Below, piece by piece: positions 1 to 64,000 of a stretch of DNA of 64,000 nt (the first letter of the stretch is position 1; each line of letters opens with the position of its first letter). This stretch comes from Mycobacterium barrassiae. Its GTDB lineage: Bacteria > Actinomycetota > Actinomycetes > Mycobacteriales > Mycobacteriaceae. A program made the position numbers and the translations under genes. The stretch spans positions 1-64,000 of the forward strand of contig NZ_JACKUK010000046.1 in NCBI RefSeq assembly GCF_025822765.1. The letters run 5' to 3'. A model generated the notes under the pieces. That model did no database searches. It worked only from the letters and a program-made list of their open reading frames with translations, and had not been told where the DNA came from.

Positions 1-63
1 CACACCCGCGGACTTCAACGCCTCCATGGCATCAGCGCCCGACATCGGCTCGTCAGTAGTCAC
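1..63 (-). CDS. N-terminus of a putative transposase (partial)
   Basis: This frame stays open to the window edge. It starts at GTG (63-61), ten bases after a GGAG ribosome-binding site, and shows about 21 residues (VTTDEPMSGADAMEALKSAG and one more). The position just inside the putative terminal repeat and the leader-like N-terminus fit the start of an IS256/mutator-type transposase. No catalytic DDE residue is visible, so the assignment rests on context. Confidence 0.4.
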   Translation of the reverse strand, partial: MTTDEPMSGADAMEALKSAGV

Positions 64-97
64 ATCCATCGATACTGCTCCATTCATCAGGAGCCAC

Positions 98-123
98 TGC
101 TACACAAACCATCTGACACGCCC
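98..123. repeat. Putative terminal inverted repeat of the insertion sequence
   Basis: On the minus strand the segment reads inward from GGGCGTGTCAGATGG through TTTGTGTAGCAG. The TTGTGTA core is typical of IS256-family ends. It abuts the point where the mce frame loses similarity to the family. Confidence 0.45.
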
Positions 124-202
124 TGACCGCCAAGGCGATGATCGCGCCGATGACGACGATCAACGCCAAACCGGTCAGCGGACGCAGTGCACTGCTCTTC
201 AT
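124..202 (-). pseudogene. mce family gene remnant, first 26 codons only
   Basis: The fragment starts at ATG (202-200), nine bases after the stop of the second yrbE gene, which is the normal position of the first mce gene of an mce operon. It encodes MKSSALRPLTGLALIVVIGA followed by IIALAV: a short positive N-terminus and one membrane segment, as expected for an Mce substrate-binding protein anchored in the membrane. After codon 26 the sequence no longer resembles an Mce protein and enters the insertion-sequence end. The rest of the gene should lie beyond the element, outside the window. As drawn, the protein cannot be functional. Confidence 0.7.
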
Positions 203-211
203 CAACCAGCC

Positions 212-1069
212 CTACCCCGACAGGTTGAAGTTGCCGTTGGAACCGTAGATCGACAGTGACACCAGCAACGTCACCGAAACCACCACGATCAGACTGGTAC
301 GCACCGCGTTACCCACCGCCACACCCACCCCCGACGGGCCACCGGAAGCGAAGTAGCCGAAATAGGTGTGGATCAACAAGATCGTGATCGCCATCAACAC
401 CGCCTGCAAAAACGACCACAACAAATCGATCGGATTCAAAAACGTGTCGAAGTAATGGTCATACAGCCCACCAGACTGGCCGAACAACACCACCGTGGTG
501 AACTGGCTGGCCACGAAACTCAAAATCACCGCGATCGAATACAACGGAGTGATCGCGATCATCCCCGCGATGATGCGCGTGGACACCAGATACTCCACCG
601 GGCGAATCGCCATCGACTCCAGCGCATCAATCTCCTCATTGATGCGCATCGCGCCCAACTGCGCAGTCACCCCCGCACCGAACGTCGCGGCCAAGCCGAT
701 ACCGGCCACCACCGGCGCAGCGATACGCACATTGATAAACGCCGCCAAAAACCCCGTCAACGCCTCGATACCGATATTGCCCAGCGACGAATACCCCTGC
801 ACCGCCAACGTCCCACCGGCAGCCAACGTCAAGAACCCGACGATGACCACCGTGCCGCCGATCATCGCCAACGTGCCCGCCCCCATCGAGATCTCGGCGA
901 TCAACCGCACGATCTCCTTGCGGTAATGCACCGAGGCATGCGGAATCCCACCCAAAGCCTTCAGGTAGAACAGCATGTGGTCGCCAACACGGCTCAACCA
1001 TTGGACGGGAAGCTTGACGCTGCGGGTGGTCGGCGGATGCGTTGTCGCGACGATCGTCGCTGTGCTCAT
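212..1069 (-). CDS. YrbEB, MlaE-type permease of an Mce importer
   Basis: This is an integral membrane subunit of a mycobacterial Mce lipid importer (285 residues, normal length). It has five or six hydrophobic segments and the MlaE-family signature INEEIDALESM in the cytoplasmic loop that meets the ATPase MceG. It pairs with the upstream yrbEA and precedes the mce remnant at 124-202. I chose ATG 1069; a GTG at 1072 precedes it directly. In mycobacteria Mce4 with its YrbE pair imports cholesterol. The substrate of this copy is unknown, and the broken mce gene downstream suggests the importer may be inactive unless the insertion is polymorphic. Confidence 0.85.
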   Translation of the reverse strand: MSTATIVATTHPPTTRSVKLPVQWLSRVGDHMLFYLKALGGIPHASVHYRKEIVRLIAEISMGAGTLAMIGGTVVIVGFLTLAAGGTLAVQGYSSLGNIGIEALTGFLAAFINVRIAAPVVAGIGLAATFGAGVTAQLGAMRINEEIDALESMAIRPVEYLVSTRIIAGMIAITPLYSIAVILSFVASQFTTVVLFGQSGGLYDHYFDTFLNPIDLLWSFLQAVLMAITILLIHTYFGYFASGGPSGVGVAVGNAVRTSLIVVVSVTLLVSLSIYGSNGNFNLSG

Positions 1070-1100
1070 CACAGGCCCCGGCTATCCCGTCGTCATCCGG

Positions 1101-1318
1101 ATACCGATCGCCGTGACGAGCACATTGATCACGAACAACGCCATAAATGCATACACCACGGTCTCGTTGACCGCGTTACCGACCGCCTTGGCCCCACCCC
1201 CGCTGATGAATACCGATCGCCGTGACGAGCACATTGATCACGAACAACGCCATAAATGCATACACCACGGTCTCGTTGACCGCGTTACCGACCGCCTTGG
1301 CCCCACCCCCGCTGATGA
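1101..1318. repeat. Exact 109-bp tandem duplication
   Basis: Bases 1101-1209 and 1210-1318 are identical over 109 bp and directly adjacent. The unit covers the last membrane segment of yrbEA. It is absent from the equivalent part of yrbEB. Perfect identity indicates a recent slippage or recombination event, or an assembly artefact. Confidence 0.95.
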
Positions 1319-2021
1319 CCAACCCGCGATAACACGCCACCAACCCCGCAATCAGGCCGAACAACGCCGCCTTCACACACGAGATGATCACCTCGGGCAC
1401 CCCGGTCAACAACGTGATCCCCGCCGCGAACGCCCCCGGATTCACATCCTGAATGAACACCGAAAACGAATAACCACCCAGAATGCCGATCACCACCACG
1501 AAACTGTTGAGCAACAACGCCACCAACCCCGAGGCCAACATCCGCGGCGTCACCAACCGCTGCACCGGGTTGATCCCCAACACCTCCATCGCGTCGATCT
1601 CCTCACGGATGGTGCGCGACCCCAGATCGGCACAAATCGCCGTCGAGCCCGCACCGGCCACGATCAACACCGTCACGATCGGGCCGATCTGGGTCACCGC
1701 ACCAAAGGCCGCCCCCGCCCCCGACAAATCCGCCGCACCCAACTCGCGCAGAAGAATATTGAGCGTGAAACTCACCAACACCGTGAACGGAATCGCCACC
1801 AACAACGTCGGCGCCAACGCCACCCGCGCAATGAACCAACACTGCTCAACAAACTCACGCCACTGAAACGGCCGCCGAAACACAAACCGCACCGCATCAG
1901 CCGACATCGCAAAAAACCCACCAACAGCCTGCATCGGCCCCGCAAAACTACTCAACTGCGGCAACCCCGGCGACCAACGCTCCGGCCCACTACCCCGCGC
2001 CACGACGATCTCATTCGTCAA
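1176..2021 (-). CDS. YrbEA, MlaE-type permease with altered C-terminus
   Basis: First permease subunit of the Mce importer, with the loop motif REEIDAMEVLGINPVQ and about six membrane segments. It starts at TTG 2021 because a strong GAGGAG lies 8 bases upstream and no ATG fits. A 109-bp tandem duplication at its 3' end (1101-1209, 1210-1318) is not a multiple of three. After AIGI the frame shifts and ends with HQRGWGQGGR, whereas the undamaged frame would read RMTTG and stop at 1084-1082. All membrane segments precede the change, so the protein may still fold. The distance to yrbEB has grown from under 20 to about 105 bases, which may weaken translational coupling. Confidence 0.85.
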   Translation of the reverse strand: MTNEIVVARGSGPERWSPGLPQLSSFAGPMQAVGGFFAMSADAVRFVFRRPFQWREFVEQCWFIARVALAPTLLVAIPFTVLVSFTLNILLRELGAADLSGAGAAFGAVTQIGPIVTVLIVAGAGSTAICADLGSRTIREEIDAMEVLGINPVQRLVTPRMLASGLVALLLNSFVVVIGILGGYSFSVFIQDVNPGAFAAGITLLTGVPEVIISCVKAALFGLIAGLVACYRGLVISGGGAKAVGNAVNETVVYAFMALFVINVLVTAIGIHQRGWGQGGR

Positions 2022-2192
2022 TGGACGGCTCCTCGGAGTGTTTGTTTGGCGGCGGCCAAGCGACAGGCAGATGTATCGACCGGGAGACTCGCATCTATCT
2101 GAGAGCGGACGCGCTGAGCGTCCCGCTTAACGGGAGGTCCGATCAGCGGAACTCACGCCCGAACAAGCGGCGCGCCATGGCACGCTGTACCG
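2022..2192. promoter_or_regulatory. Divergent control region between yrbEA and the hydrolase gene
   Basis: These 171 bp separate the leftward mce operon from the rightward hydrolase. A perfect inverted repeat, TCCCG-CTTAA-CGGGA, lies at 2121-2135 and could be an operator. I could not identify a convincing -10 hexamer for either direction, nor a KstR-type motif. Confidence 0.4.
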
Positions 2193-3059
2193 GTGGCACA
2201 ATCACCCCCAGGACAATTCGAAGCTGACCTCCGCGAGATCAAGACCGACAGGGGCACGCTTCGTTACTACGATGTTGGCGACGGGCCGGCGGTGTTGTTC
2301 CTCCACGGTTCGGGGCCCGGTGTAACGGGTTGGCGGAACTTCCGCGGGGTTCTACCCACCTTCGCCGCGCACTTTCGTTGCCTGATACTGGAGTTCCCCG
2401 GGTTCGGCGTGAGCGACGACTTCGGAGGGCACCCGATGATCGACGCTCAGGGAGCGGTTGCCCCGTTCCTTGATGCAGTGAAGATCGATCGCGTCCGGAT
2501 CGTAGGCAACTCGATGGGCGGTGGCGTCGGCATCAACTTCGCGATCAACAATCCGGACCGCATCGACAAGCTGGTGACGATCGGCGGGATCGGCACAAAT
2601 GTTTTCAGCTCCGGACCAAGTGAGGGCATCCGACTGCTGCAGGAGTTCACGGACGATCCCACCCGGCAGCGGCTGGTCGATTGGCTCAATTCCATGGTCT
2701 ACGACCAGAATCTGGTTACCGAGGAGCTGATCGAGGAGCGGTGGAAGTTGGCCACCGACCCCGAGACGTTGGCATCGGCGCGGCGTATGTACAGCAAGGC
2801 GGCGTTCGCTCAGATGATGGCGGCCATGAAAGCGGCCGATGTCCCGATGCCGTGGGCGCAGATGCACAAAGTGGCGGTTCCGACGCTGTTGACGTGGGGT
2901 CGGGATGACCGCGTCAGCCCACTGGACATGGCGCTGATCCCGATGCGGACAATTCCCAATGCGGAGCTTCACGTGTTTCCCAACTGCGGCCATTGGGCGA
3001 TGATCGAGGCCAAGGCGGCCTTCGAACGCACCGTCCTCGCGTTCTTGGCCGGCTCCTAG
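2193..3059 (+). CDS. HsaD/BphD-like meta-cleavage product hydrolase
   Basis: Alpha/beta hydrolase of the C-C bond hydrolase group (288 residues). Visible motifs are the oxyanion segment LHGSGPGVTGW (38-47), the nucleophile elbow GNSMGGG with Ser107, Asp239 in GRDDRVSP and His267 in NCGHW. This family hydrolyses the ring-opened product of an extradiol dioxygenase; HsaD does so in cholesterol catabolism. An HsaC-like dioxygenase lies at 9.1 kb, which supports that role. GTG 2193 is the only start after an in-frame stop at 2115; no clear ribosome-binding site is seen. It overlaps the convergent SDR by 4 bases. Confidence 0.85.
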   Translation: MAQSPPGQFEADLREIKTDRGTLRYYDVGDGPAVLFLHGSGPGVTGWRNFRGVLPTFAAHFRCLILEFPGFGVSDDFGGHPMIDAQGAVAPFLDAVKIDRVRIVGNSMGGGVGINFAINNPDRIDKLVTIGGIGTNVFSSGPSEGIRLLQEFTDDPTRQRLVDWLNSMVYDQNLVTEELIEERWKLATDPETLASARRMYSKAAFAQMMAAMKAADVPMPWAQMHKVAVPTLLTWGRDDRVSPLDMALIPMRTIPNAELHVFPNCGHWAMIEAKAAFERTVLAFLAGS

Positions 3060-3907
3060 CGGGTCCGCGCGTAGCGCACGAACCGCCAAAGATAGGCGGG
3101 CAGACCTAGGGTCGGTACACGGCTGGGCCAGTCATCGGACCGGAAATAGGCATCGGATCCTCCGTCGACGAAGATGACACTGCCGCAGAGGAATTCGGCG
3201 GCGTCAGACAGCATGAACTGCATCCAGTCGGCGAGCTGGTCCGGGTCGCCGTAGTGGCCGACGGGCAGCGGGAAGGATTCGACCGCCCTGGCCTCTTTCG
3301 GCGTCGCCAACTGCCTCTCCAGAAGCGGCGTCAGAATGGCGCCGGGCGCAACCACGTTGAGTCGGATGCCATTGGCGGACCAGTCGGGGGTGACGGCGAC
3401 TCTGCGCGCCCAACGTGTCACCGCGATCTTGGACGCGGCATACGCCATCGCGGGTGCAGAGCCGCCAAACAGGCGCACCGCGCGCACTGCCCGATCGACG
3501 TCGCCGGCCAGCAGCGCGCGGATCGCGCGCCGCGGTACGGCCGGCGTCGTCGTGGTCGAGTTGCTGCCGACGACCACTACCTTTGCTCCCCCGGCGGCAA
3601 GGGCGGGTCGCCATCCGCAGAGCAGGTCGACGACGCCGAAGTAGTTGACCTGATAGATGGTTCGTGACTGATCCTTGCCCGGACTCGGCCCAACACCGGC
3701 GGCAAGGACCGCGCCGTCGAGGTGTCCGCCCGCCCGCGCCAGCACCTCGGCGCATGCAGTTCGGCGTCCCTGCGGGGTGGACAGGTCGGCGGTCACTTCG
3801 GCGGCGTGCCGATCGACACCGATGACTGTGTGCCCGGCCGCCCGCACTTTCGCAGCAGTGGCGGCGCCCATTCCGGAAGCGGATCCAGTGACCGCAAAGG
3901 TTCCCAC
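3056..3907 (-). CDS. SDR resembling 3-alpha-hydroxysteroid dehydrogenase/carbonyl reductase
   Basis: NAD(P)-dependent short-chain dehydrogenase of 283 residues. The cofactor loop is TGSASGMG (7-14) and the catalytic residues are Ser115, Tyr156 and Lys160 (YAASK). An insertion of about 30 residues lies between Ser and Tyr. The same spacing and insertion occur in Comamonas 3-alpha-hydroxysteroid dehydrogenase (Ser114, Tyr155, Lys159), so oxidation or reduction of a steroid-like 3-hydroxyl is a reasonable inference. It starts at GTG 3907; TATACA seven bases upstream could be a -10 for a leaderless message. Confidence 0.75.
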   Translation of the reverse strand: MGTFAVTGSASGMGAATAAKVRAAGHTVIGVDRHAAEVTADLSTPQGRRTACAEVLARAGGHLDGAVLAAGVGPSPGKDQSRTIYQVNYFGVVDLLCGWRPALAAGGAKVVVVGSNSTTTTPAVPRRAIRALLAGDVDRAVRAVRLFGGSAPAMAYAASKIAVTRWARRVAVTPDWSANGIRLNVVAPGAILTPLLERQLATPKEARAVESFPLPVGHYGDPDQLADWMQFMLSDAAEFLCGSVIFVDGGSDAYFRSDDWPSRVPTLGLPAYLWRFVRYARTR

Positions 3908-4089
3908 GGTGGCCTGTATAAGGGCTGTCTGGGCTTATCTGGAAACAATCGTCCGCCCAGTGGGCACTGTGCGGCTTCCGCACGTTACCTGTTCGAGGAC
4001 TGGCTTCGCCTTCTCGCGACCGGACGATCGTACCCTGGAACAGGCTGGGCCAGAGCTCTTTCCGCGGTGGAAAACGCGACCTGGGTCAC

Positions 4090-4923
4090 CTACCGTTGAG
4101 TGGCACCCGCGTCCACCGGCAAGGTGACCGCGGTGATGTAACGGGCCTCGTCGGAGGCCAGGAACAGACAGGCATTGGCCACATCGACCGGCTCTACCCA
4201 CGGGATGTCGAGCATGTTCATGGTCTTCGCGGCTTCGGCGAACTCGGCCCGCGTCGGTACGCGATCCAGATCCGGGCGAAAAGCCCTCGACACCGCATCG
4301 TTCTGGATCAACGGAGTGTCGACGTTCGTCGGATGTACAGAGTTGACCCGGATGCCGTGCGGGGAAAGCTCATGAGCGAGGCTGCGCATCAGTCCCACCA
4401 CGCCGTGCTTGGCGGCCGTGTAGTGCGCAACGCCGAGCAGTCCGCGCAAGCCGGCGATGGAACTCACGAGAATGACCGATCCGGCACCGCGGGCGATGAG
4501 ATGCGGTGCGACGACCTTACAGGTGTGCCACACACCGGTGAGATTCACGTCCAGCATCGCCTGCCACGCGGCTTCGGAGAGTTCCGCTGTCGATCCGCGC
4601 GATGTGATGCCCGCAGTCGCACAAGCGATGTCGAGGCCGCCGAACGTTGCGACACCTCGGTCTACGGCGTCGCGCAATGCGTCGGTGTCCCGGACGTCGA
4701 CGATGGCCGTGATGACCCGTCCACCTGCTTCGCGGACCAGGCGCGCTGTCTCCTCGAGGTCGTCGGGCGTCGACGACGGCACGACGACGGTCTCGACGGG
4801 CGCGCAGATGTCCAGCGCGATGATGTCGGCACCCTCCTGGGCGAACCGCATCGCCTGTGCCCGTCCGATACCTCTTGCCGCGCCGGTGATCACCGCGGTC
4901 TTACCAGCGAGCCGCTGCGTCAT
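4090..4923 (-). CDS. Mycofactocin-type short-chain dehydrogenase
   Basis: SDR of 277 residues with TGAARGIGR (13-21), Ser154/155, Tyr168 and Lys172. An insertion after the second beta strand (ALDICAPVETV, then a TPDDLEET segment) is characteristic of the mycofactocin-associated SDR subfamily, whose NAD is buried and recycled by mycofactocin. Known members oxidise terpene alcohols such as carveol and other secondary alcohols. The start overlaps the upstream SDR gene by 4 bases, so the BVMO and both SDRs form one operon. The frame stays open upstream but no homology supports an earlier start. Confidence 0.85.
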   Translation of the reverse strand: MTQRLAGKTAVITGAARGIGRAQAMRFAQEGADIIALDICAPVETVVVPSSTPDDLEETARLVREAGGRVITAIVDVRDTDALRDAVDRGVATFGGLDIACATAGITSRGSTAELSEAAWQAMLDVNLTGVWHTCKVVAPHLIARGAGSVILVSSIAGLRGLLGVAHYTAAKHGVVGLMRSLAHELSPHGIRVNSVHPTNVDTPLIQNDAVSRAFRPDLDRVPTRAEFAEAAKTMNMLDIPWVEPVDVANACLFLASDEARYITAVTLPVDAGATQR

Positions 4924-5723
4924 GTCGTCTTCTGGGTCAGGCCGGCATCGACGACCAGCGCGGTGCCGGTGATGTAACGGGCGTTCTCCGATGCCAGGAA
5001 CACGGCGGCGTTGGCGACGTCCACCGACTCCACCCAAGGTACCGGTAGCAGGTTCCGGGCCGCCAGCACTTGCGCGGCATCGGCCTCGGTGGGGTGCTCG
5101 AGGTCGGGGCACAACCGTTTGTAGGTTGCCTCGTTGCGCACCATGGCCGTTGCGACTGCGCCGGGGTGCACGGTGTTGACTCGGATGCGGCGGGGGCCGA
5201 GTTCGTTGGCCAGCGTGCGCGCGAGACCGACCACCGCGTGCTTGCTCGCCGTGTAATGGGCCGTGTTGGGGGTGCCGCGTAAACCGTTGGTGGAGCTGAT
5301 GATCACCACCGACCCGCCCGATTCTCCGATGTGGGGAAGAGCCGCTTTCACCGTGTGCCAGACGCCAGTGAGGTTGATGGCGATCGTGGCTGACCACGCC
5401 TCTTCGGTGAGTTCCCATGTGGGCGCGCCCGCGGTGTGCACGCCGGCGTTCGCGATGACGACGTCAAGCCTGCCGAGTTCCGAGACCGCGTCATCGACCG
5501 CCGCTCGGATCGCCTCTAGGTCGGTTACGTCGGCGGTGGCGGCGACGCATCGCCGGCCCCGGGCAGTGACACTGCCTGCGGTCTGCCGTAATTCGTCGTC
5601 GGCGTCGGCGACGTCGAGGGCGATCACGTCGGCGCCTTCCTCGGCGAAGCGTTCACAGTGCACCCGGCCGGTGCCACGAGCAGCGCCCGTGACGACGACG
5701 ACCTTGTCGAGCAGACCGGTCAT
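4920..5723 (-). CDS. Second mycofactocin-type short-chain dehydrogenase
   Basis: A relative of its downstream neighbour: TGAARGTGR (12-20), Ser143/144, Tyr157, Lys161 (YTASK), 267 residues, with a shorter insertion after ALDV. The C-terminal halves of the two (PWVESVDVANA, RYIT, VDAG) are very alike, which suggests tandem duplication. It probably oxidises the alcohol partner of the BVMO pathway, for example to the ketone the monooxygenase needs. ATG 5723 overlaps the BVMO stop; a GTG at 5726 is an alternative. Confidence 0.8.
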   Translation of the reverse strand: MTGLLDKVVVVTGAARGTGRVHCERFAEEGADVIALDVADADDELRQTAGSVTARGRRCVAATADVTDLEAIRAAVDDAVSELGRLDVVIANAGVHTAGAPTWELTEEAWSATIAINLTGVWHTVKAALPHIGESGGSVVIISSTNGLRGTPNTAHYTASKHAVVGLARTLANELGPRRIRVNTVHPGAVATAMVRNEATYKRLCPDLEHPTEADAAQVLAARNLLPVPWVESVDVANAAVFLASENARYITGTALVVDAGLTQKTT

Positions 5724-7357
5724 CACGGGGCTTTTAGCAGGTTGAATCCCTTGTACCCGGCCGCGGCGATGTCAGCGCAGATGTCGTTGTAGGCGGCGAA
5801 TCCACCGATGAACAACATGAAACCGCGCGGCTTGCCCGGCACGTTGGCGCCCATGTACCAGGAGTTCGCCTTGGTGAACAGGGTCGCCTCGGCTCGCTGC
5901 GTGAGCTCGGCGTTCCAGTTGTCGACGGCGTCGGTGGTCGCCTCGATGGCGGTGTAGGAGTGCTCGTCAAGATGACGAATGGCGTCGGCCACCCAGTTCA
6001 CGTGTGCCTCGGCGTGCAGGACCATATTCGCCAGGACGGAGGGCGAGCCGGGCCCGGACAGGATGAACATGTTGGGGAAGCCGTCGACGCCTAGGCCCAG
6101 ATAGGTACGGGGCCCGTCTTTCCAGTTGTCGCGCAGGCTTTCACCACCTCGGCCGACGATGTCGATCTTGCCCAAGGCACCCGTCAAGGCGTCGAATCCG
6201 GTGGCCAGCACGATCGCATCGACATCGAAGTGGCTCTCCGTCGTATTGATACCCGCGGCGTCGATCGAGACGATCGGTGTTTTACGAACGCTGACCAACG
6301 TCACGTGCGGGCGATTGAAGGTCTGGAAGTAGTTGGTGTCCGTACAAATCCGTTTGGTGCCAATCGGATGATCGTTGGGGATCAGCAGCTCGGCGACCTC
6401 GGGGTCCTCGATGACGGCGCGCACCTTCTCCTCGTAGAACTTGCGAGCCTCCTCGTTGGCTTCGAGGTTGATCATCTGATCACTGAAGGTCTTCGAGAAC
6501 AGCACACCGCCGAGTTCCCAGCGTTTCTCGAAGGCGGCGCGCCGCTCCTCGGGCGTGACCTCCATGGTCAGTTTCGGGTGCGCGATATGCGGTGAGCCCC
6601 CGCCGCTGCGCCACGACAGTCGACGCCGCTCGCCGTACGTCGCCTTGATCTTCGCCATGTCCTCGGCCGTGAGCGGTTTGTTGCCCGCCGGCACGCTGTA
6701 GTTGGGAGTGCGCTGGAAGACGTAGAGCGCTTCGGCCTGTTCGGCGATGATCGGAATCGACTGGATTCCCGAGGATCCGGTACCGATCACCGCGACACGC
6801 TTGCCGGTGAAGTCGACCTCCTCGTGCGGCCAGTGCGCGGTGTGATAGACAGCGCCGGCGAAGGTGTCCAACCCCGGAAAGTCAGGCGTCAGCGCGGCGG
6901 ACAGCGGGCCGGTGGCCATCACGGTGAACCGGGCCTCGATCACCTCGCCGGCGTCGGTGCGGACGGTCCAGCGCATCGTCTGCTCGTCGAGTACCGCCGA
7001 CGTGACCTTGGTGTTGAAGGTGATGTCGCGTCGAAGATCGAGGCGGTCGGCGACCCAGTTCATGTAGCGCAGGATCTCGGCCTGGCTGGCGTACTTCTCG
7101 CTCCAGTCCCATTCCTGCTGCAGTTCCTCGGAGAAGGAGAAGCAGTAGTCCACGCTCTCCACGTCGCAGCGTGCACCGGGATAACGGTTGTGATACCAGG
7201 TACCGCCGACGTCGGGCGCCGACTCGAACACCCGCACCGACAGCCCCTGCGAGCGCAGCTTGTGCAGGGCGTACATGCCGGCGAATCCCGCACCTACGAC
7301 GACGGCATCGACCGTCGACAGCGGTGGATCCGCACGACCATCCGTGTTCGGCTTCAC
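5723..7357 (-). CDS. Baeyer-Villiger flavin monooxygenase
   Basis: Type I Baeyer-Villiger monooxygenase of about 544 residues, which inserts oxygen next to a ketone using FAD and NADPH. It has the FAD motif GAGFAG near the N-terminus, GGTWYHNRYPGARCD, the fingerprint FAGAVYHTAHWP and the NADPH motif GTGSSG. Its length matches cyclohexanone, phenylacetone and steroid monooxygenases. I chose GTG 7357 because TAATGT ends exactly seven bases before it, a leaderless arrangement; an in-frame GTG at 7366 overlaps that hexamer. It heads the operon with the two mycofactocin-type SDRs. Confidence 0.88.
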   Translation of the reverse strand: MKPNTDGRADPPLSTVDAVVVGAGFAGMYALHKLRSQGLSVRVFESAPDVGGTWYHNRYPGARCDVESVDYCFSFSEELQQEWDWSEKYASQAEILRYMNWVADRLDLRRDITFNTKVTSAVLDEQTMRWTVRTDAGEVIEARFTVMATGPLSAALTPDFPGLDTFAGAVYHTAHWPHEEVDFTGKRVAVIGTGSSGIQSIPIIAEQAEALYVFQRTPNYSVPAGNKPLTAEDMAKIKATYGERRRLSWRSGGGSPHIAHPKLTMEVTPEERRAAFEKRWELGGVLFSKTFSDQMINLEANEEARKFYEEKVRAVIEDPEVAELLIPNDHPIGTKRICTDTNYFQTFNRPHVTLVSVRKTPIVSIDAAGINTTESHFDVDAIVLATGFDALTGALGKIDIVGRGGESLRDNWKDGPRTYLGLGVDGFPNMFILSGPGSPSVLANMVLHAEAHVNWVADAIRHLDEHSYTAIEATTDAVDNWNAELTQRAEATLFTKANSWYMGANVPGKPRGFMLFIGGFAAYNDICADIAAAGYKGFNLLKAP

Positions 7358-7399
7358 ACCTGGCACATTAGGCCGCTGCTGGGCGCGGCGGGGCCGATG

Positions 7400-7445
7400 T
7401 CCCGACCACCGGACGGTGCGGCCGAGGTTTCCCGACCATCGGACG
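7400..7445. promoter_or_regulatory. Direct-repeat candidate operator between BVMO and ferredoxin operons
   Basis: TCCCGACCACCGGACG at 7400-7415 and TCCCGACCATCGGACG at 7430-7445 match at 15 of 16 bases. Their starts are exactly 30 bp apart, close to three helical turns, so a protein could bind both on one face. They lie in the 131-bp divergent gap between the leftward BVMO operon and the rightward ferredoxin-HsaA-like operon. Confidence 0.55.
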
Positions 7446-7488
7446 CGGCCGACCTCCGGCGGGCACCGATCCGTTCAACTGTCGACTC

Positions 7489-7758
7489 ATGCCGGAAGTT
7501 GAGATCGATCTGGACGGTCGGGTGCATCGGGTGACCTGTCCGAGCACCCGGACCTTGGTGGACGCCATGCTCGACGCGGGAATCGATGTCCCCCACTCCT
7601 GCCGTGAAGGCCATTGCGGGTCATGCGTCACGACCGTTGTCGAAGGCGATGTCGACATGCCTGAATGCGACCTTCTTGGCGCCGACGAACTGAGCGAGGG
7701 CTTGGTCCTCGGCTGTCAGGCCAAACCGTTGTCTGATCGTGTGCGCATCGAGTACTAA
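7489..7758 (+). CDS. Plant-type 2Fe-2S ferredoxin
   Basis: Stand-alone ferredoxin of 89 residues with cluster ligands Cys38, Cys43, Cys46 (CREGHCGSC) and Cys76. It has no flavin or NAD domain, unlike the KshB-type reductases, so it must receive electrons from a separate reductase. It leads the operon with the HsaA-like oxygenase. The most plausible partner in this window that needs a ferredoxin is the KshA-like Rieske oxygenase at 31.1-32.3 kb; that link is inferred. ATG 7489 follows a weak AACTGT hexamer six bases upstream. Confidence 0.85.
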   Translation: MPEVEIDLDGRVHRVTCPSTRTLVDAMLDAGIDVPHSCREGHCGSCVTTVVEGDVDMPECDLLGADELSEGLVLGCQAKPLSDRVRIEY

Positions 7759-7854
7759 CAGTAGGCGAGACATTTCCGCTGACCGGGATTGGCATCACCG
7801 CCTCGGGCTTGACGGTGGACCATCAAAGACAGCCATTGACGTAAGGACCAGACC

Positions 7855-9036
7855 ATGACCGAGCGGGTAATTGACCGGGTGCACGCCATCGCCGACCAAC
7901 TGCGCGAGCAGGCCGTCGAAGCGGAGAAGATCGGGCGGCTCACCGATGCCACCGTCAAGTCGATGAAGGCCGCCGGGTCGATCCGGTTGCTGCAGCCGCG
8001 GAAGTACGGCGGATACGAGGTGCATCCGCGCGAATTCGCCGAGACGGTGATGGCCACCGCGGCGCTGGATCCGGCCGCCGGCTGGATCAACGGTGTCGTC
8101 GGTGTCCATCCCTACCAGATGGCCTACGCCGATCCCCGCGTCGCCGAGGAGATCTGGGCCGATGACGTCGACACCTGGATCGCATCACCGTATGCACCGC
8201 AGGGTGTCGCCAAGCCTGTGGACGGTGGGTACATCTTCAACGGCCGGTGGCAGTTCAGCTCCGGTACCGACGCGTGCGAGTGGATCATCCTCGGCGCGAT
8301 GCTCGGCGATGCCGACGGCACACCGCTCATGCCGCCGCAGATGCTGCACATGATCCTGCCGCGCAAGGACTACGAGATCGTCGACGACTCATGGGATGTG
8401 GTCGGTCTTCGCGGTACCGGCTCCAAGGATGTGATCGTCAAAGATGCCTTCGTGCCGACCTATCGCACGATGGATGCGATGAAGGTGATGGACGGCACCG
8501 CTCAGCTCGAAGCGGGTATGACCGAGCCGCTGTACCTGATGCCGTGGTCGACGATGTTCCCGCTCGGTATTTCAGCGGCGACTATTGGTATCGCGGAGGG
8601 GGCGCTCGCCGCTCATCTGGACTACCAGCGGGAACGCGTGGGCGCCAACGGGACCGCCATCAAAGACGACCCGTACGTGATGTACGCCGTCGGTGAAGCC
8701 GCTGCAGACATCAATGCCGCGCGGCAGGAGTTGCTGGCCAACGCCGACCGCATCTACGACATGGTGGCTGCCGGCCAGGAGGTCAGTTTCGCCGACCGTG
8801 CGGCGGGACGCAGGACCCAAGTGCGCGCCGTCTGGCGGGCGGTCTCGGCCGTCGATGAGATCTTCGCCCGGTCGGGCGGTAACGCGGCGCGAATGGACAA
8901 GCCGCTTCAGCGCTACTGGCGCGATGTACACGTCGGCCAGGCACATGCGATCCACGTGCCGGGTACTGTCTTCCACGCATCGGCGCTCAGTTCGCTCGGG
9001 GTGGACCCGCAGGGTCCGCTGCGGGCGATGATCTAG
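7855..9036 (+). CDS. HsaA-like flavin-dependent aromatic hydroxylase
   Basis: Protein of 393 residues with an acyl-CoA-dehydrogenase fold, close along its length to HsaA, the 3-HSA 4-hydroxylase of cholesterol catabolism. Shared segments include LLQPRKYGGYEVHPREFAET, YAPQGVA, GRWQFSSGTD, LRGTGSKD and the C-terminal HASALSSLG. HsaA uses reduced FMN from HsaB to hydroxylate a phenolic ring to a catechol. No HsaB-like reductase is in the window. The next gene is the matching ring-cleaving dioxygenase. AAGGA seven bases before ATG 7855 sets the start. Confidence 0.88.
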   Translation: MTERVIDRVHAIADQLREQAVEAEKIGRLTDATVKSMKAAGSIRLLQPRKYGGYEVHPREFAETVMATAALDPAAGWINGVVGVHPYQMAYADPRVAEEIWADDVDTWIASPYAPQGVAKPVDGGYIFNGRWQFSSGTDACEWIILGAMLGDADGTPLMPPQMLHMILPRKDYEIVDDSWDVVGLRGTGSKDVIVKDAFVPTYRTMDAMKVMDGTAQLEAGMTEPLYLMPWSTMFPLGISAATIGIAEGALAAHLDYQRERVGANGTAIKDDPYVMYAVGEAAADINAARQELLANADRIYDMVAAGQEVSFADRAAGRRTQVRAVWRAVSAVDEIFARSGGNAARMDKPLQRYWRDVHVGQAHAIHVPGTVFHASALSSLGVDPQGPLRAMI

Positions 9037-9062
9037 ATACCGGGAGCATCCGAAGGAGCATG

Positions 9063-9980
9063 ATGACCGACACCAGCCTGCTCAAAAGCCTTGGCTATGT
9101 CACCGTCTCGACCACTGATATCGACCGTTGGCGCCAATTTGCTTTCAAGACACTCGGTTTCGCTGAAGGAAGCGGCCCCGATCCGAATGCCCTCTACCTT
9201 CGGCTCGATGAACGGGCGGCACGCATCATCATCGTGCCCGGCGACCGTGATCGTGTCATCACCGTCGGTTGGGAGGTGCGCGACCATGCCGCGCTGCAGC
9301 GGGTAGAGGCCGCACTGGACGCGGCGGGTGTGCCGTTCAAGCAACTGTCCCTCGAGGAGGCGGACGCCCGCCGCGTCGAAGAGGTCATCACCTTCGAGGA
9401 CCCCGCCGGGACGACGCTGGAGGTGTTCCATGGCGCAGTGCTCGACCACAGCCCGGTCGTCACCCCGTACGGCGCGAAGTTCGTGACAGGTGATCAGGGT
9501 CTGGGCCACGTGGTGGTGCCCGCAGTGGACGTCAACGGCTTGTTCGAGTTTTACACAGATGTCCTGGGCTTCCGGTCTCGCGGCGCGTTCCGCGTACCCG
9601 TTCCCCCGGAGTTCGGCCCGATACGCGTGCGGTTCCTCGGGATCAACGAACGACATCACAGCCTGGCGATCTGCCCGGCGGCCAGCCTCAACGATCCCGG
9701 CCTGGTCCACCTCATGGTCGAGGTGGACAGTCTCGACGCGGTCGGCCAGGCGTTGGATCGGGTGAACGCCGACGGATTCCAGCTCTCATCGACGTTGGGC
9801 AGGCACACCAACGACAAGATGGTGTCGTTCTATGTGCGCGCGCCAGGTGACTGGGACATCGAGTTCGGCACGGACGGCATGCGCGTCGACGAAACCTACT
9901 ACACGGCTGAGGAAATCACCGCCGACAGCTACTGGGGTCACCAGTGGGTCAGTGATCTTCCCGCCGCGATGCGGTCATGA
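9063..9980 (+). CDS. HsaC-like extradiol ring-cleavage dioxygenase
   Basis: Type I extradiol dioxygenase (305 residues) with two vicinal-oxygen-chelate domains. The iron ligands His149 (GLGHVVV), His216 (LVHLMVE) and Glu267 (WDIEFG) and the active-site pair His199/His200 and Tyr257 are present, matching HsaC and BphC. It should open the catechol made by the HsaA-like enzyme, giving the substrate of the HsaD-like hydrolase. Two ATGs are adjacent; 9063 has the better spacing from AAGGAG (9053-9058). Its end overlaps the next gene by 4 bases. Confidence 0.88.
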   Translation: MTDTSLLKSLGYVTVSTTDIDRWRQFAFKTLGFAEGSGPDPNALYLRLDERAARIIIVPGDRDRVITVGWEVRDHAALQRVEAALDAAGVPFKQLSLEEADARRVEEVITFEDPAGTTLEVFHGAVLDHSPVVTPYGAKFVTGDQGLGHVVVPAVDVNGLFEFYTDVLGFRSRGAFRVPVPPEFGPIRVRFLGINERHHSLAICPAASLNDPGLVHLMVEVDSLDAVGQALDRVNADGFQLSSTLGRHTNDKMVSFYVRAPGDWDIEFGTDGMRVDETYYTAEEITADSYWGHQWVSDLPAAMRS

Positions 9981-11449
9981 CGCCGGTAAATCCAGCCGAC
10001 GTCACCCCGGTGTCGGCGTCGGAGGTCACGTCCTGGGATCACGAAGCCGACGTGGTCATCGCCGGCTACGGAGTGGCCGGGGCCGCAGCGGCGGTGGAGG
10101 CCGCCCAGGCCGGAGCCGAAGTGTTGGTGCTAGAACGCACCGGCTCCTGGGGCGGCGCGGCTGCGATGGCAGGCGGGTTCATCTATCTCGGCGGTGGCAC
10201 CCCGCTGCAGAAGGCCTGTGGCTTCGAGGATTCCGTCGAGAACATGACAGCGTTCCTCAACGTCGCGATGGGCCCGGGCGCCGACGAGCACCGGATCGCC
10301 GACTACTGCGCGGGTAGCGTCGCGCACTTCGAATGGCTCGTCGACTGCGGCGTGCCGTTCAAGGCCGAGTTCTTCGGTGAACCCGGTTGGGAGCCGATGG
10401 GCGATCAGGGCCTGATGTATTCCGGCGGCGAGAACTCCTATCCGTTCAACACCATTGCCACCCCGGCCCCGCGCGGGCATGTTCCGCAGATGTCGGATAA
10501 GAAGCAGGGCGAGGCCAGCGCCGGGTTCATGCTGATGAAGCCTCTGGTGGACACCGCGACGGCGGCCGGCGTCCGCGCCGTGTACGACGTCCGCGTGCAA
10601 TGTCTGATCACAGAATCCGACGGCCGAGTCGTCGGTATGCGTGCGCGCCGCTACGGGAACGAAATCAACGTCCGGGCCCGCAGGGGCGTGGTGCTGGCGA
10701 CGGGCAGCTTCGCCTACAACGACGCGATGGTGGCGCAGTACGCGCCGCGGATCGCCGGCCGACCCGCCGCCGCTATCGAGCAACACGACGGTCAGGCGAT
10801 CCGGATGGCGCAGGCACTGGGTGCCGACCTCGCCCATATGGACGCCACCGAGGTCGCCATCTTCATCGATCCGCAGCAACTCGTGCGCGGCGTGCTGGTC
10901 AATGAACGCGGTCAGCGCTACGTCGCCGAGGACACCTATCCGGGTCGCATCGGACAGCTCACGCTGTATCACCAGAACAACACCGCATACCTGATCATCG
11001 ACGGCGACGCACAGGAGGAAGCGATGGCGTCGCTGTCGCCGCAGATGATGATGCGCCCGCCGACCTGGGTCGCCGAGACCGTCGCCGACCTCGAGGCCGA
11101 AATCGGGCTGCCGCCGGGGGCGCTGCAGGCGACAGTCGCCGCCTTCAACGAAGGCGCTGCCCGGGGCGAAGACCCGCTGCTGCACAAGAAGGCGGAATGG
11201 CTGCGTCCGATCGGCTCACCCGTCGGCGCCATCGACCTACGCGAGAGCACCGGCGGGTTCACGCTCGGTGGCCTGCACACCACGCTGGACGCGGAGGTCT
11301 TGCACGTCAACGGCGAACCCATTCCGGGTCTGTTCGCCGCGGGTCGATCCACGGCAGGTCTTGCCGCATGGGGTTACGCCAGCGGTGTGTCGCTGGGCGA
11401 CGGCAGTTTCTACGGCCGCCGGGCGGGCCGCTCGGCAGCAAAGGGCTGA
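9977..11449 (+). CDS. FAD-dependent dehydrogenase of the fumarate reductase/KstD superfamily
   Basis: Flavoprotein of 490 residues with the dinucleotide motif GYGVAGAAAAVEA near residue 31, GGAAAMAGGFIYLGGG, and a C-terminal FAD segment ending AAGRSTAGLAAWGYASG. It is distantly related to 3-ketosteroid delta-1-dehydrogenases but lacks the KstD-type GGST-SGG segment seen in the gene at 32.4 kb, so its substrate is open. It overlaps the dioxygenase gene by 4 bases and ends the operon. Confidence 0.75.
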   Translation: MTPVNPADVTPVSASEVTSWDHEADVVIAGYGVAGAAAAVEAAQAGAEVLVLERTGSWGGAAAMAGGFIYLGGGTPLQKACGFEDSVENMTAFLNVAMGPGADEHRIADYCAGSVAHFEWLVDCGVPFKAEFFGEPGWEPMGDQGLMYSGGENSYPFNTIATPAPRGHVPQMSDKKQGEASAGFMLMKPLVDTATAAGVRAVYDVRVQCLITESDGRVVGMRARRYGNEINVRARRGVVLATGSFAYNDAMVAQYAPRIAGRPAAAIEQHDGQAIRMAQALGADLAHMDATEVAIFIDPQQLVRGVLVNERGQRYVAEDTYPGRIGQLTLYHQNNTAYLIIDGDAQEEAMASLSPQMMMRPPTWVAETVADLEAEIGLPPGALQATVAAFNEGAARGEDPLLHKKAEWLRPIGSPVGAIDLRESTGGFTLGGLHTTLDAEVLHVNGEPIPGLFAAGRSTAGLAAWGYASGVSLGDGSFYGRRAGRSAAKG

Positions 11450-11812
11450 GCCTCTCGTAGCCGTGCTTCTGTCGTAGCCGTACCGAAAACGTGCACGGCT
11501 AGAACCCGGGTGCCCGTCGCGAGCATCCGTGCGAAGGATTCGACACGCCGGGCTGCGGAGCGCGTCGCCGACCCGAGATAACGCTTCGTCGACCCTCGAT
11601 GATGCCGATGGCGCACGCGTGAACGACGCGACGATGCACCGACCTGCCCAGATGGCGCTCGTCGCCACCCCTGGCCTGCCTCATCACCGCGACGAGAAAT
11701 CAGAAGTCACTGAGCGCGGCGGTGTCGGTGCCTGTGGGGGCGCACATATTTCCGCAAGCTGTGTGACAGCGCGCACAGGCATGTGGTAGAACATCATTAT
11801 TCCTATTAGTCA
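11450..11812. other. Intergenic stretch with a possible terminator, no gene seen
   Basis: Nearly 400 bases separate the FAD dehydrogenase from the IclR gene. TAGCCGTGC (11458-11466) and GCACGGCTA (11493-11501) form a 9-bp inverted repeat just after the stop and may terminate the upstream operon. Between 11502 and 11790 I see only short frames with no recognisable protein or codon bias. The last part becomes AT-richer towards the IclR gene and probably holds its promoter. Confidence 0.5.
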
Positions 11813-11827
11813 TATTCCAAACTGGAA
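11813..11827. promoter_or_regulatory. Perfect inverted repeat, candidate IclR operator
   Basis: ATTCCA-AAC-TGGAAT is a perfect dyad with 6-base arms, 21 bases before the IclR start and upstream of its GGAGGG ribosome-binding site. TTCCA/TGGAA half-sites are common in IclR-family operators, so autoregulation is likely. Confidence 0.6.
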
Positions 11828-11848
11828 TGCAGACCGCCGGAGGGCTTC

Positions 11849-12688
11849 ATGACAACGACAGTCGAACAACCCACCCCGAGTGCCGTGATTGATCGCGTCT
11901 CGCTGGTCCTCGATGCCTTCGACGGACCGGGCCGGCTGACCCTCGCCCAGATCGTCCGCCGCACCGGCCTGCCTCGCTCCTCGGCTCACCGCATGCTCGA
12001 GCGCCTCGTCCAGTTGCGCTGGCTGCGCCGCAACGGCCGCGACTACGAGCTCGGAATGCGACTGGTGGAACTCGGCTCGCTCGCCGTGCACCAGGACCGC
12101 ATGCACCGCGCAGCCATCCCACTGCTGCACGACCTGCACCGCGCCACCGGCCTCGTCGTCCATCTCGCGGTGCTCGACGGGTCCGACGTCGTGTACCTCG
12201 AGAAGATCGGCGACAGGATGACCACCGCCATCCCGACCCGCGTCGGCGGCCGCCAACCCGCACACTGCGCTGCGGTCGGCAAGGCGATACTCGCTGATAC
12301 CCAGTCATCGGACACGGTCGATCTGTCGGCGGGGAAGACGAAGTACTCGATAAGCACCCCGGCTCAGCTCAACGCCGAGTTGGCTCGAGTCCGCGCCCAC
12401 GGTGTTGCCTTCGACAAGGAGGAATCGTTGGCCGGATTCGGTTGTGTGGCAGCACCTATCGGCAGCCCCGGCGAGGCCGTCGCCGCCGTGTCGGTATGCG
12501 GTCCCATGAACATGATGAAGTTCGACCAGCGACTGGTCGCACCGGTCCGGATGACGGCCATGGGGATCTGGCGCAACATCGAGGGCGGACCGCAGCTGGT
12601 CGCGCCGACGCTGCAGCAGGTACGTCCCCTGCGCGGCCGGCCTGTGCCGCGACCGGTGCGGGAGACGGCAGCGTTGCAGTACGCATGA
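11849..12688 (+). CDS. IclR-family transcriptional regulator
   Basis: 279 residues with an N-terminal winged helix-turn-helix (about 15-75; LAQIVRRTGLPRSSAHRMLE is the recognition region) and a C-terminal effector-binding domain (AHCAAVGKAILA, FDKEESLAGFGCVAAP). IclR proteins commonly control catabolic operons in response to a pathway intermediate. It overlaps the following esterase by 4 bases and so is co-transcribed with it. The dyad at 11813-11827 suggests it controls its own operon; other targets in this cluster are possible but I found no second exact copy. Confidence 0.88.
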   Translation: MTTTVEQPTPSAVIDRVSLVLDAFDGPGRLTLAQIVRRTGLPRSSAHRMLERLVQLRWLRRNGRDYELGMRLVELGSLAVHQDRMHRAAIPLLHDLHRATGLVVHLAVLDGSDVVYLEKIGDRMTTAIPTRVGGRQPAHCAAVGKAILADTQSSDTVDLSAGKTKYSISTPAQLNAELARVRAHGVAFDKEESLAGFGCVAAPIGSPGEAVAAVSVCGPMNMMKFDQRLVAPVRMTAMGIWRNIEGGPQLVAPTLQQVRPLRGRPVPRPVRETAALQYA

Positions 12689-13626
12689 CACAAGATCTCG
12701 ATCCGCAGATCGCCGAGCTGATCGAGCAGCTCGACTCGGGATTTCCACCCGTTCATACGATGACGGGCGCGCAGGCTCGCGCCGTCATCAAGTCCAGGTT
12801 CGTCCCGTCGCCCCAACCCGAGCCGGTCCACGAGGTCAGCGATCAAAAGATCGGCGGGCCTGGGGGTGACATCGCCGTGCGTGTCTACCGTCCCGACGGC
12901 GCAGGACTGCCGATCCTGGTGTTCGCTCACGGGGGCGGGTGGGTGTTCTGCGATCTGGACAGTCACGACGGCCTGTGCCGAGATCTCGCCAATCGAATTG
13001 GGGCCGTGGTGGTTTCAGTGGACTATCGGTTGGCCCCGGAACATCCATGGCCCGCGGCCGCCGAAGATGTCTACGCCGTGGTGACGTGGGCGGCGGACAA
13101 CGCATCGGCACTCGGTGGTGATCCGGCCCGCATCGTCGTCGGCGGCGACAGCGCAGGCGGCAACCTGGCGGCAGTCACCGCGCTGATGGCACGTGATCGC
13201 AATGGGCCCGCGTTGGCGGGCCAGTTGCTGTTGTACCCGGTCATCGCCGCCGACTTCGACACCGAGTCATACCGGCTCTTCGGAAGCGGCTACTACAACC
13301 CCCTCGAAGCGTTGCAGTGGTATTGGGATCAGTACGTCCCGGCGTTGGTCGACCGCGCGCATCCATACGCCGCTCCCCTGCACGGCGATCTGCATGGACT
13401 TCCTCCTGCGGTCATGGTGATCACCGGGCATGACCCATTGCGCGACGAGGGAATTGCTTATGCCCGGGCATTGCGGGATGCCGGTGTTGCAGTGAGTGAA
13501 TGCTCGTATGTGGGCGGGGTGCATGGCTTCATGACCATGCCGATGCTGGACATCGCCGGGCGAGCGCGCGCTGAGGTCAGCCGTGAAGTCGCGCGACTGG
13601 TTGGGGCAGCTCGGCCGGTGGATTGA
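12685..13626 (+). CDS. HSL-family (LipN-like) carboxylesterase
   Basis: Alpha/beta hydrolase of the hormone-sensitive-lipase family, 313 residues. It has HGGGW (82-86), GDSAGG with nucleophile Ser156, Asp250 (GHDPLRDEG) and His280 (GGVHGF). It probably hydrolyses a soluble ester or lactone, which would suit a pathway with two Baeyer-Villiger enzymes making esters and lactones; that is inference. ATG 12685 overlaps the IclR stop. The last 50 bases overlap the convergent reductase gene in antisense. Confidence 0.85.
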   Translation: MTQDLDPQIAELIEQLDSGFPPVHTMTGAQARAVIKSRFVPSPQPEPVHEVSDQKIGGPGGDIAVRVYRPDGAGLPILVFAHGGGWVFCDLDSHDGLCRDLANRIGAVVVSVDYRLAPEHPWPAAAEDVYAVVTWAADNASALGGDPARIVVGGDSAGGNLAAVTALMARDRNGPALAGQLLLYPVIAADFDTESYRLFGSGYYNPLEALQWYWDQYVPALVDRAHPYAAPLHGDLHGLPPAVMVITGHDPLRDEGIAYARALRDAGVAVSECSYVGGVHGFMTMPMLDIAGRARAEVSREVARLVGAARPVD

Positions 13627-14830
13627 CGGGTCCGGCGACCGCGCCATACCGCTGTTCGGGATCCAGCACGCAGTGGGTGCGCCCGAAAACCGTCACCATG
13701 CACTTGTTGTTGTGGGTGCACCGACTGCGAACCGAACTGTCGGCGATCATCTTGTTGACCAGATCGGGCTCACGGAGCAATGCACGGCCCATCGCCATGT
13801 AGTCGAAGCCCTCGGCCGCAGCGGTTTCCAGGTGACCGCGGTTGGTGATGCCGCCCAGTAGAACCAGTTTGGTGTTGGTCATCACGGGGACGAACTGCCG
13901 CGCCGCGGGCAGCATGTAGAGGTCCTCGTACGGATAGGAACCCATCGCCCGCTTGCCCATCAGCCGTACTGCCGGCCTCATCGCAGGTGGCATCACCGTC
14001 GCGAATTCCTTCACCGGGACGTCGCCGCGGAACAGGTACATCGGCTTGAACACCGACGACCCCTGGGTCAGCTCGATGGCGTCGAGATGGCCGTCGGCAT
14101 CGAGCAGTTGCGCGGTGCGCAGCGCCTCGTCGATCCAGATGCTGCCGGGTAGCCCGTCGTCCATATCGAGTTTGGCGATCACCGCGATCTGGTTGCCTAC
14201 CACCTCACGCACCCGTTGAGCGATTTCACGCACCAACCGCGACCGGTTGTCGATGTTGCCGCCGTAGCGGTCCTTGCGGCGGTTGATCAGCGGGCTGAGG
14301 AAGGAGCTCGGCAGGTACAGATGTCCGAAATGCAACTCCACCGCGTCGAATCCAGCGTCGATGGCGACCTGTGTCGCTGCGGCGAACTGGTCGATGACTG
14401 TCGCGATCTCGGCGAGGGTGATCGCCCGGCAGTAGGCGAACGACGTCGGGTTGACGAACCGGCTGGGCGCCACCGCGGTGACGCCGGTGAGCTTCTTCGG
14501 AGCGACGACGCCCGCGTGCCCCAGTTGGGCCGAGATCGCCGCCCCCGCACCGTGTACGGCGTCGGCGAGTCGGCGCAAACCGGGCAGGGCGGCCTGGCTC
14601 ATGACGATCTGACCGGGTGCGCTGGCACCTTCGGGTGACACGCAGCAGTACGCGACGGTGGTCATCCCGACGCCGCCCTCGGCGAACGACAGGTGAAAGT
14701 CGATCAAGTCGTCCGTGACCAGGCCATCGGGTGAACGTCCCTCCGACGTGGCGGCTTTGATCACGCGGTTGCGTAGCGTCACCGGCCCGAGTCGGGCGGG
14801 CAGCAGCGGGTCGTGCGCTTCTGCGCTCAT
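13577..14830 (-). CDS. Old-yellow-enzyme-type NADH:flavin oxidoreductase
   Basis: FMN-binding TIM-barrel oxidoreductase of 417 residues, with LPARLGPVTLRNRVIKAA at the N-terminus, SAQLGHAG, FLSPLINRRKDRYGG and FDYMAMGRALLREPDLV. Family members reduce activated C=C bonds of enones or dienoyl-CoAs. CTHNNKCM near the end recalls the cysteine cluster of the iron-sulfur members, but the extra domains of 2,4-dienoyl-CoA reductase are absent. ATG 14830 follows GACAGT by six bases, a possible leaderless start. It shares 50 bases of antisense overlap with the esterase. Confidence 0.82.
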   Translation of the reverse strand: MSAEAHDPLLPARLGPVTLRNRVIKAATSEGRSPDGLVTDDLIDFHLSFAEGGVGMTTVAYCCVSPEGASAPGQIVMSQAALPGLRRLADAVHGAGAAISAQLGHAGVVAPKKLTGVTAVAPSRFVNPTSFAYCRAITLAEIATVIDQFAAATQVAIDAGFDAVELHFGHLYLPSSFLSPLINRRKDRYGGNIDNRSRLVREIAQRVREVVGNQIAVIAKLDMDDGLPGSIWIDEALRTAQLLDADGHLDAIELTQGSSVFKPMYLFRGDVPVKEFATVMPPAMRPAVRLMGKRAMGSYPYEDLYMLPAARQFVPVMTNTKLVLLGGITNRGHLETAAAEGFDYMAMGRALLREPDLVNKMIADSSVRSRCTHNNKCMVTVFGRTHCVLDPEQRYGAVAGPVNPPAELPQPVARLHG

Positions 14831-14930
14831 CCGCTTACTGTCACTGGGCTGTGGAACCTGGTCAACGGCATCTCCCGGTGGCCGGGACCGCGCGCGAAGG
14901 TGTCCGCGGCAGCTACCTAACCTTGGTGGC

Positions 14931-15278
14931 ATGGCCGAACCCGTGGTGTTCGTCGTCGATCGGGTCGTCACGGCGCCCGGCTGCGCCAGGCAGTTCATCG
15001 ACCGGTATCTCGCCGAGTACGCCCCTGGCGCGCGTGAGCGTGGGATGACGCTGCGCGACGTCCTCGTCAGTCCCCCCATCTGGTTCGACGACCGGCCCAA
15101 CACCGTGACGATCACCTGGACGCTGCCGAGCGCACAGGCGTGGTGGGAGATGACATGGCAGGGCAGGCCAGACCCCACGCTGGGCCAGTGGTGGGCGCAG
15201 ATCGACGAACTGGTCAGCGAACGCAGCAGGACCGTCGCCGCCCCGGCCGCCGAGGTGGACGGACTCTGCGATGTTTAG
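14931..15278 (+). CDS. Small conserved protein, probable ferredoxin-like fold (NIPSNAP-like)
   Basis: 115 residues, unrecognised beyond its general look. Alternating strands and helices (VVFVVDRVVTAPG, FIDRYLAEYAPGARERGM, TVTITWTLPSAQAWWEM) suggest a dimeric alpha-beta barrel such as NIPSNAP or EthD. TAACCT seven bases before ATG 14931 gives a leaderless start, which is why the longer open frame upstream is not used. Its end overlaps the next gene by 8 bases, so the two are probably co-translated. Confidence 0.7.
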   Translation: MAEPVVFVVDRVVTAPGCARQFIDRYLAEYAPGARERGMTLRDVLVSPPIWFDDRPNTVTITWTLPSAQAWWEMTWQGRPDPTLGQWWAQIDELVSERSRTVAAPAAEVDGLCDV

Positions 15279-15885
15279 TGTGACCCGGTTGCTCGACGTC
15301 GAAGAATCCGACCGCGAGCGCATCCTGGCCGAGATCGGGGCCGCCGCGACAAGCAGCGGCGCGGTGCGCACTTTGGTCGCGCCGACACTTGCCGGTTCCC
15401 GCAACGGCGGCGACGTGCTGGTGCATCTGCGGTTCTCATCGGAAGCCGATTGGCGCAGTTGCCGTTTCGACGATGCCCTACAGGATCCGGCGATCACCCG
15501 GGTGAACGGCGCAGCGTATCCGGGCGTTCCGACGCGACGCGGCGACGGCACGGTCTACCGGACTCTGCTGTTGCGGGTGTCACCTGACACCGCAGCCGAC
15601 ACGGTGGCGCGCTTCGAGGATGAACTGGCGTCGATGCCCCGTTACGTTTCGACCATCCGCGCGTGGCAGCTCAGCCGGGTGTCCGAGGCCGTCGGCGCCA
15701 CGGCATGGACGCACGTGTTCGAGCAGGAGTTCACCGACACGGCCGGGCTGATGGGACCGTATCTCATGCACCCGATCCACTGGGCCGTCGTGGACCGCTG
15801 GTTCGACCCGGAGACCACGGAGGTGATCATCCGCGACCGGGTGTGCCACAGTTTCTGCGCGTTGACGGCCCCCATACTCACTTAG
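15271..15885 (+). CDS. Dabb-type (dimeric alpha-beta barrel) protein
   Basis: 204 residues in two similar halves, the second ending HVFEQEFTDTAGLMGPYLMH, a pattern of the stress-response Dabb domain. Such domains occur as small enzymes or accessory proteins in polyketide, terpenoid and aromatic pathways. Function is not predictable here. Translation is probably coupled to the preceding small gene, which it overlaps. Confidence 0.7.
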   Translation: MFSVTRLLDVEESDRERILAEIGAAATSSGAVRTLVAPTLAGSRNGGDVLVHLRFSSEADWRSCRFDDALQDPAITRVNGAAYPGVPTRRGDGTVYRTLLLRVSPDTAADTVARFEDELASMPRYVSTIRAWQLSRVSEAVGATAWTHVFEQEFTDTAGLMGPYLMHPIHWAVVDRWFDPETTEVIIRDRVCHSFCALTAPILT

Positions 15886-15903
15886 CGCGACACGTCTACA
15901 ATG

Positions 15904-15935
15904 CGCGAAAGCCTTCTGGCTCCGGGTGTTTCGCG
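15904..15935. terminator. Possible bidirectional terminator
   Basis: CGCGAAA (15904-15910) and TTTCGCG (15929-15935) form a 7-bp stem between the ends of the convergent Dabb and SDR genes. There is no U-tract, so support is modest. Confidence 0.4.
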
Positions 15936-15946
15936 ACTGCCCGCGG

Positions 15947-16834
15947 TCAGAGCCCGGCAGGCAGAATATTGGGGTTGGCGTTGGCGGGCGGTTCCAGGGG
16001 CGGCAGCATCGACCGGCCGTCGAGTGAGTGCACCTCCAGCTTCTGCGACCACGGATAGTGCAGGCTGAACGCCACCAGCCCGGTGCGTTGCTCCGCAGGC
16101 AGATGACACATCGCCAACACCGTCTCCGCGAGATACTCCACCGGCTCTGTGGGAAACGTCTCCGGGATCAAGCTTGCGGCACCTGGTGTGCGCACGGCGG
16201 TCGACGGGCCGACACAGTTCACGGCAATGTTGTCGTCGAGCAGTTCGGCCGCCACCCCCTGGGTGAACCTGTGCAATGCCGCCTTCATCGACGCATAGAT
16301 GACGTCGCCAGAGGTCTTGTTGTACTCCCGGTATGGGCGCACCGGGGCGACTCCGGTCACCGAGCCGATGTTGACGATCCAGCCGGCACCCTGTTTACGC
16401 ATATGCGGTACAGCCGCTTTGGTCAGCACAAACGGCGTCCGCAGATAGTGCTCGACAGTCCGGTCGAAGGTATCCAGTGACATCTCCTCGACCACGGAGT
16501 AGTCCGCGAAGCCGGCATTGTTCACCAGGATGTCGATGCGCCCCGTGCGATCGAGCACGGTGTCGACGAGGCGGTCGCGGGCCTGTGCATCCTCGAGGTC
16601 GGCGGCGACACCGAAGGCCGAACCGCCGGCCTGCTCGATCAGCGCAATCGTCTCGCCGATGGTGCCCGGGACGGCCGTGGCGACTCCGCCGCGGACCGAT
16701 GTCGACGGCTGATATGCCCGTGCGGTCACCGCCACGGTGGCGCCTTCGGCCGCCAACCGTTGCGCAATCGCCCGGCCGATACCGCGGCTGCTACCGGTCA
16801 CCAGGGCCGTTTTGCCGCTTAGCAATTGGGTCAT
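15947..16834 (-). CDS. Short-chain dehydrogenase paired with a Baeyer-Villiger enzyme
   Basis: NAD(P)-dependent SDR of 295 residues with TGSSRGIG (13-20), NNAG (105-108), Ser158, Tyr180 and Lys184 (YASMK). There is a longer loop before Tyr and a C-terminal extension. Its ATG overlaps the BVMO stop by 4 bases, so it is the second gene of that operon. It may supply or consume the ketone used by the monooxygenase. Confidence 0.8.
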   Translation of the reverse strand: MTQLLSGKTALVTGSSRGIGRAIAQRLAAEGATVAVTARAYQPSTSVRGGVATAVPGTIGETIALIEQAGGSAFGVAADLEDAQARDRLVDTVLDRTGRIDILVNNAGFADYSVVEEMSLDTFDRTVEHYLRTPFVLTKAAVPHMRKQGAGWIVNIGSVTGVAPVRPYREYNKTSGDVIYASMKAALHRFTQGVAAELLDDNIAVNCVGPSTAVRTPGAASLIPETFPTEPVEYLAETVLAMCHLPAEQRTGLVAFSLHYPWSQKLEVHSLDGRSMLPPLEPPANANPNILPAGL

Positions 16835-18762
16835 CGCAGTACGTAGTGCTCTTCAACGGGTGCCCGGTGTTGCTTCCAGAGATCGACAAGTCGGAACGGC
16901 GTTGCGACCACCACGCGGCCGGAACCCGACCGGTAATAGGTGTGCGCATTGGGCGTGTGACACCACACGGTGTCTGCCATCGCCTCGTCGACGTCGGACA
17001 CGTACTCCTCATACGCCTGCTGGGTGACTTCCATCGTGGTGGCCCCGCGCAGCGCCATCAGCTGGATGGCCTCGACCACGTAATGTGCCATCACTTCCAT
17101 CGAGAAGTTCGCGCCCGCACCGTGACCCGGGCTGTAATTGGGAGCCGAGTGGATGAACAGGTTGGGGAACCCGGGGACCGTACCGCCCCGGTAGGCCCGG
17201 GGGCTGTCACCCCACTCATCGGACAGTTTCTTTCCGCCGCGCCCGCGGATGTCCATCGTCGACAGGAAGTCCAGGTGGTAACCCGTCGCGTAGATGATGA
17301 CGTCCAGATCGATCTGCCGACCATCCTGCGTGACAATGCCTCTGGCGTTGACCTCGGCGGGTTCGCTCGCCTCGACATCGACGTGCTCGCGGGTCAGCGC
17401 CGCGTAGTAACCGCCGGGATCGCGGATGATCCGCTTACCGTACGGCGCGAAGTCCGGCGTGACCTTCTTCGCCAACTCACTTCCCGCCCCGAACACGCGG
17501 TCGATGTACTCCAAACACATCTGCAGGAGCACATCGTTGGCCGGCGAGATCGACAGGTGATCCTTCGCCCATTCAGGGTCGCGCAGGATCACCGGATAGT
17601 TGTTGTCGGCCGTAGCCCAAAAGGACTTCAGCCGGTTCCAGTTCGCGTAGAAGGGTACGTGGCGGCCCAGATAGCGGCGGTACTCCGGAACGTCGTCGGT
17701 CAGTCGCTTGCGAGGTGCGACCCAATGCGGTTGGCGCTGAAACACCGTGAGGTGCTCGACCTCGTCAACACAGGCGTCGACGATCTGCACCGCGGTGCAG
17801 CCTGCGCCGATCACTGCGACCCGCTTGGCGGCGAGATCGACTGACGGATCCCACTGAGCGGAGTGAATACTGGTGCCCGCGAACGTATCCCGTCCCGGCA
17901 CATCAGGCCAGCGCGGGCGGTTGAGATAACCCGCGGCAGTGACGACAACCCTGGCATAGCTGACGTCACGGTTGCCGGCGGCGTCGATGGAGTGGATCTG
18001 CCACTGATCGCGGTCCTCGTCCCACCACAGCGCCTCGACCTCGGTGCCGAACCTGATGTGCTCACGCAGGCCGTACTTGCCGGCCAGCGCCACCAGATAG
18101 GCCTGGTACTCCCCGCCCTGCGGGTAATAGCTGCTCCATTCGGGGTTCACTTCGCGTGACAGCGAGTAATAGGCCGATGGCGTGTCCACGCCGATGCCCG
18201 GATAGGTCGTGGTCAGCCAGGTGCCCCCGACTTCGTCGTTGCGCTCGAAAATTTCGTAGGCCACGCCGGCATCCGCGGCGGCCAGCGCAGTGATCATGCC
18301 TGCCAGGCCCGAACCGATGATGGCCACGTTCATCGTTTCGGGGATCGGCACGGTCCGCGGCAGCGTCGGCTGAGAAAGCTGGAATCCGCCCTGCTCGAGC
18401 AGCAACGGAATGAACTCATCCTCGACATCCGAACCAAGCGCGATCGGAGCGATCTTGGCGAACAACTGCGGATCATCAGGGGCCAGCCCGGTGCGGTTGG
18501 GCGCCGTCGCCAGTGCGGTGGCGACAGCTTCCACAAGCGCCTCCGCGGTTTCGGGGTCGGTGACGCCGGCACGCTCCGGCGGATCGGGCACATGGGAGAT
18601 CTTGGGTCCGAAGGTCGTCACGACGTCCGGATCGCCGGTCAGCTGCGCCAGCACAGCGACCAGCACCCCCGGGTCGGCCTCGCGGAGGTTCGCCCGCAGT
18701 TCGGCCGGGTCGAAGTCGGTCGTCGCCGATTGGCCGGTGCTGACGGTGGCGCCTGAACTCAT
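16831..18762 (-). CDS. Long Baeyer-Villiger monooxygenase with N-terminal extension (HAPMO-like)
   Basis: Flavin monooxygenase of 643 residues. About 130 N-terminal residues precede the FAD motif GSGLAG, like the extension in 4-hydroxyacetophenone monooxygenase. The fingerprint reads FAGTSIHSAQWD, the W-D form of the FxGxxxHxxxW(P/D) motif, and GAGCTA is the NADPH-binding loop. It inserts oxygen beside a ketone; the substrate is unknown. I chose ATG 18762, seven bases after a GATAAT hexamer; GTG 18783 is the alternative. It diverges from the CoA-ligase operon. Confidence 0.85.
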   Translation of the reverse strand: MSSGATVSTGQSATTDFDPAELRANLREADPGVLVAVLAQLTGDPDVVTTFGPKISHVPDPPERAGVTDPETAEALVEAVATALATAPNRTGLAPDDPQLFAKIAPIALGSDVEDEFIPLLLEQGGFQLSQPTLPRTVPIPETMNVAIIGSGLAGMITALAAADAGVAYEIFERNDEVGGTWLTTTYPGIGVDTPSAYYSLSREVNPEWSSYYPQGGEYQAYLVALAGKYGLREHIRFGTEVEALWWDEDRDQWQIHSIDAAGNRDVSYARVVVTAAGYLNRPRWPDVPGRDTFAGTSIHSAQWDPSVDLAAKRVAVIGAGCTAVQIVDACVDEVEHLTVFQRQPHWVAPRKRLTDDVPEYRRYLGRHVPFYANWNRLKSFWATADNNYPVILRDPEWAKDHLSISPANDVLLQMCLEYIDRVFGAGSELAKKVTPDFAPYGKRIIRDPGGYYAALTREHVDVEASEPAEVNARGIVTQDGRQIDLDVIIYATGYHLDFLSTMDIRGRGGKKLSDEWGDSPRAYRGGTVPGFPNLFIHSAPNYSPGHGAGANFSMEVMAHYVVEAIQLMALRGATTMEVTQQAYEEYVSDVDEAMADTVWCHTPNAHTYYRSGSGRVVVATPFRLVDLWKQHRAPVEEHYVLR

Positions 18763-18864
18763 GACATCGATTATCGAAGCCACTCAGGCCCCTCGGCACC
18801 ACGCCGCCTACTCAGCGGGACACGACCCGACCGTTGCTGCGACGGCCCGCCTACCGTGACCAGA

Positions 18865-20442
18865 ATGCAGCCAGGCACCGTGATCAGCGCTGCGCGCAGT
18901 CATGCGCTCGGCCACATTCCTCGCAGGTCGGCCCGCAGGTTCCCCGACAAGACCGCGATCGTCGACGGCGATGTGACCATGACCTTCGCCGAATTCGAAT
19001 ACCGGGTGGACCGAGCGGCGGCGGCGCTGGCGGACCACGGCTTCACCGCAGGTGACCGCATCGCACTGCTGAGCCACAACTGCTGGCAGTACGCCGTGCT
19101 GGCCTTCGCCACGGCGCGCGCCGGGGTGGTGCTGGTACCCGTCAACTTCATGCTGACCGCCGAGGAGATCTCGTTCATCCTGGGTCACAGCGGTGCCTCC
19201 GGCTTCATCGTCGAGGCCGATCTCGTTCCCACCGCGGAGCGGGCGATGGCGCTGGGTGGTGCCGTCACCACCACTGCCGCGCTGGTCGCCCCGGGGCAGA
19301 CACTGCCCGCGGGCTGGGCCGATTTCGCAGGGTGGCTGACCACGACTTCACCTGCTCCCCAACCGTTGGTCGACGACGACCAGGTGATCCGGCTGATGTA
19401 CACCAGCGGAACCGAATCGCATCCCAAGGGCGCCATGCATTCCAGCCGCAGCCTGATGGGCAATTACGTGAGCACGATCCTTGCTGGATCGATGGAGTCC
19501 ACGGACATCGAGGTGCACAGTCTGCCGCTGTATCACTGCGCCCAACTGGACAACTTTCTGATCACCGACATCTACCTGGGCGCGACCAGCATCATCTTGC
19601 CGCGCCCGGAACCCGAGATGGTCCTACGAGCCATCGAACGTCATGGCGCCACCAACTACTTCGCGCCGCCGACGGTGTGGATCTCGCTGTTGCGCTCACC
19701 CGTGTTCGACCAGGTGGACCTGTCCAGCCTGCGGAAGGGCTACTACGGCGCCTCGGCGATGCCGACAGAGATTCTCGCGGAGATGCGCGAGCGACTCCCC
19801 AACCTACGGTTGTGGAACTTCTACGGCCAGACCGAGATGGCGCCGCTGGCATCGGCTCTCGGTCCCGAGGAACAGGACGAGCATCCTGGCTCGGCGGGGC
19901 GACCCGCGATCAATGTCGAGACGGCGATCCTCGACGAGAATGATGATCCGGTCGGCACCGACATCGTCGGCGAAATCGCCCACCGCAGCCCACATCTGAT
20001 GCTGGGTTATCTAGACGACCCCGCGAAGACCGCCGAGGCGTTCCGTAACGGCTGGTTTCATTCGGGCGACCTCGGCTACTACGACAAACACGGCCTGCTG
20101 CATGTCGTCGACCGCAAGAAGGACATGATCAAGAGCGGCGGTGAGAACGTCGCCAGCCGCGAGGTCGAAGAGGTTCTGTACCGGCACAACGGAATCGAAG
20201 AAGTCGCCGTCTTCGGGTTGGCCCATCCGGTGTGGGTCGAAGCGGTAGCGGCGGCCGTGGTCGTGCGTGACGGCGCCCACCTCGCTGAAGAAGACGTTCT
20301 GTCGCACTGCCGCACGCACCTGGCCGGCTTCAAAACGCCCAAACACGTTTTCTTTGTCGACTCGCTGCCGAAGAACCCGAGTGGCAAGGTGCTCAAGCGA
20401 GTGCTGCGTGACCAGTTCAGTCTCGAATCACCAAGTCACTGA
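18865..20442 (+). CDS. Acyl-CoA synthetase (AMP-forming, FadD type)
   Basis: ANL-superfamily ligase of 525 residues activating a carboxylic acid to its CoA thioester through an acyl-adenylate. It has the P-loop YTSGTESHPKGAM, NFYGQTE, the hinge region WFHSGDLGY and VDRKKDMIKSGGENV, and the catalytic lysine in NPSGKVLKR. TACCGT seven bases before ATG 18865 indicates a leaderless start; GTG 18856 lies within that hexamer. It is the first gene of the operon that continues to the esterase at 28.4 kb. Confidence 0.88.
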   Translation: MQPGTVISAARSHALGHIPRRSARRFPDKTAIVDGDVTMTFAEFEYRVDRAAAALADHGFTAGDRIALLSHNCWQYAVLAFATARAGVVLVPVNFMLTAEEISFILGHSGASGFIVEADLVPTAERAMALGGAVTTTAALVAPGQTLPAGWADFAGWLTTTSPAPQPLVDDDQVIRLMYTSGTESHPKGAMHSSRSLMGNYVSTILAGSMESTDIEVHSLPLYHCAQLDNFLITDIYLGATSIILPRPEPEMVLRAIERHGATNYFAPPTVWISLLRSPVFDQVDLSSLRKGYYGASAMPTEILAEMRERLPNLRLWNFYGQTEMAPLASALGPEEQDEHPGSAGRPAINVETAILDENDDPVGTDIVGEIAHRSPHLMLGYLDDPAKTAEAFRNGWFHSGDLGYYDKHGLLHVVDRKKDMIKSGGENVASREVEEVLYRHNGIEEVAVFGLAHPVWVEAVAAAVVVRDGAHLAEEDVLSHCRTHLAGFKTPKHVFFVDSLPKNPSGKVLKRVLRDQFSLESPSH

Positions 20443-20455
20443 AGGGAATACAACT

Positions 20456-21562
20456 GTGTTCAAGGGTCGTATAGCCAGATTCGACGCGCCGGGTAAACCG
20501 TTCGTCATTGAATCGGTCACACTGCCGGGAGTAGCTGCGGGCGAGATCCTGATCAAGGTGACGCGGGCGAACATCTGCGGCTCCGACGTGCACGCCGCCG
20601 AGGGTACGTTCGCCACCCGCGGCCTTGGCGGTCAACTTCCGACCGTGCTGGGGCACGAGATGGTCGGCGCAGTGGCAGCGCTGGGCGAGGGTGTGACCAC
20701 CGATTCCAATGGCGCACCGCTTGCCGTGGGCACCAGGGTGGTGTTTCCGTACTTCTTCTGCTGCCATACCTGCCGCAATTGTCTGGCCGGCCGCCGTAAC
20801 GCCTGCCAGAACCTGAAGATGGCGATGCTCGGACGCGCGGACGAACCACCGTATTTCGTCGGCGGCTACGGCGACTATTACTTGCTGCCGGCGGGCGCTG
20901 TCGTCTACACGGTGCCCGACGCAGTTTCCGACGAGATCGCCGCCGGCGCCAACTGCGCGCTCTCACAGGTGATGTACGGCCTCGAACGGGTGGATCAGCA
21001 GTTGGGCGAATACGTGGTGGTACAAGGCGCCGGCGCCCTTGGCCTCTACGCAGTGGCCGTTGCCAAGGCGCGTGGCGCCGCCCGTGTGATCGCCATCGAT
21101 GGAGTGCCCGAACGACTGGAGATGGCAAAGGAATTCGGGGCCGACGAGGTAATTGACATCACCGAGGTGACCGAGGAAAAGGATCGTGTCAAGGCCGTAC
21201 GCAACCTGACCGACGGTCTGGGTGCCGATGTCGTCGTCGAGGTGGTCGGGCATCCGTCGGCCATCGACGAGGGCCTCAAGATGCTCGGGCAGTTCGGCCG
21301 TTACGTCGAGATCGGCAACATCGGCATCGGCAAGACCTTCGAGTTCGACCCGTCGCGATTCGTCTTCTCCAACAAGACGATGGTCGGCGTTTCGCTTTAT
21401 GACCCAGCGGTGCTGTCGCGGGCGTTGACGTTCCTCGAACAGCATCAGGACAAGTTGCCGTTCGACCGGCTGGCGGCGGCTTGCTATCCGCTGGATGACA
21501 TCAACGACGCATTCGCCGCCGCCGCCGAGAAGCGCGACGTGCGCGCCAGCGTCATCCCCTGA
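20456..21562 (+). CDS. Zinc-dependent alcohol dehydrogenase
   Basis: Medium-chain dehydrogenase of 368 residues. It has the catalytic zinc site (NICGSDVH, GHEMVG) and the structural zinc lobe CCHTCRNC...C, followed by the NAD-binding motif GAGALG. In operon context it should oxidise an alcohol to the aldehyde taken by the next gene's dehydrogenase. GTG 20456 is preceded by GAAGGGA. The stop codon lies inside a 19-bp tandem repeat. Confidence 0.88.
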   Translation: MFKGRIARFDAPGKPFVIESVTLPGVAAGEILIKVTRANICGSDVHAAEGTFATRGLGGQLPTVLGHEMVGAVAALGEGVTTDSNGAPLAVGTRVVFPYFFCCHTCRNCLAGRRNACQNLKMAMLGRADEPPYFVGGYGDYYLLPAGAVVYTVPDAVSDEIAAGANCALSQVMYGLERVDQQLGEYVVVQGAGALGLYAVAVAKARGAARVIAIDGVPERLEMAKEFGADEVIDITEVTEEKDRVKAVRNLTDGLGADVVVEVVGHPSAIDEGLKMLGQFGRYVEIGNIGIGKTFEFDPSRFVFSNKTMVGVSLYDPAVLSRALTFLEQHQDKLPFDRLAAACYPLDDINDAFAAAAEKRDVRASVIP

Positions 21563-21611
21563 CCAAACCGAGACACCCTGACCAAACCGAGACACCCTGA
21601 CAAACCGACAC
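21559..21611. repeat. 19-bp tandem repeat, about 2.7 copies
   Basis: CTGACCAAACCGAGACACC occurs exactly at 21559-21577 and 21578-21596, then a degraded third copy with two deletions follows. The first unit contains the alcohol dehydrogenase stop codon, and the array fills most of the gap to the aldehyde dehydrogenase. Confidence 0.9.
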
Positions 21612-21625
21612 GGAAGAAACCCCAC

Positions 21626-23044
21626 ATGCACAACTACACCCGAACCGAACTCTTCATTGAAGGAAAGTGGGTGAGCCCGGTCGGATCGGGACGGATCGAG
21701 GTCATCGATCCCGCGACCGAGAAGGTGATCGGCAGCGTGCCCGAGGGCACCGAGGCCGATGTCGACGCCGCCGTGGCCGCCGCCAGACGCGCCTTCGACC
21801 CGACGATCGGTGTCGCCGAACGCCGGGATCGGCTGGGTGCCGTGATCGCCGCGCTCAAGGAGCGCCTGCCGCAGATCGCGGAGACGATCACCGCCGAGAT
21901 GGGGGCACCGGTGCGCATCGCGCAGAGCGTGCAGACCCAGGTCCCGCTGGCCGTGGCCCACGGGTTCGCTGCCGCCCTGGACGCGTTCGAATTCGAAGAG
22001 CGTATTGGCAATTCGCTGGTCATCCGTGAGCCATACGGCGTCGTCGCTGCAATAACGCCGTGGAACTATCCCCTCTATCAAGTGGTGGCCAAGGTGCTGC
22101 CGGCCATCGCGGCCGGGTGCACCGTGGTGCTCAAACCGAGCAACGAGGCGCCGCTGTCGGTGTTCGAATTCGTCGATGCGATCGAAGATGCCGGGTTGCC
22201 CGACGGTGTGGTGAATCTGGTGTCGGGACCCGGCCGGGTGATCGGCGAGCGGATGGCAGCACATCCAGATGTCGACTTCGTCTCGTTCACCGGCTCCACC
22301 GGGGTTGGCAGCCGCGTCGGGGAGCTCGCCGGACGGACCGTCAAGAAGGTGGCGCTGGAACTGGGTGGCAAGTCCGCCAACGTCATCCTCGACGGCGCCG
22401 ACCTTGCGACTGCGGTCAAGGTGGGCGTCGGCAACTGCTTCCTCAACGGCGGCCAGACCTGCATGGCGTGGACCAGAATGCTGGTACCGCGGGCCCGATA
22501 CGGTGAGGCACTCGAGCTCGCCGAAGCCGCGGCGGCGCGTTACACCGTCGGCGATCCGTGGGATCCCGCCACCCGACTCGGACCGTCGGCATCGCAGTCG
22601 CAATACGAGACAGTGCTCGGGTTCATCGAACGAGCCCAGCGCGACGGAGCACGGCTGCTCACCGGCGGCACCGACAAGGTGAGCGAGGTCGGGTACTACG
22701 TCGCGCCGACAGTCTTCGCCGACGTCGATCCGGATTCCGAGTTGGGCCAGGAAGAGGTATTCGGACCCGTGTTGGCCGTCATTCCGTTCGACGACGAAGC
22801 CGACGCCCTGCGCATCGCCAACGGCACACCCTACGGCCTGTCCGGTGCAGTCTGGGCGGCCGACGACGACACCGCGATCGCATTCGCCCGCCAGGTGCAG
22901 ACCGGGCAACTCGACATCAACGGTGGCGCTTACAACCCGGCGGCACCCTTCGGCGGATACAAGAAGTCGGGCATCGGGCGTGAGCTCGGTCGGTTCGGTT
23001 TCGAGGAGTACCTGCAAACCAAGTCCCTGCAGCTGCCCGCATGA
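21626..23044 (+). CDS. NAD(P)-dependent aldehyde dehydrogenase
   Basis: 472 residues of the aldehyde dehydrogenase superfamily: Asn147 in TPWNYP, Lys170 in VVLKPSNE, general base Glu245 in ALELGGKS and the catalytic Cys279 in GGQTCMA. It converts an aldehyde, probably the product of the upstream alcohol dehydrogenase, to the acid that the CoA ligase can activate. It overlaps the enoyl-CoA hydratase gene by 4 bases. Confidence 0.9.
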   Translation: MHNYTRTELFIEGKWVSPVGSGRIEVIDPATEKVIGSVPEGTEADVDAAVAAARRAFDPTIGVAERRDRLGAVIAALKERLPQIAETITAEMGAPVRIAQSVQTQVPLAVAHGFAAALDAFEFEERIGNSLVIREPYGVVAAITPWNYPLYQVVAKVLPAIAAGCTVVLKPSNEAPLSVFEFVDAIEDAGLPDGVVNLVSGPGRVIGERMAAHPDVDFVSFTGSTGVGSRVGELAGRTVKKVALELGGKSANVILDGADLATAVKVGVGNCFLNGGQTCMAWTRMLVPRARYGEALELAEAAAARYTVGDPWDPATRLGPSASQSQYETVLGFIERAQRDGARLLTGGTDKVSEVGYYVAPTVFADVDPDSELGQEEVFGPVLAVIPFDDEADALRIANGTPYGLSGAVWAADDDTAIAFARQVQTGQLDINGGAYNPAAPFGGYKKSGIGRELGRFGFEEYLQTKSLQLPA

Positions 23045-23826
23045 ACGCCCCGCTGACCATCGAGACATCCGGCGCGGTGCAGGTCTGGACCATCAACCTG
23101 CCCGAAATGGGTAACGCCATCACCGACAAGGCATTCATCGCGGCCTTCGAGGAGGCGGTCGATGCGGCGAACGGGGACAACGGTATTCGCGCTGTCGTAC
23201 TGACCGGGGCGGGGAAGATCTTCTCCGCAGGCGGCAACGTCAAGGAGATGGCCGACCGCGAAGGCATGTTCGGTCTCGAGGCCATTGAGCAGCGCTATGC
23301 CTACGTCGACGGTATCCAGCGGATCCCACGAGCGTTGGCGCGCTTCGAGATCCCGCTGATCGCGGCGGTCAACGGTGCAGCCATCGGTGCGGGCTGCGAT
23401 CTGGCGATGATGTGCGACATCCGGATCGCGTCCGAACGGGCCTCGTTCGCCGAAAGCTTCGTGACACTGGGTCTGATCCCCGGCGACGGCGGCTCATGGT
23501 TTCTGCAGCGCGCCATCGGATTCGAGCGAGCCGCAGAGATGACATTCACCGGCGACCGGGTCGACGCCGCTACGGCGCTGGAGTGGGGCCTGGTCAGCCG
23601 GGTCGTGCCCCACGACGAGCTACTTCCCGCAGCACACGCCCTCGCCGAACGGATCGTCAAGAACCCGTCGCACTCCTTACGGATGGCCAAGCGTCTGCTT
23701 CAGGAGTCGCGAACCGGCCTACTCGAGTCGACGCTGGCCATGGCTGCCGCGATGCAGCCGCTGGCGCATCACGATGCAGAACATGAGCGGCGCATCGCGC
23801 GGTGGCGAAGCGAGGGGAAGAGCTGA
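23041..23826 (+). CDS. Enoyl-CoA hydratase/isomerase (crotonase family)
   Basis: 261 residues, with the oxyanion-hole segments AGKIFSAGGNVKEM and NGAAIGAGCDLAMMCD and the active-site loop AESFVTLGLIPGDGG. Family members hydrate enoyl-CoA or catalyse related isomerase, lyase or retro-aldol steps. It lies directly before the acyl-CoA dehydrogenase pair that would produce an enoyl-CoA. The stop overlaps the next ATG. Confidence 0.87.
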   Translation: MNAPLTIETSGAVQVWTINLPEMGNAITDKAFIAAFEEAVDAANGDNGIRAVVLTGAGKIFSAGGNVKEMADREGMFGLEAIEQRYAYVDGIQRIPRALARFEIPLIAAVNGAAIGAGCDLAMMCDIRIASERASFAESFVTLGLIPGDGGSWFLQRAIGFERAAEMTFTGDRVDAATALEWGLVSRVVPHDELLPAAHALAERIVKNPSHSLRMAKRLLQESRTGLLESTLAMAAAMQPLAHHDAEHERRIARWRSEGKS

Positions 23827-24959
23827 TGTCGCTGCCCCGATTGGTGCCCCCCGCTAGCGTCGATCCCACTGCAACGTCGGTGTTGCGGGCCGAGGTCCGC
23901 GCATTCCTCGCCGAACAGCTCGAGAACGGTAACTACACCCCCTCTGTCGACGCCTGGCTGTCGGGCTGGGACGAGGACTTCACCGCAGCGTTGGCGGCAC
24001 GCGGCTGGTTGGGAATGACGGTGCCAGTCGAGTACGGCGGACACGGGCGTTCGTTCCTCGAACGGTTCGCCGTCACCGAGGAGCTGTTGGCCGCAGGTGC
24101 TCCGGTCGCCGCACATTGGATCGCCGACCGGCAGATCGTGCCCTCGCTGCTCAAATACGGGACCGAAGCGCAGAAGACGCGCTTTCTGCCCCAGATCGTC
24201 GCCGGCAAGTGCTTTTTCGGTATCGGGATGAGCGAACCGGATTCGGGTTCGGATCTGGCCAGCGTGCGTACCAGAGCGATCCGCGTCGACGGCGGTTGGT
24301 CGCTGACCGGCACCAAGGTCTGGACCTCGGGAGCCCACCTCGCGCACGCCTTCATCGTGCTGGCCCGCACGGCGCCGGTGGATTCGGCGAACAGGCACGC
24401 CGGACTAAGTCAGTTCATCGTCGACTTACGCGGCGCCGGAGTGGATATCCGTCCGATCGTGTCGATGAACGGCGCCCACCATTTCAACGAGGTGATCCTC
24501 GACGAGTGCTTCGTTCCGGACGACATGGTGTTCGGTGAGATCGGCGACGGCTGGCGGCAGGTGACCTCGGAGTTGAGTTTCGAGCGCAGCGGGCCCGAAC
24601 GGTTCCTGTCGACGTTCGCTCTCCTCGGCCGGACAGCCGATGCCGTCGCGGCACAACGCATCTCACGAGACGTCGATCTGGGCCGGCTGGTCGCCCGCAT
24701 CGCAGGACTGCATCAGATGTCCACCGCGGTCGCGGGCGCGCTGGAACGCCACGAACCGGCCGACGTGCCCGCCGCGGTGGTCAAGGTGCTCGGCACCACC
24801 ACCGAAGGCGATATCGCCGACTTCGCCGACCTGATCGCCGATCCGGAATCGACGCCCCTGGTGGCACGCGCCGTCGACCAGCGACCTGGTTTCACGCTGC
24901 GCGGCGGGACCAACGAAGTACTGCGCGGTGTGATCGCGCGCGGATTGGGGCTGCGATGA
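23826..24959 (+). CDS. Acyl-CoA dehydrogenase, first subunit (FadE type)
   Basis: 377-residue flavoprotein with the FAD/substrate segments FGIGMSEPDSGSDLASVRT and TGTKVWTSGAHLAHAF and the C-terminal GGTNEVLRGVIARGLG. The next, shorter FadE gene overlaps by 4 bases. Such adjacent pairs form alpha2-beta2 heterotetramers that desaturate steroid side-chain or ring CoA thioesters in actinobacteria. ATG 23826 overlaps the preceding stop; an upstream in-frame start was rejected as it would lie inside the hydratase. Confidence 0.88.
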   Translation: MSLPRLVPPASVDPTATSVLRAEVRAFLAEQLENGNYTPSVDAWLSGWDEDFTAALAARGWLGMTVPVEYGGHGRSFLERFAVTEELLAAGAPVAAHWIADRQIVPSLLKYGTEAQKTRFLPQIVAGKCFFGIGMSEPDSGSDLASVRTRAIRVDGGWSLTGTKVWTSGAHLAHAFIVLARTAPVDSANRHAGLSQFIVDLRGAGVDIRPIVSMNGAHHFNEVILDECFVPDDMVFGEIGDGWRQVTSELSFERSGPERFLSTFALLGRTADAVAAQRISRDVDLGRLVARIAGLHQMSTAVAGALERHEPADVPAAVVKVLGTTTEGDIADFADLIADPESTPLVARAVDQRPGFTLRGGTNEVLRGVIARGLGLR

Positions 24960-25996
24960 CGACGAGTATGAGCAAGCTTTCCACTGAGGTGGACCCGGAT
25001 CTGACCGCGATGATGGAGGCGGTGTTCGCCGACCACCGCCGGGCGCATTCGCGTTCGGCTGCCGTAACCCGCGACGCCGACCTGTGGCAGGCGCTCGACG
25101 AGCTCGGTCTGGTTCGTCTCACCGCACCCGAGACCGAAGGTGGCAGCGGTGCCGGCTGGGCGGAGTCCGCCGAGCTGCTGGCCGCTGCGGTCCGCAATGG
25201 TGTGCGAATTCCGTTGGCCGAACACGACTTGCTGGCATGCTGGTTGTTGCGGTCGGCTGGTTTGCCCGTCGACGCTGCCCCGCGCACCGTGTGCGTGCTC
25301 GACGACGCCGCGACAGCCCGCGACGTCCCGTGGGCGGTCGGAGCTGACCGGATCGTCGTCGTGTGGCGCAGCGGAACACAGCATCTGGTGGCCGACGCAG
25401 ATCCTGCGGCGCTAACCATCAACCCGGGCGCCAACGCGATCGGCGAACCACGCGACACCGTCGTGGCCGATATCGACACGCTGTCCGGCACCCCCATCGG
25501 CGAGCATCTGCTCGCTCGGCTGTGGCTCAAGTCGGCTCTGGTGCGCTCGATCCAGGTGTGCGCCGCGCTGGACGCGATCCTGCAGTCGTCGATCGAGCAT
25601 GTGACGTCGCGCCACCAGTTCGGTCGACCACTGTCGAAATTTCAAGCGATTCAGAACCTGATCGCGGACATCGCGAGCGAAGCGGCCTTGGCACGCGCCG
25701 CGACCGAGGCGGCACTGAGCGCGGCCATCGCCAGCGACTGGACCGCCGCCGAACTCGACTTCCTGGTCGCGGTCGCACGCTCGTGCACGGGTCACGCGGC
25801 GTCAGTCGTGGTACGCAACGCCCATCAGGTCCACGGCGCGATCGGCACCACCCTGGAGCACCGGCTGCACGAGTTCACCCGCTCAGCCCTGACGTGGCGG
25901 TCCGAGTTCGGGTCGGTGCGGCACTGGGACGACGCGGTGACCGAGATGGCGGTGCGGGCGGGCAGCGCCAGGTTGTGGCACCTGATCACCGGATAA
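24956..25996 (+). CDS. Acyl-CoA dehydrogenase, second subunit (FadE type)
   Basis: 346 residues, shorter and more divergent than its partner. The C-terminal helical domain is clear (HQFGRPLSKFQAIQNLIADI, then AHQVHGAIGTTLEHRLHEFT), while the N-terminal FAD loops are degenerate. That matches the non-identical partner subunit of heteromeric FadE enzymes, where active-site and flavin contacts are shared at the interface. A separate function is unlikely. Confidence 0.85.
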   Translation: MTTSMSKLSTEVDPDLTAMMEAVFADHRRAHSRSAAVTRDADLWQALDELGLVRLTAPETEGGSGAGWAESAELLAAAVRNGVRIPLAEHDLLACWLLRSAGLPVDAAPRTVCVLDDAATARDVPWAVGADRIVVVWRSGTQHLVADADPAALTINPGANAIGEPRDTVVADIDTLSGTPIGEHLLARLWLKSALVRSIQVCAALDAILQSSIEHVTSRHQFGRPLSKFQAIQNLIADIASEAALARAATEAALSAAIASDWTAAELDFLVAVARSCTGHAASVVVRNAHQVHGAIGTTLEHRLHEFTRSALTWRSEFGSVRHWDDAVTEMAVRAGSARLWHLITG

Positions 25997-26060
25997 CCGG
26001 CGTTCCACTGACCGGGCACGTGCGCTGTCAGACTCGTCACCCCGCGGTTGACTCGCAGGC

Positions 26061-26540
26061 ATGAGCAACGACATCACGCTGTCCGAACTTTCCGAGTTCA
26101 TCGCCGGCTTCTGGTACCACTACGACGAAGCCCACCGCGACGAGCTGGCCGCCGCCTTCGCCGAGGACGTGCGCTACATCAGCCGCAGCGATTCGGGCGC
26201 CAGCCCGTTCGAGGAACTGATGTCGCCCGAGCTCACCGGCCGCGAATCGGTGATGGAATGGATGTGGCAGCACCGCCAGGACAGCCCGTATCCGCTGCGC
26301 CACCACGGCACCAATATCCACCGGACCGGCACCGACGGCGACACCGTGCGGGCACGCTTCTACATCTTCGTCAACCAGATCGCGAACTACGTGCCGTTCG
26401 CGGTGTCCAGTGGGGTGGCCAACGTGGCCGTTCGCCGCGGCGCCAAGGGCCTGGAGTTCACCGAGATGGAGGTCATCCTCGACACCACCAATTCGGTGAA
26501 CCTGTCCGAACTGACCGCCGACAGCGCTGCCGGCTCGTAA
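26061..26540 (+). CDS. SnoaL-like / NTF2-fold protein
   Basis: 159 residues with a cone-shaped NTF2 pattern: the N-terminal helix LSEFIAGFWYHYDEAHRDEL, FAEDVRYISRS, and RHHGTNIHRTG in the sheet. Members include steroid isomerase, SnoaL cyclases and ring-hydroxylating beta subunits. It could act as an isomerase or epimerase in this pathway. It is followed after three bases by the SDR gene and is part of the same operon. Confidence 0.75.
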   Translation: MSNDITLSELSEFIAGFWYHYDEAHRDELAAAFAEDVRYISRSDSGASPFEELMSPELTGRESVMEWMWQHRQDSPYPLRHHGTNIHRTGTDGDTVRARFYIFVNQIANYVPFAVSSGVANVAVRRGAKGLEFTEMEVILDTTNSVNLSELTADSAAGS

Positions 26541-26543
26541 CAG

Positions 26544-27434
26544 GTGGACGCTCGCGACGCATTCTCTGGCGGCGTCGCCGTCATCACAGGGGCGGGCGCC
26601 GGTATCGGTGCGGGGCTGGCCCGCCACGCCAACGCGCTCGGGATGACCGTGGTGCTCGCCGATGTCGATGCCGATGCAATCGCCGCGCTGCGTGAGGAAC
26701 TGAACGCACGAGCCGGTTCGGCAGACTCGGCCGTTGGCGTCGTCTGCGACGTGCGCGACGCCGATGCGGTGGTCGACCTCGCCGAGCGCACCTACCGCGA
26801 TGTCGGTCCGGTGCGACTGCTTGTCAACAACGCAGGCGTCGAACAGTTCGGCTACCTGTGGGACACGCCGGTCGCCAATTGGCAGCGCGTCGTCGACGTC
26901 AACATCAGCGGGGTGTTCAACGGCATCCGGGCGTTCTTGCCGAAGATGATGGCATCCGACGAGAAGGCCTGGGTGTGGAACCTTTCGTCGATCGGCGGCG
27001 TCGCGGTGGTGCCGCTGCAGGCGCCCTACATCATGAGCAAGCACGCGGTGTTGGCACTGACCGAGTGCCTGCATCTAGAGGTGGCTGCTGCCGGGCACGA
27101 TCATCACATCCATGTCCAGGCCGTGCTGCCTGGAGCGGTCAAGTCCAACATCTTCGAATCGGCGGGTGGCGTCGACCCGGATTCGGCCGGCGACGTCACC
27201 GCCGCGGAATCGCAGCGTGCGGCAATGCTTGAGATCAAAGCCGACGCCATGGATCCGCTAGCCGCCGCCGAAGTGGTGTTCGATCAGGCCGTCGAGGACT
27301 CAGCACGCCGGTTCTACCTGCTCACGCAGCCCGACTACGTCGGGTCGGCGATGACGGAACGCGCGAATGTGCTTGCCGAACAACGCCCTCCGATATTGCG
27401 CACGAAGCGCCGATTCGACCCGGCGGCACAGTGA
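26544..27434 (+). CDS. Short-chain dehydrogenase
   Basis: 296-residue SDR with TGAGAGIGAG at the cofactor loop, NNAGVEQFG, LSSIGG and YIMSK as the catalytic Tyr/Lys. In an operon with acyl-CoA dehydrogenase and enoyl-CoA hydratase it may oxidise a hydroxyacyl intermediate or a ring hydroxyl. GTG 26544 starts three bases after the SnoaL-like stop. It overlaps the esterase gene by 4 bases (GTGA). Confidence 0.82.
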   Translation: MDARDAFSGGVAVITGAGAGIGAGLARHANALGMTVVLADVDADAIAALREELNARAGSADSAVGVVCDVRDADAVVDLAERTYRDVGPVRLLVNNAGVEQFGYLWDTPVANWQRVVDVNISGVFNGIRAFLPKMMASDEKAWVWNLSSIGGVAVVPLQAPYIMSKHAVLALTECLHLEVAAAGHDHHIHVQAVLPGAVKSNIFESAGGVDPDSAGDVTAAESQRAAMLEIKADAMDPLAAAEVVFDQAVEDSARRFYLLTQPDYVGSAMTERANVLAEQRPPILRTKRRFDPAAQ

Positions 27435-28372
27435 TACCCGCACTCGACCCCGATGCCGCGGCGCGGATCGCCTCATTCGGGCCGGTACCTTCGATGCGCG
27501 AGCGCGGACTGGCCGCGGTCCGGCAGGCAATCGAATCGGCTCCCCTGCCTGAGGACATGCCCGCGATGGCCGCCACCGTCGAGATGTCCATACCGGGGCC
27601 GGTGACTCCGATCCCGCTGCGGATACACCGTCCGACAAGGGATTCCAACGCACCGGTGATCGTGTACTTCCATGGCGGCGGGATGGTCATGGGGTCCAAC
27701 CACTCCTTCGAACCACTCGCCCGCGAGCTCGCGGCAGCGGCCAGCGCTGTCGTCGTCGCCGTCGACTACCGGCTGGCGCCCGAGTCGCCGCCGCCGGCCC
27801 AGTTCGAGGACGCCTATGCGGCGACGCAGTGGGTGGCCGACAATGCCGCAGCGCTCGATGTCGACGCCGGTCGGCTGGCCGTCGTCGGCGACAGCGCGGG
27901 CGGATCGCTCGCCGCCGCGGTGTGTCTGGCCGCCCGGGACGGGGATGGTCCTGACATCTGCGCGCAGGTGCTGTTGTATCCGGGACTCGACCGCGATATG
28001 ACGGTGGAGTCGATCAGCGCACTCGCCGATGCTCCGCTGCTGACCCGCGACGATATCGACTACATGCACGACCTCGCCGATGGCGGCGCGACTGCCCCGC
28101 ACGACCAGTACCGTGTCCCGGCGCTGGCCACCGATCTGGCCGGATTGCCGCCGGCGGTGGTGTTGACCGCCGAATGCGACCCGATCCGAGACTGGGGCGA
28201 ACGCTATGCCGCCCGATTGCGGGACGCCCGCGTGCAGGTCACGGTGACCCGATATCCGGGTATGTACCACGGCTTCCTGATGCGTTCGGACGCCACGGCC
28301 CGCGGCAGGTTGGCACTCGCCGAGACCGGGGCGCTACTGAGGGCCAAGTTCGCCAACCCCCTGCCCCACTAG
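27431..28372 (+). CDS. HSL-family alpha/beta hydrolase
   Basis: 313-residue esterase with HGGG (81-84), GDSAGG (Ser155), Asp in LTAECDPIRDWG and His in YPGMYHGF. It is a second member of the same family as the gene at 12.7 kb. It ends the operon begun by the CoA ligase. The operon has no thiolase, so hydrolysis of an ester or lactone at this step is a possible alternative to thiolysis. Confidence 0.84.
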   Translation: MIPALDPDAAARIASFGPVPSMRERGLAAVRQAIESAPLPEDMPAMAATVEMSIPGPVTPIPLRIHRPTRDSNAPVIVYFHGGGMVMGSNHSFEPLARELAAAASAVVVAVDYRLAPESPPPAQFEDAYAATQWVADNAAALDVDAGRLAVVGDSAGGSLAAAVCLAARDGDGPDICAQVLLYPGLDRDMTVESISALADAPLLTRDDIDYMHDLADGGATAPHDQYRVPALATDLAGLPPAVVLTAECDPIRDWGERYAARLRDARVQVTVTRYPGMYHGFLMRSDATARGRLALAETGALLRAKFANPLPH

Positions 28373-28405
28373 CCCGGCGATTGCCATCCCGATCACCGGA
28401 CAACT

Positions 28406-28423
28406 CACCACCGCAAGGTGGTG
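28406..28423. terminator. Hairpin after the esterase gene
   Basis: CACCACC-GCAA-GGTGGTG is a perfect 7-bp stem with a tetraloop, 33 bases after the esterase stop and 48 bases before the next start. It has no U-tract, so it could be a terminator, an attenuator or an RNA-stability element. Confidence 0.5.
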
Positions 28424-28471
28424 ACGCTACGCACAATCAAAAGCAACCAAGCACCGCAGAAGGAGACACAG

Positions 28472-29548
28472 ATGCTCACCGATGAGCGCCGGATGGCACT
28501 TTCCGACATCCTGCGTCCCGTGGCCCCGCCGCGCGAGATCGACCAGGTGTACACCGCCGACCAGCGCGAGCGCCTGCTCGGCGTGGTCCGCGACAACGGA
28601 CCGTGGAAACTGATCATCGCCCAGCATTTCGCCTCGGCGGAGGAGCTCATGGCGACCATGAGCGGTATGTTCCCGGAGGGTTTCGAGCCCTCCCTTGACC
28701 TGTTCCTCACCCCGACGTTCCGCGGTTATCTCGCCAACTACGGCACCGTCCTGTACCCCGAACTGCACGACTGCTTCTATAACGCGCAGTTCCTCGAGAT
28801 GGCGAAGAGTTACTGGAACGCGGAGTACGCGAAACCCGAACTCATGCTGTTCAACATCAATGGGCCGTGCGCCAACCGCGACCCGGGCCACCTCGATTCA
28901 CCGAGCTTCCGCGGTATCCGTCACGAGAACGCGCCGACGTGGCTGTGCAGCGTGATGGGCAAGTCGGGGCTGTTCTCCGACTACCTGATCAAGATGGCTC
29001 AGGTCATCACGTGGTTTTCGCTCGACGAGGGCAGCGGCTTCACCTACTGGCCCGACGGACCGCTCAAAGCGCCGCGGCGGGTACTGCCCCCGATCAACAA
29101 CCGCGGCGTGGTGGTTCAGAACGAAATGATGGTGCACCGCGGCGAGGCGAACGGCCCACTGGAGCAACAGGTTCCGGCCGGCCTCTCATTCGACACGGTC
29201 TTCTCCGGCGACCCGGCCGACCGCGACCACTGGCTGCTGCGCAACGGTGACGACGTGATCGCCCGGCACCACACCGATGAACTGCGCTTCCTCGTGCACT
29301 GGTCGGCCGAGGTCTTCACCGACTTCGACGAGCTGAAGAAGAACATGGAGGGCTCCGACGACCTGACGATCGAGAAGGCCATCGACATGATGGTCGATGA
29401 CCTCACCTCCAAGGGCATCAAGCTCGACGTGCCCAGCGAGCCACTGCATGACGCGGCTTTCATTGCGGCGCTCAACGCGGCCTACGACCTGGGCGGTCCG
29501 ACGACCTACCCGGAAGAGGCGCCGATCAGCGCGTTCCAATTGGCCTAG
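28472..29548 (+). CDS. Unrecognised protein with an HxD...H pattern, possible non-haem iron enzyme
   Basis: 358 residues that I cannot place in a named family. His140-Leu-Asp142 (GHLDSPSFRG) and His222 (MVHRGEANGP) have the order and roughly the spacing of the Fe(II)-binding HxD...H triad of phytanoyl-CoA-type 2-oxoglutarate oxygenases. Arg272 (ELRFLVHW) could bind the co-substrate but sits farther away than usual. Aromatic-rich segments (WFSLDEGSGFTYWPDG) fit a cupin barrel. AAGGAG before ATG 28472 sets the start. It lies between two catabolic units and may form an operon with the SnoaL-like gene 42 bases downstream. Confidence 0.6.
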   Translation: MLTDERRMALSDILRPVAPPREIDQVYTADQRERLLGVVRDNGPWKLIIAQHFASAEELMATMSGMFPEGFEPSLDLFLTPTFRGYLANYGTVLYPELHDCFYNAQFLEMAKSYWNAEYAKPELMLFNINGPCANRDPGHLDSPSFRGIRHENAPTWLCSVMGKSGLFSDYLIKMAQVITWFSLDEGSGFTYWPDGPLKAPRRVLPPINNRGVVVQNEMMVHRGEANGPLEQQVPAGLSFDTVFSGDPADRDHWLLRNGDDVIARHHTDELRFLVHWSAEVFTDFDELKKNMEGSDDLTIEKAIDMMVDDLTSKGIKLDVPSEPLHDAAFIAALNAAYDLGGPTTYPEEAPISAFQLA

Positions 29549-29590
29549 CGACTGCGGCAGTGAATGCCGCCGACCCTAGGAGTGTGCGCG

Positions 29591-30022
29591 ATGGGCTGTG
29601 ACTGTGCCGACCGTCAGGCGATCATCGACGTCCTCAACACCTACGCGACGTCCCTCGACGCTCGGGACTGGCAGGGCTTGACGGACGTGTTTCATCCGCA
29701 AGCCACGGCAGACTACGGCGGTGAAGTAACCGGACAAGGCGCCGTCATCGACACCATCCGTAGTTTCCTGGGTGGCTGTGGACCGTCGCAGCACCTATTG
29801 GGCAACTACCAGATTGCGATCGACGGTGATCACGCGGAATCGGCGACGAAGGCCCGCGTGCTGCACGTCGGTGCGGGCGAACGCGCGAAGCTGACCCCGT
29901 ACGAGGCCATCGGCGTCTACCGGGACCGCCACATTCGAACCGCGGAAGGATGGCGAATCCTGCACCGTCACTTCGACGTTCAGATCACCCTGGGGGACTT
30001 CAACGTCCTCGGGCCGGGCTGA
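29591..30022 (+). CDS. SnoaL-like / NTF2-fold protein
   Basis: 143 residues with DRQAIIDVLNTYATSLDARD, a helix typical of SnoaL-like proteins, then FHPQATADYGG and the strand GWRILHRHFDVQ. Possible roles are isomerase, dehydratase or cyclase. ATG 29591 lies eight bases after AGGAG and is preferred to the in-frame ATG at 29564. It converges with the SDR gene. Confidence 0.72.
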   Translation: MGCDCADRQAIIDVLNTYATSLDARDWQGLTDVFHPQATADYGGEVTGQGAVIDTIRSFLGGCGPSQHLLGNYQIAIDGDHAESATKARVLHVGAGERAKLTPYEAIGVYRDRHIRTAEGWRILHRHFDVQITLGDFNVLGPG

Positions 30023-30030
30023 TCGGCCGT

Positions 30031-30843
30031 CTAGCGCACTATCACCGAGCTCGGCTCCCGCGGTGCGCCCATCATGTCGCGGTGCGACGGCGGTTGCCTG
30101 CCCTCGACGTCGGTGATGCCGTACCGCTGCGCGATCTCGGCCCCGATCACGGTGTGACCGGACAGCTGCACGATGTCGGGATCGCGGTAGAGCGCGTTGA
30201 TCACATGACCGGTGAACTCAGGGGTTTCGGCGTGCTTGGCGGTCTCGGCCAGCGCATCGGGATGACCGTCGAAGGCACTGCGGAAACGTTCGGTGAGCAG
30301 GATGCCCATCCAGATCGACACCGTCGCCACCCCGGTGCCGCAGAAGTCGACCGCCATATCGGCGGCCATCTTGTCCACGCCCGCCTTCTGCGCCCCGTAG
30401 GCCGGGCCGTGCATGTAGCACACCGATCCCGGCGACGACGTGAACGCGATCAGGCCGCCGCGTCCCCCGCGCACCATCAACGGCGCTGCATACCAGGACG
30501 CCACATACGCCGACCGCAGACCCACGTCCAGAATGTCGGCCAGCTCGAGCGGCTTGTCCCAGAACGGCTTCGGGCTGACCAACTCGTCGTGAACGGCCGC
30601 GGCGTTGTTCACCAGCAGGTCCAATCGGCCCTGTTCGTCGTTGACTCGCTTGAACAGTGCGGCCACCGCGTCGTCGTCGCGGTGGTCGACGGATACGGCG
30701 ATCCCACCGTCACCCGGGTCGGTCACCGTTCTGCCGGTGAGGTACACCCGCCAGCCGTCGGCGACGAGCGCGGCGCCGATGCCGCGCCCCGCGCCTCGAC
30801 TTGCCCCTGTCACGACCGCTACCGGCGGCCCAGTTCCTGTCAC
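30031..30843 (-). CDS. Short-chain dehydrogenase
   Basis: 270-residue SDR with TGASRGAGRG, NNAAAVHD in place of the usual NNAG, FTSSPGS and YGAQK as the catalytic Tyr/Lys. It belongs to the group of larger SDRs resembling DHRS1. TAGCTT seven bases before GTG 30843 marks a leaderless start. Neighbours suggest a steroid or terpenoid substrate. Confidence 0.8.
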   Translation of the reverse strand: MTGTGPPVAVVTGASRGAGRGIGAALVADGWRVYLTGRTVTDPGDGGIAVSVDHRDDDAVAALFKRVNDEQGRLDLLVNNAAAVHDELVSPKPFWDKPLELADILDVGLRSAYVASWYAAPLMVRGGRGGLIAFTSSPGSVCYMHGPAYGAQKAGVDKMAADMAVDFCGTGVATVSIWMGILLTERFRSAFDGHPDALAETAKHAETPEFTGHVINALYRDPDIVQLSGHTVIGAEIAQRYGITDVEGRQPPSHRDMMGAPREPSSVIVR

Positions 30844-30853
30844 AGGGTTGAAG

Positions 30854-31150
30854 CTACGTCGTCACCCGCTCCGATTCATCCACCACAGGCAATTCGCCGT
30901 TGCGAACCGCATCGGTGATCGAGGCGGTCAGCGCCGAGCAGGCCAGAAACACGTTCCGTCCCGCGTGCACCGACAGCTTGTTGGCCTGCCGGCGCTCGGC
31001 GCAGCGATCCATCGCTTCGGCATCCCACTGCACACTGGTCTGATTCCAACTGCTCTTGCGCGCCCATACGCTAGCGCCGCAGTTGCGGCACGCGACGGGC
31101 ACCATCGGAGCGTCCGCGAGGCGGTTGTCCTCGCGGACCCGCGAGGTCAT
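30854..31150 (-). CDS. Small conserved protein with a CxxC motif
   Basis: 98 residues with CRNCG near residue 21, a possible half zinc or redox site, then a helical remainder (AMDRCAERRQANKL, FLACSALTASITDAV). ATG 31150 overlaps the stop of the KshA-like gene by 4 bases, so the two are translated together. I do not recognise a family. Its conserved coupling to a Rieske oxygenase suggests an accessory role. Confidence 0.65.
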   Translation of the reverse strand: MTSRVREDNRLADAPMVPVACRNCGASVWARKSSWNQTSVQWDAEAMDRCAERRQANKLSVHAGRNVFLACSALTASITDAVRNGELPVVDESERVTT

Positions 31151-32298
31151 CCGGGTTGCCCCGCAGCAGCACCCGCGGTCCGCGCCTCGATGTTGGCCTC
31201 GACCTCCTTCATCCACGCTTCGTACGGTTTGGTGGTGTCGAGTTCGAACTCGAAGCGCGCCACCATATCCGGTTCGATGTCGGCCACGTCGACGTAGAAC
31301 TGCTCGTACCACCGACGCAGCTGATAGACCGGCCCGTCCTCCTCGACCAGCAGCGGGTTGTCGATGCGAGTCTTGTTGCGCCAGATCGCAACATCCTGCT
31401 CGAAGCCCATCTTCACGAAGTCGCCGAGGCCGATCGCGGTCTGCATCGCCAAATCGTCGGGCAGCGATTCTGACTTCTTCACGATGATTCCGTACTGCAG
31501 CACAAAGGAATTCGTATCGATCGGATAGTGGCAGTTGATCAGGACGGTGTGGTGATCGACGTCGGTGTAGTGGTAGGTCAGGTCGTCGATCATGAATGAC
31601 GGGCCGTAATACGAGGCGACCGACGTGGTGCCCAACATCTGCGTCTCGCCGGGCTCACTCAAGTCTGGCCGCCCGGCACTGTTCATGTACTGCGTGGCAA
31701 CGTGACCCTCGAAGATGTTCTTGAAATGCGTCGGCAGCGATCCATGGATGTAGAAGAAATGCGCCATGTCCACGACGTTGTCGATGATTTCGCGACAGTT
31801 GGTGTGGACCACGGTGGTGTACCAGTGCCAGTCCGTCCACTCGTCACTCGTGGCACCCTCGATGCGGGGAATGGTCACATCGTCGGGCGGCGGATTGCCC
31901 TCCGGGTCGTTCCAGACGAACAGCATGCCGTCCTGTTCGAGCGTGTGCCATGTCGCGGTGCGCGCCAACCGCGGAGTCCGCCGGGCATACGGCACCTGCT
32001 TACACCGGCCGTCGCCGCCCCAGCGCCAGTCGTGGAAGGGGCACGCAATCTCGTTGCCCTTCACGGTGCCCTGTGACAAGTCGCCACCCATGTGGCGGCA
32101 ATAGGCGTCCAGCACGTTGATCTTGCCGTCACCGCTGCGGAACACAACGAGCTTCTGCCCGAAAGCGGTGACGGCATGCGGCTTACCGTCGCCGAAGTCT
32201 CTGATCAGGCCAAGACAGTGCCAGCCGCGGGCAAACCGGGTCGGCGCGCCTTGTGTCTCGATGAGCCGAATCTCGTCGGCCGAGGGCTGCGATGTCAT
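31147..32298 (-). CDS. KshA-like Rieske oxygenase (3-ketosteroid 9-alpha-hydroxylase type)
   Basis: 383 residues. The Rieske cluster ligands are Cys67, His69, Cys86 and His89 (YCRHMGG, CPFHDW), and the mononuclear-iron histidines are His180 and His185 in DNVVDMAHFFYIHG; KshA of M. tuberculosis has them at nearly the same positions. Family members hydroxylate C9 of a 3-ketosteroid, which together with KstD opens ring B. No reductase is next to it. It diverges from the KstD-like gene. The GGAGGT site abuts ATG 32298 unusually closely. Confidence 0.87.
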   Translation of the reverse strand: MTSQPSADEIRLIETQGAPTRFARGWHCLGLIRDFGDGKPHAVTAFGQKLVVFRSGDGKINVLDAYCRHMGGDLSQGTVKGNEIACPFHDWRWGGDGRCKQVPYARRTPRLARTATWHTLEQDGMLFVWNDPEGNPPPDDVTIPRIEGATSDEWTDWHWYTTVVHTNCREIIDNVVDMAHFFYIHGSLPTHFKNIFEGHVATQYMNSAGRPDLSEPGETQMLGTTSVASYYGPSFMIDDLTYHYTDVDHHTVLINCHYPIDTNSFVLQYGIIVKKSESLPDDLAMQTAIGLGDFVKMGFEQDVAIWRNKTRIDNPLLVEEDGPVYQLRRWYEQFYVDVADIEPDMVARFEFELDTTKPYEAWMKEVEANIEARTAGAAAGQPG

Positions 32299-32400
32299 AC
32301 CTCCGATTGAACCGCTCCCCGCGCCGTTCGACCGGTAAATGTTCCGCTCACCAGGAGACCGATCCGTCCCCGTACTGGGTCTGCACCTACGGTGTCACCC

Positions 32401-34104
32401 GTGACCAGCCACAGCATGACCATTCCCGCGGGCCTTCCGGTCGGTGACACCACTGTCGACCTGCTCATAGTCGGCTCAGGCACGGGGGCGGCAGCCGCGC
32501 TGGCCACCTCTGAACTGGGGCTGTCGGTGCTGATCGTCGAGAAGTCGTCGTATTTCGGCGGGTCCACCGCCCGTTCGGGTGGGGCCCTGTGGCTGCCCGC
32601 CAGTTCGGTCCTGCGCGGGGACCGAGGCAACGACACTGCCGAGCGTGCACGGACCTACCTTCGATCGGTGGTGGCAGGCACCGCACCGGAGCAGCGGTCG
32701 GACGCCTTCGTCGCCAATGTCGACGCCACCATCGCCTTGCTGGCGCGCCGAACCCCGATGAAGCTGTTCTGGGCACGGGACTACTCCGACTATCACGCGG
32801 AGGCGCCGGGCGGCTCGGCGGCCGGCCGCACCTGCGAATGCCGTCCACTGAACACCTCGATTCTCGGCGAGTACCGCGACAGGCTGCGACCGGGCGTCAT
32901 GGAAGCGTCGATGCCCCTTCCGACGACCGGTGCCGACTACCGCTGGATGAACCTGGTGGCCCGCGTCCCGCGTAAAGGCATTCCCACGATCGCCAAACGG
33001 CTTGTCCAGGGGGTGGGCGGCCTGCTGGCGGGCCGCCGCTACGCCGCCGGCGGTCAAGCGTTGACGGCGGGCCTGTTCGCAGGTGTCCTGAAAGCCGGGG
33101 TTCCGATCTGGACGAATACCACGTTGGTCAAGCTGATCGGGGACTCCGATCACGTCACCGGTGCGGTCGTCGAACAGGGCGGACGCGAAATCACCGTCAC
33201 CGCGCGCCGCGGTGTGGTGCTGGCCGCCGGCGGCTTCGACCACAACATGGAGATGCGGTGGAAGTTCCAGTCCGAGACGCTGGGCCCGAATCTCAGCCTC
33301 GGTGCCGAAGCCAACACCGGCGACGCCATCCGAATCGCCCAGGACATCGGCGCGGCAACGGATCTGATGGACCAGGCGTGGTGGTTCCCCGCCGTGGCAC
33401 CTCTTCCGGACAAGGCGCCGGCGGTGATGCTGGCCGAACGCTCACTGCCGGGATCGTTGATCGTCGACCAGCACGGCAAGCGGTTCGCCAACGAATCGGC
33501 CGACTACATGTCATTCGGCCAGCGACTCCTGGAGCTCGACAAAGAAGGCAACCGGGTCGAAGACATGTGGATCGTGTTCGATCAGCAGTACCGCAACAGT
33601 TACGTCTTTGCCGCAGAGCTGTTTCCACGCATGGCAATACCGAAAGCCTGGTACGACGCCGGCATTGCGGTACGAGCGGACACGCTGGCAGAACTCGGCG
33701 CCAAGATGGGGGTCCCTGTCACCAGCTTCACCGAGACCATGACGCGATTCAACGAGAATGCTTGTGCCGGTGAAGATCACGACTTCGGACGTGGTCGCGG
33801 CGCCTATGACCGGTACTACGGCGACCCCACCGTGACACCGAACCCGAACCTACGTCCGCTGCTCGAGGGTCCCTTCTACGCGGTCAAGATGGTGCTCTCC
33901 GACCTGGGCACCTGCGGCGGTTTGCGCGCAGACGAGCGCGCCCGGGTGCTTCGCGAGGACGGCACGGCGATCGACGGGCTGTATGCGATCGGCAACACGG
34001 CAGCCAACGCATTTGGTGCGACGTATCCGGGGGCGGGAGCGACGATCGCCCAGGGATTGGTATTCGGCTATGTCGCAGCCAAGGACGCGGCGGCCCGAAT
34101 CTGA
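32401..34104 (+). CDS. KstD-like 3-ketosteroid delta-1-dehydrogenase
   Basis: 567-residue flavoprotein with GSGTGAAAAL at the N-terminal FAD site, FGGSTARSGGALWLP, FYAVKMVLSDLGTCGG and the C-terminal GLYAIGNTAANAFGATYPG with GAGATIAQGLVFGY, as in KstD enzymes that introduce the 1,2 double bond. Ring opening of steroids needs this activity together with KshA, its divergent neighbour. TACGGT seven bases before GTG 32401 indicates a leaderless start, which rules against GTG 32392. Substrate range may differ from the cholesterol enzyme. Confidence 0.85.
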   Translation: MTSHSMTIPAGLPVGDTTVDLLIVGSGTGAAAALATSELGLSVLIVEKSSYFGGSTARSGGALWLPASSVLRGDRGNDTAERARTYLRSVVAGTAPEQRSDAFVANVDATIALLARRTPMKLFWARDYSDYHAEAPGGSAAGRTCECRPLNTSILGEYRDRLRPGVMEASMPLPTTGADYRWMNLVARVPRKGIPTIAKRLVQGVGGLLAGRRYAAGGQALTAGLFAGVLKAGVPIWTNTTLVKLIGDSDHVTGAVVEQGGREITVTARRGVVLAAGGFDHNMEMRWKFQSETLGPNLSLGAEANTGDAIRIAQDIGAATDLMDQAWWFPAVAPLPDKAPAVMLAERSLPGSLIVDQHGKRFANESADYMSFGQRLLELDKEGNRVEDMWIVFDQQYRNSYVFAAELFPRMAIPKAWYDAGIAVRADTLAELGAKMGVPVTSFTETMTRFNENACAGEDHDFGRGRGAYDRYYGDPTVTPNPNLRPLLEGPFYAVKMVLSDLGTCGGLRADERARVLREDGTAIDGLYAIGNTAANAFGATYPGAGATIAQGLVFGYVAAKDAAARI

Positions 34105-34113
34105 CCGCGGCGC

Positions 34114-34788
34114 TCAGTCCGCGTCGTCGGCATCCGCCTGGCGTTCGATTTCGTACCAGTAATCCGGTGCGGGCCACGCGATACGGCCGCGCTCGTCGCG
34201 GGCCGCTTGAGGAAAAGCAACTTCGGCTTCGTCGAGTTCCTTGATCATCTGCAGCGCGAGCTCACGCTCATTGGTGTAGTAGCGTTCAGCCCACCGCAAT
34301 GCGACCCGCGCATACGCCCATGACGGGTCTGCCCCTGCCCATTTCGCGTCCTTGGCCGCCTTGCGCTCCATCTCGTCCGTGTAATCCACGTACTCCTGGA
34401 GGATTTCCTTCAGCCGGGAGGGCGTGGTGAGATGCCCGAATGTCATCCGCAGCAGCGGACCGTGCTTGAGGGAAGGCGGGTCAACCGGAGATTCGTTGGC
34501 CCACTTGGTCACCGCCTCGAGGCCTTCCGGCGTTATCTTGTACAACCGCCGACTGCGCGCCCCGCCGGTTGTCTCCACCCGGGATGTGGCCAAGCCGAGT
34601 CGCTCGAGTTTCTTGAGTTCCGAGTAGATCTGACTGTACGCAGGACTGCCGTAGAAAAACCTCATGCTCCAGTCGATCCACTTCCGGATGTCATAACCCG
34701 AAAGCTCGTGTTCATAGGAGAGCAAACCGAGCAGCGCCCAACTGGTCGATGCCAGATTCGGCTTGTCTGGCTGCTCGCTGCCGCCCAT
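34114..34788 (-). CDS. PadR-family transcriptional regulator
   Basis: 224 residues. The N-terminal winged helix (STSWALLGLLSYEHELSGYD, then SQIYSELKKLERLGLATSRV with a wing) is followed by the PadR C-terminal helical dimerisation region and a C-terminal tail. TACGCT lies six bases before ATG 34788, a leaderless start, and is covered by the dyad GTTAC-GCT-GTAAC. A second dyad of PadR consensus form lies at 34863-34878. It probably represses itself and the divergent thioesterase-SDR genes. It converges with the KstD-like gene. Confidence 0.87.
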   Translation of the reverse strand: MGGSEQPDKPNLASTSWALLGLLSYEHELSGYDIRKWIDWSMRFFYGSPAYSQIYSELKKLERLGLATSRVETTGGARSRRLYKITPEGLEAVTKWANESPVDPPSLKHGPLLRMTFGHLTTPSRLKEILQEYVDYTDEMERKAAKDAKWAGADPSWAYARVALRWAERYYTNERELALQMIKELDEAEVAFPQAARDERGRIAWPAPDYWYEIERQADADDAD

Positions 34789-34789
34789 C

Positions 34790-34802
34790 GTTACAGCGTA
34801 AC
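34790..34802. promoter_or_regulatory. Dyad over the PadR gene start
   Basis: GTTAC-AGC-GTAAC is a perfect inverted repeat that includes the -10-like hexamer and the presumed transcription start of the padR gene. It would be a natural site for autorepression. Confidence 0.5.
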
Positions 34803-35064
34803 AACCCTGGTCAGTCGCGACAGCCCACTCACCACTGGCCGGGAGAAGACGTTGCGCACCACATGTGTTTGCACACATCCTTCCTTTTGTAGCGACCTTT
34901 TTTCGGTACCCGACATCAGATCGGAGGACGATGGCACTGATGTCTCTCAGTCGGCAGCCAATTCGGCCCGCAATGCGTCTTGCGATCACCTACACACAGA
35001 CCACTGCGCTGCACTCTCAAGAGGCGCCGCACCCCGTAATTGTGCGTGCCTCCGGCGGAGTCGC
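34803..35064. other. AT-richer divergent region between padR and the thioesterase gene
   Basis: The stretch is lower in GC than its surroundings, including a T-rich run near 34881-34902. It contains the PadR-type operator. Short frames crossing it (for example 34865-35068) show no protein-like content, and I treat it as promoter and leader. Confidence 0.5.
34863..34878. promoter_or_regulatory. PadR-type operator, ATGT-N8-ACAT
   Basis: ATGTGTTTGCACACAT is a perfect 6-base dyad with a 4-base centre and fits the ATGT-N8-ACAT consensus described for PadR operators. It is 75 bases upstream of the padR gene in the region shared with the divergent thioesterase gene. Confidence 0.6.
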
Positions 35065-35676
35065 ATGACCGCTCCCGACGACGACGCCGACTCGAGGGCG
35101 GTCTATGAACCGCTAGCCGAATCGATCCGAAGGCTGATCGATGTCGGTATACGGACCGAAGCCGACGCGACCGTGGTGGCGAATGTAAGGGCCAAAATCG
35201 AAGCGGCGATAGACGAACTGAGCGTGTCACTCATGCCGGGCTCATTCGGTGTACAGACCGCACCTGACGGCGCTCCCCGCGCCTGGGGCAACGTGCTCAT
35301 CGGGTTGCGCAACCCGGTCGCTCCTCCGCTGACGATTCGGCACGACCCCGACGGCACGGTCCACACGGAGTTCACGTTGGGCGCCGCCTATGAAGGGCCG
35401 CCTGGCCATGTTCACGGCGGTGTCTGTGCGCTGATCCTCGACCACGTCCTCGGCGCCACCGCGCATCTGCCCGGCAAACCCGCCGTCACGGGCACTCTGA
35501 CGCTGCGCTATCTGCGTGGCACACCGCTGGGACGGCCACTGCGCGCATCGGCGCATGTCGATCGGATCGAGGGCGCGAAAACGTTCGCCGTCGGCCACAT
35601 CGCCGGTCCCGACGGCGTCACCGTCACGGCAGAAGGTGTCTTCATTCATCCGAAAGGAGGTCAGCGAGATGGCTGA
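35065..35676 (+). CDS. PaaI-type hotdog thioesterase
   Basis: 203 residues; the hotdog core GPPGHVHGGVCALILDHVLG is typical of PaaI-family acyl-CoA thioesterases, with the second strand TGTLTLRYLRGTPLG. A helical N-terminal region of about 60 residues precedes it. It likely releases a CoA ester during catabolism. GGCGGAG precedes ATG 35065; the long open frame to the left is not used. The stop overlaps the SDR start by 8 bases. Confidence 0.82.
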   Translation: MTAPDDDADSRAVYEPLAESIRRLIDVGIRTEADATVVANVRAKIEAAIDELSVSLMPGSFGVQTAPDGAPRAWGNVLIGLRNPVAPPLTIRHDPDGTVHTEFTLGAAYEGPPGHVHGGVCALILDHVLGATAHLPGKPAVTGTLTLRYLRGTPLGRPLRASAHVDRIEGAKTFAVGHIAGPDGVTVTAEGVFIHPKGGQRDG

Positions 35677-36514
35677 CAATCAGGGTTCGACACAGCAGGA
35701 TCTGCCTATGACATCCCTTCAGCGATACGCGGACCGTCGAGTCCTGATCACCGGCGGCGGCTCGGGCATCGGCCAGGCGACCGTCCTGCGGATACTGGCC
35801 GAAGGCGGCCGGGTGGCCGCGGCGGACATCAGCGAATCGGGACTCAAGGACACCGTCGCCAAGGCCGAATCGCACCGCGACCGCCTGACGACGGTGGTCC
35901 TCGACGTGGCCAGCGAGGACTCCGTCAAACAGGGTGTGGCCGACGCCGTCGAGGCCCTCGGCGGCCTGGATGCGCTCGTCAACGCCGCGGGCATCTTGCG
36001 GTCGGTGCATTTCCTCGAGACCACACTCGCCGACTTCGAGCACGTGCTGCGGATCAATCTCGTCGGCACGTTCCTGATGACGCGGGAGGCCCTCCCCGCG
36101 TTGCGCAACGGGACCCATCCCGCCGTCGTCAACTTCAGCTCCACATCCGCTGCCTTCGGCCATCCCTACATGTCCGCCTATGCGGCATCCAAGGGCGGCA
36201 TTCAGGCGATGACGCACACGCTCGCACTGGAGTTCGCCAAAGAAGGGATCCGGTTCAACTCGGTGCAGCCCGGCTCGATCTCCTCCGGAATGACCGACGG
36301 CACCGGCGAATCCAAGCAGAGCATCGGCCCCGGGCTGCCTACCGATGCCGACTTCTCGCTGTTCGGCAAGATCACGCCGGTCCTGCCCGTGGACGACGGC
36401 GGGATGTTCGCCAAGCCGGACGCCGTCGCCGCGGTGGTGGCGATGCTCGCCTCTTCCGACGCCTACTTCGTGACTGGGACGGAAGTACGGGTCGACGGCG
36501 GCACCCACATGTAA
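35669..36514 (+). CDS. Short-chain dehydrogenase
   Basis: 281-residue classical SDR with TGGGSGIGQ, NAAGILRS, NFSSTSAAF and the catalytic YAASK. A strong AAAGGAGGT lies eight bases before ATG 35669, inside the thioesterase gene, and the two overlap by 8 bases. It is probably under PadR control. The stop codon lies within the promoter hexamer of the following gene. Confidence 0.85.
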   Translation: MADNQGSTQQDLPMTSLQRYADRRVLITGGGSGIGQATVLRILAEGGRVAAADISESGLKDTVAKAESHRDRLTTVVLDVASEDSVKQGVADAVEALGGLDALVNAAGILRSVHFLETTLADFEHVLRINLVGTFLMTREALPALRNGTHPAVVNFSSTSAAFGHPYMSAYAASKGGIQAMTHTLALEFAKEGIRFNSVQPGSISSGMTDGTGESKQSIGPGLPTDADFSLFGKITPVLPVDDGGMFAKPDAVAAVVAMLASSDAYFVTGTEVRVDGGTHM

Positions 36515-36524
36515 CGTGCGTCGA

Positions 36525-37577
36525 ATGACGACCCTCGATCGGCCTATTCGCGTCATCCAGTGGACCACCGGAAACATCGGCCGACGGTCGCTGCACGCGA
36601 TCATCGGCCGCGACGACATGGAACTGGTCGGCGTGTACGCCCACGGCGCGGACAAGGTGGGAGTCGATGCCGCCGAGCTCTCCGGCTGGCCCGAGCCCAC
36701 CGGCATCACGGCGACCAACGACATCGACGCGCTGCTGGCCGCCAAGCCCGACGCCTGTTGCTACAACCCGTTGTGGCCCAGCATCGATGAACTCGTCCGG
36801 CTGCTCGAAGCCGGCGTGAACGTCTGCACCAGCGCCGCCTGGATCACCGGCGGCAAGCAGACACCCGAGGATCTGGACCGCGTCCGGAAAGCCTGCGAGA
36901 AGGGCAATTCCACGATCTTCGGCAACGGCGCCCACCCCGGCATGACGAACATGGTGGGCATCGTGCTGTCCGGCGCGTGTGAACGCGTCGACGAGATCCG
37001 CATCACCGAGTCGGTGGACTGCTCGACCTACGAATCGGCGGGCACCCAGACCGCGATGGGGTTCTCGCAGGACCCCGACACCCCCGGCCTGGCCGAAAGC
37101 GTGCGCCGCGAGAGCGAGGTGTTCGCCGAGTCCGCCGCGATGATGGCCGACGCCATCGGCGCCAAGCTGGACAGGATGACGTTCGACGTCACGTTCACGG
37201 CGGCCACGGGTCATACCGACCTGGGCTTCATGGAGATTCCCGAGGGCACCGTCGCGGGGGTCATGGGCTATCACCGCGGCTGGGTCGGCGACAAGAACGT
37301 CGTCAGCGTCGGGTTCAACTGGATCATGGGTAACCACGTCACCCCGCCCAAGCCGCTCGAACACGGTCACGTCATCCAGGTGTTCGGGCTGCCCAATATG
37401 CGCACGGTGCTGCACTGCCTGCCGCCAAAGGACTGGACCGAACCCGGGTTCATGGGCCTCGGCATGATCTACACCGCGATGCCGGTGACCAACGCGGTGC
37501 CCGCGGTCGTCGCGGCCGAACCGGGCATCGTCACGCTCAAGGATCTCCCACCGGTCACCGGCCGCGTCGCACCCTAG
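36525..37577 (+). CDS. DapB-fold NAD(P)H-dependent oxidoreductase (amine dehydrogenase-like)
   Basis: 350 residues. The N-terminus IRVIQWTTGNIGRRSLHAI is a Rossmann motif like that of dihydrodipicolinate reductase. The whole protein resembles the family including 2,4-diaminopentanoate dehydrogenase and native amine dehydrogenases (NGAHPGMTNM, TESVDCSTYESA). It may reductively aminate or deaminate a ketone/amine, but many mycobacterial members are uncharacterised. TAACGT overlaps the SDR stop and ends seven bases before ATG 36525, so the gene probably has its own leaderless promoter. Confidence 0.78.
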   Translation: MTTLDRPIRVIQWTTGNIGRRSLHAIIGRDDMELVGVYAHGADKVGVDAAELSGWPEPTGITATNDIDALLAAKPDACCYNPLWPSIDELVRLLEAGVNVCTSAAWITGGKQTPEDLDRVRKACEKGNSTIFGNGAHPGMTNMVGIVLSGACERVDEIRITESVDCSTYESAGTQTAMGFSQDPDTPGLAESVRRESEVFAESAAMMADAIGAKLDRMTFDVTFTAATGHTDLGFMEIPEGTVAGVMGYHRGWVGDKNVVSVGFNWIMGNHVTPPKPLEHGHVIQVFGLPNMRTVLHCLPPKDWTEPGFMGLGMIYTAMPVTNAVPAVVAAEPGIVTLKDLPPVTGRVAP

Positions 37578-37597
37578 TTTGGCGGCCCGTTTGAAGT

Positions 37598-37646
37598 CTT
37601 AACGGGTTGATCGCAGGCATCCCGTGGCTGTAATCAACCTGTTAAG
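37598..37646. terminator. Bidirectional hairpin terminator
   Basis: CTTAACGGGTTGAT (37598-37611) and ATCAACCTGTTAAG (37633-37646) pair over 14 bases with one mismatch and a 21-base loop. It sits between convergent genes and marks the border between the accessory cluster and the conserved core. Confidence 0.7.
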
Positions 37647-37662
37647 CGCGCCGCGACGCTGG

Positions 37663-38499
37663 CTACTCAGCCGTCTGCACCACAACGCCGACGGCGCCCG
37701 CACCCAGGTGGATAGACAGCACCGGACCCATATCGGCGACGGTGAGCGATTCGATCTGCGGCAGGCGGTCCGTCAGCGCGGCGCCCAGTTCGTCGGCGCC
37801 GTCGTGGTTGTCGACGTGGTGGATGGCGATGCACGCGCGGCGCTCACCGACGATCTCGACGACCCGGTCGACCATGGCCGCATGCGCCTTGGTGATCGTG
37901 CGGATCCGCTGATCCAGCACCAGCCGACCGTCCACGTCGAGCGTCAGCAACGGCTTGAGCGACAGCGCCGTGCCAAGCCACGACGCGGCGGTGCCGATCC
38001 GCCCGCTGCGCCGCAGGTTGTCCAGGCGGTGCACGACGATGAACGCGTGGGTGCGCGGCACCGCCGAACGTGCCGCGGCCTCAACGGCTTCCAGATCGGC
38101 ACCCGTCTGCGCCACCTCGGCCGCCGCTCGCGCGATGAACCCGACACCCATCGCGGCGCTTCGCGAGTTGACGACACGGACCGACGACCCGAACTCTCGC
38201 CCGGCCTGAACGGCGGTGCTGAACGTGCCCGACAGCGCGGCCGAGAGGTGGACGGCGACCACACCGGCGCCGTCGCTGTCGCCCAGCGCCTGCTGGTATG
38301 TCTCGATCAGCTCTGCAGGCGATGCACCCGAGGTGGTGGCGCGCACTTTCTCGTGGACGTCGTAGGGCACGTCGTCGACGCCGTCGCGCAGGTCGACGCC
38401 GTCGATCAGGACGTGCAGCGGCACCTGACGAATGTCGTACTGCTTCAGCTCATCTGACTGCAGCCGCGACGACGAGTCCGTCACGACGATCACGGACAC
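37663..38499 (-). CDS. DegV-family fatty-acid-binding protein
   Basis: 278 residues with the DegV N-terminus [11 protein letters not shown] and the lipid-binding TTSGASPAE, plus [12 protein letters not shown]. DegV/FakB proteins bind a single fatty acid; in some bacteria they present it to a kinase. It corresponds by position to M. tuberculosis Rv2417c, the last gene of the nadD-rsfS-gpgP-octT operon, overlapping octT by 10 bases. Confidence 0.88.
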
Positions 38500-39215
38500 G
38501 GCACGCCAGCCTCGGCCAGGGCCTTGAGCATCAGGTCGGCCACCGCCTGGTGCGCTTCGAAGTTCCAGTGGATACCGTCTGGATTGCCCCGGCCGCTCAT
38601 GACCTCTTCGCCGACCGCGGCCTTCAGATCGACCAGCGGAATGTCATGTTCGGCAGCCCAAGCGGTGATCGCCTTGACGGTGGGCTCCCGGCCGTGGTGC
38701 GCGCGTCCGTACGTGTCGGCGATGTGCACCGACGGCAGCGACGCCACGACAGGTATCCCCGGCCGGTTGAAATCGATGGCGCCGCGGGTCATCTCGAGAT
38801 ATTCCACCGACACGTGCGGCGGGAGCGCCGATCGCGATACCGGCGACAGTCGCGGCTGCAGCCAGCCGTAGCCGTCGCGCACCCAGCGCCGAAGCCACGA
38901 CGGACGGATGTAGCGGATCAACTCCCGCAGCGCCGTCGGCAACGGGGACGGCAGCGAATCCATGCCGCCCGTCGCGAATACCACCGCACCCGCACGCGGC
39001 AACGCCGCCCACGCCCTCGGGTCCTGGGTCGCAGCCCACCAGACGTCGCGACACGTCCACCCGATGCGGCCGATCAGTTCGACGTCCCAACCCAACTGGG
39101 CGGCAACGATATTGGGCCAGATCCGCGGGTCGTCGGACGGCAGACCACCGGTCGGGCCGTAGTACGACAACGAGTCGCAGAACAGCAGCAGCGTCGGCCT
39201 CGAATCAGAGGACAT
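38490..39215 (-). CDS. octT: SGNH-type acyltransferase, OctT-like
   Basis: 241 residues, orthologous by position to Rv2418c, described as the octanoyltransferase acting on early methylglucose-lipopolysaccharide precursors. It has a GDSL-like nucleophile block [12 protein letters not shown] and the catalytic Asp-His block NPDGIHWN. Next to gpgP, which makes glucosylglycerate, the role is consistent. ATG 39215 lies inside the end of gpgP; the longer frame upstream is not needed. Confidence 0.8.
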
Positions 39216-39873
39216 CGTTGGCCACCTGCGCCGAGGCGTTCCAGACATCGAGGCGCCATCGGATATCCGCTGGCGGAGCGTCGATTTCACTGTGCGCCGA
39301 CAGCTGCACCCAGCTGCAGTTACCCATGCCCCCGAGGATCGGCCAGTTGTCGACGGGCAGTCCGAGCAGTGCGGCGGTCAGCGCTGCGATCAGTCCACCG
39401 TGCGTGACGAGCACGACGGGGCGATCGGGTTCGTCGACGCCCCAGTCCGGGTGCTGGTCCAAAAGCTCCTGCACCAGCGGGACGCTGCGCGCGGCGACGT
39501 CGACCCGGCTCTCTCCCCCGTGCGGCGCCCACCGGGCGTTCTCCCGCCATGCCAGCCGGGCGCCCGGCGCCTCGGCGTCGACCTCGAGATGGGTCAACCC
39601 CTGCCAGTCACCCAGGTGGGTCTCGCGCAGCCGCACGTCCACCTCCACCGGCATGCCGGCACGCTCGCCCAGGCTGATCGCGGTGTCCAGCGCGCGCCGC
39701 AGATCCGAGGACACGATGAGCAACGGCTGCCGTTTGGCCAGCACTTCTGCCGCGGCGACCGCCTGGTCCCTGCCCAGATCGGACAGGTCGGTGTCGAGTT
39801 GGCCCTGCATGCGGCTGCCTGCGTTGAATTCGGTCTGCCCGTGCCGGAGCATGACCAGGCGGCGGATCCTCAC
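39205..39873 (-). CDS. gpgP: Glucosyl-3-phosphoglycerate phosphatase
   Basis: 222-residue histidine phosphatase with the phosphohistidine motif LRHGQTE (His11), LRETHLGDW and VTHGG. It corresponds to Rv2419c, which dephosphorylates glucosyl-3-phosphoglycerate to glucosylglycerate for methylglucose lipopolysaccharide synthesis. GTG 39873 overlaps the rsfS stop and gives the family length. Confidence 0.9.
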
Positions 39874-40238
39874 GACCCCGTATCCAGGTCCACGGCGACG
39901 GCGGGGCAGTCGCGCCACAGCCGATCCAGGGCGTAGAAGTTGCGCTCGTCCTGGTGCTGGATGTGCACCACGATGTCGACGTAGTCCAGCAGCGTCCAGC
40001 GTCCCTCACGGGCGCCCTCGCGGCGGGCGGGCTTGTGCCCCGCGATGCGCATCTTCTCTTCGACCTCGTCGACGATCGCGTTGACCTGTCGCTCGTTGGA
40101 CGCCGACGCGATCACGAAGCAGTCGGTGATGACCAGCTGCCCGGACACATCGATGACGACGACGTCGGTGGCGAGCTTGGAGGCCGCCGCGCGCGCGGCG
40201 ACAGTGGCCATGCCGATCGCCTCTTCGGATGCGCTCAT
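39870..40238 (-). CDS. rsfS: Ribosome silencing factor RsfS
   Basis: 122 residues with the RsfS core [39 protein letters not shown] and [10 protein letters not shown]. It binds ribosomal protein uL14 and blocks subunit joining in starvation. Its ATG overlaps nadD by 4 bases, the usual order nadD-rsfS. Confidence 0.93.
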
Positions 40239-40876
40239 CGGGTGGGCTCCTCAGGTACCAGCGAATGGGCTTGGTAGAGCTTGCGTTTGGCCACGTACTG
40301 GACAACGCCGTCGGGCACCAGATACCAGATGGGCCTGTTCTGCTCGGCGCGCTTGCGGCAGTCGGTCGACGAGATCGCCAGCGCAGGCACTTCGACGAGC
40401 GTGAGCGCATCGTTGGGCAGTTCGGTCATCGCGGTCTTGATGTGCTGACCGTCGAGTTCGTAACCGGGTCGGCTGACTCCGACGAACTTGGCTATCGAGA
40501 ACATCTCCTCCCAGTTCTGCCAGGACAGGATCGACGCCAGCGCGTCGGCTCCGGTGATGAAGTACAGGTCCGCGTCCGGGTTGAGGGCATGCAGGTCGCG
40601 CAGGGTGTCCTTGGTGTAGGTCGGTCCACCGCGGTCGATGTCCACCCGGCTGACCGAGAACATCGGATTGGACGCGGTCGCGATCACGGTCATCAGATAG
40701 CGGTCCTCGGCGGCGGTGACGTAGCCCTCGCGCTTCTGCCACGGCTGGCCGGTGGGGACGAACACGACCTCGTCGAGCTCGAACAGGTCGGCCACCTCGC
40801 TGGCCGCGACCAGGTGACCATGGTGAATGGGATCGAACGTCCCACCCATCACACCCAGCCGGCGTCGAGAAACCAC
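40235..40876 (-). CDS. nadD: Nicotinate-nucleotide adenylyltransferase
   Basis: 213 residues with [12 protein letters not shown] for ATP binding and [11 protein letters not shown] near the C-terminus. It makes nicotinate adenine dinucleotide, the substrate of NadE encoded at 47.5 kb. GTG 40876 is preceded by TAAGCT eight bases upstream, a possible leaderless start. It leads the operon through to degV. Confidence 0.92.
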
Positions 40877-40900
40877 GATTTGCCAGCTTACTTGCCGCGC

Positions 40901-40925
40901 CGAACGCGGGCTTGCGCCACGTTCG
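40901..40925. terminator. Hairpin between the VWA gene and nadD
   Basis: CGAACG (40901-40906) and CGTTCG (40920-40925), with GC-rich flanks that extend the stem imperfectly, could end the proA-moxR-VWA transcript. No U-tract is present. Confidence 0.35.
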
Positions 40926-40933
40926 CGCTGTTA

Positions 40934-42379
40934 CTAGACCGGCAGCAGCGCATCGATGACCGAGGCCAGCTGCTTGGCGGACCGACATTCGTGCATGGTG
41001 ATGACGTCCTGATAGCGCGGCACCGCCGAGTCGCCACTACCCCACAGGTGCCGGGGTTCGGGGTTGAGCCAGTGCGCGTGCCGAGCGGAGTTGACCATGT
41101 GGGCCAGCAGTTCGATCTCGGGGTTGCGGTAGTTGTTGCGACCGTCGCCGAGCACCAGCAGGGAGCTGCGCGGCGACAGCACGTTGGGCCAGCTCTCCAT
41201 GAACGACACGAACGCGTGGCCGTAGTCGGAGTGACCGTCACGGGTGTACACCCCGGCCTCACGGGTGATGCGCTGCACGGCGACGGCCAGGTCGGCGTCG
41301 GGCCCGAACAGTTCGGTGACCTCGTCGGTAGTGTCGATGAACGCGAACACCCGAACCCGCGAGAACTGCTGTCGCAGCGCGTGCACGAGCATCAACGTGA
41401 AGTGGCTGAAGCCGGCCACCGATCCGGACACATCGCACAGCACCACCAGCTCGGGGCGGGCCGGGTGCGGCTTCTTGAGCACCACGTCGATCGGCACGCC
41501 ACCGGTGGACATGGATTTGCGCAGCGTCTTGCGCAGGTCGATCTCGCCCCGACGCGACCGTCGCCGCCGCGCCGCCAGCCGCGTCGCCAACATGCGCGCC
41601 AAGGGCTTCACCACGCGTTGCATCTGACGCAGCTGCTCGCCGGACGCCCGTAGGAACTCGACGTTCTCGGCGAGCTGCGGCACGCCGTACATCTGGACGT
41701 GGTCGCGGCCCAGCTGTTCGGCGGTGCGGCGCTTGGTCTCCGCCTCCACCATGCGACGCAGTTGGTTGATCCGTTGCGCCGCCATGGCTTTCGCGATCTG
41801 TTCCTGAGTCGGCGTCGGCTCGTCTCCGTAGGGCGCGAGCAGCCCCGCCAGCAGTCGGCCCTCGAGGTCGTCGAGATTCATCGCCTTGAGCGCCTGATAC
41901 GACGAGTACGAAGGGCCGCGGCTGGAGTTGTAGCGCCCGTACGCCTCGACGATCTGGGCGATCATCCGCTGCAGCCGTTCGTCCAGATTGGCCAGATCCT
42001 CGTTGTCTTCCAACAGGTCCAGCAGGGCCTGACGCATGGCGTCGACGTCCTCGGGCGGCAATCCCTCGTCGGAGTCGTCCGACTCGTCGTCCTCGAGCGT
42101 GACCGTCTTCGCGCCCAGCGCGGCGGGGAACCACAGGTCGAACATCGCGTCGTAGGTCTCGCGGTGGTCGGGGCGGCGCAGCACCGCACAGGCGAGGCCC
42201 TCCCGTAGCTGTTCGCGGTCCCCGAGGCCGAGCACCGACATCACCCGTCCGGCATCGACGGTTTCGGATGGGCCCACCGATATCCCGCGCCCGCGCAGCG
42301 CTTCGACGAACTCGACCAGATGGCCGGGAATTCCGTGCGGCGCCAATGGCTGCGGCGGGCGGGTTCGGCGGAGGGCCAT
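40934..42379 (-). CDS. VWA-domain protein partner of MoxR
   Basis: 481 residues. The C-terminal von Willebrand A domain has the metal-site motif DVSGSVAGFS (DxSxS). The N-terminal part is helical with an acidic stretch DDESDDSDEG and an RRRRSRRGE basic stretch. It corresponds to Rv2425c. With the adjacent MoxR ATPase it would form a chaperone-like pair, probably for metal insertion or assembly of an unknown complex. ATG 42379 overlaps the MoxR stop by one base. Confidence 0.88.
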   Translation of the reverse strand: MALRRTRPPQPLAPHGIPGHLVEFVEALRGRGISVGPSETVDAGRVMSVLGLGDREQLREGLACAVLRRPDHRETYDAMFDLWFPAALGAKTVTLEDDESDDSDEGLPPEDVDAMRQALLDLLEDNEDLANLDERLQRMIAQIVEAYGRYNSSRGPSYSSYQALKAMNLDDLEGRLLAGLLAPYGDEPTPTQEQIAKAMAAQRINQLRRMVEAETKRRTAEQLGRDHVQMYGVPQLAENVEFLRASGEQLRQMQRVVKPLARMLATRLAARRRRSRRGEIDLRKTLRKSMSTGGVPIDVVLKKPHPARPELVVLCDVSGSVAGFSHFTLMLVHALRQQFSRVRVFAFIDTTDEVTELFGPDADLAVAVQRITREAGVYTRDGHSDYGHAFVSFMESWPNVLSPRSSLLVLGDGRNNYRNPEIELLAHMVNSARHAHWLNPEPRHLWGSGDSAVPRYQDVITMHECRSAKQLASVIDALLPV

Positions 42380-43254
42380 CAGTTCAGCCTTAACTCGCCG
42401 GAGGCCTTGATCTGATCGGACTGGTGTTTGAGCACCACGCCGAGCGTGGCCGCGATGGTCTCGTCGGTGATCGTGTCCAAGCCCAGCGCCAGGATCGTGC
42501 GCGCCCAGTCGATGGTCTCCGCGACCGATGGCAGCTTCTTGAGCTGCATGGCGCGCAGCACGCCGATGATGCGAACCAGTTCCTCGGCGATGTGCTCGGG
42601 CAGCTCCGGCACGCGGGACAGCAGAATGCGCCGCTCCAGCTCGGCATCGGGAAAGTCGATGTGCAAAAACAGACACCGGCGCTTGAGCGCCTCCGACAGT
42701 TCGCGCGTGGCATTCGAGGTGAGCACGACGAACGGCTTGCGCTCGGCGACGATGGTGCCCAGTTCCGGGACGGTCACCGCGAAGTCGCTGAGCACCTCGA
42801 GCAGCAGACCCTCGATCTCGATGTCGGCCTTGTCGGTCTCGTCGATCAGCAGGACCGTGGGGTCGGTGCGGCGGATCGCGGTCAGCAGCGGACGCGTCAG
42901 CAGGAACTCTTCGCTGAACACATCGGTTTTCGTCTGGTCCCAGTCGCCGGAGCCCGCCTGGATCCGCAGGATCTGCTTGGCGTGGTTCCACTCGTAGAGT
43001 GCGCGGGCCTCGTCGACGCCCTCGTAGCACTGCAGCCGAACGAGACCCGAACCGGTGGCTTGTGCCACCGCGCGGGCGAGTTCGGTCTTGCCCACACCCG
43101 CGGGACCCTCGACCAGCAGCGGCTTACCGAGCTGATCGGCGAGGAATACCGCTGTGGCGGTTGCGGTGTCGGGCAGGTAGCCGGTTTCGGCGAGCTTGTT
43201 CGCGACATCGTCGATGTCGGCGAACAGCGGTGCCGGGCGTGCGGGGACGCTCAC
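42379..43254 (-). CDS. MoxR-family AAA+ ATPase
   Basis: 291 residues with Walker A EGPAGVGKTEL, Walker B VLLIDETDKAD and sensor TSNATRELS. MoxR ATPases work with VWA proteins as chaperones, as the downstream gene suggests. It corresponds to Rv2426c. GTG 43254 follows GAGGAG and lies 22 bases after proA, so proA, moxR and the VWA gene form one operon. Confidence 0.9.
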   Translation of the reverse strand: MSVPARPAPLFADIDDVANKLAETGYLPDTATATAVFLADQLGKPLLVEGPAGVGKTELARAVAQATGSGLVRLQCYEGVDEARALYEWNHAKQILRIQAGSGDWDQTKTDVFSEEFLLTRPLLTAIRRTDPTVLLIDETDKADIEIEGLLLEVLSDFAVTVPELGTIVAERKPFVVLTSNATRELSEALKRRCLFLHIDFPDAELERRILLSRVPELPEHIAEELVRIIGVLRAMQLKKLPSVAETIDWARTILALGLDTITDETIAATLGVVLKHQSDQIKASGELRLN

Positions 43255-43276
43255 TGGGTTTCTCCTCGGGTCATGG

Positions 43277-44524
43277 TCACGCGGGCCGGGTGTGGCCGTC
43301 TCCCCACACGATCCACTTGGTCGATGTCAGTTCGGGCAGGCCCATCGGGCCTCTGGCGTGCAGCTTCTGGGTGGAGATGCCGATTTCGGCGCCGAAACCG
43401 AACTGCTCGCCGTCGGTGAACGCGGTCGATGCGTTCACCATCACCGCTGCGGCGTCCACCCGTTCGGTGAATCGTTGTGCAGCAGCAAGATTGGTGGTCA
43501 CGATGGCTTCGGTGTGCCCAGTGCCGTATTCGTTGACGTGATCGATCGCGGCGTCGAGACCGTCGACAACCGCGACGGCGATGTCCATCGACAGGAACTC
43601 CGCGCGCAGCTCGTCGTCAGAGGGGTTGTCGTGCACGGTCACGCCGGCATCCTGCAGCGCCTTGGTCAGCCGGGGCAGCGCACGGTCGGCGATGGCGGCG
43701 TCGATCAACAGCGATTCGGCGGCGTTGCACACGCTGGGCCGACGCGTCTTGGCATTGAGCAGAATGCGTTCTGCGACATCGAGATCGGCGGCCTCGTGCA
43801 CGTACACGTGACAGTTACCGACCCCGGTCTCGATGGTGGGGACCATCGCGTCGCGCACGACGGCGTCGATGAGCCCTGCTCCCCCACGCGGGATCACCAC
43901 GTCGACGAGTCCGCGGGCCTGGATCAGGTGCGTCACGCTGGCGCGGTCCGCACTGGGCAGCAGCTGCACGCAGTCCGGGTCGAGTCCCTCGTCGGTCATC
44001 GCGGCGCGCAGCGCGGTGACGAGCGCGTCGTTGGACTGTGCCGCCGATGAACTTCCGCGCAGCAGCACCGCGTTGCCCGATTTCAGCGTCAGCCCGAACG
44101 CGTCGACTGTGACGTTCGGTCGGCCTTCGTAGACGATTCCGACGACGCCGAGCGGGACGCGCTGCTGGCGCAGCTGCAGGCCGTTGGGCAGCGTGCGGCC
44201 GCGCAGCACCTCGCCGATCGGGTCGGGCAGGCCGGCAACCTGACGCAGTCCGGCGGCGATGCCGTCGATGCGTTGGGGGTTGAGCGCCAACCGGTCGAGC
44301 ATGGCGTCGGGGGTGCCCGCCGCCCGGGCGGCGTCGAGATCCCGCTCGTTGGCGGCGAGGATTTCGTCAACTCCGGCGAGGACGGCGTCGGCGGCGGCGT
44401 GCAGCGCGCGGTTCTTGGTCTCGGTGCTCAGTGTCGCCAGGGCGCGGGCGGCGACGCGGGCCCGTCGAGCGGCGTCGTGCACCTGCGAGCGCAAGTCGGT
44501 GAGCACTGGGGCTTGCACACTCAT
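43277..44524 (-). CDS. proA: Gamma-glutamyl phosphate reductase
   Basis: 415 residues of the ALDH-fold ProA family; catalytic Cys266 in [33 protein letters not shown] and [13 protein letters not shown]. It is the second enzyme of proline synthesis; ProB is encoded at 51.6 kb. TACGCT six bases before ATG 44524 indicates a leaderless message. The long open frame beyond this start is antisense to rbsK. Confidence 0.93.
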
Positions 44525-44597
44525 TAAGCCAGCGTATCGAACCTCTCTCCCACGTTCGACACGTGTCAGGTAGCGGGGCTGAGCTAGCTTGACAGTT
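44525..44597. promoter_or_regulatory. Divergent proA / rbsK-like promoter region
   Basis: The region holds two leaderless-type hexamers: TACGCT (44536-44531, minus) for proA and TAGCTT (44585-44590) seven bases before the kinase ATG. Between them lies the 10-bp palindrome GACACGTGTC at 44558-44567, a possible shared operator. Confidence 0.5.
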
Positions 44598-45479
44598 ATG
44601 ACCGCGCGGGTCTGTGTAGTGGGCAGTGTCAACGCCGATCTCACGTTCACCGTGAACGCCCTGCCGCGCCCCGGCCAGACCGTTCTGGCCTCGTCGCTGT
44701 TGTCGTCGCCCGGCGGGAAAGGCGGCAACCAGGCAGTGGCCGCCGCGCGCGCCGGGGCGGCCGTGCAGCTGGTCGCGGCGCTGGGCAGCGACAGCGAAGC
44801 CGAGCGGCTGCGTGCGCACCTCAGCGCCAACGACGTAGGCCTCGACGGTGTGGTGACGGTGCCGGGGCCGAGCGGCACGGCGGTCATCGTGGTCGACGCC
44901 GCCGCCGAGAACACGATCGTGGTCGCGCCGGGCGCCAACGCGCAGTTGTCCGTCGGCTCCGCCGATGTCCGCAGCGTCATCGCCGACAGCGACGTCGTCC
45001 TGCTGCAGTTGGAGATCCCGATCAGCACGGCCATCGCCGCGGCACGAGTCGGACGGACAGCGGGTGCGACGGTGATCGTCAACGCGTCGCCTGCGGGTGC
45101 GCGGCCGCACGATCTGCTGGCGCTGTCCGAACTTGCCGACGTCGTCGTCGTCAACGAGACGGAGGCGCGCGAATGGCATTGGCCCGTAGCCCATCTCGTG
45201 ATCACCCGTGGCAGACGCGGCGCGAGCTACCTCGGTGAGGACGAGCGGTTCGACGTGCCGGCACCGCGCGTGACGCCGGTGGACACCACGGGTGCGGGCG
45301 ATGTCTTCGCCGGCGTGCTGGCCGCCGCCTGGCGGGACGGTCACGAACTCGCGCTGCGGCGGGCGTGCGCGGCGGGCGCGTTGTCGACGCTGGTGCCGGG
45401 GGCGGGCGATTGTGCACCATATGCCGAAGCCATCGACGATGCGGTGGCGAACCGAAAGGCAAGTGAGGGCCATCTATGA
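44598..45479 (+). CDS. rbsK: PfkB-family carbohydrate kinase, ribokinase-like
   Basis: 293 residues with the N-terminal [11 protein letters not shown], the glycine motif [16 protein letters not shown] and the catalytic [11 protein letters not shown]. It corresponds to Rv2436. Ribokinase is the usual annotation, but a different sugar or nucleoside is possible. ATG 44598 is chosen over TTG 44589 because of the hexamer at 44585. It overlaps the enoyl-CoA hydratase gene by 4 bases. Confidence 0.85.
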
Positions 45480-46309
45480 CGACAGCTGAGACGACGAACG
45501 CACCGCGACCCCCCGAGGGCGACTGGCTGGGTACGCCGTACCTGCGGTTCACCCGGGAGGGCGCGTTCGGCGTCTGCACGCTGGATCGGCCGCAGGCCCG
45601 TAACGCGATGACGCCCGCGATGTACTTCGGGATCCGCTACGCCGTCCGGCACGTCGACGCCGACCCCGACCTGGCGGGTCTGCTGATCACCGGCACGGGT
45701 GACGTGTTCGCGCCCGGCGGCGACATGGGCGGCGGCGACGGCAGCGACAACTGGCTGACGTTCGGTTCGGCGCTGGGGATGGACGTGACGCCGTTCGAGA
45801 CGCTGCGCCAGTCGGTGAAGCCGGTGGTGGCGGCGGTCAACGGGTTGTGCCAGGGCGGCGGGCTGCAGATCGCGCTGTGCAGCGATATGGCGGTGGTCAG
45901 CGACCGGGCGACGTTCCGGGTGCCCGAGCTGATGCGCGGCATCGCCGACACCTGTTACAGCCAGATGTTGACGCGCCTGATCGGCCCGGTCCGCACCCGC
46001 GACCTGATGTTCACCGGCCGCACGCTGACCGCCCAGGAGGCGCAGGAGTGGGGCATGGTCGCGCGGGTCGTCCCGCATGACCAGCTGCTCGACGAGGCCC
46101 GCGAGGTGCTGACGCAGTGCTGCCGGACCGCTCCTGCGGCTCGAAGCGTCGTGAAGTCGAGCCTGGACAACTATCTCGGCCTGTTCGACCGCATCGGCAT
46201 GCAGGCCAGCTTCTCCGCACCCGAGGCGCTCGAGGGCTTCCGCGCGTTCAAGGAGCGGCGCTCGCCGGACTGGGTGCACCCGGAGCTGCGGGTCGAGGGT
46301 CGACTCTAA
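45476..46309 (+). CDS. Enoyl-CoA hydratase/isomerase family protein
   Basis: 277 residues of the crotonase family with DRPQARNAMTPAM, GTGDVFAPGGDMGGG, NGLCQGGGLQIALCSD and FRVPELMRGIADT. It is probably co-transcribed with the kinase. Catalysis of hydration or isomerisation is likely, but the substrate is not evident and the kinase pairing gives no clear hint. Confidence 0.8.
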   Translation: MTTAETTNAPRPPEGDWLGTPYLRFTREGAFGVCTLDRPQARNAMTPAMYFGIRYAVRHVDADPDLAGLLITGTGDVFAPGGDMGGGDGSDNWLTFGSALGMDVTPFETLRQSVKPVVAAVNGLCQGGGLQIALCSDMAVVSDRATFRVPELMRGIADTCYSQMLTRLIGPVRTRDLMFTGRTLTAQEAQEWGMVARVVPHDQLLDEAREVLTQCCRTAPAARSVVKSSLDNYLGLFDRIGMQASFSAPEALEGFRAFKERRSPDWVHPELRVEGRL

Positions 46310-46312
46310 GTT

Positions 46313-46365
46313 GCGATTTCGGCGTGCTCAGTCTCGCTGAGCGTGACCCAGCACGCCGAAATCGC
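46313..46365. terminator. Long-arm hairpin terminator
   Basis: GCGATTTCGGCGTGCT (46313-46328) and AGCACGCCGAAATCGC (46350-46365) are perfect 16-base arms separated by 21 bases, directly after the hydratase stop. An alternative inner stem, GCTCAG-TCTCG-CTGAGC, shares bases with the left arm, so two folds compete. Confidence 0.7.
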
Positions 46366-46371
46366 TCGGAT

Positions 46372-46393
46372 TAGTACAGATTCTGCTGTACTA
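46372..46393. promoter_or_regulatory. ArsR operator overlapping its promoter
   Basis: TAGTACAG (46372-46379) and CTGTACTA (46386-46393) are perfect 8-base arms around ATTCTG. The right arm contains most of TACTAT (46389-46394), the -10-like hexamer seven bases before the arsR GTG, so bound regulator would block its own transcription. Confidence 0.7.
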
Positions 46394-46401
46394 TCGGCGA
46401 C

Positions 46402-46731
46402 GTGCAGACGGTCACGCGCAGCGACGCCCTCTCCCGCTTCGGGTACGCCCTTTCCGACGCGACGCGTGCCGAGATCCTGTTGATGCTGCGCGACGGGCCC
46501 GGCTATCCGTCCGAGCTGGCCGACAGGATCGGGGTGTCGCGCCAGATCCTGTCCAACCACCTCGCGTGCCTGCGCGGCTGCGGCCTCGTGGTGACGCAGC
46601 CCGAGGGGCGGCGCAACCGCTACGAACTGGCCGACGAGCGGATCGCCCACGCCCTCGACGACCTGCTCGGCCTGGTGCTCGACGTCGACCCCGCCTGCTG
46701 TCCCGCCGCCGAAACGAACGACTGCTGCTGA
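46402..46731 (+). CDS. ArsR/SmtB-family repressor
   Basis: 109-residue winged-helix protein with ALSDATRAEILLML, SELADRIGVSRQILSNHLAC as recognition region and RRNRYELADERI as wing. The C-terminus ends CCPAAETNDCC, with two Cys pairs that could bind a soft metal or metalloid. GTG 46402 is preceded by TACTAT with seven bases between, a leaderless start. It lies upstream of the methyltransferase-like gene, its likely second target. Confidence 0.88.
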   Translation: MQTVTRSDALSRFGYALSDATRAEILLMLRDGPGYPSELADRIGVSRQILSNHLACLRGCGLVVTQPEGRRNRYELADERIAHALDDLLGLVLDVDPACCPAAETNDCC

Positions 46732-46852
46732 TGACCTCGATCAGCGCAGCACGTAGCGCGGTTCTGAGCCGTCGTATCCGCCTGCTAACGGGCCGGTCGT
46801 GGGCTGCATGGCGCGGAGATCCGTGCTGCCCATGAATCCAGGAGGAATCGAC

Positions 46853-47458
46853 ATGCCAATCGCCGCCCTAGTGCTGTTCGTTGTGTTCGCGGCGCTCGGA
46901 TTCGGTTGGCGTAGTTGGGAACAGCGACGCCGTACCGGGTCCACCGGATTTCACGGGATCAGCGGCCGTCCTGGTTCGATCGAATGGTTCGCCGGAATCG
47001 GGTTCATCGTGTCGATGGGCGTCGCGGTCTTCGCGCCGATCCTTCAGTTGCTCGGCATCGTGTCACCGCTCGGCTTCTTACACGTGCCCTGGATCCAGAT
47101 CACAGGCACTGCCATCGCGGTATTCGGCATCGCTGCGACCGTCTATTCCCAACTGGACATGGGCGATTCATGGCGGATCGGCGTCGACAAGAGCGAAACG
47201 ACGACACTGGTGCGCAGCGGGGTCTTCGGATGGGTGCGCAACCCGATCTTCACCGCGATGATGGCCTTCGGTCTCGGATTCGCGCTGATGACACCGAATC
47301 CGGTGGCCGTCGCGGGTTTCGTGCTGCTTGTCGTCACGATCGAGTTGCAGGTCCGCGCCGTCGAGGAGCCCTACCTGCTTGCCACACACGGCGATTCATA
47401 CCGCGACTATCTGGCCGGCGTCGGACGCTTCGTCCCCGGTGTGGGACGGCGGCGCTAG
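46853..47458 (+). CDS. Isoprenylcysteine carboxyl methyltransferase-like membrane protein
   Basis: 201 residues with four or five hydrophobic segments and the ICMT/PEMT-type C-terminus: GWVRNPIFTAMM, EEPYLLATHGDSYRDYL, VGRFVPG. Bacterial members methylate small lipophilic or metal-related substrates or are uncharacterised. AGGAGG seven bases before ATG 46853 fixes the start. It follows the ArsR gene after 121 bases without other features. Its stop shares CTAG with the nadE stop on the other strand. Confidence 0.8.
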   Translation: MPIAALVLFVVFAALGFGWRSWEQRRRTGSTGFHGISGRPGSIEWFAGIGFIVSMGVAVFAPILQLLGIVSPLGFLHVPWIQITGTAIAVFGIAATVYSQLDMGDSWRIGVDKSETTTLVRSGVFGWVRNPIFTAMMAFGLGFALMTPNPVAVAGFVLLVVTIELQVRAVEEPYLLATHGDSYRDYLAGVGRFVPGVGRRR

Positions 47459-49497
47459 TCTTCGGGGATTTCGCGCTCGATCTCGTGCAGCCAGATGCGC
47501 GCCGACATGTCCGACGGCGCCCGCCAATCAGCACGCGGCGACAACGATCCGCCGGCCGACACCTTCGGGCCGTTGGGCATCGCCGATCGCTTGAACTGGG
47601 CGAACGAGTAGTACCGCTGCGCGAACACCTGCAGCCAGTGGCGAATCTCCTTCAGCGAGAAGGCCGGTCGCTTGTCCTCCGGGAAGCCCGTCGGCCAGTC
47701 GCCGCGCTCGGGATCGCTCCAGGCGTGCCAAGCCAAAAACGCGATCTTCGAGGGCCTGAACCCGTATCGCAGCACGTTGAACAGCGAGAAGTCCTGGAGC
47801 ACATACGGTCCGACCTTCGCTTCACTGCTCTGGATCTCCTCGTCCTCGCCGGTGGGCACCAGCTCGGGCGTGATCTCGGTGTCGAGCACCGACTGCAGCA
47901 CCTCGTTGACGGTGTCATCGAACTGGTTCGACGAGATGACCCAGCGGATCAGGTGCTGGATCAACGTCTTGGGCACGCCGCCGTTGACGTTGTAGTGCGA
48001 CATCTGATCGCCGACGCCGTAGGTGGACCAGCCGAGCGCGAGTTCGGAGAGATCGCCTGTGCCCAACACGATTCCACCGCGCTGATTGGCGAGGCGGAAC
48101 AGGTAGTCGGTACGCAGACCTGCCTGCACGTTCTCGAAGGTGACGTCGTAGACCTTCTCGCCGCGTGAGAACGGATGCTCCATCTCCTTGAGCATCAACT
48201 CCGCGGTCGACTTGATGTCGATCTCTTCGAACGTGACGCCGAGTGCGTCCGCCAGCCGGGTCGCATTGTTCTTGGTGCGGTCACCGGTGGCGAAGCCCGG
48301 CAGTGTGAACGCCAGAATGTCGCTGCGCGGCCGCTCTTCTCGGTCCATCGCGCGGGCGGCGACGATCAACGCATGCGTCGAATCGAGACCGCCGGAGAGC
48401 CCGAGTACGACCTTCGGGTAGTCCAGCGCGCGTAGCCGCTGCTCCAACCCGGAGACCTGGATGTTGTAGGCCTCGTAGCAATCCTGTTCCAGCCGTGACG
48501 GATCCGCCGGCACGAACGGAAACCGCTCGACCTCACGTAGCAGCCCGATGTCGCCGCCCGGCGGGTCGAGCGTGAACTCCACCCACCGAAACGAGTCGGC
48601 GTCGAGATCGTGGTGGATGCGGTTGTCGTCGAAGGTGCCCATCCGCAGCCGCTCGGAACGCAACAGTTCCAGATCGACGTCGGCGGTCGAGCGCCGCTCG
48701 CCCTTGGGGAAGCGTTCGGACTGCGCGAGGCATACGCCGTTCTCCCACACCATGGTCTGGCCGTCCCAGGCGAGGTCGGTGGTGGACTCGCCTTCCCCGG
48801 CCGCCGCGTAGACGTATGCGGCCAGGCAGCGCGACGAGGCGGAACGGGCCAGCAGGCAGCGGTCGTCGGCGCGGCCAATCGTGATGGGGCTGCCGGACAG
48901 GTTCGCCAGCACCGTCGCCCCCGCGAGCGCAGCCTCCGCACTCGGCGGCACGGGCACGAACATGTCCTCGCAGATCTCGACGTGCAGCACGAACCCCGGC
49001 AGGTCGGTCGCGGTGAACAACAGGTCCGAACCGAACGGCACCTCCGACCCGGCCACCCGGATCTCGCCCCGCACGAGATCGCCTGCAGCGATCTGGCGTC
49101 GCTCATAGAACTCGCGGTAGGTCGGCAGGTACGACTTGGGAACCACGCCCAGCACGCGGCCGCGGTGGACGACGACCGCGGTGTTGTAGATCCGGTGCGC
49201 GTACCGCAGCGGAGCGCCGACGACCAGGACCGGCATCAGCCCGGCGGAGGCCTCGACGATCTGCCGCAGCGCGTCCTCGACCGAGGCGAGCAGCGTGTCC
49301 TGCAGCAGGATGTCCTCGATCGAATAGCCCGACAGCGTGAGCTCGGGAAACACCGCCAGCGCGACGCTGTCGTCGTGGCAGTCGCGGGCGATCCGCAGCA
49401 CCGACTCCGCGTTCGCCGCCGGGTCGGCGAGGGTCGTGTGATGCGTGCAGGCTGCGACGCGGACGAAGCCCTGGCGGTATGCCGAGTAAAACTCCAT
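47455..49497 (-). CDS. nadE: Glutamine-dependent NAD+ synthetase
   Basis: 680 residues. The N-terminal glutaminase (nitrilase fold) has the triad Glu52 (FPELTLSGYS), Lys121 (VVPKSYLP) and Cys176 (VEICEDM), at the same positions as in the M. tuberculosis enzyme. The C-terminal synthetase has the P-loop LGLSGGLDSTHA. It completes NAD synthesis from NaAD using ammonia from glutamine. ATG 49497 gives the family length; the longer frame is not needed. Confidence 0.95.
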   Translation of the reverse strand: MEFYSAYRQGFVRVAACTHHTTLADPAANAESVLRIARDCHDDSVALAVFPELTLSGYSIEDILLQDTLLASVEDALRQIVEASAGLMPVLVVGAPLRYAHRIYNTAVVVHRGRVLGVVPKSYLPTYREFYERRQIAAGDLVRGEIRVAGSEVPFGSDLLFTATDLPGFVLHVEICEDMFVPVPPSAEAALAGATVLANLSGSPITIGRADDRCLLARSASSRCLAAYVYAAAGEGESTTDLAWDGQTMVWENGVCLAQSERFPKGERRSTADVDLELLRSERLRMGTFDDNRIHHDLDADSFRWVEFTLDPPGGDIGLLREVERFPFVPADPSRLEQDCYEAYNIQVSGLEQRLRALDYPKVVLGLSGGLDSTHALIVAARAMDREERPRSDILAFTLPGFATGDRTKNNATRLADALGVTFEEIDIKSTAELMLKEMEHPFSRGEKVYDVTFENVQAGLRTDYLFRLANQRGGIVLGTGDLSELALGWSTYGVGDQMSHYNVNGGVPKTLIQHLIRWVISSNQFDDTVNEVLQSVLDTEITPELVPTGEDEEIQSSEAKVGPYVLQDFSLFNVLRYGFRPSKIAFLAWHAWSDPERGDWPTGFPEDKRPAFSLKEIRHWLQVFAQRYYSFAQFKRSAMPNGPKVSAGGSLSPRADWRAPSDMSARIWLHEIEREIPED

Positions 49498-49528
49498 GCC
49501 ACATTGTTGCCCGAAAAGAGATCGGGGT

Positions 49529-50080
49529 ATGCAAGTCCCCATGAGTCAAGCTGCGCTGCTGGTCATCGACATGCTGAACACCTATCAACACGAAGATGCC
49601 GACGTCCTGGCGAAAAACGTCGCCGAAATCGTCGATCCGTTGGCCGATCTGATCTCGCGGGCCCGCGACCGCGACGACGTCGACGTCATCTATGTCAACG
49701 ACAACTACGGCGACTTCAGCGCCGACTTCGAGGAAATCGCCGACGCCGCGCTCAACGGCGAGCGGCCGGATCTCGTGACGCCGATCGCCCCCGACAAGGA
49801 CTCTTTACGGGTCCTCAAGGTGCGACACAGCGCGTTTTACGCCAGCTCGCTGGACTACCTGCTCGGCCGGCTCGAGCCTCAGCAGTTGATCATCACCGGT
49901 CAGGTCACCGAGCAGTGCATCCTCTACAGCGCGCTCGACGCCTACGTGCGGCACTTCTCGTTCGTCGTCCCGTCGGACTGCGTGGCCCACATCGACCCCG
50001 AACTCGGCGATGCGGCGCTGACCATGATGAACAAGAACATGCACGCCGAGATCGTGCCCGCGAAGGAGTGTCTGAGCTGA
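49529..50080 (+). CDS. Isochorismatase-fold cysteine hydrolase
   Basis: About 180 residues with the catalytic Asp in LLVIDMLNTY, Lys in RVLKVRHSAFY and Cys in TGQVTEQCILYS, the triad of the isochorismatase superfamily. Nearby nadE and a sirtuin make nicotinamidase a tempting call, but the DxH...H metal site of PncA is absent (VNDNYGDFSADF instead), so another amide or ester substrate is more likely. AAAGAG favours ATG 49529; ATG 49541 would give the more usual N-terminus. It is not part of the M. tuberculosis order. Confidence 0.8.
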   Translation: MQVPMSQAALLVIDMLNTYQHEDADVLAKNVAEIVDPLADLISRARDRDDVDVIYVNDNYGDFSADFEEIADAALNGERPDLVTPIAPDKDSLRVLKVRHSAFYASSLDYLLGRLEPQQLIITGQVTEQCILYSALDAYVRHFSFVVPSDCVAHIDPELGDAALTMMNKNMHAEIVPAKECLS

Positions 50081-50108
50081 CGACGGGCTGATCGCTACTC
50101 TCGACGGT

Positions 50109-50942
50109 GTGGACGCTCCCGAGCTCGTAGCCCTGCTTCGGGGGCGGCGCGTAGCGGTGTTGACCGGCGCGGGGATGTCGACGGATTCGGGGATCCCCGA
50201 CTACCGCGGACCCGACTCGCCGCCGAGCAACCCGATGACGATCCGGCAGTTCACCTCCGACGCGAAGTTCCGCCAGCGCTACTGGGCGCGTAACCACATC
50301 GGCTGGCGGCACATGGACGAGACGCTGCCCAACGCGGGGCATCGAGCGTTGGCGTCGCTGGAACGCGCAGGCGTCGTGTCGGGTCTGATCACTCAGAACG
50401 TCGACCTCCTGCACACCAAGGCGGGCAGCACCGCCGTCGTCAACCTGCACGGCACGTACGCCCAGGTGATCTGCCTGGATTGCGGATTCACCATGCCCCG
50501 CGCCGCGCTGGCCGATCTGCTCGAAGCCGCCAATCCGGGCTTCCTCGAGCGCGCGGAGGCGGTCGGCGGTATCGCGGTGGCCCCCGATGCCGATGCGGTC
50601 GTCGGCGATACCGAGTCGTTCACGATCGTCGACTGTCCGCGCTGCGGAGGAATGCTGAAGCCCGACATCGTGTACTTCGGCGAGAACGTGCCCAAAAATC
50701 GTGTGGAGCAAGCCTATTCGTTTGTCGATGAAGCGGACGCACTGCTGGTGGCCGGTTCGTCGCTGACGGTCTTCTCGGGTTTCCGGTTCGTCCGTCACGC
50801 AGCTGCGCTGGGTATCCCCGTCGCGATCATCAACCGTGGGCGCACGCGCGGCGACGATTACGCGGCGGTCAAGGTCGACAGCGGGTGCTCCGAAATGCTC
50901 ACCCTGCTGGCGGATGAACTGCCCGCCGTCGCGCTTAGATGA
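50109..50942 (+). CDS. Sir2-family NAD-dependent protein deacylase (class II-like)
   Basis: 277 residues with GAGMSTDSGIPDYRG, TQNVDLLHTKAG, the catalytic NLHGTY and two zinc pairs, CLDCG and CPRCG, separated by an insertion of over 50 residues. GSSLTVFSGFR closes the NAD site. The motifs resemble the SIRT4-like class rather than the class III enzymes. GTG 50109 lies seven bases after TACTCT, a leaderless start. It probably reverses protein acylation and may act on other acyl groups. Confidence 0.88.
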   Translation: MDAPELVALLRGRRVAVLTGAGMSTDSGIPDYRGPDSPPSNPMTIRQFTSDAKFRQRYWARNHIGWRHMDETLPNAGHRALASLERAGVVSGLITQNVDLLHTKAGSTAVVNLHGTYAQVICLDCGFTMPRAALADLLEAANPGFLERAEAVGGIAVAPDADAVVGDTESFTIVDCPRCGGMLKPDIVYFGENVPKNRVEQAYSFVDEADALLVAGSSLTVFSGFRFVRHAAALGIPVAIINRGRTRGDDYAAVKVDSGCSEMLTLLADELPAVALR

Positions 50943-50946
50943 GTAC

Positions 50947-51591
50947 GTGACCACTGACGACGACGCCTCGTGGCTGCGGTCGCTGCTGGAGAGCCACCGG
51001 CCCCCGCCGGGACCCGTCTCGGGCCGCTGGGCTCTCGGCGTCGGCGACATGATCGCGAACCACTCGCTGACACCGGACACGCTGAGCGGACTGGTCCGGA
51101 AGCTCAACTACTTCGGCGGCGTCGCGATCAGCGAGGGCACCGTCGAGTTCGACGGTGACAAAGTCGAATGGGCCGACGTGGAAGAGGTCCGCACCCGCAG
51201 CCTGATCGAGTACATGTTCACCGGCGGCCTGGACAGCCAGATCGACAAGCTGCCGGTGCCGTGGTTCCCGTTCCGCCGGAAGGTGCTCGGCGCGATCTCG
51301 CGCGCTGCGCTGACACTGCTGTTGGCCGCCGCGAAGCAGCAGCTCGAGGGCGGTGCGATGGACATTCGCATCCCTGCCGAGGTGCACTACCGCGGCACGC
51401 TGTTCAAGCGTGAGCTCACGCCGGGCATGCTCGCCGCGGTGATACTGGCCGACCCCGCCGTCCGCGCCTGCTTCGAGGCGACCGCCCAGGCGAACAACGT
51501 GACGGTCTCCCCCGCCGAGGACGACGTCATGCACGACGCCGACGAGCGGGCCGAACAGATCAAGTCGATGTTGGCCAAGCTCCGTTCATAG
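50947..51591 (+). CDS. Conserved protein of unknown function
   Basis: 214 residues without a family I recognise. It has SHRPPPGPVSGRWALGVGDM at the N-terminus, a strand-rich middle (GGVAISEGTVEFDGDKVEWA) and a central hydrophobic helix AISRAALTLLLAAAKQQLE. It starts at GTG 50947, four bases after the sirtuin stop, so it is the likely operon partner. It could be a substrate or an accessory protein of the sirtuin; that is speculation. Confidence 0.65.
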   Translation: MTTDDDASWLRSLLESHRPPPGPVSGRWALGVGDMIANHSLTPDTLSGLVRKLNYFGGVAISEGTVEFDGDKVEWADVEEVRTRSLIEYMFTGGLDSQIDKLPVPWFPFRRKVLGAISRAALTLLLAAAKQQLEGGAMDIRIPAEVHYRGTLFKRELTPGMLAAVILADPAVRACFEATAQANNVTVSPAEDDVMHDADERAEQIKSMLAKLRS

Positions 51592-51643
51592 CGATTTGTG
51601 TGCGTTAAGGAGCGCTCACCGCTCTCGATTGCACACAAATCGC
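51591..51643. terminator. Long-arm bidirectional hairpin terminator
   Basis: GCGATTTGTGTGC (51591-51603) and GCACACAAATCGC (51631-51643) are perfect 13-base arms, with an inner stem GAGCG-CTCAC-CGCTC at 51610-51624. It begins on the last base of one stop codon and ends just before the convergent proB stop, so it can serve both strands. Outer GCGATTT is shared with the hairpin at 46313. Confidence 0.72.
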
Positions 51644-51645
51644 AG

Positions 51646-52746
51646 TTAAACGGCGACCAGATCGTCGGCGTGCACCGCGGGACGACGCATGTCGGCGGGC
51701 AGGTCCGACGTCGACCGGCCCAACATCTTGGCCAGCTCGGCGTGGTCGTAGGCCACCACACCGCGGGCCACCATCGTCGCGTCCTGGGAGCGTAGTTCGA
51801 CGACGTCTCCGCCGTAGAACCGGCCCGATACCGCCGTGATACCCGCGGGCAGCAGCGACCGCCGCTGCTGCACGACGGCCCGCACCGCGCCGTCATCGAG
51901 GGTGAGCGCCCCCGATGCCTCGGCGGCGTAGCGGACCCAGAACCTGCGCGCCGACATGCGTTCGGGCCTCGGCGCGAACACCGTTCCGACGGACGCGTCC
52001 ACGAGCGCCGTGGCAGCGTCGGACGCCGCAGCCAGCAGTACCGGAACGCCGGCGTCGGCGGCCAGCAGCGCCGACGACAGCTTCGACGCCATCCCGCCGG
52101 TACCGAGATGACTGCCTCGGCCTGCGACCACGCCGTCGAGATCGACGGGTCCGGAGACCTCGGGAATGAAGCGCGCGTTGCCTTTTCGCGGATCCGAGTC
52201 GTAGAGCCCGTCGATGTCGGAGAGCAGCACCAGCGCGTCGGCGCCGACCAGGTGAGCCACCAGGGCCGAGAGCCGGTCGTTGTCGCCGAACCGGATCTCG
52301 TTGGTGGCGACGGTGTCGTTCTCGTTGACGATCGCGACCGCGTGCAGCACACGCAACCGGTCCAGCGTCCGTTGAGCGTTGGTGTGCTGCACCCGCATCG
52401 AGATGTCGTGCGCGGTCAGCAGCACCTGGCCGACGGTGCGGTTGTAGCGGGCGAACGCCGTGTTCCACGCGTTGACCAGCGCAACCTGCCCGACGCTGGC
52501 GGCGGCCTGTTTGGTGGCCAGATCCGCGGGCCGTTTGGACAGCTTGAGTGGTTCGATGCCCGCAGCAATGGCTCCCGAAGACACGATCACCACGTCCGAA
52601 CCCGCCTTCATGCGGGCCTCGATCGCATCGGCGAGCGTCGCCAATCTGTCGACGTCGAATACACCCGACGGCGTAGTCAGCGCGGTGGTGCCGATCTTGA
52701 CGACGACGCTTCGCGCGGTCCGGATCGCCTCGCGGTGCACGCTCAT
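51646..52746 (-). CDS. proB: Glutamate 5-kinase
   Basis: 366 residues: an amino-acid-kinase domain ([39 protein letters not shown]) followed by a C-terminal PUA domain from about residue 270. It performs the first, proline-inhibited step of proline synthesis. Its start overlaps the obg stop by 4 bases, as in M. tuberculosis (Rv2439c-Rv2440c). Confidence 0.94.
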
Positions 52747-54188
52747 GACTCACCACCGGGGCGGCGACGCTCGCGTCGGGCGGCCTTTCGCTCGTCGGCG
52801 CGGGGGCGATCCGTCTGCTCGAGTCGCGCATCGGTGCCGCGGCCGGACAACGGCAGGTCGACCCCAGCAGGCGTCTGCGGCTCCCAGTCGAACGTCATGT
52901 CGCCGATCGTCACCGCACAGCCGGGTTTGGCGCCGAGGCGCAGCAACTCGTCCTCCACACCGAGCCGGGCCAGCCGGTCGCCGAGATATCCGACGGCCTC
53001 ATCGTTGGTGAAATCCGTTTGAGCGATCCACCGTTCGGGTCGAGCACCGCGCACGATGAAGCCGCCCTCGCCGTCAGATTCGACGGTGAATCCTGTCTCG
53101 TTCACCGGGATGGGACGGATCACCGGCCGGCGCGGCACGACGGCCGGTTGCGAACTGCGATACGCCGACACCATGTCCCACAGCGCAAACGTCAACGGCC
53201 GCAATCCCTCTCGCGATACCGTCGACACCTCATAGACGGGCCATCCGAATCGGCGGGTGACATCTTCGCGGACGAAGTCGGCCAGTTCGCGCGCATCCGG
53301 CACGTCGATTTTGTTGAGGACCACTGCCCGTGGCCGCGTGGCGAGGTCGCCGAGTGTCGAATCACCCTGCAGCGTCGGGGTGTATGCGGCCAGTTCGGCT
53401 TCGAGCGCCTCGATGTCGGAGACCGGATCGCGGCCGGGTTCCAGTGTCGCGCAGTCGATGACGTGCACCAACACCGCGCATCGTTCGATATGCCTGAGGA
53501 ATTCCAGCCCGAGGCCACGTCCCTCGGACGCTCCGGGAATGAGACCGGGCACATCGGCGACGGTGAAGGTGTGCTCCCCCGCCGACACCACACCCAGGTT
53601 GGGTGTCAGCGTGGTGAACGGATAGTCGGCGATCTTTGGCTTCGCCGCCGAGATGGCCGACACCAGCGACGACTTACCTGCCGACGGGAACCCGACCAGG
53701 CCGACGTCGGCGACCGTCTTCAGTTCGAGAGTGAGGTCGCGGACCTGCCCCTTCTCGCCGAGCAGCGCGAAACCGGGTGCCTTGCGCGCCCGCGAGGCCA
53801 GCGCCGCGTTGCCCAGCCCGCCGCGACCGCCTGCGGCCGCCTCGAATCGGGTGCCCGCACCGACCAGGTCGGCAAGGAGGCGGCCGTGCTCGTCGAGCAC
53901 CACGGTGCCATCGGGCACCTTCACCTCCAGGTCGGCGCCCGCCGCCCCGTCACGGTTGCCGCCCATGCCCTGCTTGCCGGACGGCGCGACGACATGGGGG
54001 TGAAAGTGGAAATCGAGGAGAGTGTGGACCTGTGGGTCGACAACCAGTACGACGCTTCCGCCGCGTCCGCCGTTGCCGCCATCGGGTCCCCCGAGCGGTT
54101 TGAACTTCTCGCGGTGGACGGAGGCACAGCCGTTACCGCCGTTGCCCGCCTTCGCGTGAATCACGACGCGGTCGACGAACCGAGGCAT
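52743..54188 (-). CDS. obg: GTPase Obg/CgtA
   Basis: 481 residues: glycine-rich Obg domain ([27 protein letters not shown]), G domain with [22 protein letters not shown] and NKID, and the C-terminal OCT domain. It works in late 50S subunit assembly. AAAGGAAG precedes ATG 54188. It follows rplU-rpmA, with a hairpin at 54211-54258 in between. Confidence 0.95.
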
Positions 54189-54210
54189 CGGGCTTCCTTT
54201 CCATCACGAG

Positions 54211-54258
54211 TGTGGAGCTACTGCGGAAAATTCAGCCGAGAATCGCAGTAGCTACACA
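54211..54258. terminator. Hairpin between rpmA and obg
   Basis: TGTGGAGCTACTGCG (54211-54225) and CGCAGTAGCTACACA (54244-54258) pair with a single mismatch and an 18-base loop. It may attenuate read-through so that ribosomal protein genes are expressed more than obg-proB, or act as a processing site. Confidence 0.62.
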
Positions 54259-54271
54259 TTCGCGGCAGGAG

Positions 54272-54541
54272 CTAGGCCTCCGAGGAAACGGGCGGTCGCA
54301 CGACGCTGACCGTCTTGCGTCCGCGCTTGGTGCCGAACGTGACGGCACCGGGGGCCGTGGCGAACAGCGTGTCGTCGCCGCCGCGCCCGACGTTCACGCC
54401 GGGGTGGAAGTGAGTGCCGCGCTGGCGGACGATGATCTCGCCAGCCTTGACGATCTGGCCGCCGAAGCGCTTGACGCCGAGCCGCTGGGCAGCGGAGTCG
54501 CGACCGTTACGTGAGCTGGAAGCGCCCTTCTTGTGTGCCAT
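54272..54541 (-). CDS. rpmA: 50S ribosomal protein L27
   Basis: 89 residues beginning [20 protein letters not shown], the universal L27 N-terminus that reaches the peptidyl transferase centre, without the cleaved extension of Firmicutes. GGAGG precedes ATG 54541. It lies 13 bases after rplU. Confidence 0.97.
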
Positions 54542-54554
54542 CTGTCGCCTCCTA

Positions 54555-54878
54555 CTACTTGATTCCGGTGACCTTGAGGACCGTCAGCTGCTGACGGTGA
54601 CCCTGCCGCTTGTGATAGCCGGTCTTGTTCTTGAACTTGTGGATGCGGATCTTGGGGCCCTTGGTGTGCTCGAGCACCTCGCCGGTGACGGCGACCTTCT
54701 CCAGCGCCTTCGCGTCGCTGGTGACCTTCGCGCCGTCGACGACGAGGGCGACGGGCAGCGACACCTTCGCGCCGGGCTCGGAGTCGAGCTTCTCGACCTT
54801 CACGACGTCGCCGACCGCGACCTTGTACTGCTTGCCGCCGGTCTTGACGATCGCGTACGTGGCTTTCTCGGCTGCCAT
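54555..54878 (-). CDS. rplU: 50S ribosomal protein L21
   Basis: 107 residues with [16 protein letters not shown] and [17 protein letters not shown]. It is the first gene of the rplU-rpmA unit, with GAAGGA before ATG 54878 and a clear promoter 100-130 bases upstream. Confidence 0.97.
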
Positions 54879-54976
54879 CAGGTCCTTCTTCTTCTCGTCT
54901 CTGGGCGCGCGCTACTGGTGGCTGCGCATGTCTGGGTTTCCGACTGCCGCCGGCAGGGCCTGGCGACAACTGCTCA

Positions 54977-55006
54977 AGGTTACTTGAGCCGCGCTGCGAG
55001 GGTCAA
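54977..55006 (-). promoter_or_regulatory. rplU-rpmA promoter
   Basis: On the minus strand TTGACC (55006-55001) and TAACCT (54982-54977) are separated by 18 bases, a near-consensus housekeeping promoter. The -10 lies inside the perfect dyad CTCAAG-GTTA-CTTGAG (54973-54988), which could also act as an operator or as a terminator for rne. Confidence 0.65.
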
Positions 55007-55027
55007 ATCACCGCAGGTCACGCATCG

Positions 55028-57802
55028 TCACTGCTCATTGATGGGTGGCCCCGCAGGCCTGGCGGCGGCGCGGCGGCGGTGCCGACCGGCCGGACGGGCT
55101 ACCCGGACGGGTTCGACGTCGTCGTACTCGTCCTCATCATCGTCGGAGTCGTCCTCATCGTCGTCGGAGTCATCCTCGTCGTCGTCCTCGTCGTCGGAGT
55201 CGTCCTCGTCAGAGTCGTCGTCAGACCCGATGACCTCGATGTCGTCGTCGTCTTCCTCGTCGTCGTCATCGTCCAGGTCGATATCGTCATCGGCCTCGTC
55301 CTCATCGGACTCATCCGACTCGTCGTCCTCGGTGTCCGTGTCGTCGAAATCCTCGTCCGCGGTCTCGGCGACGGCCTGCCGGATGGTTTCCGAATCGACC
55401 TCGGCGACTTCCTCCGCGGTCTTCTCCGCGTCGTCCTCGTCGTCCTCGTGGCGACCGTTGGCAGCGGCCATGGCCTTGAACATCGGGTGCTCGCCGGCGG
55501 GATGCGGCGGCACCTTGGCCACAGCGACGTCGTCCGCCTTACCGCCGCGTTTGCCGCGCTTACCGCGCCGCCCGCCCGACTCCGTCTTGCGTCCGCCGGT
55601 GGCCGTGGAGTCGACCGGATCGCCGTGCAGCAGGATTCCCCTGCCGCCGCAGTCCGGGCAGGTCGTGGAGAACGCCTCGATGAGACCCGTTCCCAGACGC
55701 TTGCGCGTCAGCTGGACCAACCCGAGCGAGGTCACCTCGGAAACCTGGTGGCGCGTGCGATCGCGCGCCAGCGCTTCGGTCAGCCGGCGCAGCACCAGAT
55801 CGCGGTTGGACTCGAGCACCATGTCGATGAAGTCGATGACGACGATGCCGCCGATGTCGCGCAGCCGCAGCTGGCGCACGATCTCCTCGGCGGCCTCGAG
55901 GTTGTTACGGGTGACCGTCTGCTCCAGGTTTCCACCCGAACCGGTGAACTTGCCGGTGTTCACGTCCACCACCGTCATCGCCTCGGTGCGATCGATGACC
56001 AGCGTGCCACCCGACGGCAGCCACACCTTGCGGTCCATGGCCTTCGTCAGCTGCTCGTCGATGCGGTGCACGGCGAACACGTCCGGCGCATCGGGCCCCG
56101 CGGGCTCGTACTTCGTCATCCGCGGAACAAGTTCGGGCGCAACCGAATTCACGTATTCGTTGATGGTGTTCCAGGCCTCGTCGCCGGAAACGATGAGACC
56201 GGTGAAGTCCTCGTTGAAGAGGTCACGGATGACCTTCACCAGCACGTCGGGCTCTTCGTAGAGCGCGACGGCCGCGCCGGCCGCCTTCTCCTTGATCTCG
56301 GTGGCTTTCTGCTCGATCTGCGTCCAGCGTTCCTGCAGCCGATTGACGTCGGTGCGGATGTCTTCTTCCTTGACGCCCTCGGATGCGGTGCGGATGATCA
56401 CGCCCGCCTCCGGCGGCACGACCTCGCGCAGGATCTCCTTGAGCCGCTGACGTTCGGTGTCGGGCAGCTTGCGGCTGATTCCCGTCGACGACGCGCCGGG
56501 CACATAAACGAGATACCGCCCGGCGAGCGACACCTGGGTCGTCAACCGTGCGCCCTTGTGTCCCACAGGGTCCTTGCTGACCTGGACGACGACGTAGTCG
56601 CCGGGTTTGAGGGCCTGCTCGATCTTGCGGTTCTGACCGCCGAGACCGGCCGCCTCCCAGTTCACCTCACCCGCGTAGAGCACGCCGTTGCGGCCGCGGC
56701 CGATGTCGACGAACGCCGCCTCCATCGACGGCAGCACGTTCTGCACGATGCCCAGATAGATGTTGCCGACCAGCGACGCCGACGCGGCCGACGTGACGAA
56801 ATGTTCGACGACGACGCCGTCTTCGAGCACGGCGATCTGGGTGTAGCGCGCCCCCTCGTGCGGCGGTTCGGTGCGGACCTTGTCGCGGACGACCATCATC
56901 CGCTCGACGGCTTCGCGCCGGGCGAGGAACTCGGCCTCGCTCAGGATCGGCGGTCGGCGACGACCCGCGTCACGGCCGTCGCGACGGCGCTGGCGCTTGG
57001 CCTCCAGGCGGGTCGACCCGTTGATGCCCTGGATCTCGCCGTCGCCGTCCTTGCCGTTCTTGTCACGGCCGGCCTTACGCGGCTCCCGTTCGTGGACGAC
57101 GGTGTTCGGCGGATCGTCGGACGATCCGTTGTCACTATCGTCGCCGGCACCCGACTTGCGGCGCCGACGGCGACGCCGACGGCGCGTACCGCCCTCACCG
57201 GTCGCGGTCTCGTCGTCACCACTGTCGTCGTCGGAGTCATCGGAGTCGTCCGAATCGTCGCCGGAGTCCTGGGCGCGGCCTTCGGAGTCGCTGTCATCGG
57301 AATCGTCGCTCTGCTCGCCGCGACCGCGACCACGTCCGCGACGGCCGCGGCGCCGGCGCCGGCCGGACGGCCTATCGGCCTGGTCGTCGTCGGAATCCGG
57401 GCCGGAATCGTCGCTCTCGTCCTCGTCGTCGTCCTCGTCGTCGGGGTCGTAGTCGACCCGAATCGGCTGAGGAGCCATGAACAGCGGCTGGTAGTCCGCA
57501 CGCTCGGGAGCGGCCGAGGCGCTGGCTTCGAGCATCAGCCGCGACTCGGGTTCGTCGCCGTCGCTGCTGACCTCGGGCTCGCGGTCGGCGTCGGAGTCGT
57601 CGGAGCCGTCGGCGTCGGTGTCGGCGGGCGCCTCCTCCGGTGGCGACTCGCCGGCTTCAGCAGTCGAGATCTCCGGCCCCGGATCGGGGACGGCCTCCTC
57701 AGGCTGCTCAGCCTGCGGCTCGACGTTCAGCTCCTCAGACTGAACGTCCTCCGCGGGCTGTGTTTCTTCTGATAGGGCTTCTGTTTGGGCATCGTCGGCC
57801 AC
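55028..57802 (-). CDS. rne: Ribonuclease E/G
   Basis: 924 residues. About 280 N-terminal residues are acidic, with Arg-rich islands ([28 protein letters not shown]). The catalytic half follows with S1 domain (NIYLGIVQNVLPSMEAAF), DNase-I-like subdomain with the metal-binding aspartates (VVDVNTGKF, GGIVVIDFIDM) and Zn-link CPDCGGRG. An Asp/Glu/Ser tail of about 90 residues precedes a basic end. Disordered arms on both sides are typical of mycobacterial RNase E, where they scaffold the degradosome. AAAGGAG precedes GTG 57802. Confidence 0.93.
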   Translation of the reverse strand: MADDAQTEALSEETQPAEDVQSEELNVEPQAEQPEEAVPDPGPEISTAEAGESPPEEAPADTDADGSDDSDADREPEVSSDGDEPESRLMLEASASAAPERADYQPLFMAPQPIRVDYDPDDEDDDEDESDDSGPDSDDDQADRPSGRRRRRGRRGRGRGRGEQSDDSDDSDSEGRAQDSGDDSDDSDDSDDDSGDDETATGEGGTRRRRRRRRRKSGAGDDSDNGSSDDPPNTVVHEREPRKAGRDKNGKDGDGEIQGINGSTRLEAKRQRRRDGRDAGRRRPPILSEAEFLARREAVERMMVVRDKVRTEPPHEGARYTQIAVLEDGVVVEHFVTSAASASLVGNIYLGIVQNVLPSMEAAFVDIGRGRNGVLYAGEVNWEAAGLGGQNRKIEQALKPGDYVVVQVSKDPVGHKGARLTTQVSLAGRYLVYVPGASSTGISRKLPDTERQRLKEILREVVPPEAGVIIRTASEGVKEEDIRTDVNRLQERWTQIEQKATEIKEKAAGAAVALYEEPDVLVKVIRDLFNEDFTGLIVSGDEAWNTINEYVNSVAPELVPRMTKYEPAGPDAPDVFAVHRIDEQLTKAMDRKVWLPSGGTLVIDRTEAMTVVDVNTGKFTGSGGNLEQTVTRNNLEAAEEIVRQLRLRDIGGIVVIDFIDMVLESNRDLVLRRLTEALARDRTRHQVSEVTSLGLVQLTRKRLGTGLIEAFSTTCPDCGGRGILLHGDPVDSTATGGRKTESGGRRGKRGKRGGKADDVAVAKVPPHPAGEHPMFKAMAAANGRHEDDEDDAEKTAEEVAEVDSETIRQAVAETADEDFDDTDTEDDESDESDEDEADDDIDLDDDDDEEDDDDIEVIGSDDDSDEDDSDDEDDDEDDSDDDEDDSDDDEDEYDDVEPVRVARPAGRHRRRAAARPAGPPINEQ
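55115..55315. repeat. Low-complexity acidic repeat in the rne 3' region
   Basis: The DNA is a near-repetitive run of TCGTC/TCATC triplets encoding Asp/Glu/Ser, with a weak 21-bp period (heptads like DEDDSDD). It is coding and likely variable in length between strains. Confidence 0.75.
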
Positions 57803-58111
57803 GTAGTCTCCTTTAGCCCCCGGGCGCGTCGTTTTGACGCGGCCACGCGAGGGCTTCCGCTATTGACCCGGGTCAACTACACCCGAGCTTGTTATGGTCT
57901 CGCCCCGAGCAATCCCCTGGTTGGAGACCCTCAGTGCCGGTCTGAATGATGGCTGGACGGTCGGCGCCGCATCGCGCGTGGCGATGGTCGCGCACGTCTA
58001 AGTCTTCATTCGGGCGACCGCCCCCTGGTTTAAGGGCCGTTACCCGTGCCCAGTATCCCACATCACGCCGCTCCGCCCGACCACGTCGGACGAGCAGGTC
58101 ATTTACCGCCG
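57803..58111 (-). promoter_or_regulatory. Long rne 5' leader and promoter
   Basis: This 309-bp gap holds no protein-like frame. A -10-like GATACT (58057-58052, after TGTG) would give a leader of about 240 nt. The leader carries AACCAGGGG twice (minus strand, 58030-58022 and 57922-57914) and the perfect palindrome TTGACCCGGGTCAA at 57863-57876. A long structured leader fits RNase E autoregulation by cleaving its own mRNA, known in E. coli; here it is inferred. Confidence 0.5.
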
Positions 58112-58531
58112 CTACGCGCCGGGGAACCAGAGCTGGATTTCGCGCGCGGCGGATTCCGGTGAATCCGACCCGTGCACCAGATTGTCCTGGGTGATCAGCG
58201 CGAAATCGCCGCGGATCGTGCCTGGTACGGCCTTTTCCACGGGGTCGGTTCCACCCGCGATCTGGCGAAACGCGGCGATGGCCCGCGGGCCCTCCACGAT
58301 GGCCGCCACGACCGGTCCGGAGGTGATGAACTCCAGCAGCGACGGGAAAAAGGGCTTGCCGTCGTGTTCGGCGTAGTGCTTGCGCGCCAGCTCGTCGCTG
58401 ACGTCCTTCTTCTCCAGGGCCGCGATGGTCAGGCCCTTCCGCTCGATTCGGCTGAGAATTTCGCCGACCAGGCGCCGCTTGACGCCGTCGGGCTTGATCA
58501 ACACGAGGGTGCGCTCAGTCGGCTCAGTCAC
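58112..58531 (-). CDS. ndk: Nucleoside diphosphate kinase
   Basis: 139 residues with [12 protein letters not shown] and the phosphohistidine His120 in NLVHGSDS; the C-terminus LWFPGA matches mycobacterial Ndk. It balances NTP pools. GTG 58531 is the start closest to the usual length. It lies 10 bases after the DUF4233 gene in the valS-folC operon. Confidence 0.95.
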
Positions 58532-58541
58532 GGCGCACAGC

Positions 58542-58934
58542 CTAGTCGGGGGGTCCTTGCTGGCCGGGCAAGAGCCCACGCTTCTGCCGGCGCAGCACCT
58601 CGAAACGCAGGTAGGCGATCAGCAGCCAGACACCGAGGAACACCAGGCCGATGAATCCGATCGCGCCATGGACGACGACGCCTGCGATCACCACCAGCTG
58701 CAGTGCGAGGTTCGCCCAGATCGCCCACGATCGGCCCTGGATACCGGCGAACAGCAGCAATACGACAGCCAGACCGATGACGTATCCACCGCTGGCCGCC
58801 GTCAGACCCCCGCCGAGCCGCGCCACCACAGGCAGCGCGAGCAGCACGACGATCGCCTCGAGGATGAGCGTGCCCGCCATCACGCCGCGGAAGCTCTTCC
58901 ACGGGTCGGGCTGGCCCTGCGGCTGCTCGGTCAT
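58542..58934 (-). CDS. DUF4233 membrane protein
   Basis: 130 residues with four hydrophobic segments and the N-terminal [20 protein letters not shown] typical of this actinobacterial family (Rv2446c). Function is unknown. It is always found between folC and ndk, and here overlaps folC by 4 bases. Confidence 0.88.
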
Positions 58935-60340
58935 TCGGGCTCCTTGCCGAACAGCGTTCGCGCCGCGCCTGCCGTGACGACCGAACCGGTGATCACCATG
59001 CCCACTCCTCCGAAACCGTCGCCCTCGGCTCCGGCCTCCTCGACAAGCGCGGTGGCGGTCTCGATCGCATCGGGCAGCGTCGCGGCCGCGATCACACGTT
59101 CCGGGCCGAACCGCTCCTCGGCGCGCATCGCCAGCGCCTCGACCTCCATTGCCCGGGGGGAACCGTTGTGGGTCACCACGATTTGGTCGAACACCGGCTC
59201 CAGCGCAGTGATGATTCCGTCGACATCCTTGTCGGCCATCACCGAGACGACGCCGACCAGGAACCGGAAGTCGAATTCCTCCTGCAGCGCTTGCGCTAAC
59301 GCGACGGCGCCGGCCGGATTGTGGGCGGCATCGACGAAAACGGTTGGGGCACTGCGCAACCGCTCCAGCCGACCGGGACTGGTGACCGCTGCGAAGCCCG
59401 CACGGACCGTGTCGATGTCCAGCTGCCGTTGCGCGCCCGCGCCGAAGAACGCCTCGACGGCTGCCAGCGCGACGACGGCGTTGTGCGCCTGATGTTCGCC
59501 GTGCAGCGGCAAGAAGATGTCGCTGTAAAGCCCGCCGAGACCCTGCAGTTCGAGAAGCTGTCCGCCGACCGCGATCTGTCTGCCGAGCACGGCGAACTCC
59601 GAATCCTCACGGGCGACCGCGGCGTCTGACCGGACCGCCTGCGCCAGAAGCACTTCCATCGCCTCAGGGACCTGCCGCGCGATCACCGCGACGGTCTCGG
59701 TCGGCACCATCGAGTCCTCTTGCTTCTTGATGACCCCGGCCTTCTCACCGGCGATGTCGGCGACGGTGTCACCCAGATAGTCGCTGTGGTCGACCCCGAC
59801 CGGCGTGATGACCGCCACCGGGGCGTCGACGACATTGGTGGCGTCCCAGCGTCCACCGAGGCCGACCTCGACGACGGCGACATCGACCGGCGCATCGGCG
59901 AACGCCGCGAACGCCATTGCGGTGACGACCTCGAACTTGCTCATCGCCGGACCACCGGCTGCCTCGGACTGCTGGTCGACCAGTTGCACGAACGGTTCGA
60001 TCTCCCGGTAGGTCTCGACGTACTTCGCCGGGCTGATCGGCCGCCCGTCGATCGAGATGCGCTCGACCGCCGACTGCAGGTGCGGACTGGTCGTGCGGCC
60101 GGTGCGGCGGCTGAACGCGGTCAGCAGTGCGTCGACCATCCGGGCCACCGACGTCTTACCGTTGGTCCCCGCGATGTGGATCGACGGGTAACCCCGCTGC
60201 GGCGACCCCAGCAGCTCCATCAACGCGGCGATGCGGGTCGTGCTGGGCTCGAGCTTGGTTTCGGGCCACCGCTGATCGAGCAGATGCTCGACCTGCAACA
60301 GCGATGCGATCTCGTCCGGGGTGGGGACGGGTTCGCTCAT
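58931..60340 (-). CDS. folC: Folylpolyglutamate / dihydrofolate synthase
   Basis: 469 residues of the Mur-ligase fold with the ATP loop HIAGTNGKTSVARM, the signature VDHSDYLGDTVADIAGEKAGVI and DAAHNPAGA. It adds glutamates to folate and may also make dihydrofolate. ATG 60340 overlaps the valS stop by one base. Confidence 0.93.
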   Translation of the reverse strand: MSEPVPTPDEIASLLQVEHLLDQRWPETKLEPSTTRIAALMELLGSPQRGYPSIHIAGTNGKTSVARMVDALLTAFSRRTGRTTSPHLQSAVERISIDGRPISPAKYVETYREIEPFVQLVDQQSEAAGGPAMSKFEVVTAMAFAAFADAPVDVAVVEVGLGGRWDATNVVDAPVAVITPVGVDHSDYLGDTVADIAGEKAGVIKKQEDSMVPTETVAVIARQVPEAMEVLLAQAVRSDAAVAREDSEFAVLGRQIAVGGQLLELQGLGGLYSDIFLPLHGEHQAHNAVVALAAVEAFFGAGAQRQLDIDTVRAGFAAVTSPGRLERLRSAPTVFVDAAHNPAGAVALAQALQEEFDFRFLVGVVSVMADKDVDGIITALEPVFDQIVVTHNGSPRAMEVEALAMRAEERFGPERVIAAATLPDAIETATALVEEAGAEGDGFGGVGMVITGSVVTAGAARTLFGKEPE

Positions 60341-62991
60341 CAGCTCAACCCGGCGAGGCGAGCCGTGATCCGGTCGACTTCCTCGCGCGCCACCTGCTGG
60401 CGCTGACGGATCTTCTCGACGACCTCGGCGGGCGCCTTGGCGAGGAACTTGTCGTTGCCGAGCTTGGCTTCCGTGCCCGCGAGCTCCTTCTGTGCGGCGG
60501 CGAGATCCTTCTCGAGCCGGCGTCGCTCGGCGGCCACGTCGACGGTGCCGGACGTGTCCAGTTCCACGACGACGGTGGCCTGCGACAACCGGACCTCGAC
60601 CGCCGCCGAGGCGTTGAAGCCGTCGTCGGCATCGGTGAGCCACGCCAACGCACTGACAGCGGGCAGCTGTGCCTCGAGGCCCGCCTTGGCGACGTCGGAC
60701 AGGCGTGCCGGCACCCGCTGCCGGTCGTTGAGCCCCTGGTCGCTGCGGAAGCGGCGCACCTCGGTGATCAGCTTCTGCATGTCGGTGATCCGCTGTGTGG
60801 CAACCGGATCCAGCTCAAACCCCGAGGGCTGCGGCCAATCGGCGATGACCAACGACTCACCGCCGGTCAACGTCTTCCACAGCACTTCGGTGACGAACGG
60901 CATCACGGGGTGCAGCAGCTTCAGCAGTGTGTCGAGCACCGCGGCCAGCACAGCGGTCGTGTGTTCGACACCGTCGGCAAGCTGGACTTTGGCCAGCTCC
61001 ACATACCAGTCGCAGAACTCGTCCCACGCGAAGTGGTACAGCGATTCGCACGCGCGGCTGAACTCGTAGCTGTCCAGCGCCGAATCCACCTCGGCGCGAA
61101 CCTCTTCCAACCGGCCGAGGATCCACCGGTCGGCATCGGTCAACTGGCTGGTCTCGGGCAACGGCGCCGGTGCGGCACCGTTCATCAGCGCGAAGCGGGT
61201 CGCGTTGAAAACCTTGGTGGCGAAGTTGCGCGAGGCGCGGGCGTGATCTTCACCGATGGACAGGTCGCCGCCGGGGCTGGCGCCGCGCGCCAGGGTGAAC
61301 CGCAGCGCGTCGGCGCCGAACTTCTCGACCCAGTCGAGCGGGTCGATACCGTTCCCGCGGGACTTGCTCATCTTGCGGCCGAACTCGTCGCGGATCAGCC
61401 CGTGCAGAAAGACGTTCTCAAAAGGCACCTGCGGCCCGCGCGCGCCCTCACAGGTGATCGCCGGATCGTCGGCGACGAAGGTGCCGAACATCATCATCCG
61501 GGCCACCCAGAAGAACAGGATGTCGTAGCCGGTCACCAAAACCGAAGTGGGATAGAACTTTTCGAGATCCGGCGTGTGGTCGGGCCAGCCCATGGTGGAG
61601 AACGGCCACAGCGCCGACGAGAACCAGGTGTCAAGCACGTCGGGGTCCTGCTCCCAGCCCTCCGGCGGGGTCTCGTCGGGCCCGACGCACACCATGTCGC
61701 CGTCGGGGCTGTGCCAGATCGGGATCCGGTGGCCCCACCACAGCTGACGCGAGATGCACCAGTCGTGCATGTTGTCGACCCAGGCGAACCATCGCGGCTC
61801 CAGGCTGGGCGGGTGAATCACGGTGCGGTGCTCGCGCACGGCATCCCCGGCGGCCTTCGCGAGGGATTCGACCTTGACCCACCACTGCAGCGACAGCCGC
61901 GGCTCGATCGGTTCCCCGCTGCGCTCGGAGTGGCCGACGCTGTGCAGGTACGGCCGCTTCTCCGCGACGATGCGTCCCTGCTGGGCCAGCGCCTCACGCA
62001 CCTTGACGCGCGCCTCGAAGCGGTCCAGGCCGTCGAATTCCGTCCCGGTATCGGCGATCCGGCCCTTGGTGTCCATGATCGTGGGCATCGGCAACTGATG
62101 CCGCATGCCGATCTCGAAGTCGTTGGGGTCGTGCGCGGGGGTGACTTTGACTGCGCCGGTACCGAACTCGGGGTCGACGTGCGCGTCGGCGACGATCACC
62201 ATCTCGCGGTCGACGAACGGGTGAGGCAGGGTCTTGCCGACCAGATCGCGGTAGCGCTCGTCGTCGGGATGCACCGCGATCGCGGTGTCACCCAGCATCG
62301 TCTCGACTCGGGTGGTGGCGACGACGATGTGCGGTTCGTCGTCGCGCAGCGAACCGTAGCGGAACGACACCAGCTCGCCCTCGACGTCTTCGTACTTGAC
62401 CTCGAGGTCGGAGACCGCCGTCTCCAGCACGGGCGACCAGTTCACCAGCCGCTCGGCCCGGTAGATCAACCCGGCGTCGAACAGCCTCTTGAAGATGGTG
62501 CGCACCGCCCGGGACAGGCCTTCGTCCATGGTGAAGCGGTCGCGGTCCCAGTCGACACCGTCGCCGAGTGCCCGCATCTGCCAGCCGATGGTGCCGCCTG
62601 ACTCGCGTTTCCAGTCCCACACCTTGTCGACGAACAGCTCGCGGCCGAAGTCTTCCTTGGTCTTACCGTCGACGGCCAGCTGCTTCTCGACGACGCTCTG
62701 CGTGGCGATGCCCGCGTGGTCCATCCCGGGCAGCCACAACACCTCGTAGCCCTGCATGCGTTTGCGCCGCGTCAGCGCGTCCATCAGCGTGTGGTCCAGC
62801 GCATGGCCCATGTGCAGGCTGCCGGTGACGTTGGGCGGCGGCAGCACGATCGAGTACGCCGGCTTGCTGCTGGCGGCGTCGGCCATGAAGTAGCCGGCGT
62901 TGACCCACCCCTCATAGAGGTCACTCTCGACCGCGCCTGGTTCCCAGGATTTGGGCAGGGCGTCGAGGCCGGGGCGGGAGCTGTCGGTCAC
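60340..62991 (-). CDS. valS: Valyl-tRNA synthetase
   Basis: 883-residue class I synthetase with [13 protein letters not shown] (HIGH motif at 60-63), KMSKS at 540-544, an editing domain between, and a C-terminal coiled coil ([20 protein letters not shown]). GTG 62991 follows TAGACT by six bases, implying a leaderless mRNA, and I see no T-box. It starts the valS-folC-DUF4233-ndk operon. Confidence 0.95.
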
Positions 62992-62997
62992 CCCGCA

Positions 62998-63003
62998 AGT
63001 CTA
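62998..63003 (-). promoter_or_regulatory. valS -10 hexamer (leaderless)
   Basis: TAGACT on the minus strand lies six bases before the valS GTG, so transcription should begin at the start codon itself. No clear -35 is visible. Confidence 0.5.
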
Positions 63004-63083
63004 GAAACACCCCGCGAGCAGACGGAAAAGACCCCGACACGCTGGTCGAACGCGACACTTTGCGACTGGTCGCGCAGAGAAAG

Positions 63084-63695
63084 TTACTTCTTGCCGCCGA
63101 GCAGGCCGCCGAGAATCTCGCCGATCGGGTTGCTCTGACCGCCGCCGCCACCGCCCAGCACGCTGCCGAGGATGCTGCCCAACGGGTTGTCGCCCCCGCC
63201 GCCGCCACCACCGGCGCCGCCCAGGATGCTGCCGAGAATGTCCCCGAGTCCGCCGCCACCGCCACCGGCCTGCTCGGCGGGCGCCGATCCCTTGGACAGT
63301 TGCTTGCCGATGTAGGCCAGCACGATCGGCGCCAGAATCGGTAGCAGCTGCTTGATCAGGTCGCCGCCGCCAGCGCCCTTGTCGGCCAGCGCAGACGCGA
63401 CGGCGCCGCTGTCGTTGCCACCGAAGATCTTGGCGACGTACTGGTCGCCCTGCCTGGCATCGACCTGATCGACGCTGACCCCACCGTCGAGCAAACCGCT
63501 TTCGCCTTGCTGGGCAACGGCGGATTCGAGGTCACTGGAGTCGATCTGGTTGGCCTGAACGTTCTCGGCCAATCCACCGACCAGGGCGGGCACGAGGGTC
63601 CTGATCGCGTTGTTGACTTCGCCTTCATCGGCGCCGACCTTTTTCGCAATCTCGCTCACCGGGATTTGCGCGTACAGATCATCGAGACCAGCCAT
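63084..63695 (-). CDS. DUF937 (YidB-like) glycine-rich protein
   Basis: 203 residues. The N-terminal 120 residues are helical (DLYAQIPVSEIAKKVGADEG, GDLIKQLLPILAPIVLAYIG), fitting DUF937. The C-terminal third is a Gly-rich low-complexity tail with repeated GxIxGxxLGG units (LGDILGSILGG, LGSILGSVLGG, IGEILGGLLGG). Function is unknown; no signal peptide. GGTGGGGA precedes ATG 63695. Confidence 0.8.
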   Translation of the reverse strand: MAGLDDLYAQIPVSEIAKKVGADEGEVNNAIRTLVPALVGGLAENVQANQIDSSDLESAVAQQGESGLLDGGVSVDQVDARQGDQYVAKIFGGNDSGAVASALADKGAGGGDLIKQLLPILAPIVLAYIGKQLSKGSAPAEQAGGGGGGLGDILGSILGGAGGGGGGGDNPLGSILGSVLGGGGGGQSNPIGEILGGLLGGKK

Positions 63696-63776
63696 GGTTC
63701 CCCACCTTCATTGCTGGGATAATTCACCAACGCTAGTCGAAAAGATCTTGGCGCACAGTGGTTTTACCCGCGTAGT

Positions 63777-64000
63777 TCAGTTCAGTCGCGTGGTCTCCAC
63801 CAATACTTCCGCGGCGGGGAATCGAGCCAGCAACGCATCGCCCATCGCCGCCGCGGGTGTCAGAACGCCGCGCAGATCCGAGAGCCGGTCGCGATCGAGC
63901 GCGAGCGCCAGCCCGCTCTCGCCCAGCAGCACCGATGTGGCCTTGTATCCGTAGTCGCCGCGCTGCGAGAACCGTGCCCGGTAGTGGGCACCCGTCGTGG
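63777..64000 (-). CDS. C-terminus of a saccharopine-dehydrogenase-like oxidoreductase (partial)
   Basis: The frame is open to the window edge and encodes about 74 residues, including RFSQRGDYGYKATSVLLGES and LTPAAAMGDALLARFPAA, ending TTRLN. This is the usual C-terminus of the mycobacterial saccharopine dehydrogenase-like / trans-acting enoyl reductase family, and Rv2449c occupies this position after valS in M. tuberculosis. Confidence 0.75.
   Translation of the reverse strand, partial: TTGAHYRARFSQRGDYGYKATSVLLGESGLALALDRDRLSDLRGVLTPAAAMGDALLARFPAAEVLVETTRLN

Follow-up and report, generated by a model that had tools for sequence, protein, structure and literature searches.

Introduction

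The C-19+ cluster of Mycolicibacterium smegmatis, reportedly described by Fernandez-Cabezon et al. in 2018, is among the closest known relatives of the locus analysed here. The account in PMC5962712 presents it as required if AD, ADD and 9OH-AD are to be used efficiently, its gene list is given in PMC6351609, and in the published table its KshA, KshB and KstD genes stand without a KstR operator. Proteins of M. smegmatis are also included in the "third subclade" of steroid clusters described by Bergstrand. A second point of reference is the steroid monooxygenase (STMO) of R. rhodochrous, which PMC12239570 reports to convert progesterone to testosterone acetate, lactonisation of androstenedione not being observed; according to the same source, the pathway by which R. 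rhodochrous, the origin of this solved Baeyer-Villiger monooxygenase (BVMO), degrades progesterone had not been described as of 2025. That paper also describes the pdc cluster of Caenibius tardaugens, which comprises a BVMO 30.4% identical to STMO, a luciferase-like monooxygenase and two regulators, and in which the BVMO channels progesterone towards 9,10-seco degradation, as we propose below for our locus. Finally, PMC4810484 gives the cholate pathway as the closest counterpart of an A/B-ring cluster on the RHA1 plasmid pRHL1. Among the titles, abstract openings and passages covered by our literature search, no title joined STMO to a steroid cluster of this type.

Here we describe an island of about 37 kb in the window, by which we mean the whole 64,000-nucleotide stretch of Mycobacterium barrassiae DNA that was analysed. 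Its gene content makes the island a variant of the C-19+ steroid clusters already published and not a new kind of system; what goes beyond the published kind is its link to a progesterone-type BVMO. On balance, and with modest confidence, we read it as a co-regulated catabolic set for C21 20-keto steroids, that is, progesterone and related pregnanes.

Results

An earlier note on this DNA had picked out HsaD-, HsaA- and HsaC-like enzymes, and an NCBIfam scan found the three genes to be real:

2193..3059, + strand: HsaD2, meta-cleavage-product hydrolase (NF045632 278 bits, below the cut-off of 400; best solved match Mtb HsaD)
7855..9036, + strand: HsaA2, flavin-dependent phenol hydroxylase (NF045629 374 bits, below the cut-off of 450; solved hydroxylase 2or0)
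9060..9980, + strand: HsaC2, extradiol catechol dioxygenase (NF045631 379 bits, below the cut-off of 450; aligned to 2zi8)
9977..11449, + strand: FAD-binding dehydrogenase of the KstD/flavocytochrome c superfamily (NF005512 981 bits, above the cut-off of 812)

None of the three Hsa-like proteins reaches the equivalog cut-off of its steroid model, and HsaC2 passes the BphC model TIGR03213 (383 bits against a cut-off of 366). Aligned to the solved HsaC 2zi8, HsaC2 keeps His, His and Glu at the positions that we take to be the metal ligands, and HsaA2 scores 570 bits against the hydroxylase 2or0, presumably of RHA1 origin, and 310 bits against the HsaA entry 2rfq. As in C-19+ clusters, the set is distinct from the canonical one: the canonical HsaC, on contig C7, scores 551.5 bits against 378.6 for the protein on the window's contig, C46, so the notion of a second set held up and these are not the organism's only hsa genes. 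The two loci encode the same reaction types at identities of 51% (HsaC), 39% (HsaD) and 40% (HsaA), but the canonical locus (L127) has KstR-type boxes, HsaB and a full KshB, and the island is without all three. In a genome-wide profile search the single HsaB match over the cut-off adjoins the canonical HsaC on C7, with none on C46, and HsaF-type aldolases exceed their cut-off on C26 and C42 only; neither HsaE nor HsaG is among the NCBIfam matches listed for the window proteins (genes up to 46.3 kb). The earlier note had listed all four as lacking here, and the pathway would indeed need to borrow HsaB, whose one match is on C7, together with downstream enzymes. The FAD protein, which had been overlooked, stands immediately 3' of hsaC2 in 75 of 79 named loci.

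The region first singled out is only part of the island, which also holds an IclR-esterase pair and the following genes, all of them missed at first reading:

7489..7758, + strand: 89-aa [2Fe-2S] ferredoxin (Pfam Fer2 64 bits), resembling the Fer2 domain at the KshB C-terminus but with no reductase domains
31147..32298, - strand: KshA2, Rieske 3-ketosteroid 9-alpha-hydroxylase oxygenase (69.0% over 368 aligned residues to 4qdf_B)
32392..34104, + strand: KstD, 3-ketosteroid delta-1-dehydrogenase (NF009479 1060 bits, above the cut-off of 793; solved KstD matches)
34114..34989, - strand: PadR-family regulator (Pfam PadR 36.7 bits, above 27)

Its identity to 4qdf_B, a chain that we take to be KshA5, places KshA2 among the KshA-type Rieske oxygenases. 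KstD is the one KstD equivalog in the island, the PRK07121-type FAD protein at 9977-11449 belonging to the same superfamily, and the KshA-KstD-PadR group (31147-34989) occurs in identical order in genome G298. Because KstD and a KshA-type Rieske oxygenase share the island, a 3-ketosteroid 9,10-seco pathway would be the simplest reading. Of the earlier suggestion, the dedicated second pathway, which does not look like part of the KstR regulon, is supported; an unusual polycycle is not needed as its substrate.

A comparison drawn from published descriptions and gene order shows that the C-19+ cluster shares with the island a second HsaA, HsaC and HsaD as well as KshA and KstD. The published cluster lists kshB2 where the island has the ferredoxin, it includes a third KstD (kstD3) where the island has one clear KstD and the FAD protein of the same superfamily, and in M. 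smegmatis a group of mce genes (MSMEG_2854-2865) lies beside the KstD MSMEG_2867, whereas the importer genes of the island lie at its hsaD end.

Around the ring-cleavage genes lie the importer genes, a group of SDRs, BVMO1 and the IclR-esterase pair:

212..1072, - strand: YrbE/MlaE-type permease of an Mce lipid importer (Pfam MlaE 188 bits)
1176..2021, - strand: second YrbE/MlaE permease (Pfam MlaE 190 bits)
3056..3907, - strand: SDR, coniferyl-alcohol-dehydrogenase/3-alpha-HSD type (NF009092 125 bits, below the cut-off of 242)
4090..4923, - strand: mycofactocin-coupled SDR 1, mfSDR1 (TIGR03971 383 bits, cut-off 300; scanned as the longer frame 4090-5418, its start then reset manually)
4920..5726, - strand: mycofactocin-coupled SDR 2, mfSDR2 (TIGR03971 320 bits, cut-off 300)
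5723..7366, - strand: BVMO1, STMO-type type I BVMO (64.9% to solved STMO; fingerprint)
11849..12688, + strand: IclR-family regulator (TIGR02431 118.5 and NF045644 116.5 bits, both below cut-offs)
12685..13626, + strand: esterase, LipP1-family HSL (NF058653 393 bits, above the cut-off of 350; HGGG and GDSAG motifs)

Both mycofactocin-type SDRs and the Baeyer-Villiger enzyme of the earlier note were recovered, and its 3-alpha-HSD-like protein is an SDR whose name is uncertain, since the best subfamily match (coniferyl-alcohol dehydrogenase) falls below its cut-off. Homologues of the first permease at 80-91% adjoin hsaD2 in several named loci; the contig ends at base 1. The esterase gene follows directly on iclR in 56 of 70 named loci and overlaps it here by ATGA, an overlap that had gone unremarked.

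BVMO1 is 64.9% identical over 530 residues to the solved STMO of R. rhodochrous and 52.2% over 536 to PAMO, and it carries the fingerprint FxGxxxHxxxW as FAGAVYHTAHW; by this close kinship and the fingerprint it is of the STMO type, although 65% identity would not fix its substrate. The STMO sequence (PDB 4aos) recurs unchanged, at 530 of 530 residues, in a protein encoded at locus L138 of genome G523, and the same 20 kb contain homologues of mfSDR1 (59%), mfSDR2 (58%), KshA (60%), HsaA2 (62%), HsaC2 (74%), IclR (61%), PadR (44%) and KstD (36%). These surroundings differ from the island in that KshA adjoins HsaA2, dnaK-/dnaJ-type genes adjoin STMO, lying between it and the KstD-like gene, and no HsaD2, esterase or YrbE homologue was found within the 20 kb. 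KshA5 was considered as the KshA of this locus and ruled out at 65.6% identity.

Among the 47 non-Mycobacterium genomes with the best BVMO1 matches (63-70% identity), 36, from 10 of 12 genera, have an HsaA2-type gene within 20 kb of the STMO-type BVMO, and the canonical HsaA class (41-44%) lies that close in 0 of the 42 genomes where it was listed; in the other 11 the two are not linked within 20 kb, and in nine of these they are also unlinked at 35 kb or sit on different contigs. In mycobacteria, 75 named loci extend at least 4.2 kb upstream of hsaC2; 66 of them have BVMO1 no more than 6 kb upstream of that gene (37 at a 4-kb cut), and nine are without it. Across 396 mycobacterial genomes, with kinship ignored, HsaC2 occurs in 244, BVMO1 in 234, both in 214 and neither in 132, leaving 30 with HsaC2 and no BVMO1 match and 20 with BVMO1 and no HsaC2.

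These counts bear on whether the island is a plain C-19+ cluster for androgens (androstenedione, ADD, testosterone), with BVMO1 either turning the 17-ketone into a lactone or serving some unrelated purpose. The gene set and the KshA-KstD-PadR order do match the C-19+ cluster and its published role (PMC5962712; PMC6351609), and L046 and L067 carry HsaD2-A2-C2, KshA and KstD without BVMO1. However, the linkage of STMO-type BVMOs to HsaA2-type genes across ten genera, the reported failure of STMO to lactonise androstenedione (PMC12239570) and a linked esterase that suits an acetate-ester intermediate make the androgen reading rather unlikely, and we continue to favour C21 20-keto steroids.

The ferredoxin gene sits in the 488-bp gap between BVMO1 and hsaA2 (7367-7854), a slot that holds a full KshB2 in some relatives, and its product matches the KshB C-terminus at 50% over 84 aa. 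No full-length KshB2 reductase occurs in the island, only this Fer2 domain; elsewhere the genome has the canonical KshB (C7) and, at C16:143748, a homologue of nearly full length with 39% identity. KshB2 lacks the FAD and NAD domains in 29 of 59 classed entries, a loss that, with the scattered genes, could be taken as the mark of a decaying cluster. Yet the cysteine motif is intact in 28 of these 29 (the remaining one is a split match), stops are lacking, and the median dN/dS is 0.206 over 368 pairs in a MAFFT alignment of 28 sequences, with L053 left out; the core frames of the window are open and the operator-like motif described below is conserved, all of which makes decay highly improbable. 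The ferredoxin thus stands alone in the KshB2 slot under purifying selection. On the tree of KshB2 states, 13 changes fall to the ferredoxin-only and 7 to the full form when 32 entries of neither kind are counted, and 4 changes are found without those entries.

The rest of the island comprises the following genes:

13577..14800, - strand: Old-yellow-enzyme-type reductase (OYE; profile match begins near 14800)
15947..16834, - strand: SDR
16831..18783, - strand: BVMO2, a second and longer BVMO (fingerprint FAGTSIHSAQW)
18856..25996, + strand: acyl-CoA ligase, Zn-ADH, ALDH, enoyl-CoA hydratase and two acyl-CoA dehydrogenase-like subunits
26061..30022, + strand: SnoaL-like protein, SDR, second LipP1-like lipase, 376-aa protein and SnoaL-like protein

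The second BVMO, OYE, acyl-CoA ligase and dehydrogenase genes would suit another kind of substrate, either a bile acid or a polycycle that is not a steroid (plant triterpenoid or diterpenoid), with a ring opened by the BVMOs. So would the best NCBIfam model of BVMO1, pentalenolactone D synthase (281 bits, far under the cut-off of 1100), and the nearest named HsaA relative in a plasmid search, at 69% on pRHL1, the replicon with the cholate-like A/B-ring cluster (PMC4810484). The pRHL1 stretch also resembles the island in its KshA, HsaC2, HsaD2, KstD, IclR and PadR homologues, but it has no BVMO1 in the 41 kb examined and a full KshB2-like protein before KshA. STMO is a far better match to BVMO1 than the pentalenolactone model, a KstD that exceeds its equivalog cut-off and a Rieske oxygenase of the KshA type speak against a non-steroid, and no thiolase or side-chain aldolase is among the matches listed for the scanned window proteins; we regard such substrates as improbable and retain the progesterone reading.

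A palindromic motif, about TCCCGGTSACCGGGA, accompanies these genes:

2138..2151, - strand: operator-like site TTCCGCTGATCGGA between the importer genes and hsaD2
7400..7413 and 7430..7443, + strand: two sites between BVMO1 and the ferredoxin
7774..7787, + strand: site upstream of hsaA2, in a block conserved in relatives
14874..14887, - strand: site between the OYE gene and a plus-strand frame (ATG 14931)
26003..26016, + strand: site upstream of the SnoaL-SDR-lipase genes
28387..28400, + strand: site upstream of the 376-aa gene

The seven sites, from five of which the motif was derived, compare with 0.48 expected and were matched in 0 of 100 shuffles. The motif recurs in relatives, with a single strict match in L138, inside the HsaC2 stretch, and none of the seven window sites lies at KshA, KstD or PadR. 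It marks the importer, hsaD, BVMO, hsaA and other promoters as a putative operator, to which the IclR or the PadR protein may bind. Neither KstR-type nor KstR2-type boxes occur in the island; the single KstR-type box of the window is at 47918, and the canonical locus, as a positive control, has such boxes at positions 10492 and 14366 of L127. The second set is apparently under separate control from the KstR cholesterol regulon, in agreement with the dedicated pathway first proposed. A looser AACNAG-type pattern (14 matches against 4.2 expected at one mismatch) was discarded, most matches lying inside genes.

Discussion

Because an apparently separately controlled second ring-opening set lies beside a relative of a progesterone enzyme, the cluster probably serves the breakdown of progesterone-like steroids rather than cholesterol. 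The gene kinships, the synteny, the operator-like motif and the ferredoxin-only KshB2 are observed directly; from them we infer a substrate, an order of steps and electron partners. In this model, the Mce importer would take up the steroid and the SDRs would oxidise hydroxyl groups, BVMO1 would insert oxygen between C17 and C20, turning the 20-ketone into a 17-beta-acetate, the IclR-linked esterase would remove the acetate and a mycofactocin SDR would oxidise the 17-hydroxyl. KstD and KshA2 would then open ring B and form the phenol, KshA2 receiving electrons via the free ferredoxin from an unlinked reductase. HsaA2, supplied with reduced flavin by HsaB of the canonical locus or by some other reductase, would produce the catechol, HsaC2 would cleave it and HsaD2 hydrolyse the product, after which HsaE-G and the ring C/D enzymes would be those of the cholesterol pathway.

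More broadly, and a little short of even confidence, we suggest that the C-19+/third-subclade clusters of Mycobacterium and its relatives are fundamentally regulons for progestogens (C21 20-ketosteroids), in which a single palindromic operator governs the STMO-type BVMO, the esterase, KshA/KstD and HsaA2/C2/D2, and that in several mycobacterial lineages the KSH reductase was apparently reduced to a free ferredoxin, so that the 9-alpha-hydroxylase would consist of three components and borrow its reductase. If true, this would supply the natural substrate of clusters that carry the label "C-19+" or lack an assigned function, and would bear on hormone removal from sewage and soil and on steroid-producing strains whose clusters eat the product. 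The synteny also provides a concrete candidate gene set for the progesterone pathway of R. rhodochrous, applicable equally to the mycobacterial genomes with orthologous HsaC2 and BVMO1 genes, and the ferredoxin-only KshB2 offers a testable case of the splitting of a fused reductase.

BVMO2, the acyl-CoA ligase, the dehydrogenase pair and OYE would stand outside the proposed progesterone route. The OYE gene probably starts near 14800 and not at 15178, since the profile match begins there and, in relatives without the enzyme, roughly the first 83 codons of the longer frame are still present, antisense to a plus-strand frame.

Gene content of the island and a proposed route

The window is C46:1-64000 from a 5.9-Mb genome with its best named matches in Mycobacterium. 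Base 1 is the contig end, and a single catabolic island spans approximately 0.2 to 37.6 kb of the window. Two YrbE permeases lie on its left side and KshA, KstD and PadR on its right, followed by housekeeping-type genes (DegV, octT, phosphatase, rsfS and nadD). An earlier note had described HsaD-, HsaA- and HsaC-like genes together with two mycofactocin-type SDRs and a Baeyer-Villiger monooxygenase (BVMO1) within 2193-11449. All of these were borne out, and three genes had been overlooked:

7489-7758, [2Fe-2S] ferredoxin, 89 aa
9977-11449, KstD-superfamily FAD protein
start ATG 12685, inside the iclR stop and at the edge of 2193-11449, esterase

The presence of mycofactocin-type SDRs makes sense given the mycofactocin maturase gene found on C34, another contig of this genome. 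The related M. smegmatis cluster is reportedly switched on by PadR mutations.

In the route that we propose, the BVMO would produce an acetate ester, the esterase would convert this to an alcohol and an SDR would oxidize the alcohol to the 17-ketone, after which KstD and KshA would generate a phenol and HsaA, HsaC and HsaD would lead to ring A cleavage. This order follows from the named enzyme families, with the Hsa and Ksh reactions being general knowledge. For steroid monooxygenase (STMO), the reaction is taken from an excerpt of PMC12239570. A longer monooxygenase (BVMO2), the acyl-CoA ligase, ADH/ALDH, hydratase, dehydrogenase pair, old-yellow-enzyme-type reductase (OYE) and SnoaL fall outside this route, and may be needed for rings C/D or for different side chains.

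The protein encoded at 28418-29548 (u376, 376 aa) gave no match in NCBIfam or Pfam and is 81-87% identical to homologues in three compared stretches (L035, L053 and L130). A small plus-strand frame at 14931-15278 (~115 aa) runs antisense to the over-long OYE frame, and its DNA is conserved in relatives without the OYE gene. Long plus-strand open frames at 54414-59492 differ from most other genes in how G+C is spread over the codon positions (high second position), and may be read from the wrong strand of a gene rich in G+C.

A second set of Hsa enzymes, distinct from the canonical locus

The proposal that these enzymes form a second rather than the sole hsa-type set holds, as a canonical locus exists on contig C7, where HsaC scores 551.5 bits versus 378.6 in the window. 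The window set is 51% (HsaC), 39% (HsaD) and 40% (HsaA) identical to its canonical counterparts. HsaB is absent from the island, as the earlier note had stated; the sole genome match over the cut-off adjoins the canonical HsaC on C7. HsaF-type aldolases are found on C26 and C42. Within the canonical stretch, L127, KstR-type boxes occur at 10492 and 14366 and the operator-like motif of the island is absent; the island itself has this motif and lacks any KstR-type box.

An operator-like motif shared across the island

Conserved blocks lie upstream of hsaA2 in relatives, and promoter comparison within the window gave a shared operator-like motif, TYCCRNYNAYCGGR, to which either IclR or PadR may bind. 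Seven window sites were found against 0.48 expected, a number reached by none of 100 shuffles; the pattern was drawn from five of the seven, with those at 2138 and 14874 found afterwards. The sites are placed as follows:

between yrbE and hsaD2
between BVMO1 and the ferredoxin gene (two sites)
between the ferredoxin gene and hsaA2
between OYE and the plus-strand frame at 14931
upstream of SnoaL1
upstream of u376

Counting the window, 84 mycobacterial stretches totalling 1.67 Mb contain 251 matches. Of these, 188 are upstream of genes homologous to those of the window, 46 fall within genes, including 22 in the OYE frame and 19 in hsaC2, and 17 lie elsewhere. A site accompanies BVMO1 in 57/71 loci, hsaA2 in 59/81, hsaD2 in 27/60, snoal1 in 10/13 and yrbE_b in 8/12. 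Among the inspected loci without BVMO1, L046 and L067 carry the motif near hsaA2 or hsaD2, L043 only inside hsaC2, and L056, L060 and L070 have none. In other genera, a near-perfect palindrome lies upstream of BVMO1 in L137, L141 and L145, with a single upstream match in L142 and a downstream site in L146; L140 and L144 have no match, and L138, L139 and L143 have theirs away from BVMO1.

Linkage to steroid monooxygenase

The solved R. rhodochrous STMO shares 64.9% identity with BVMO1 (5723-7366, minus strand) over 530 residues, compared with 52.2% over 536 residues for phenylacetone monooxygenase. A search with the STMO residues given in HMMER output located a protein in stretch L138 (genome G523) that matches STMO at 530/530 residues, and this genome is therefore probably R. 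rhodochrous. The 20 kb of L138 also encode homologues of the SDR sdrC (42%), the mycofactocin-type mfSDR1 (59%) and mfSDR2 (58%), KshA (60%), HsaA2 (62%), HsaC2 (74%), IclR (61%), PadR (44%) and KstD (36%), with HsaD2 and esterase homologues not found there. Genes of dnaK and dnaJ type sit between STMO and the KstD-like gene, directly adjoining the STMO gene (L138 2692-6412).

We examined the 47 genomes outside Mycobacterium with the best BVMO1 matches (63-70% identity). In 36 of them, representing 10/12 genera, the BVMO has an HsaA2-type gene within 20 kb, and in 38 within 35 kb; in nine the two are unlinked or on other contigs. The 41-44% HsaA class, taken as canonical, lies within 35 kb in 0/42 genomes where listed. 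In ten linked regions that we read, KshA, HsaA2, HsaC2, IclR and PadR occur together in nine (L144 ends too early), BVMO1 lies inside the stretch in nine, a KstD-like gene (36-43%) is present in seven, HsaD2 (45-73%) in four and a lipase-like gene in five.

A compact KshA-HsaA2-HsaC2-BVMO-hydrolase-SDR-SDR-BVMO2 run of the same kind is seen on R. erythropolis R138 plasmid pLRE138 (L148 18759-28857). On a plasmid of Streptomyces sp. NBC_00080 (L149 4863-11751), mftA-F for mycofactocin biosynthesis are followed immediately by genes for a flavin reductase and an HsaA-like hydroxylase, the latter 55% identical to window HsaA2.

Distribution in Mycobacterium

With window HsaC2 as query and a cut of E<=1e-130, short of which the weaker, canonical HsaC class falls (about 1e-85 to 1e-97), 244/396 Mycobacterium-genus genomes have a match; BVMO1 matches at 1e-225 in 234/396. 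Uncorrected for kinship, 214 genomes have both, 30 HsaC2 only, 20 BVMO1 only and 132 neither. In 30 genomes taken from the match lists, the two genes lie within 8 kb in 28 and on separate contigs in two. In 80 named loci out of at least 569 confirmed, hsaA2 immediately precedes hsaC2 in 78/78 with room, BVMO1 is within 6 kb upstream of hsaC2 in 66/75, the FAD gene follows hsaC2 in 75/79 and the esterase follows iclR in 56/70. Genome G298 has nearly the entire island, importer to PadR, in unchanged order over ~53 kb.

M. europaeum (L042/L046) and Mycobacterium sp. 4858 (L066/L043) each have two hsaD2-A2-C2 loci, one with an STMO-type BVMO and the other with KshA/KstD but without a BVMO. In some mycobacterial genomes, two BVMO1-type genes are separated by ~9-10 kb, their identities to window BVMO1 being 79-82% and 76-77%:

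G004, contig C1, 3173367 and 3183087
G053, contig C45, 390108 and 380005
G092, contig C17, 36275 and 45444

Published clusters and a ferredoxin-only KshB2

Excerpts from the literature describe a C-19+ cluster in M. smegmatis with a homologue in M. neoaurum (PMC5962712), listing kstD2, kstD3, kshA2, kshB2, hsaA2, hsaC2 and hsaD2 (PMC6351609), and term its substrate "yet unknown steroid compounds" (PMC6593523). For MSMEG_2870 (KshA), 2893 (KshB) and 2867/2869 (KstD), the excerpt of PMC5270728 gives no KstR operator and no clear induction. That of PMC4810484 places R. jostii cluster 2, R. erythropolis and M. smegmatis in a third subclade of unknown function, and describes the pRHL1 genes as most similar to the cholate pathway. 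Unlike the C-19+ cluster, the window lacks a full kshB2; it also has a progesterone-type BVMO built in, and we therefore regard it as a variant of this already published kind.

Over 84 residues, the window ferredoxin shares 50% identity with the Fer2 domain at the C-terminus of canonical KshB. In relatives, this position ahead of hsaA2 and divergent from BVMO1 holds either a full KshB2 or a ferredoxin alone; L025 has a full KshB2 (FAD, NAD and Fer2 domains) although its locus is without BVMO1. Classed by hand, 30 tree rows are full, 29 ferredoxin-only and 32 neither. With the latter left out, an HsaA2+HsaC2 tree (quick method) has four changes between states, which either gain or loss would fit. 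The cysteine motif is intact in 28/29 ferredoxin-only rows, the 29th (L053) being a split hit, and 28 ferredoxin sequences (368 pairs) show no stops and a median dN/dS of 0.206 (maximum 0.51). On these grounds, the ferredoxin-only KshB2 looks maintained rather than decaying.
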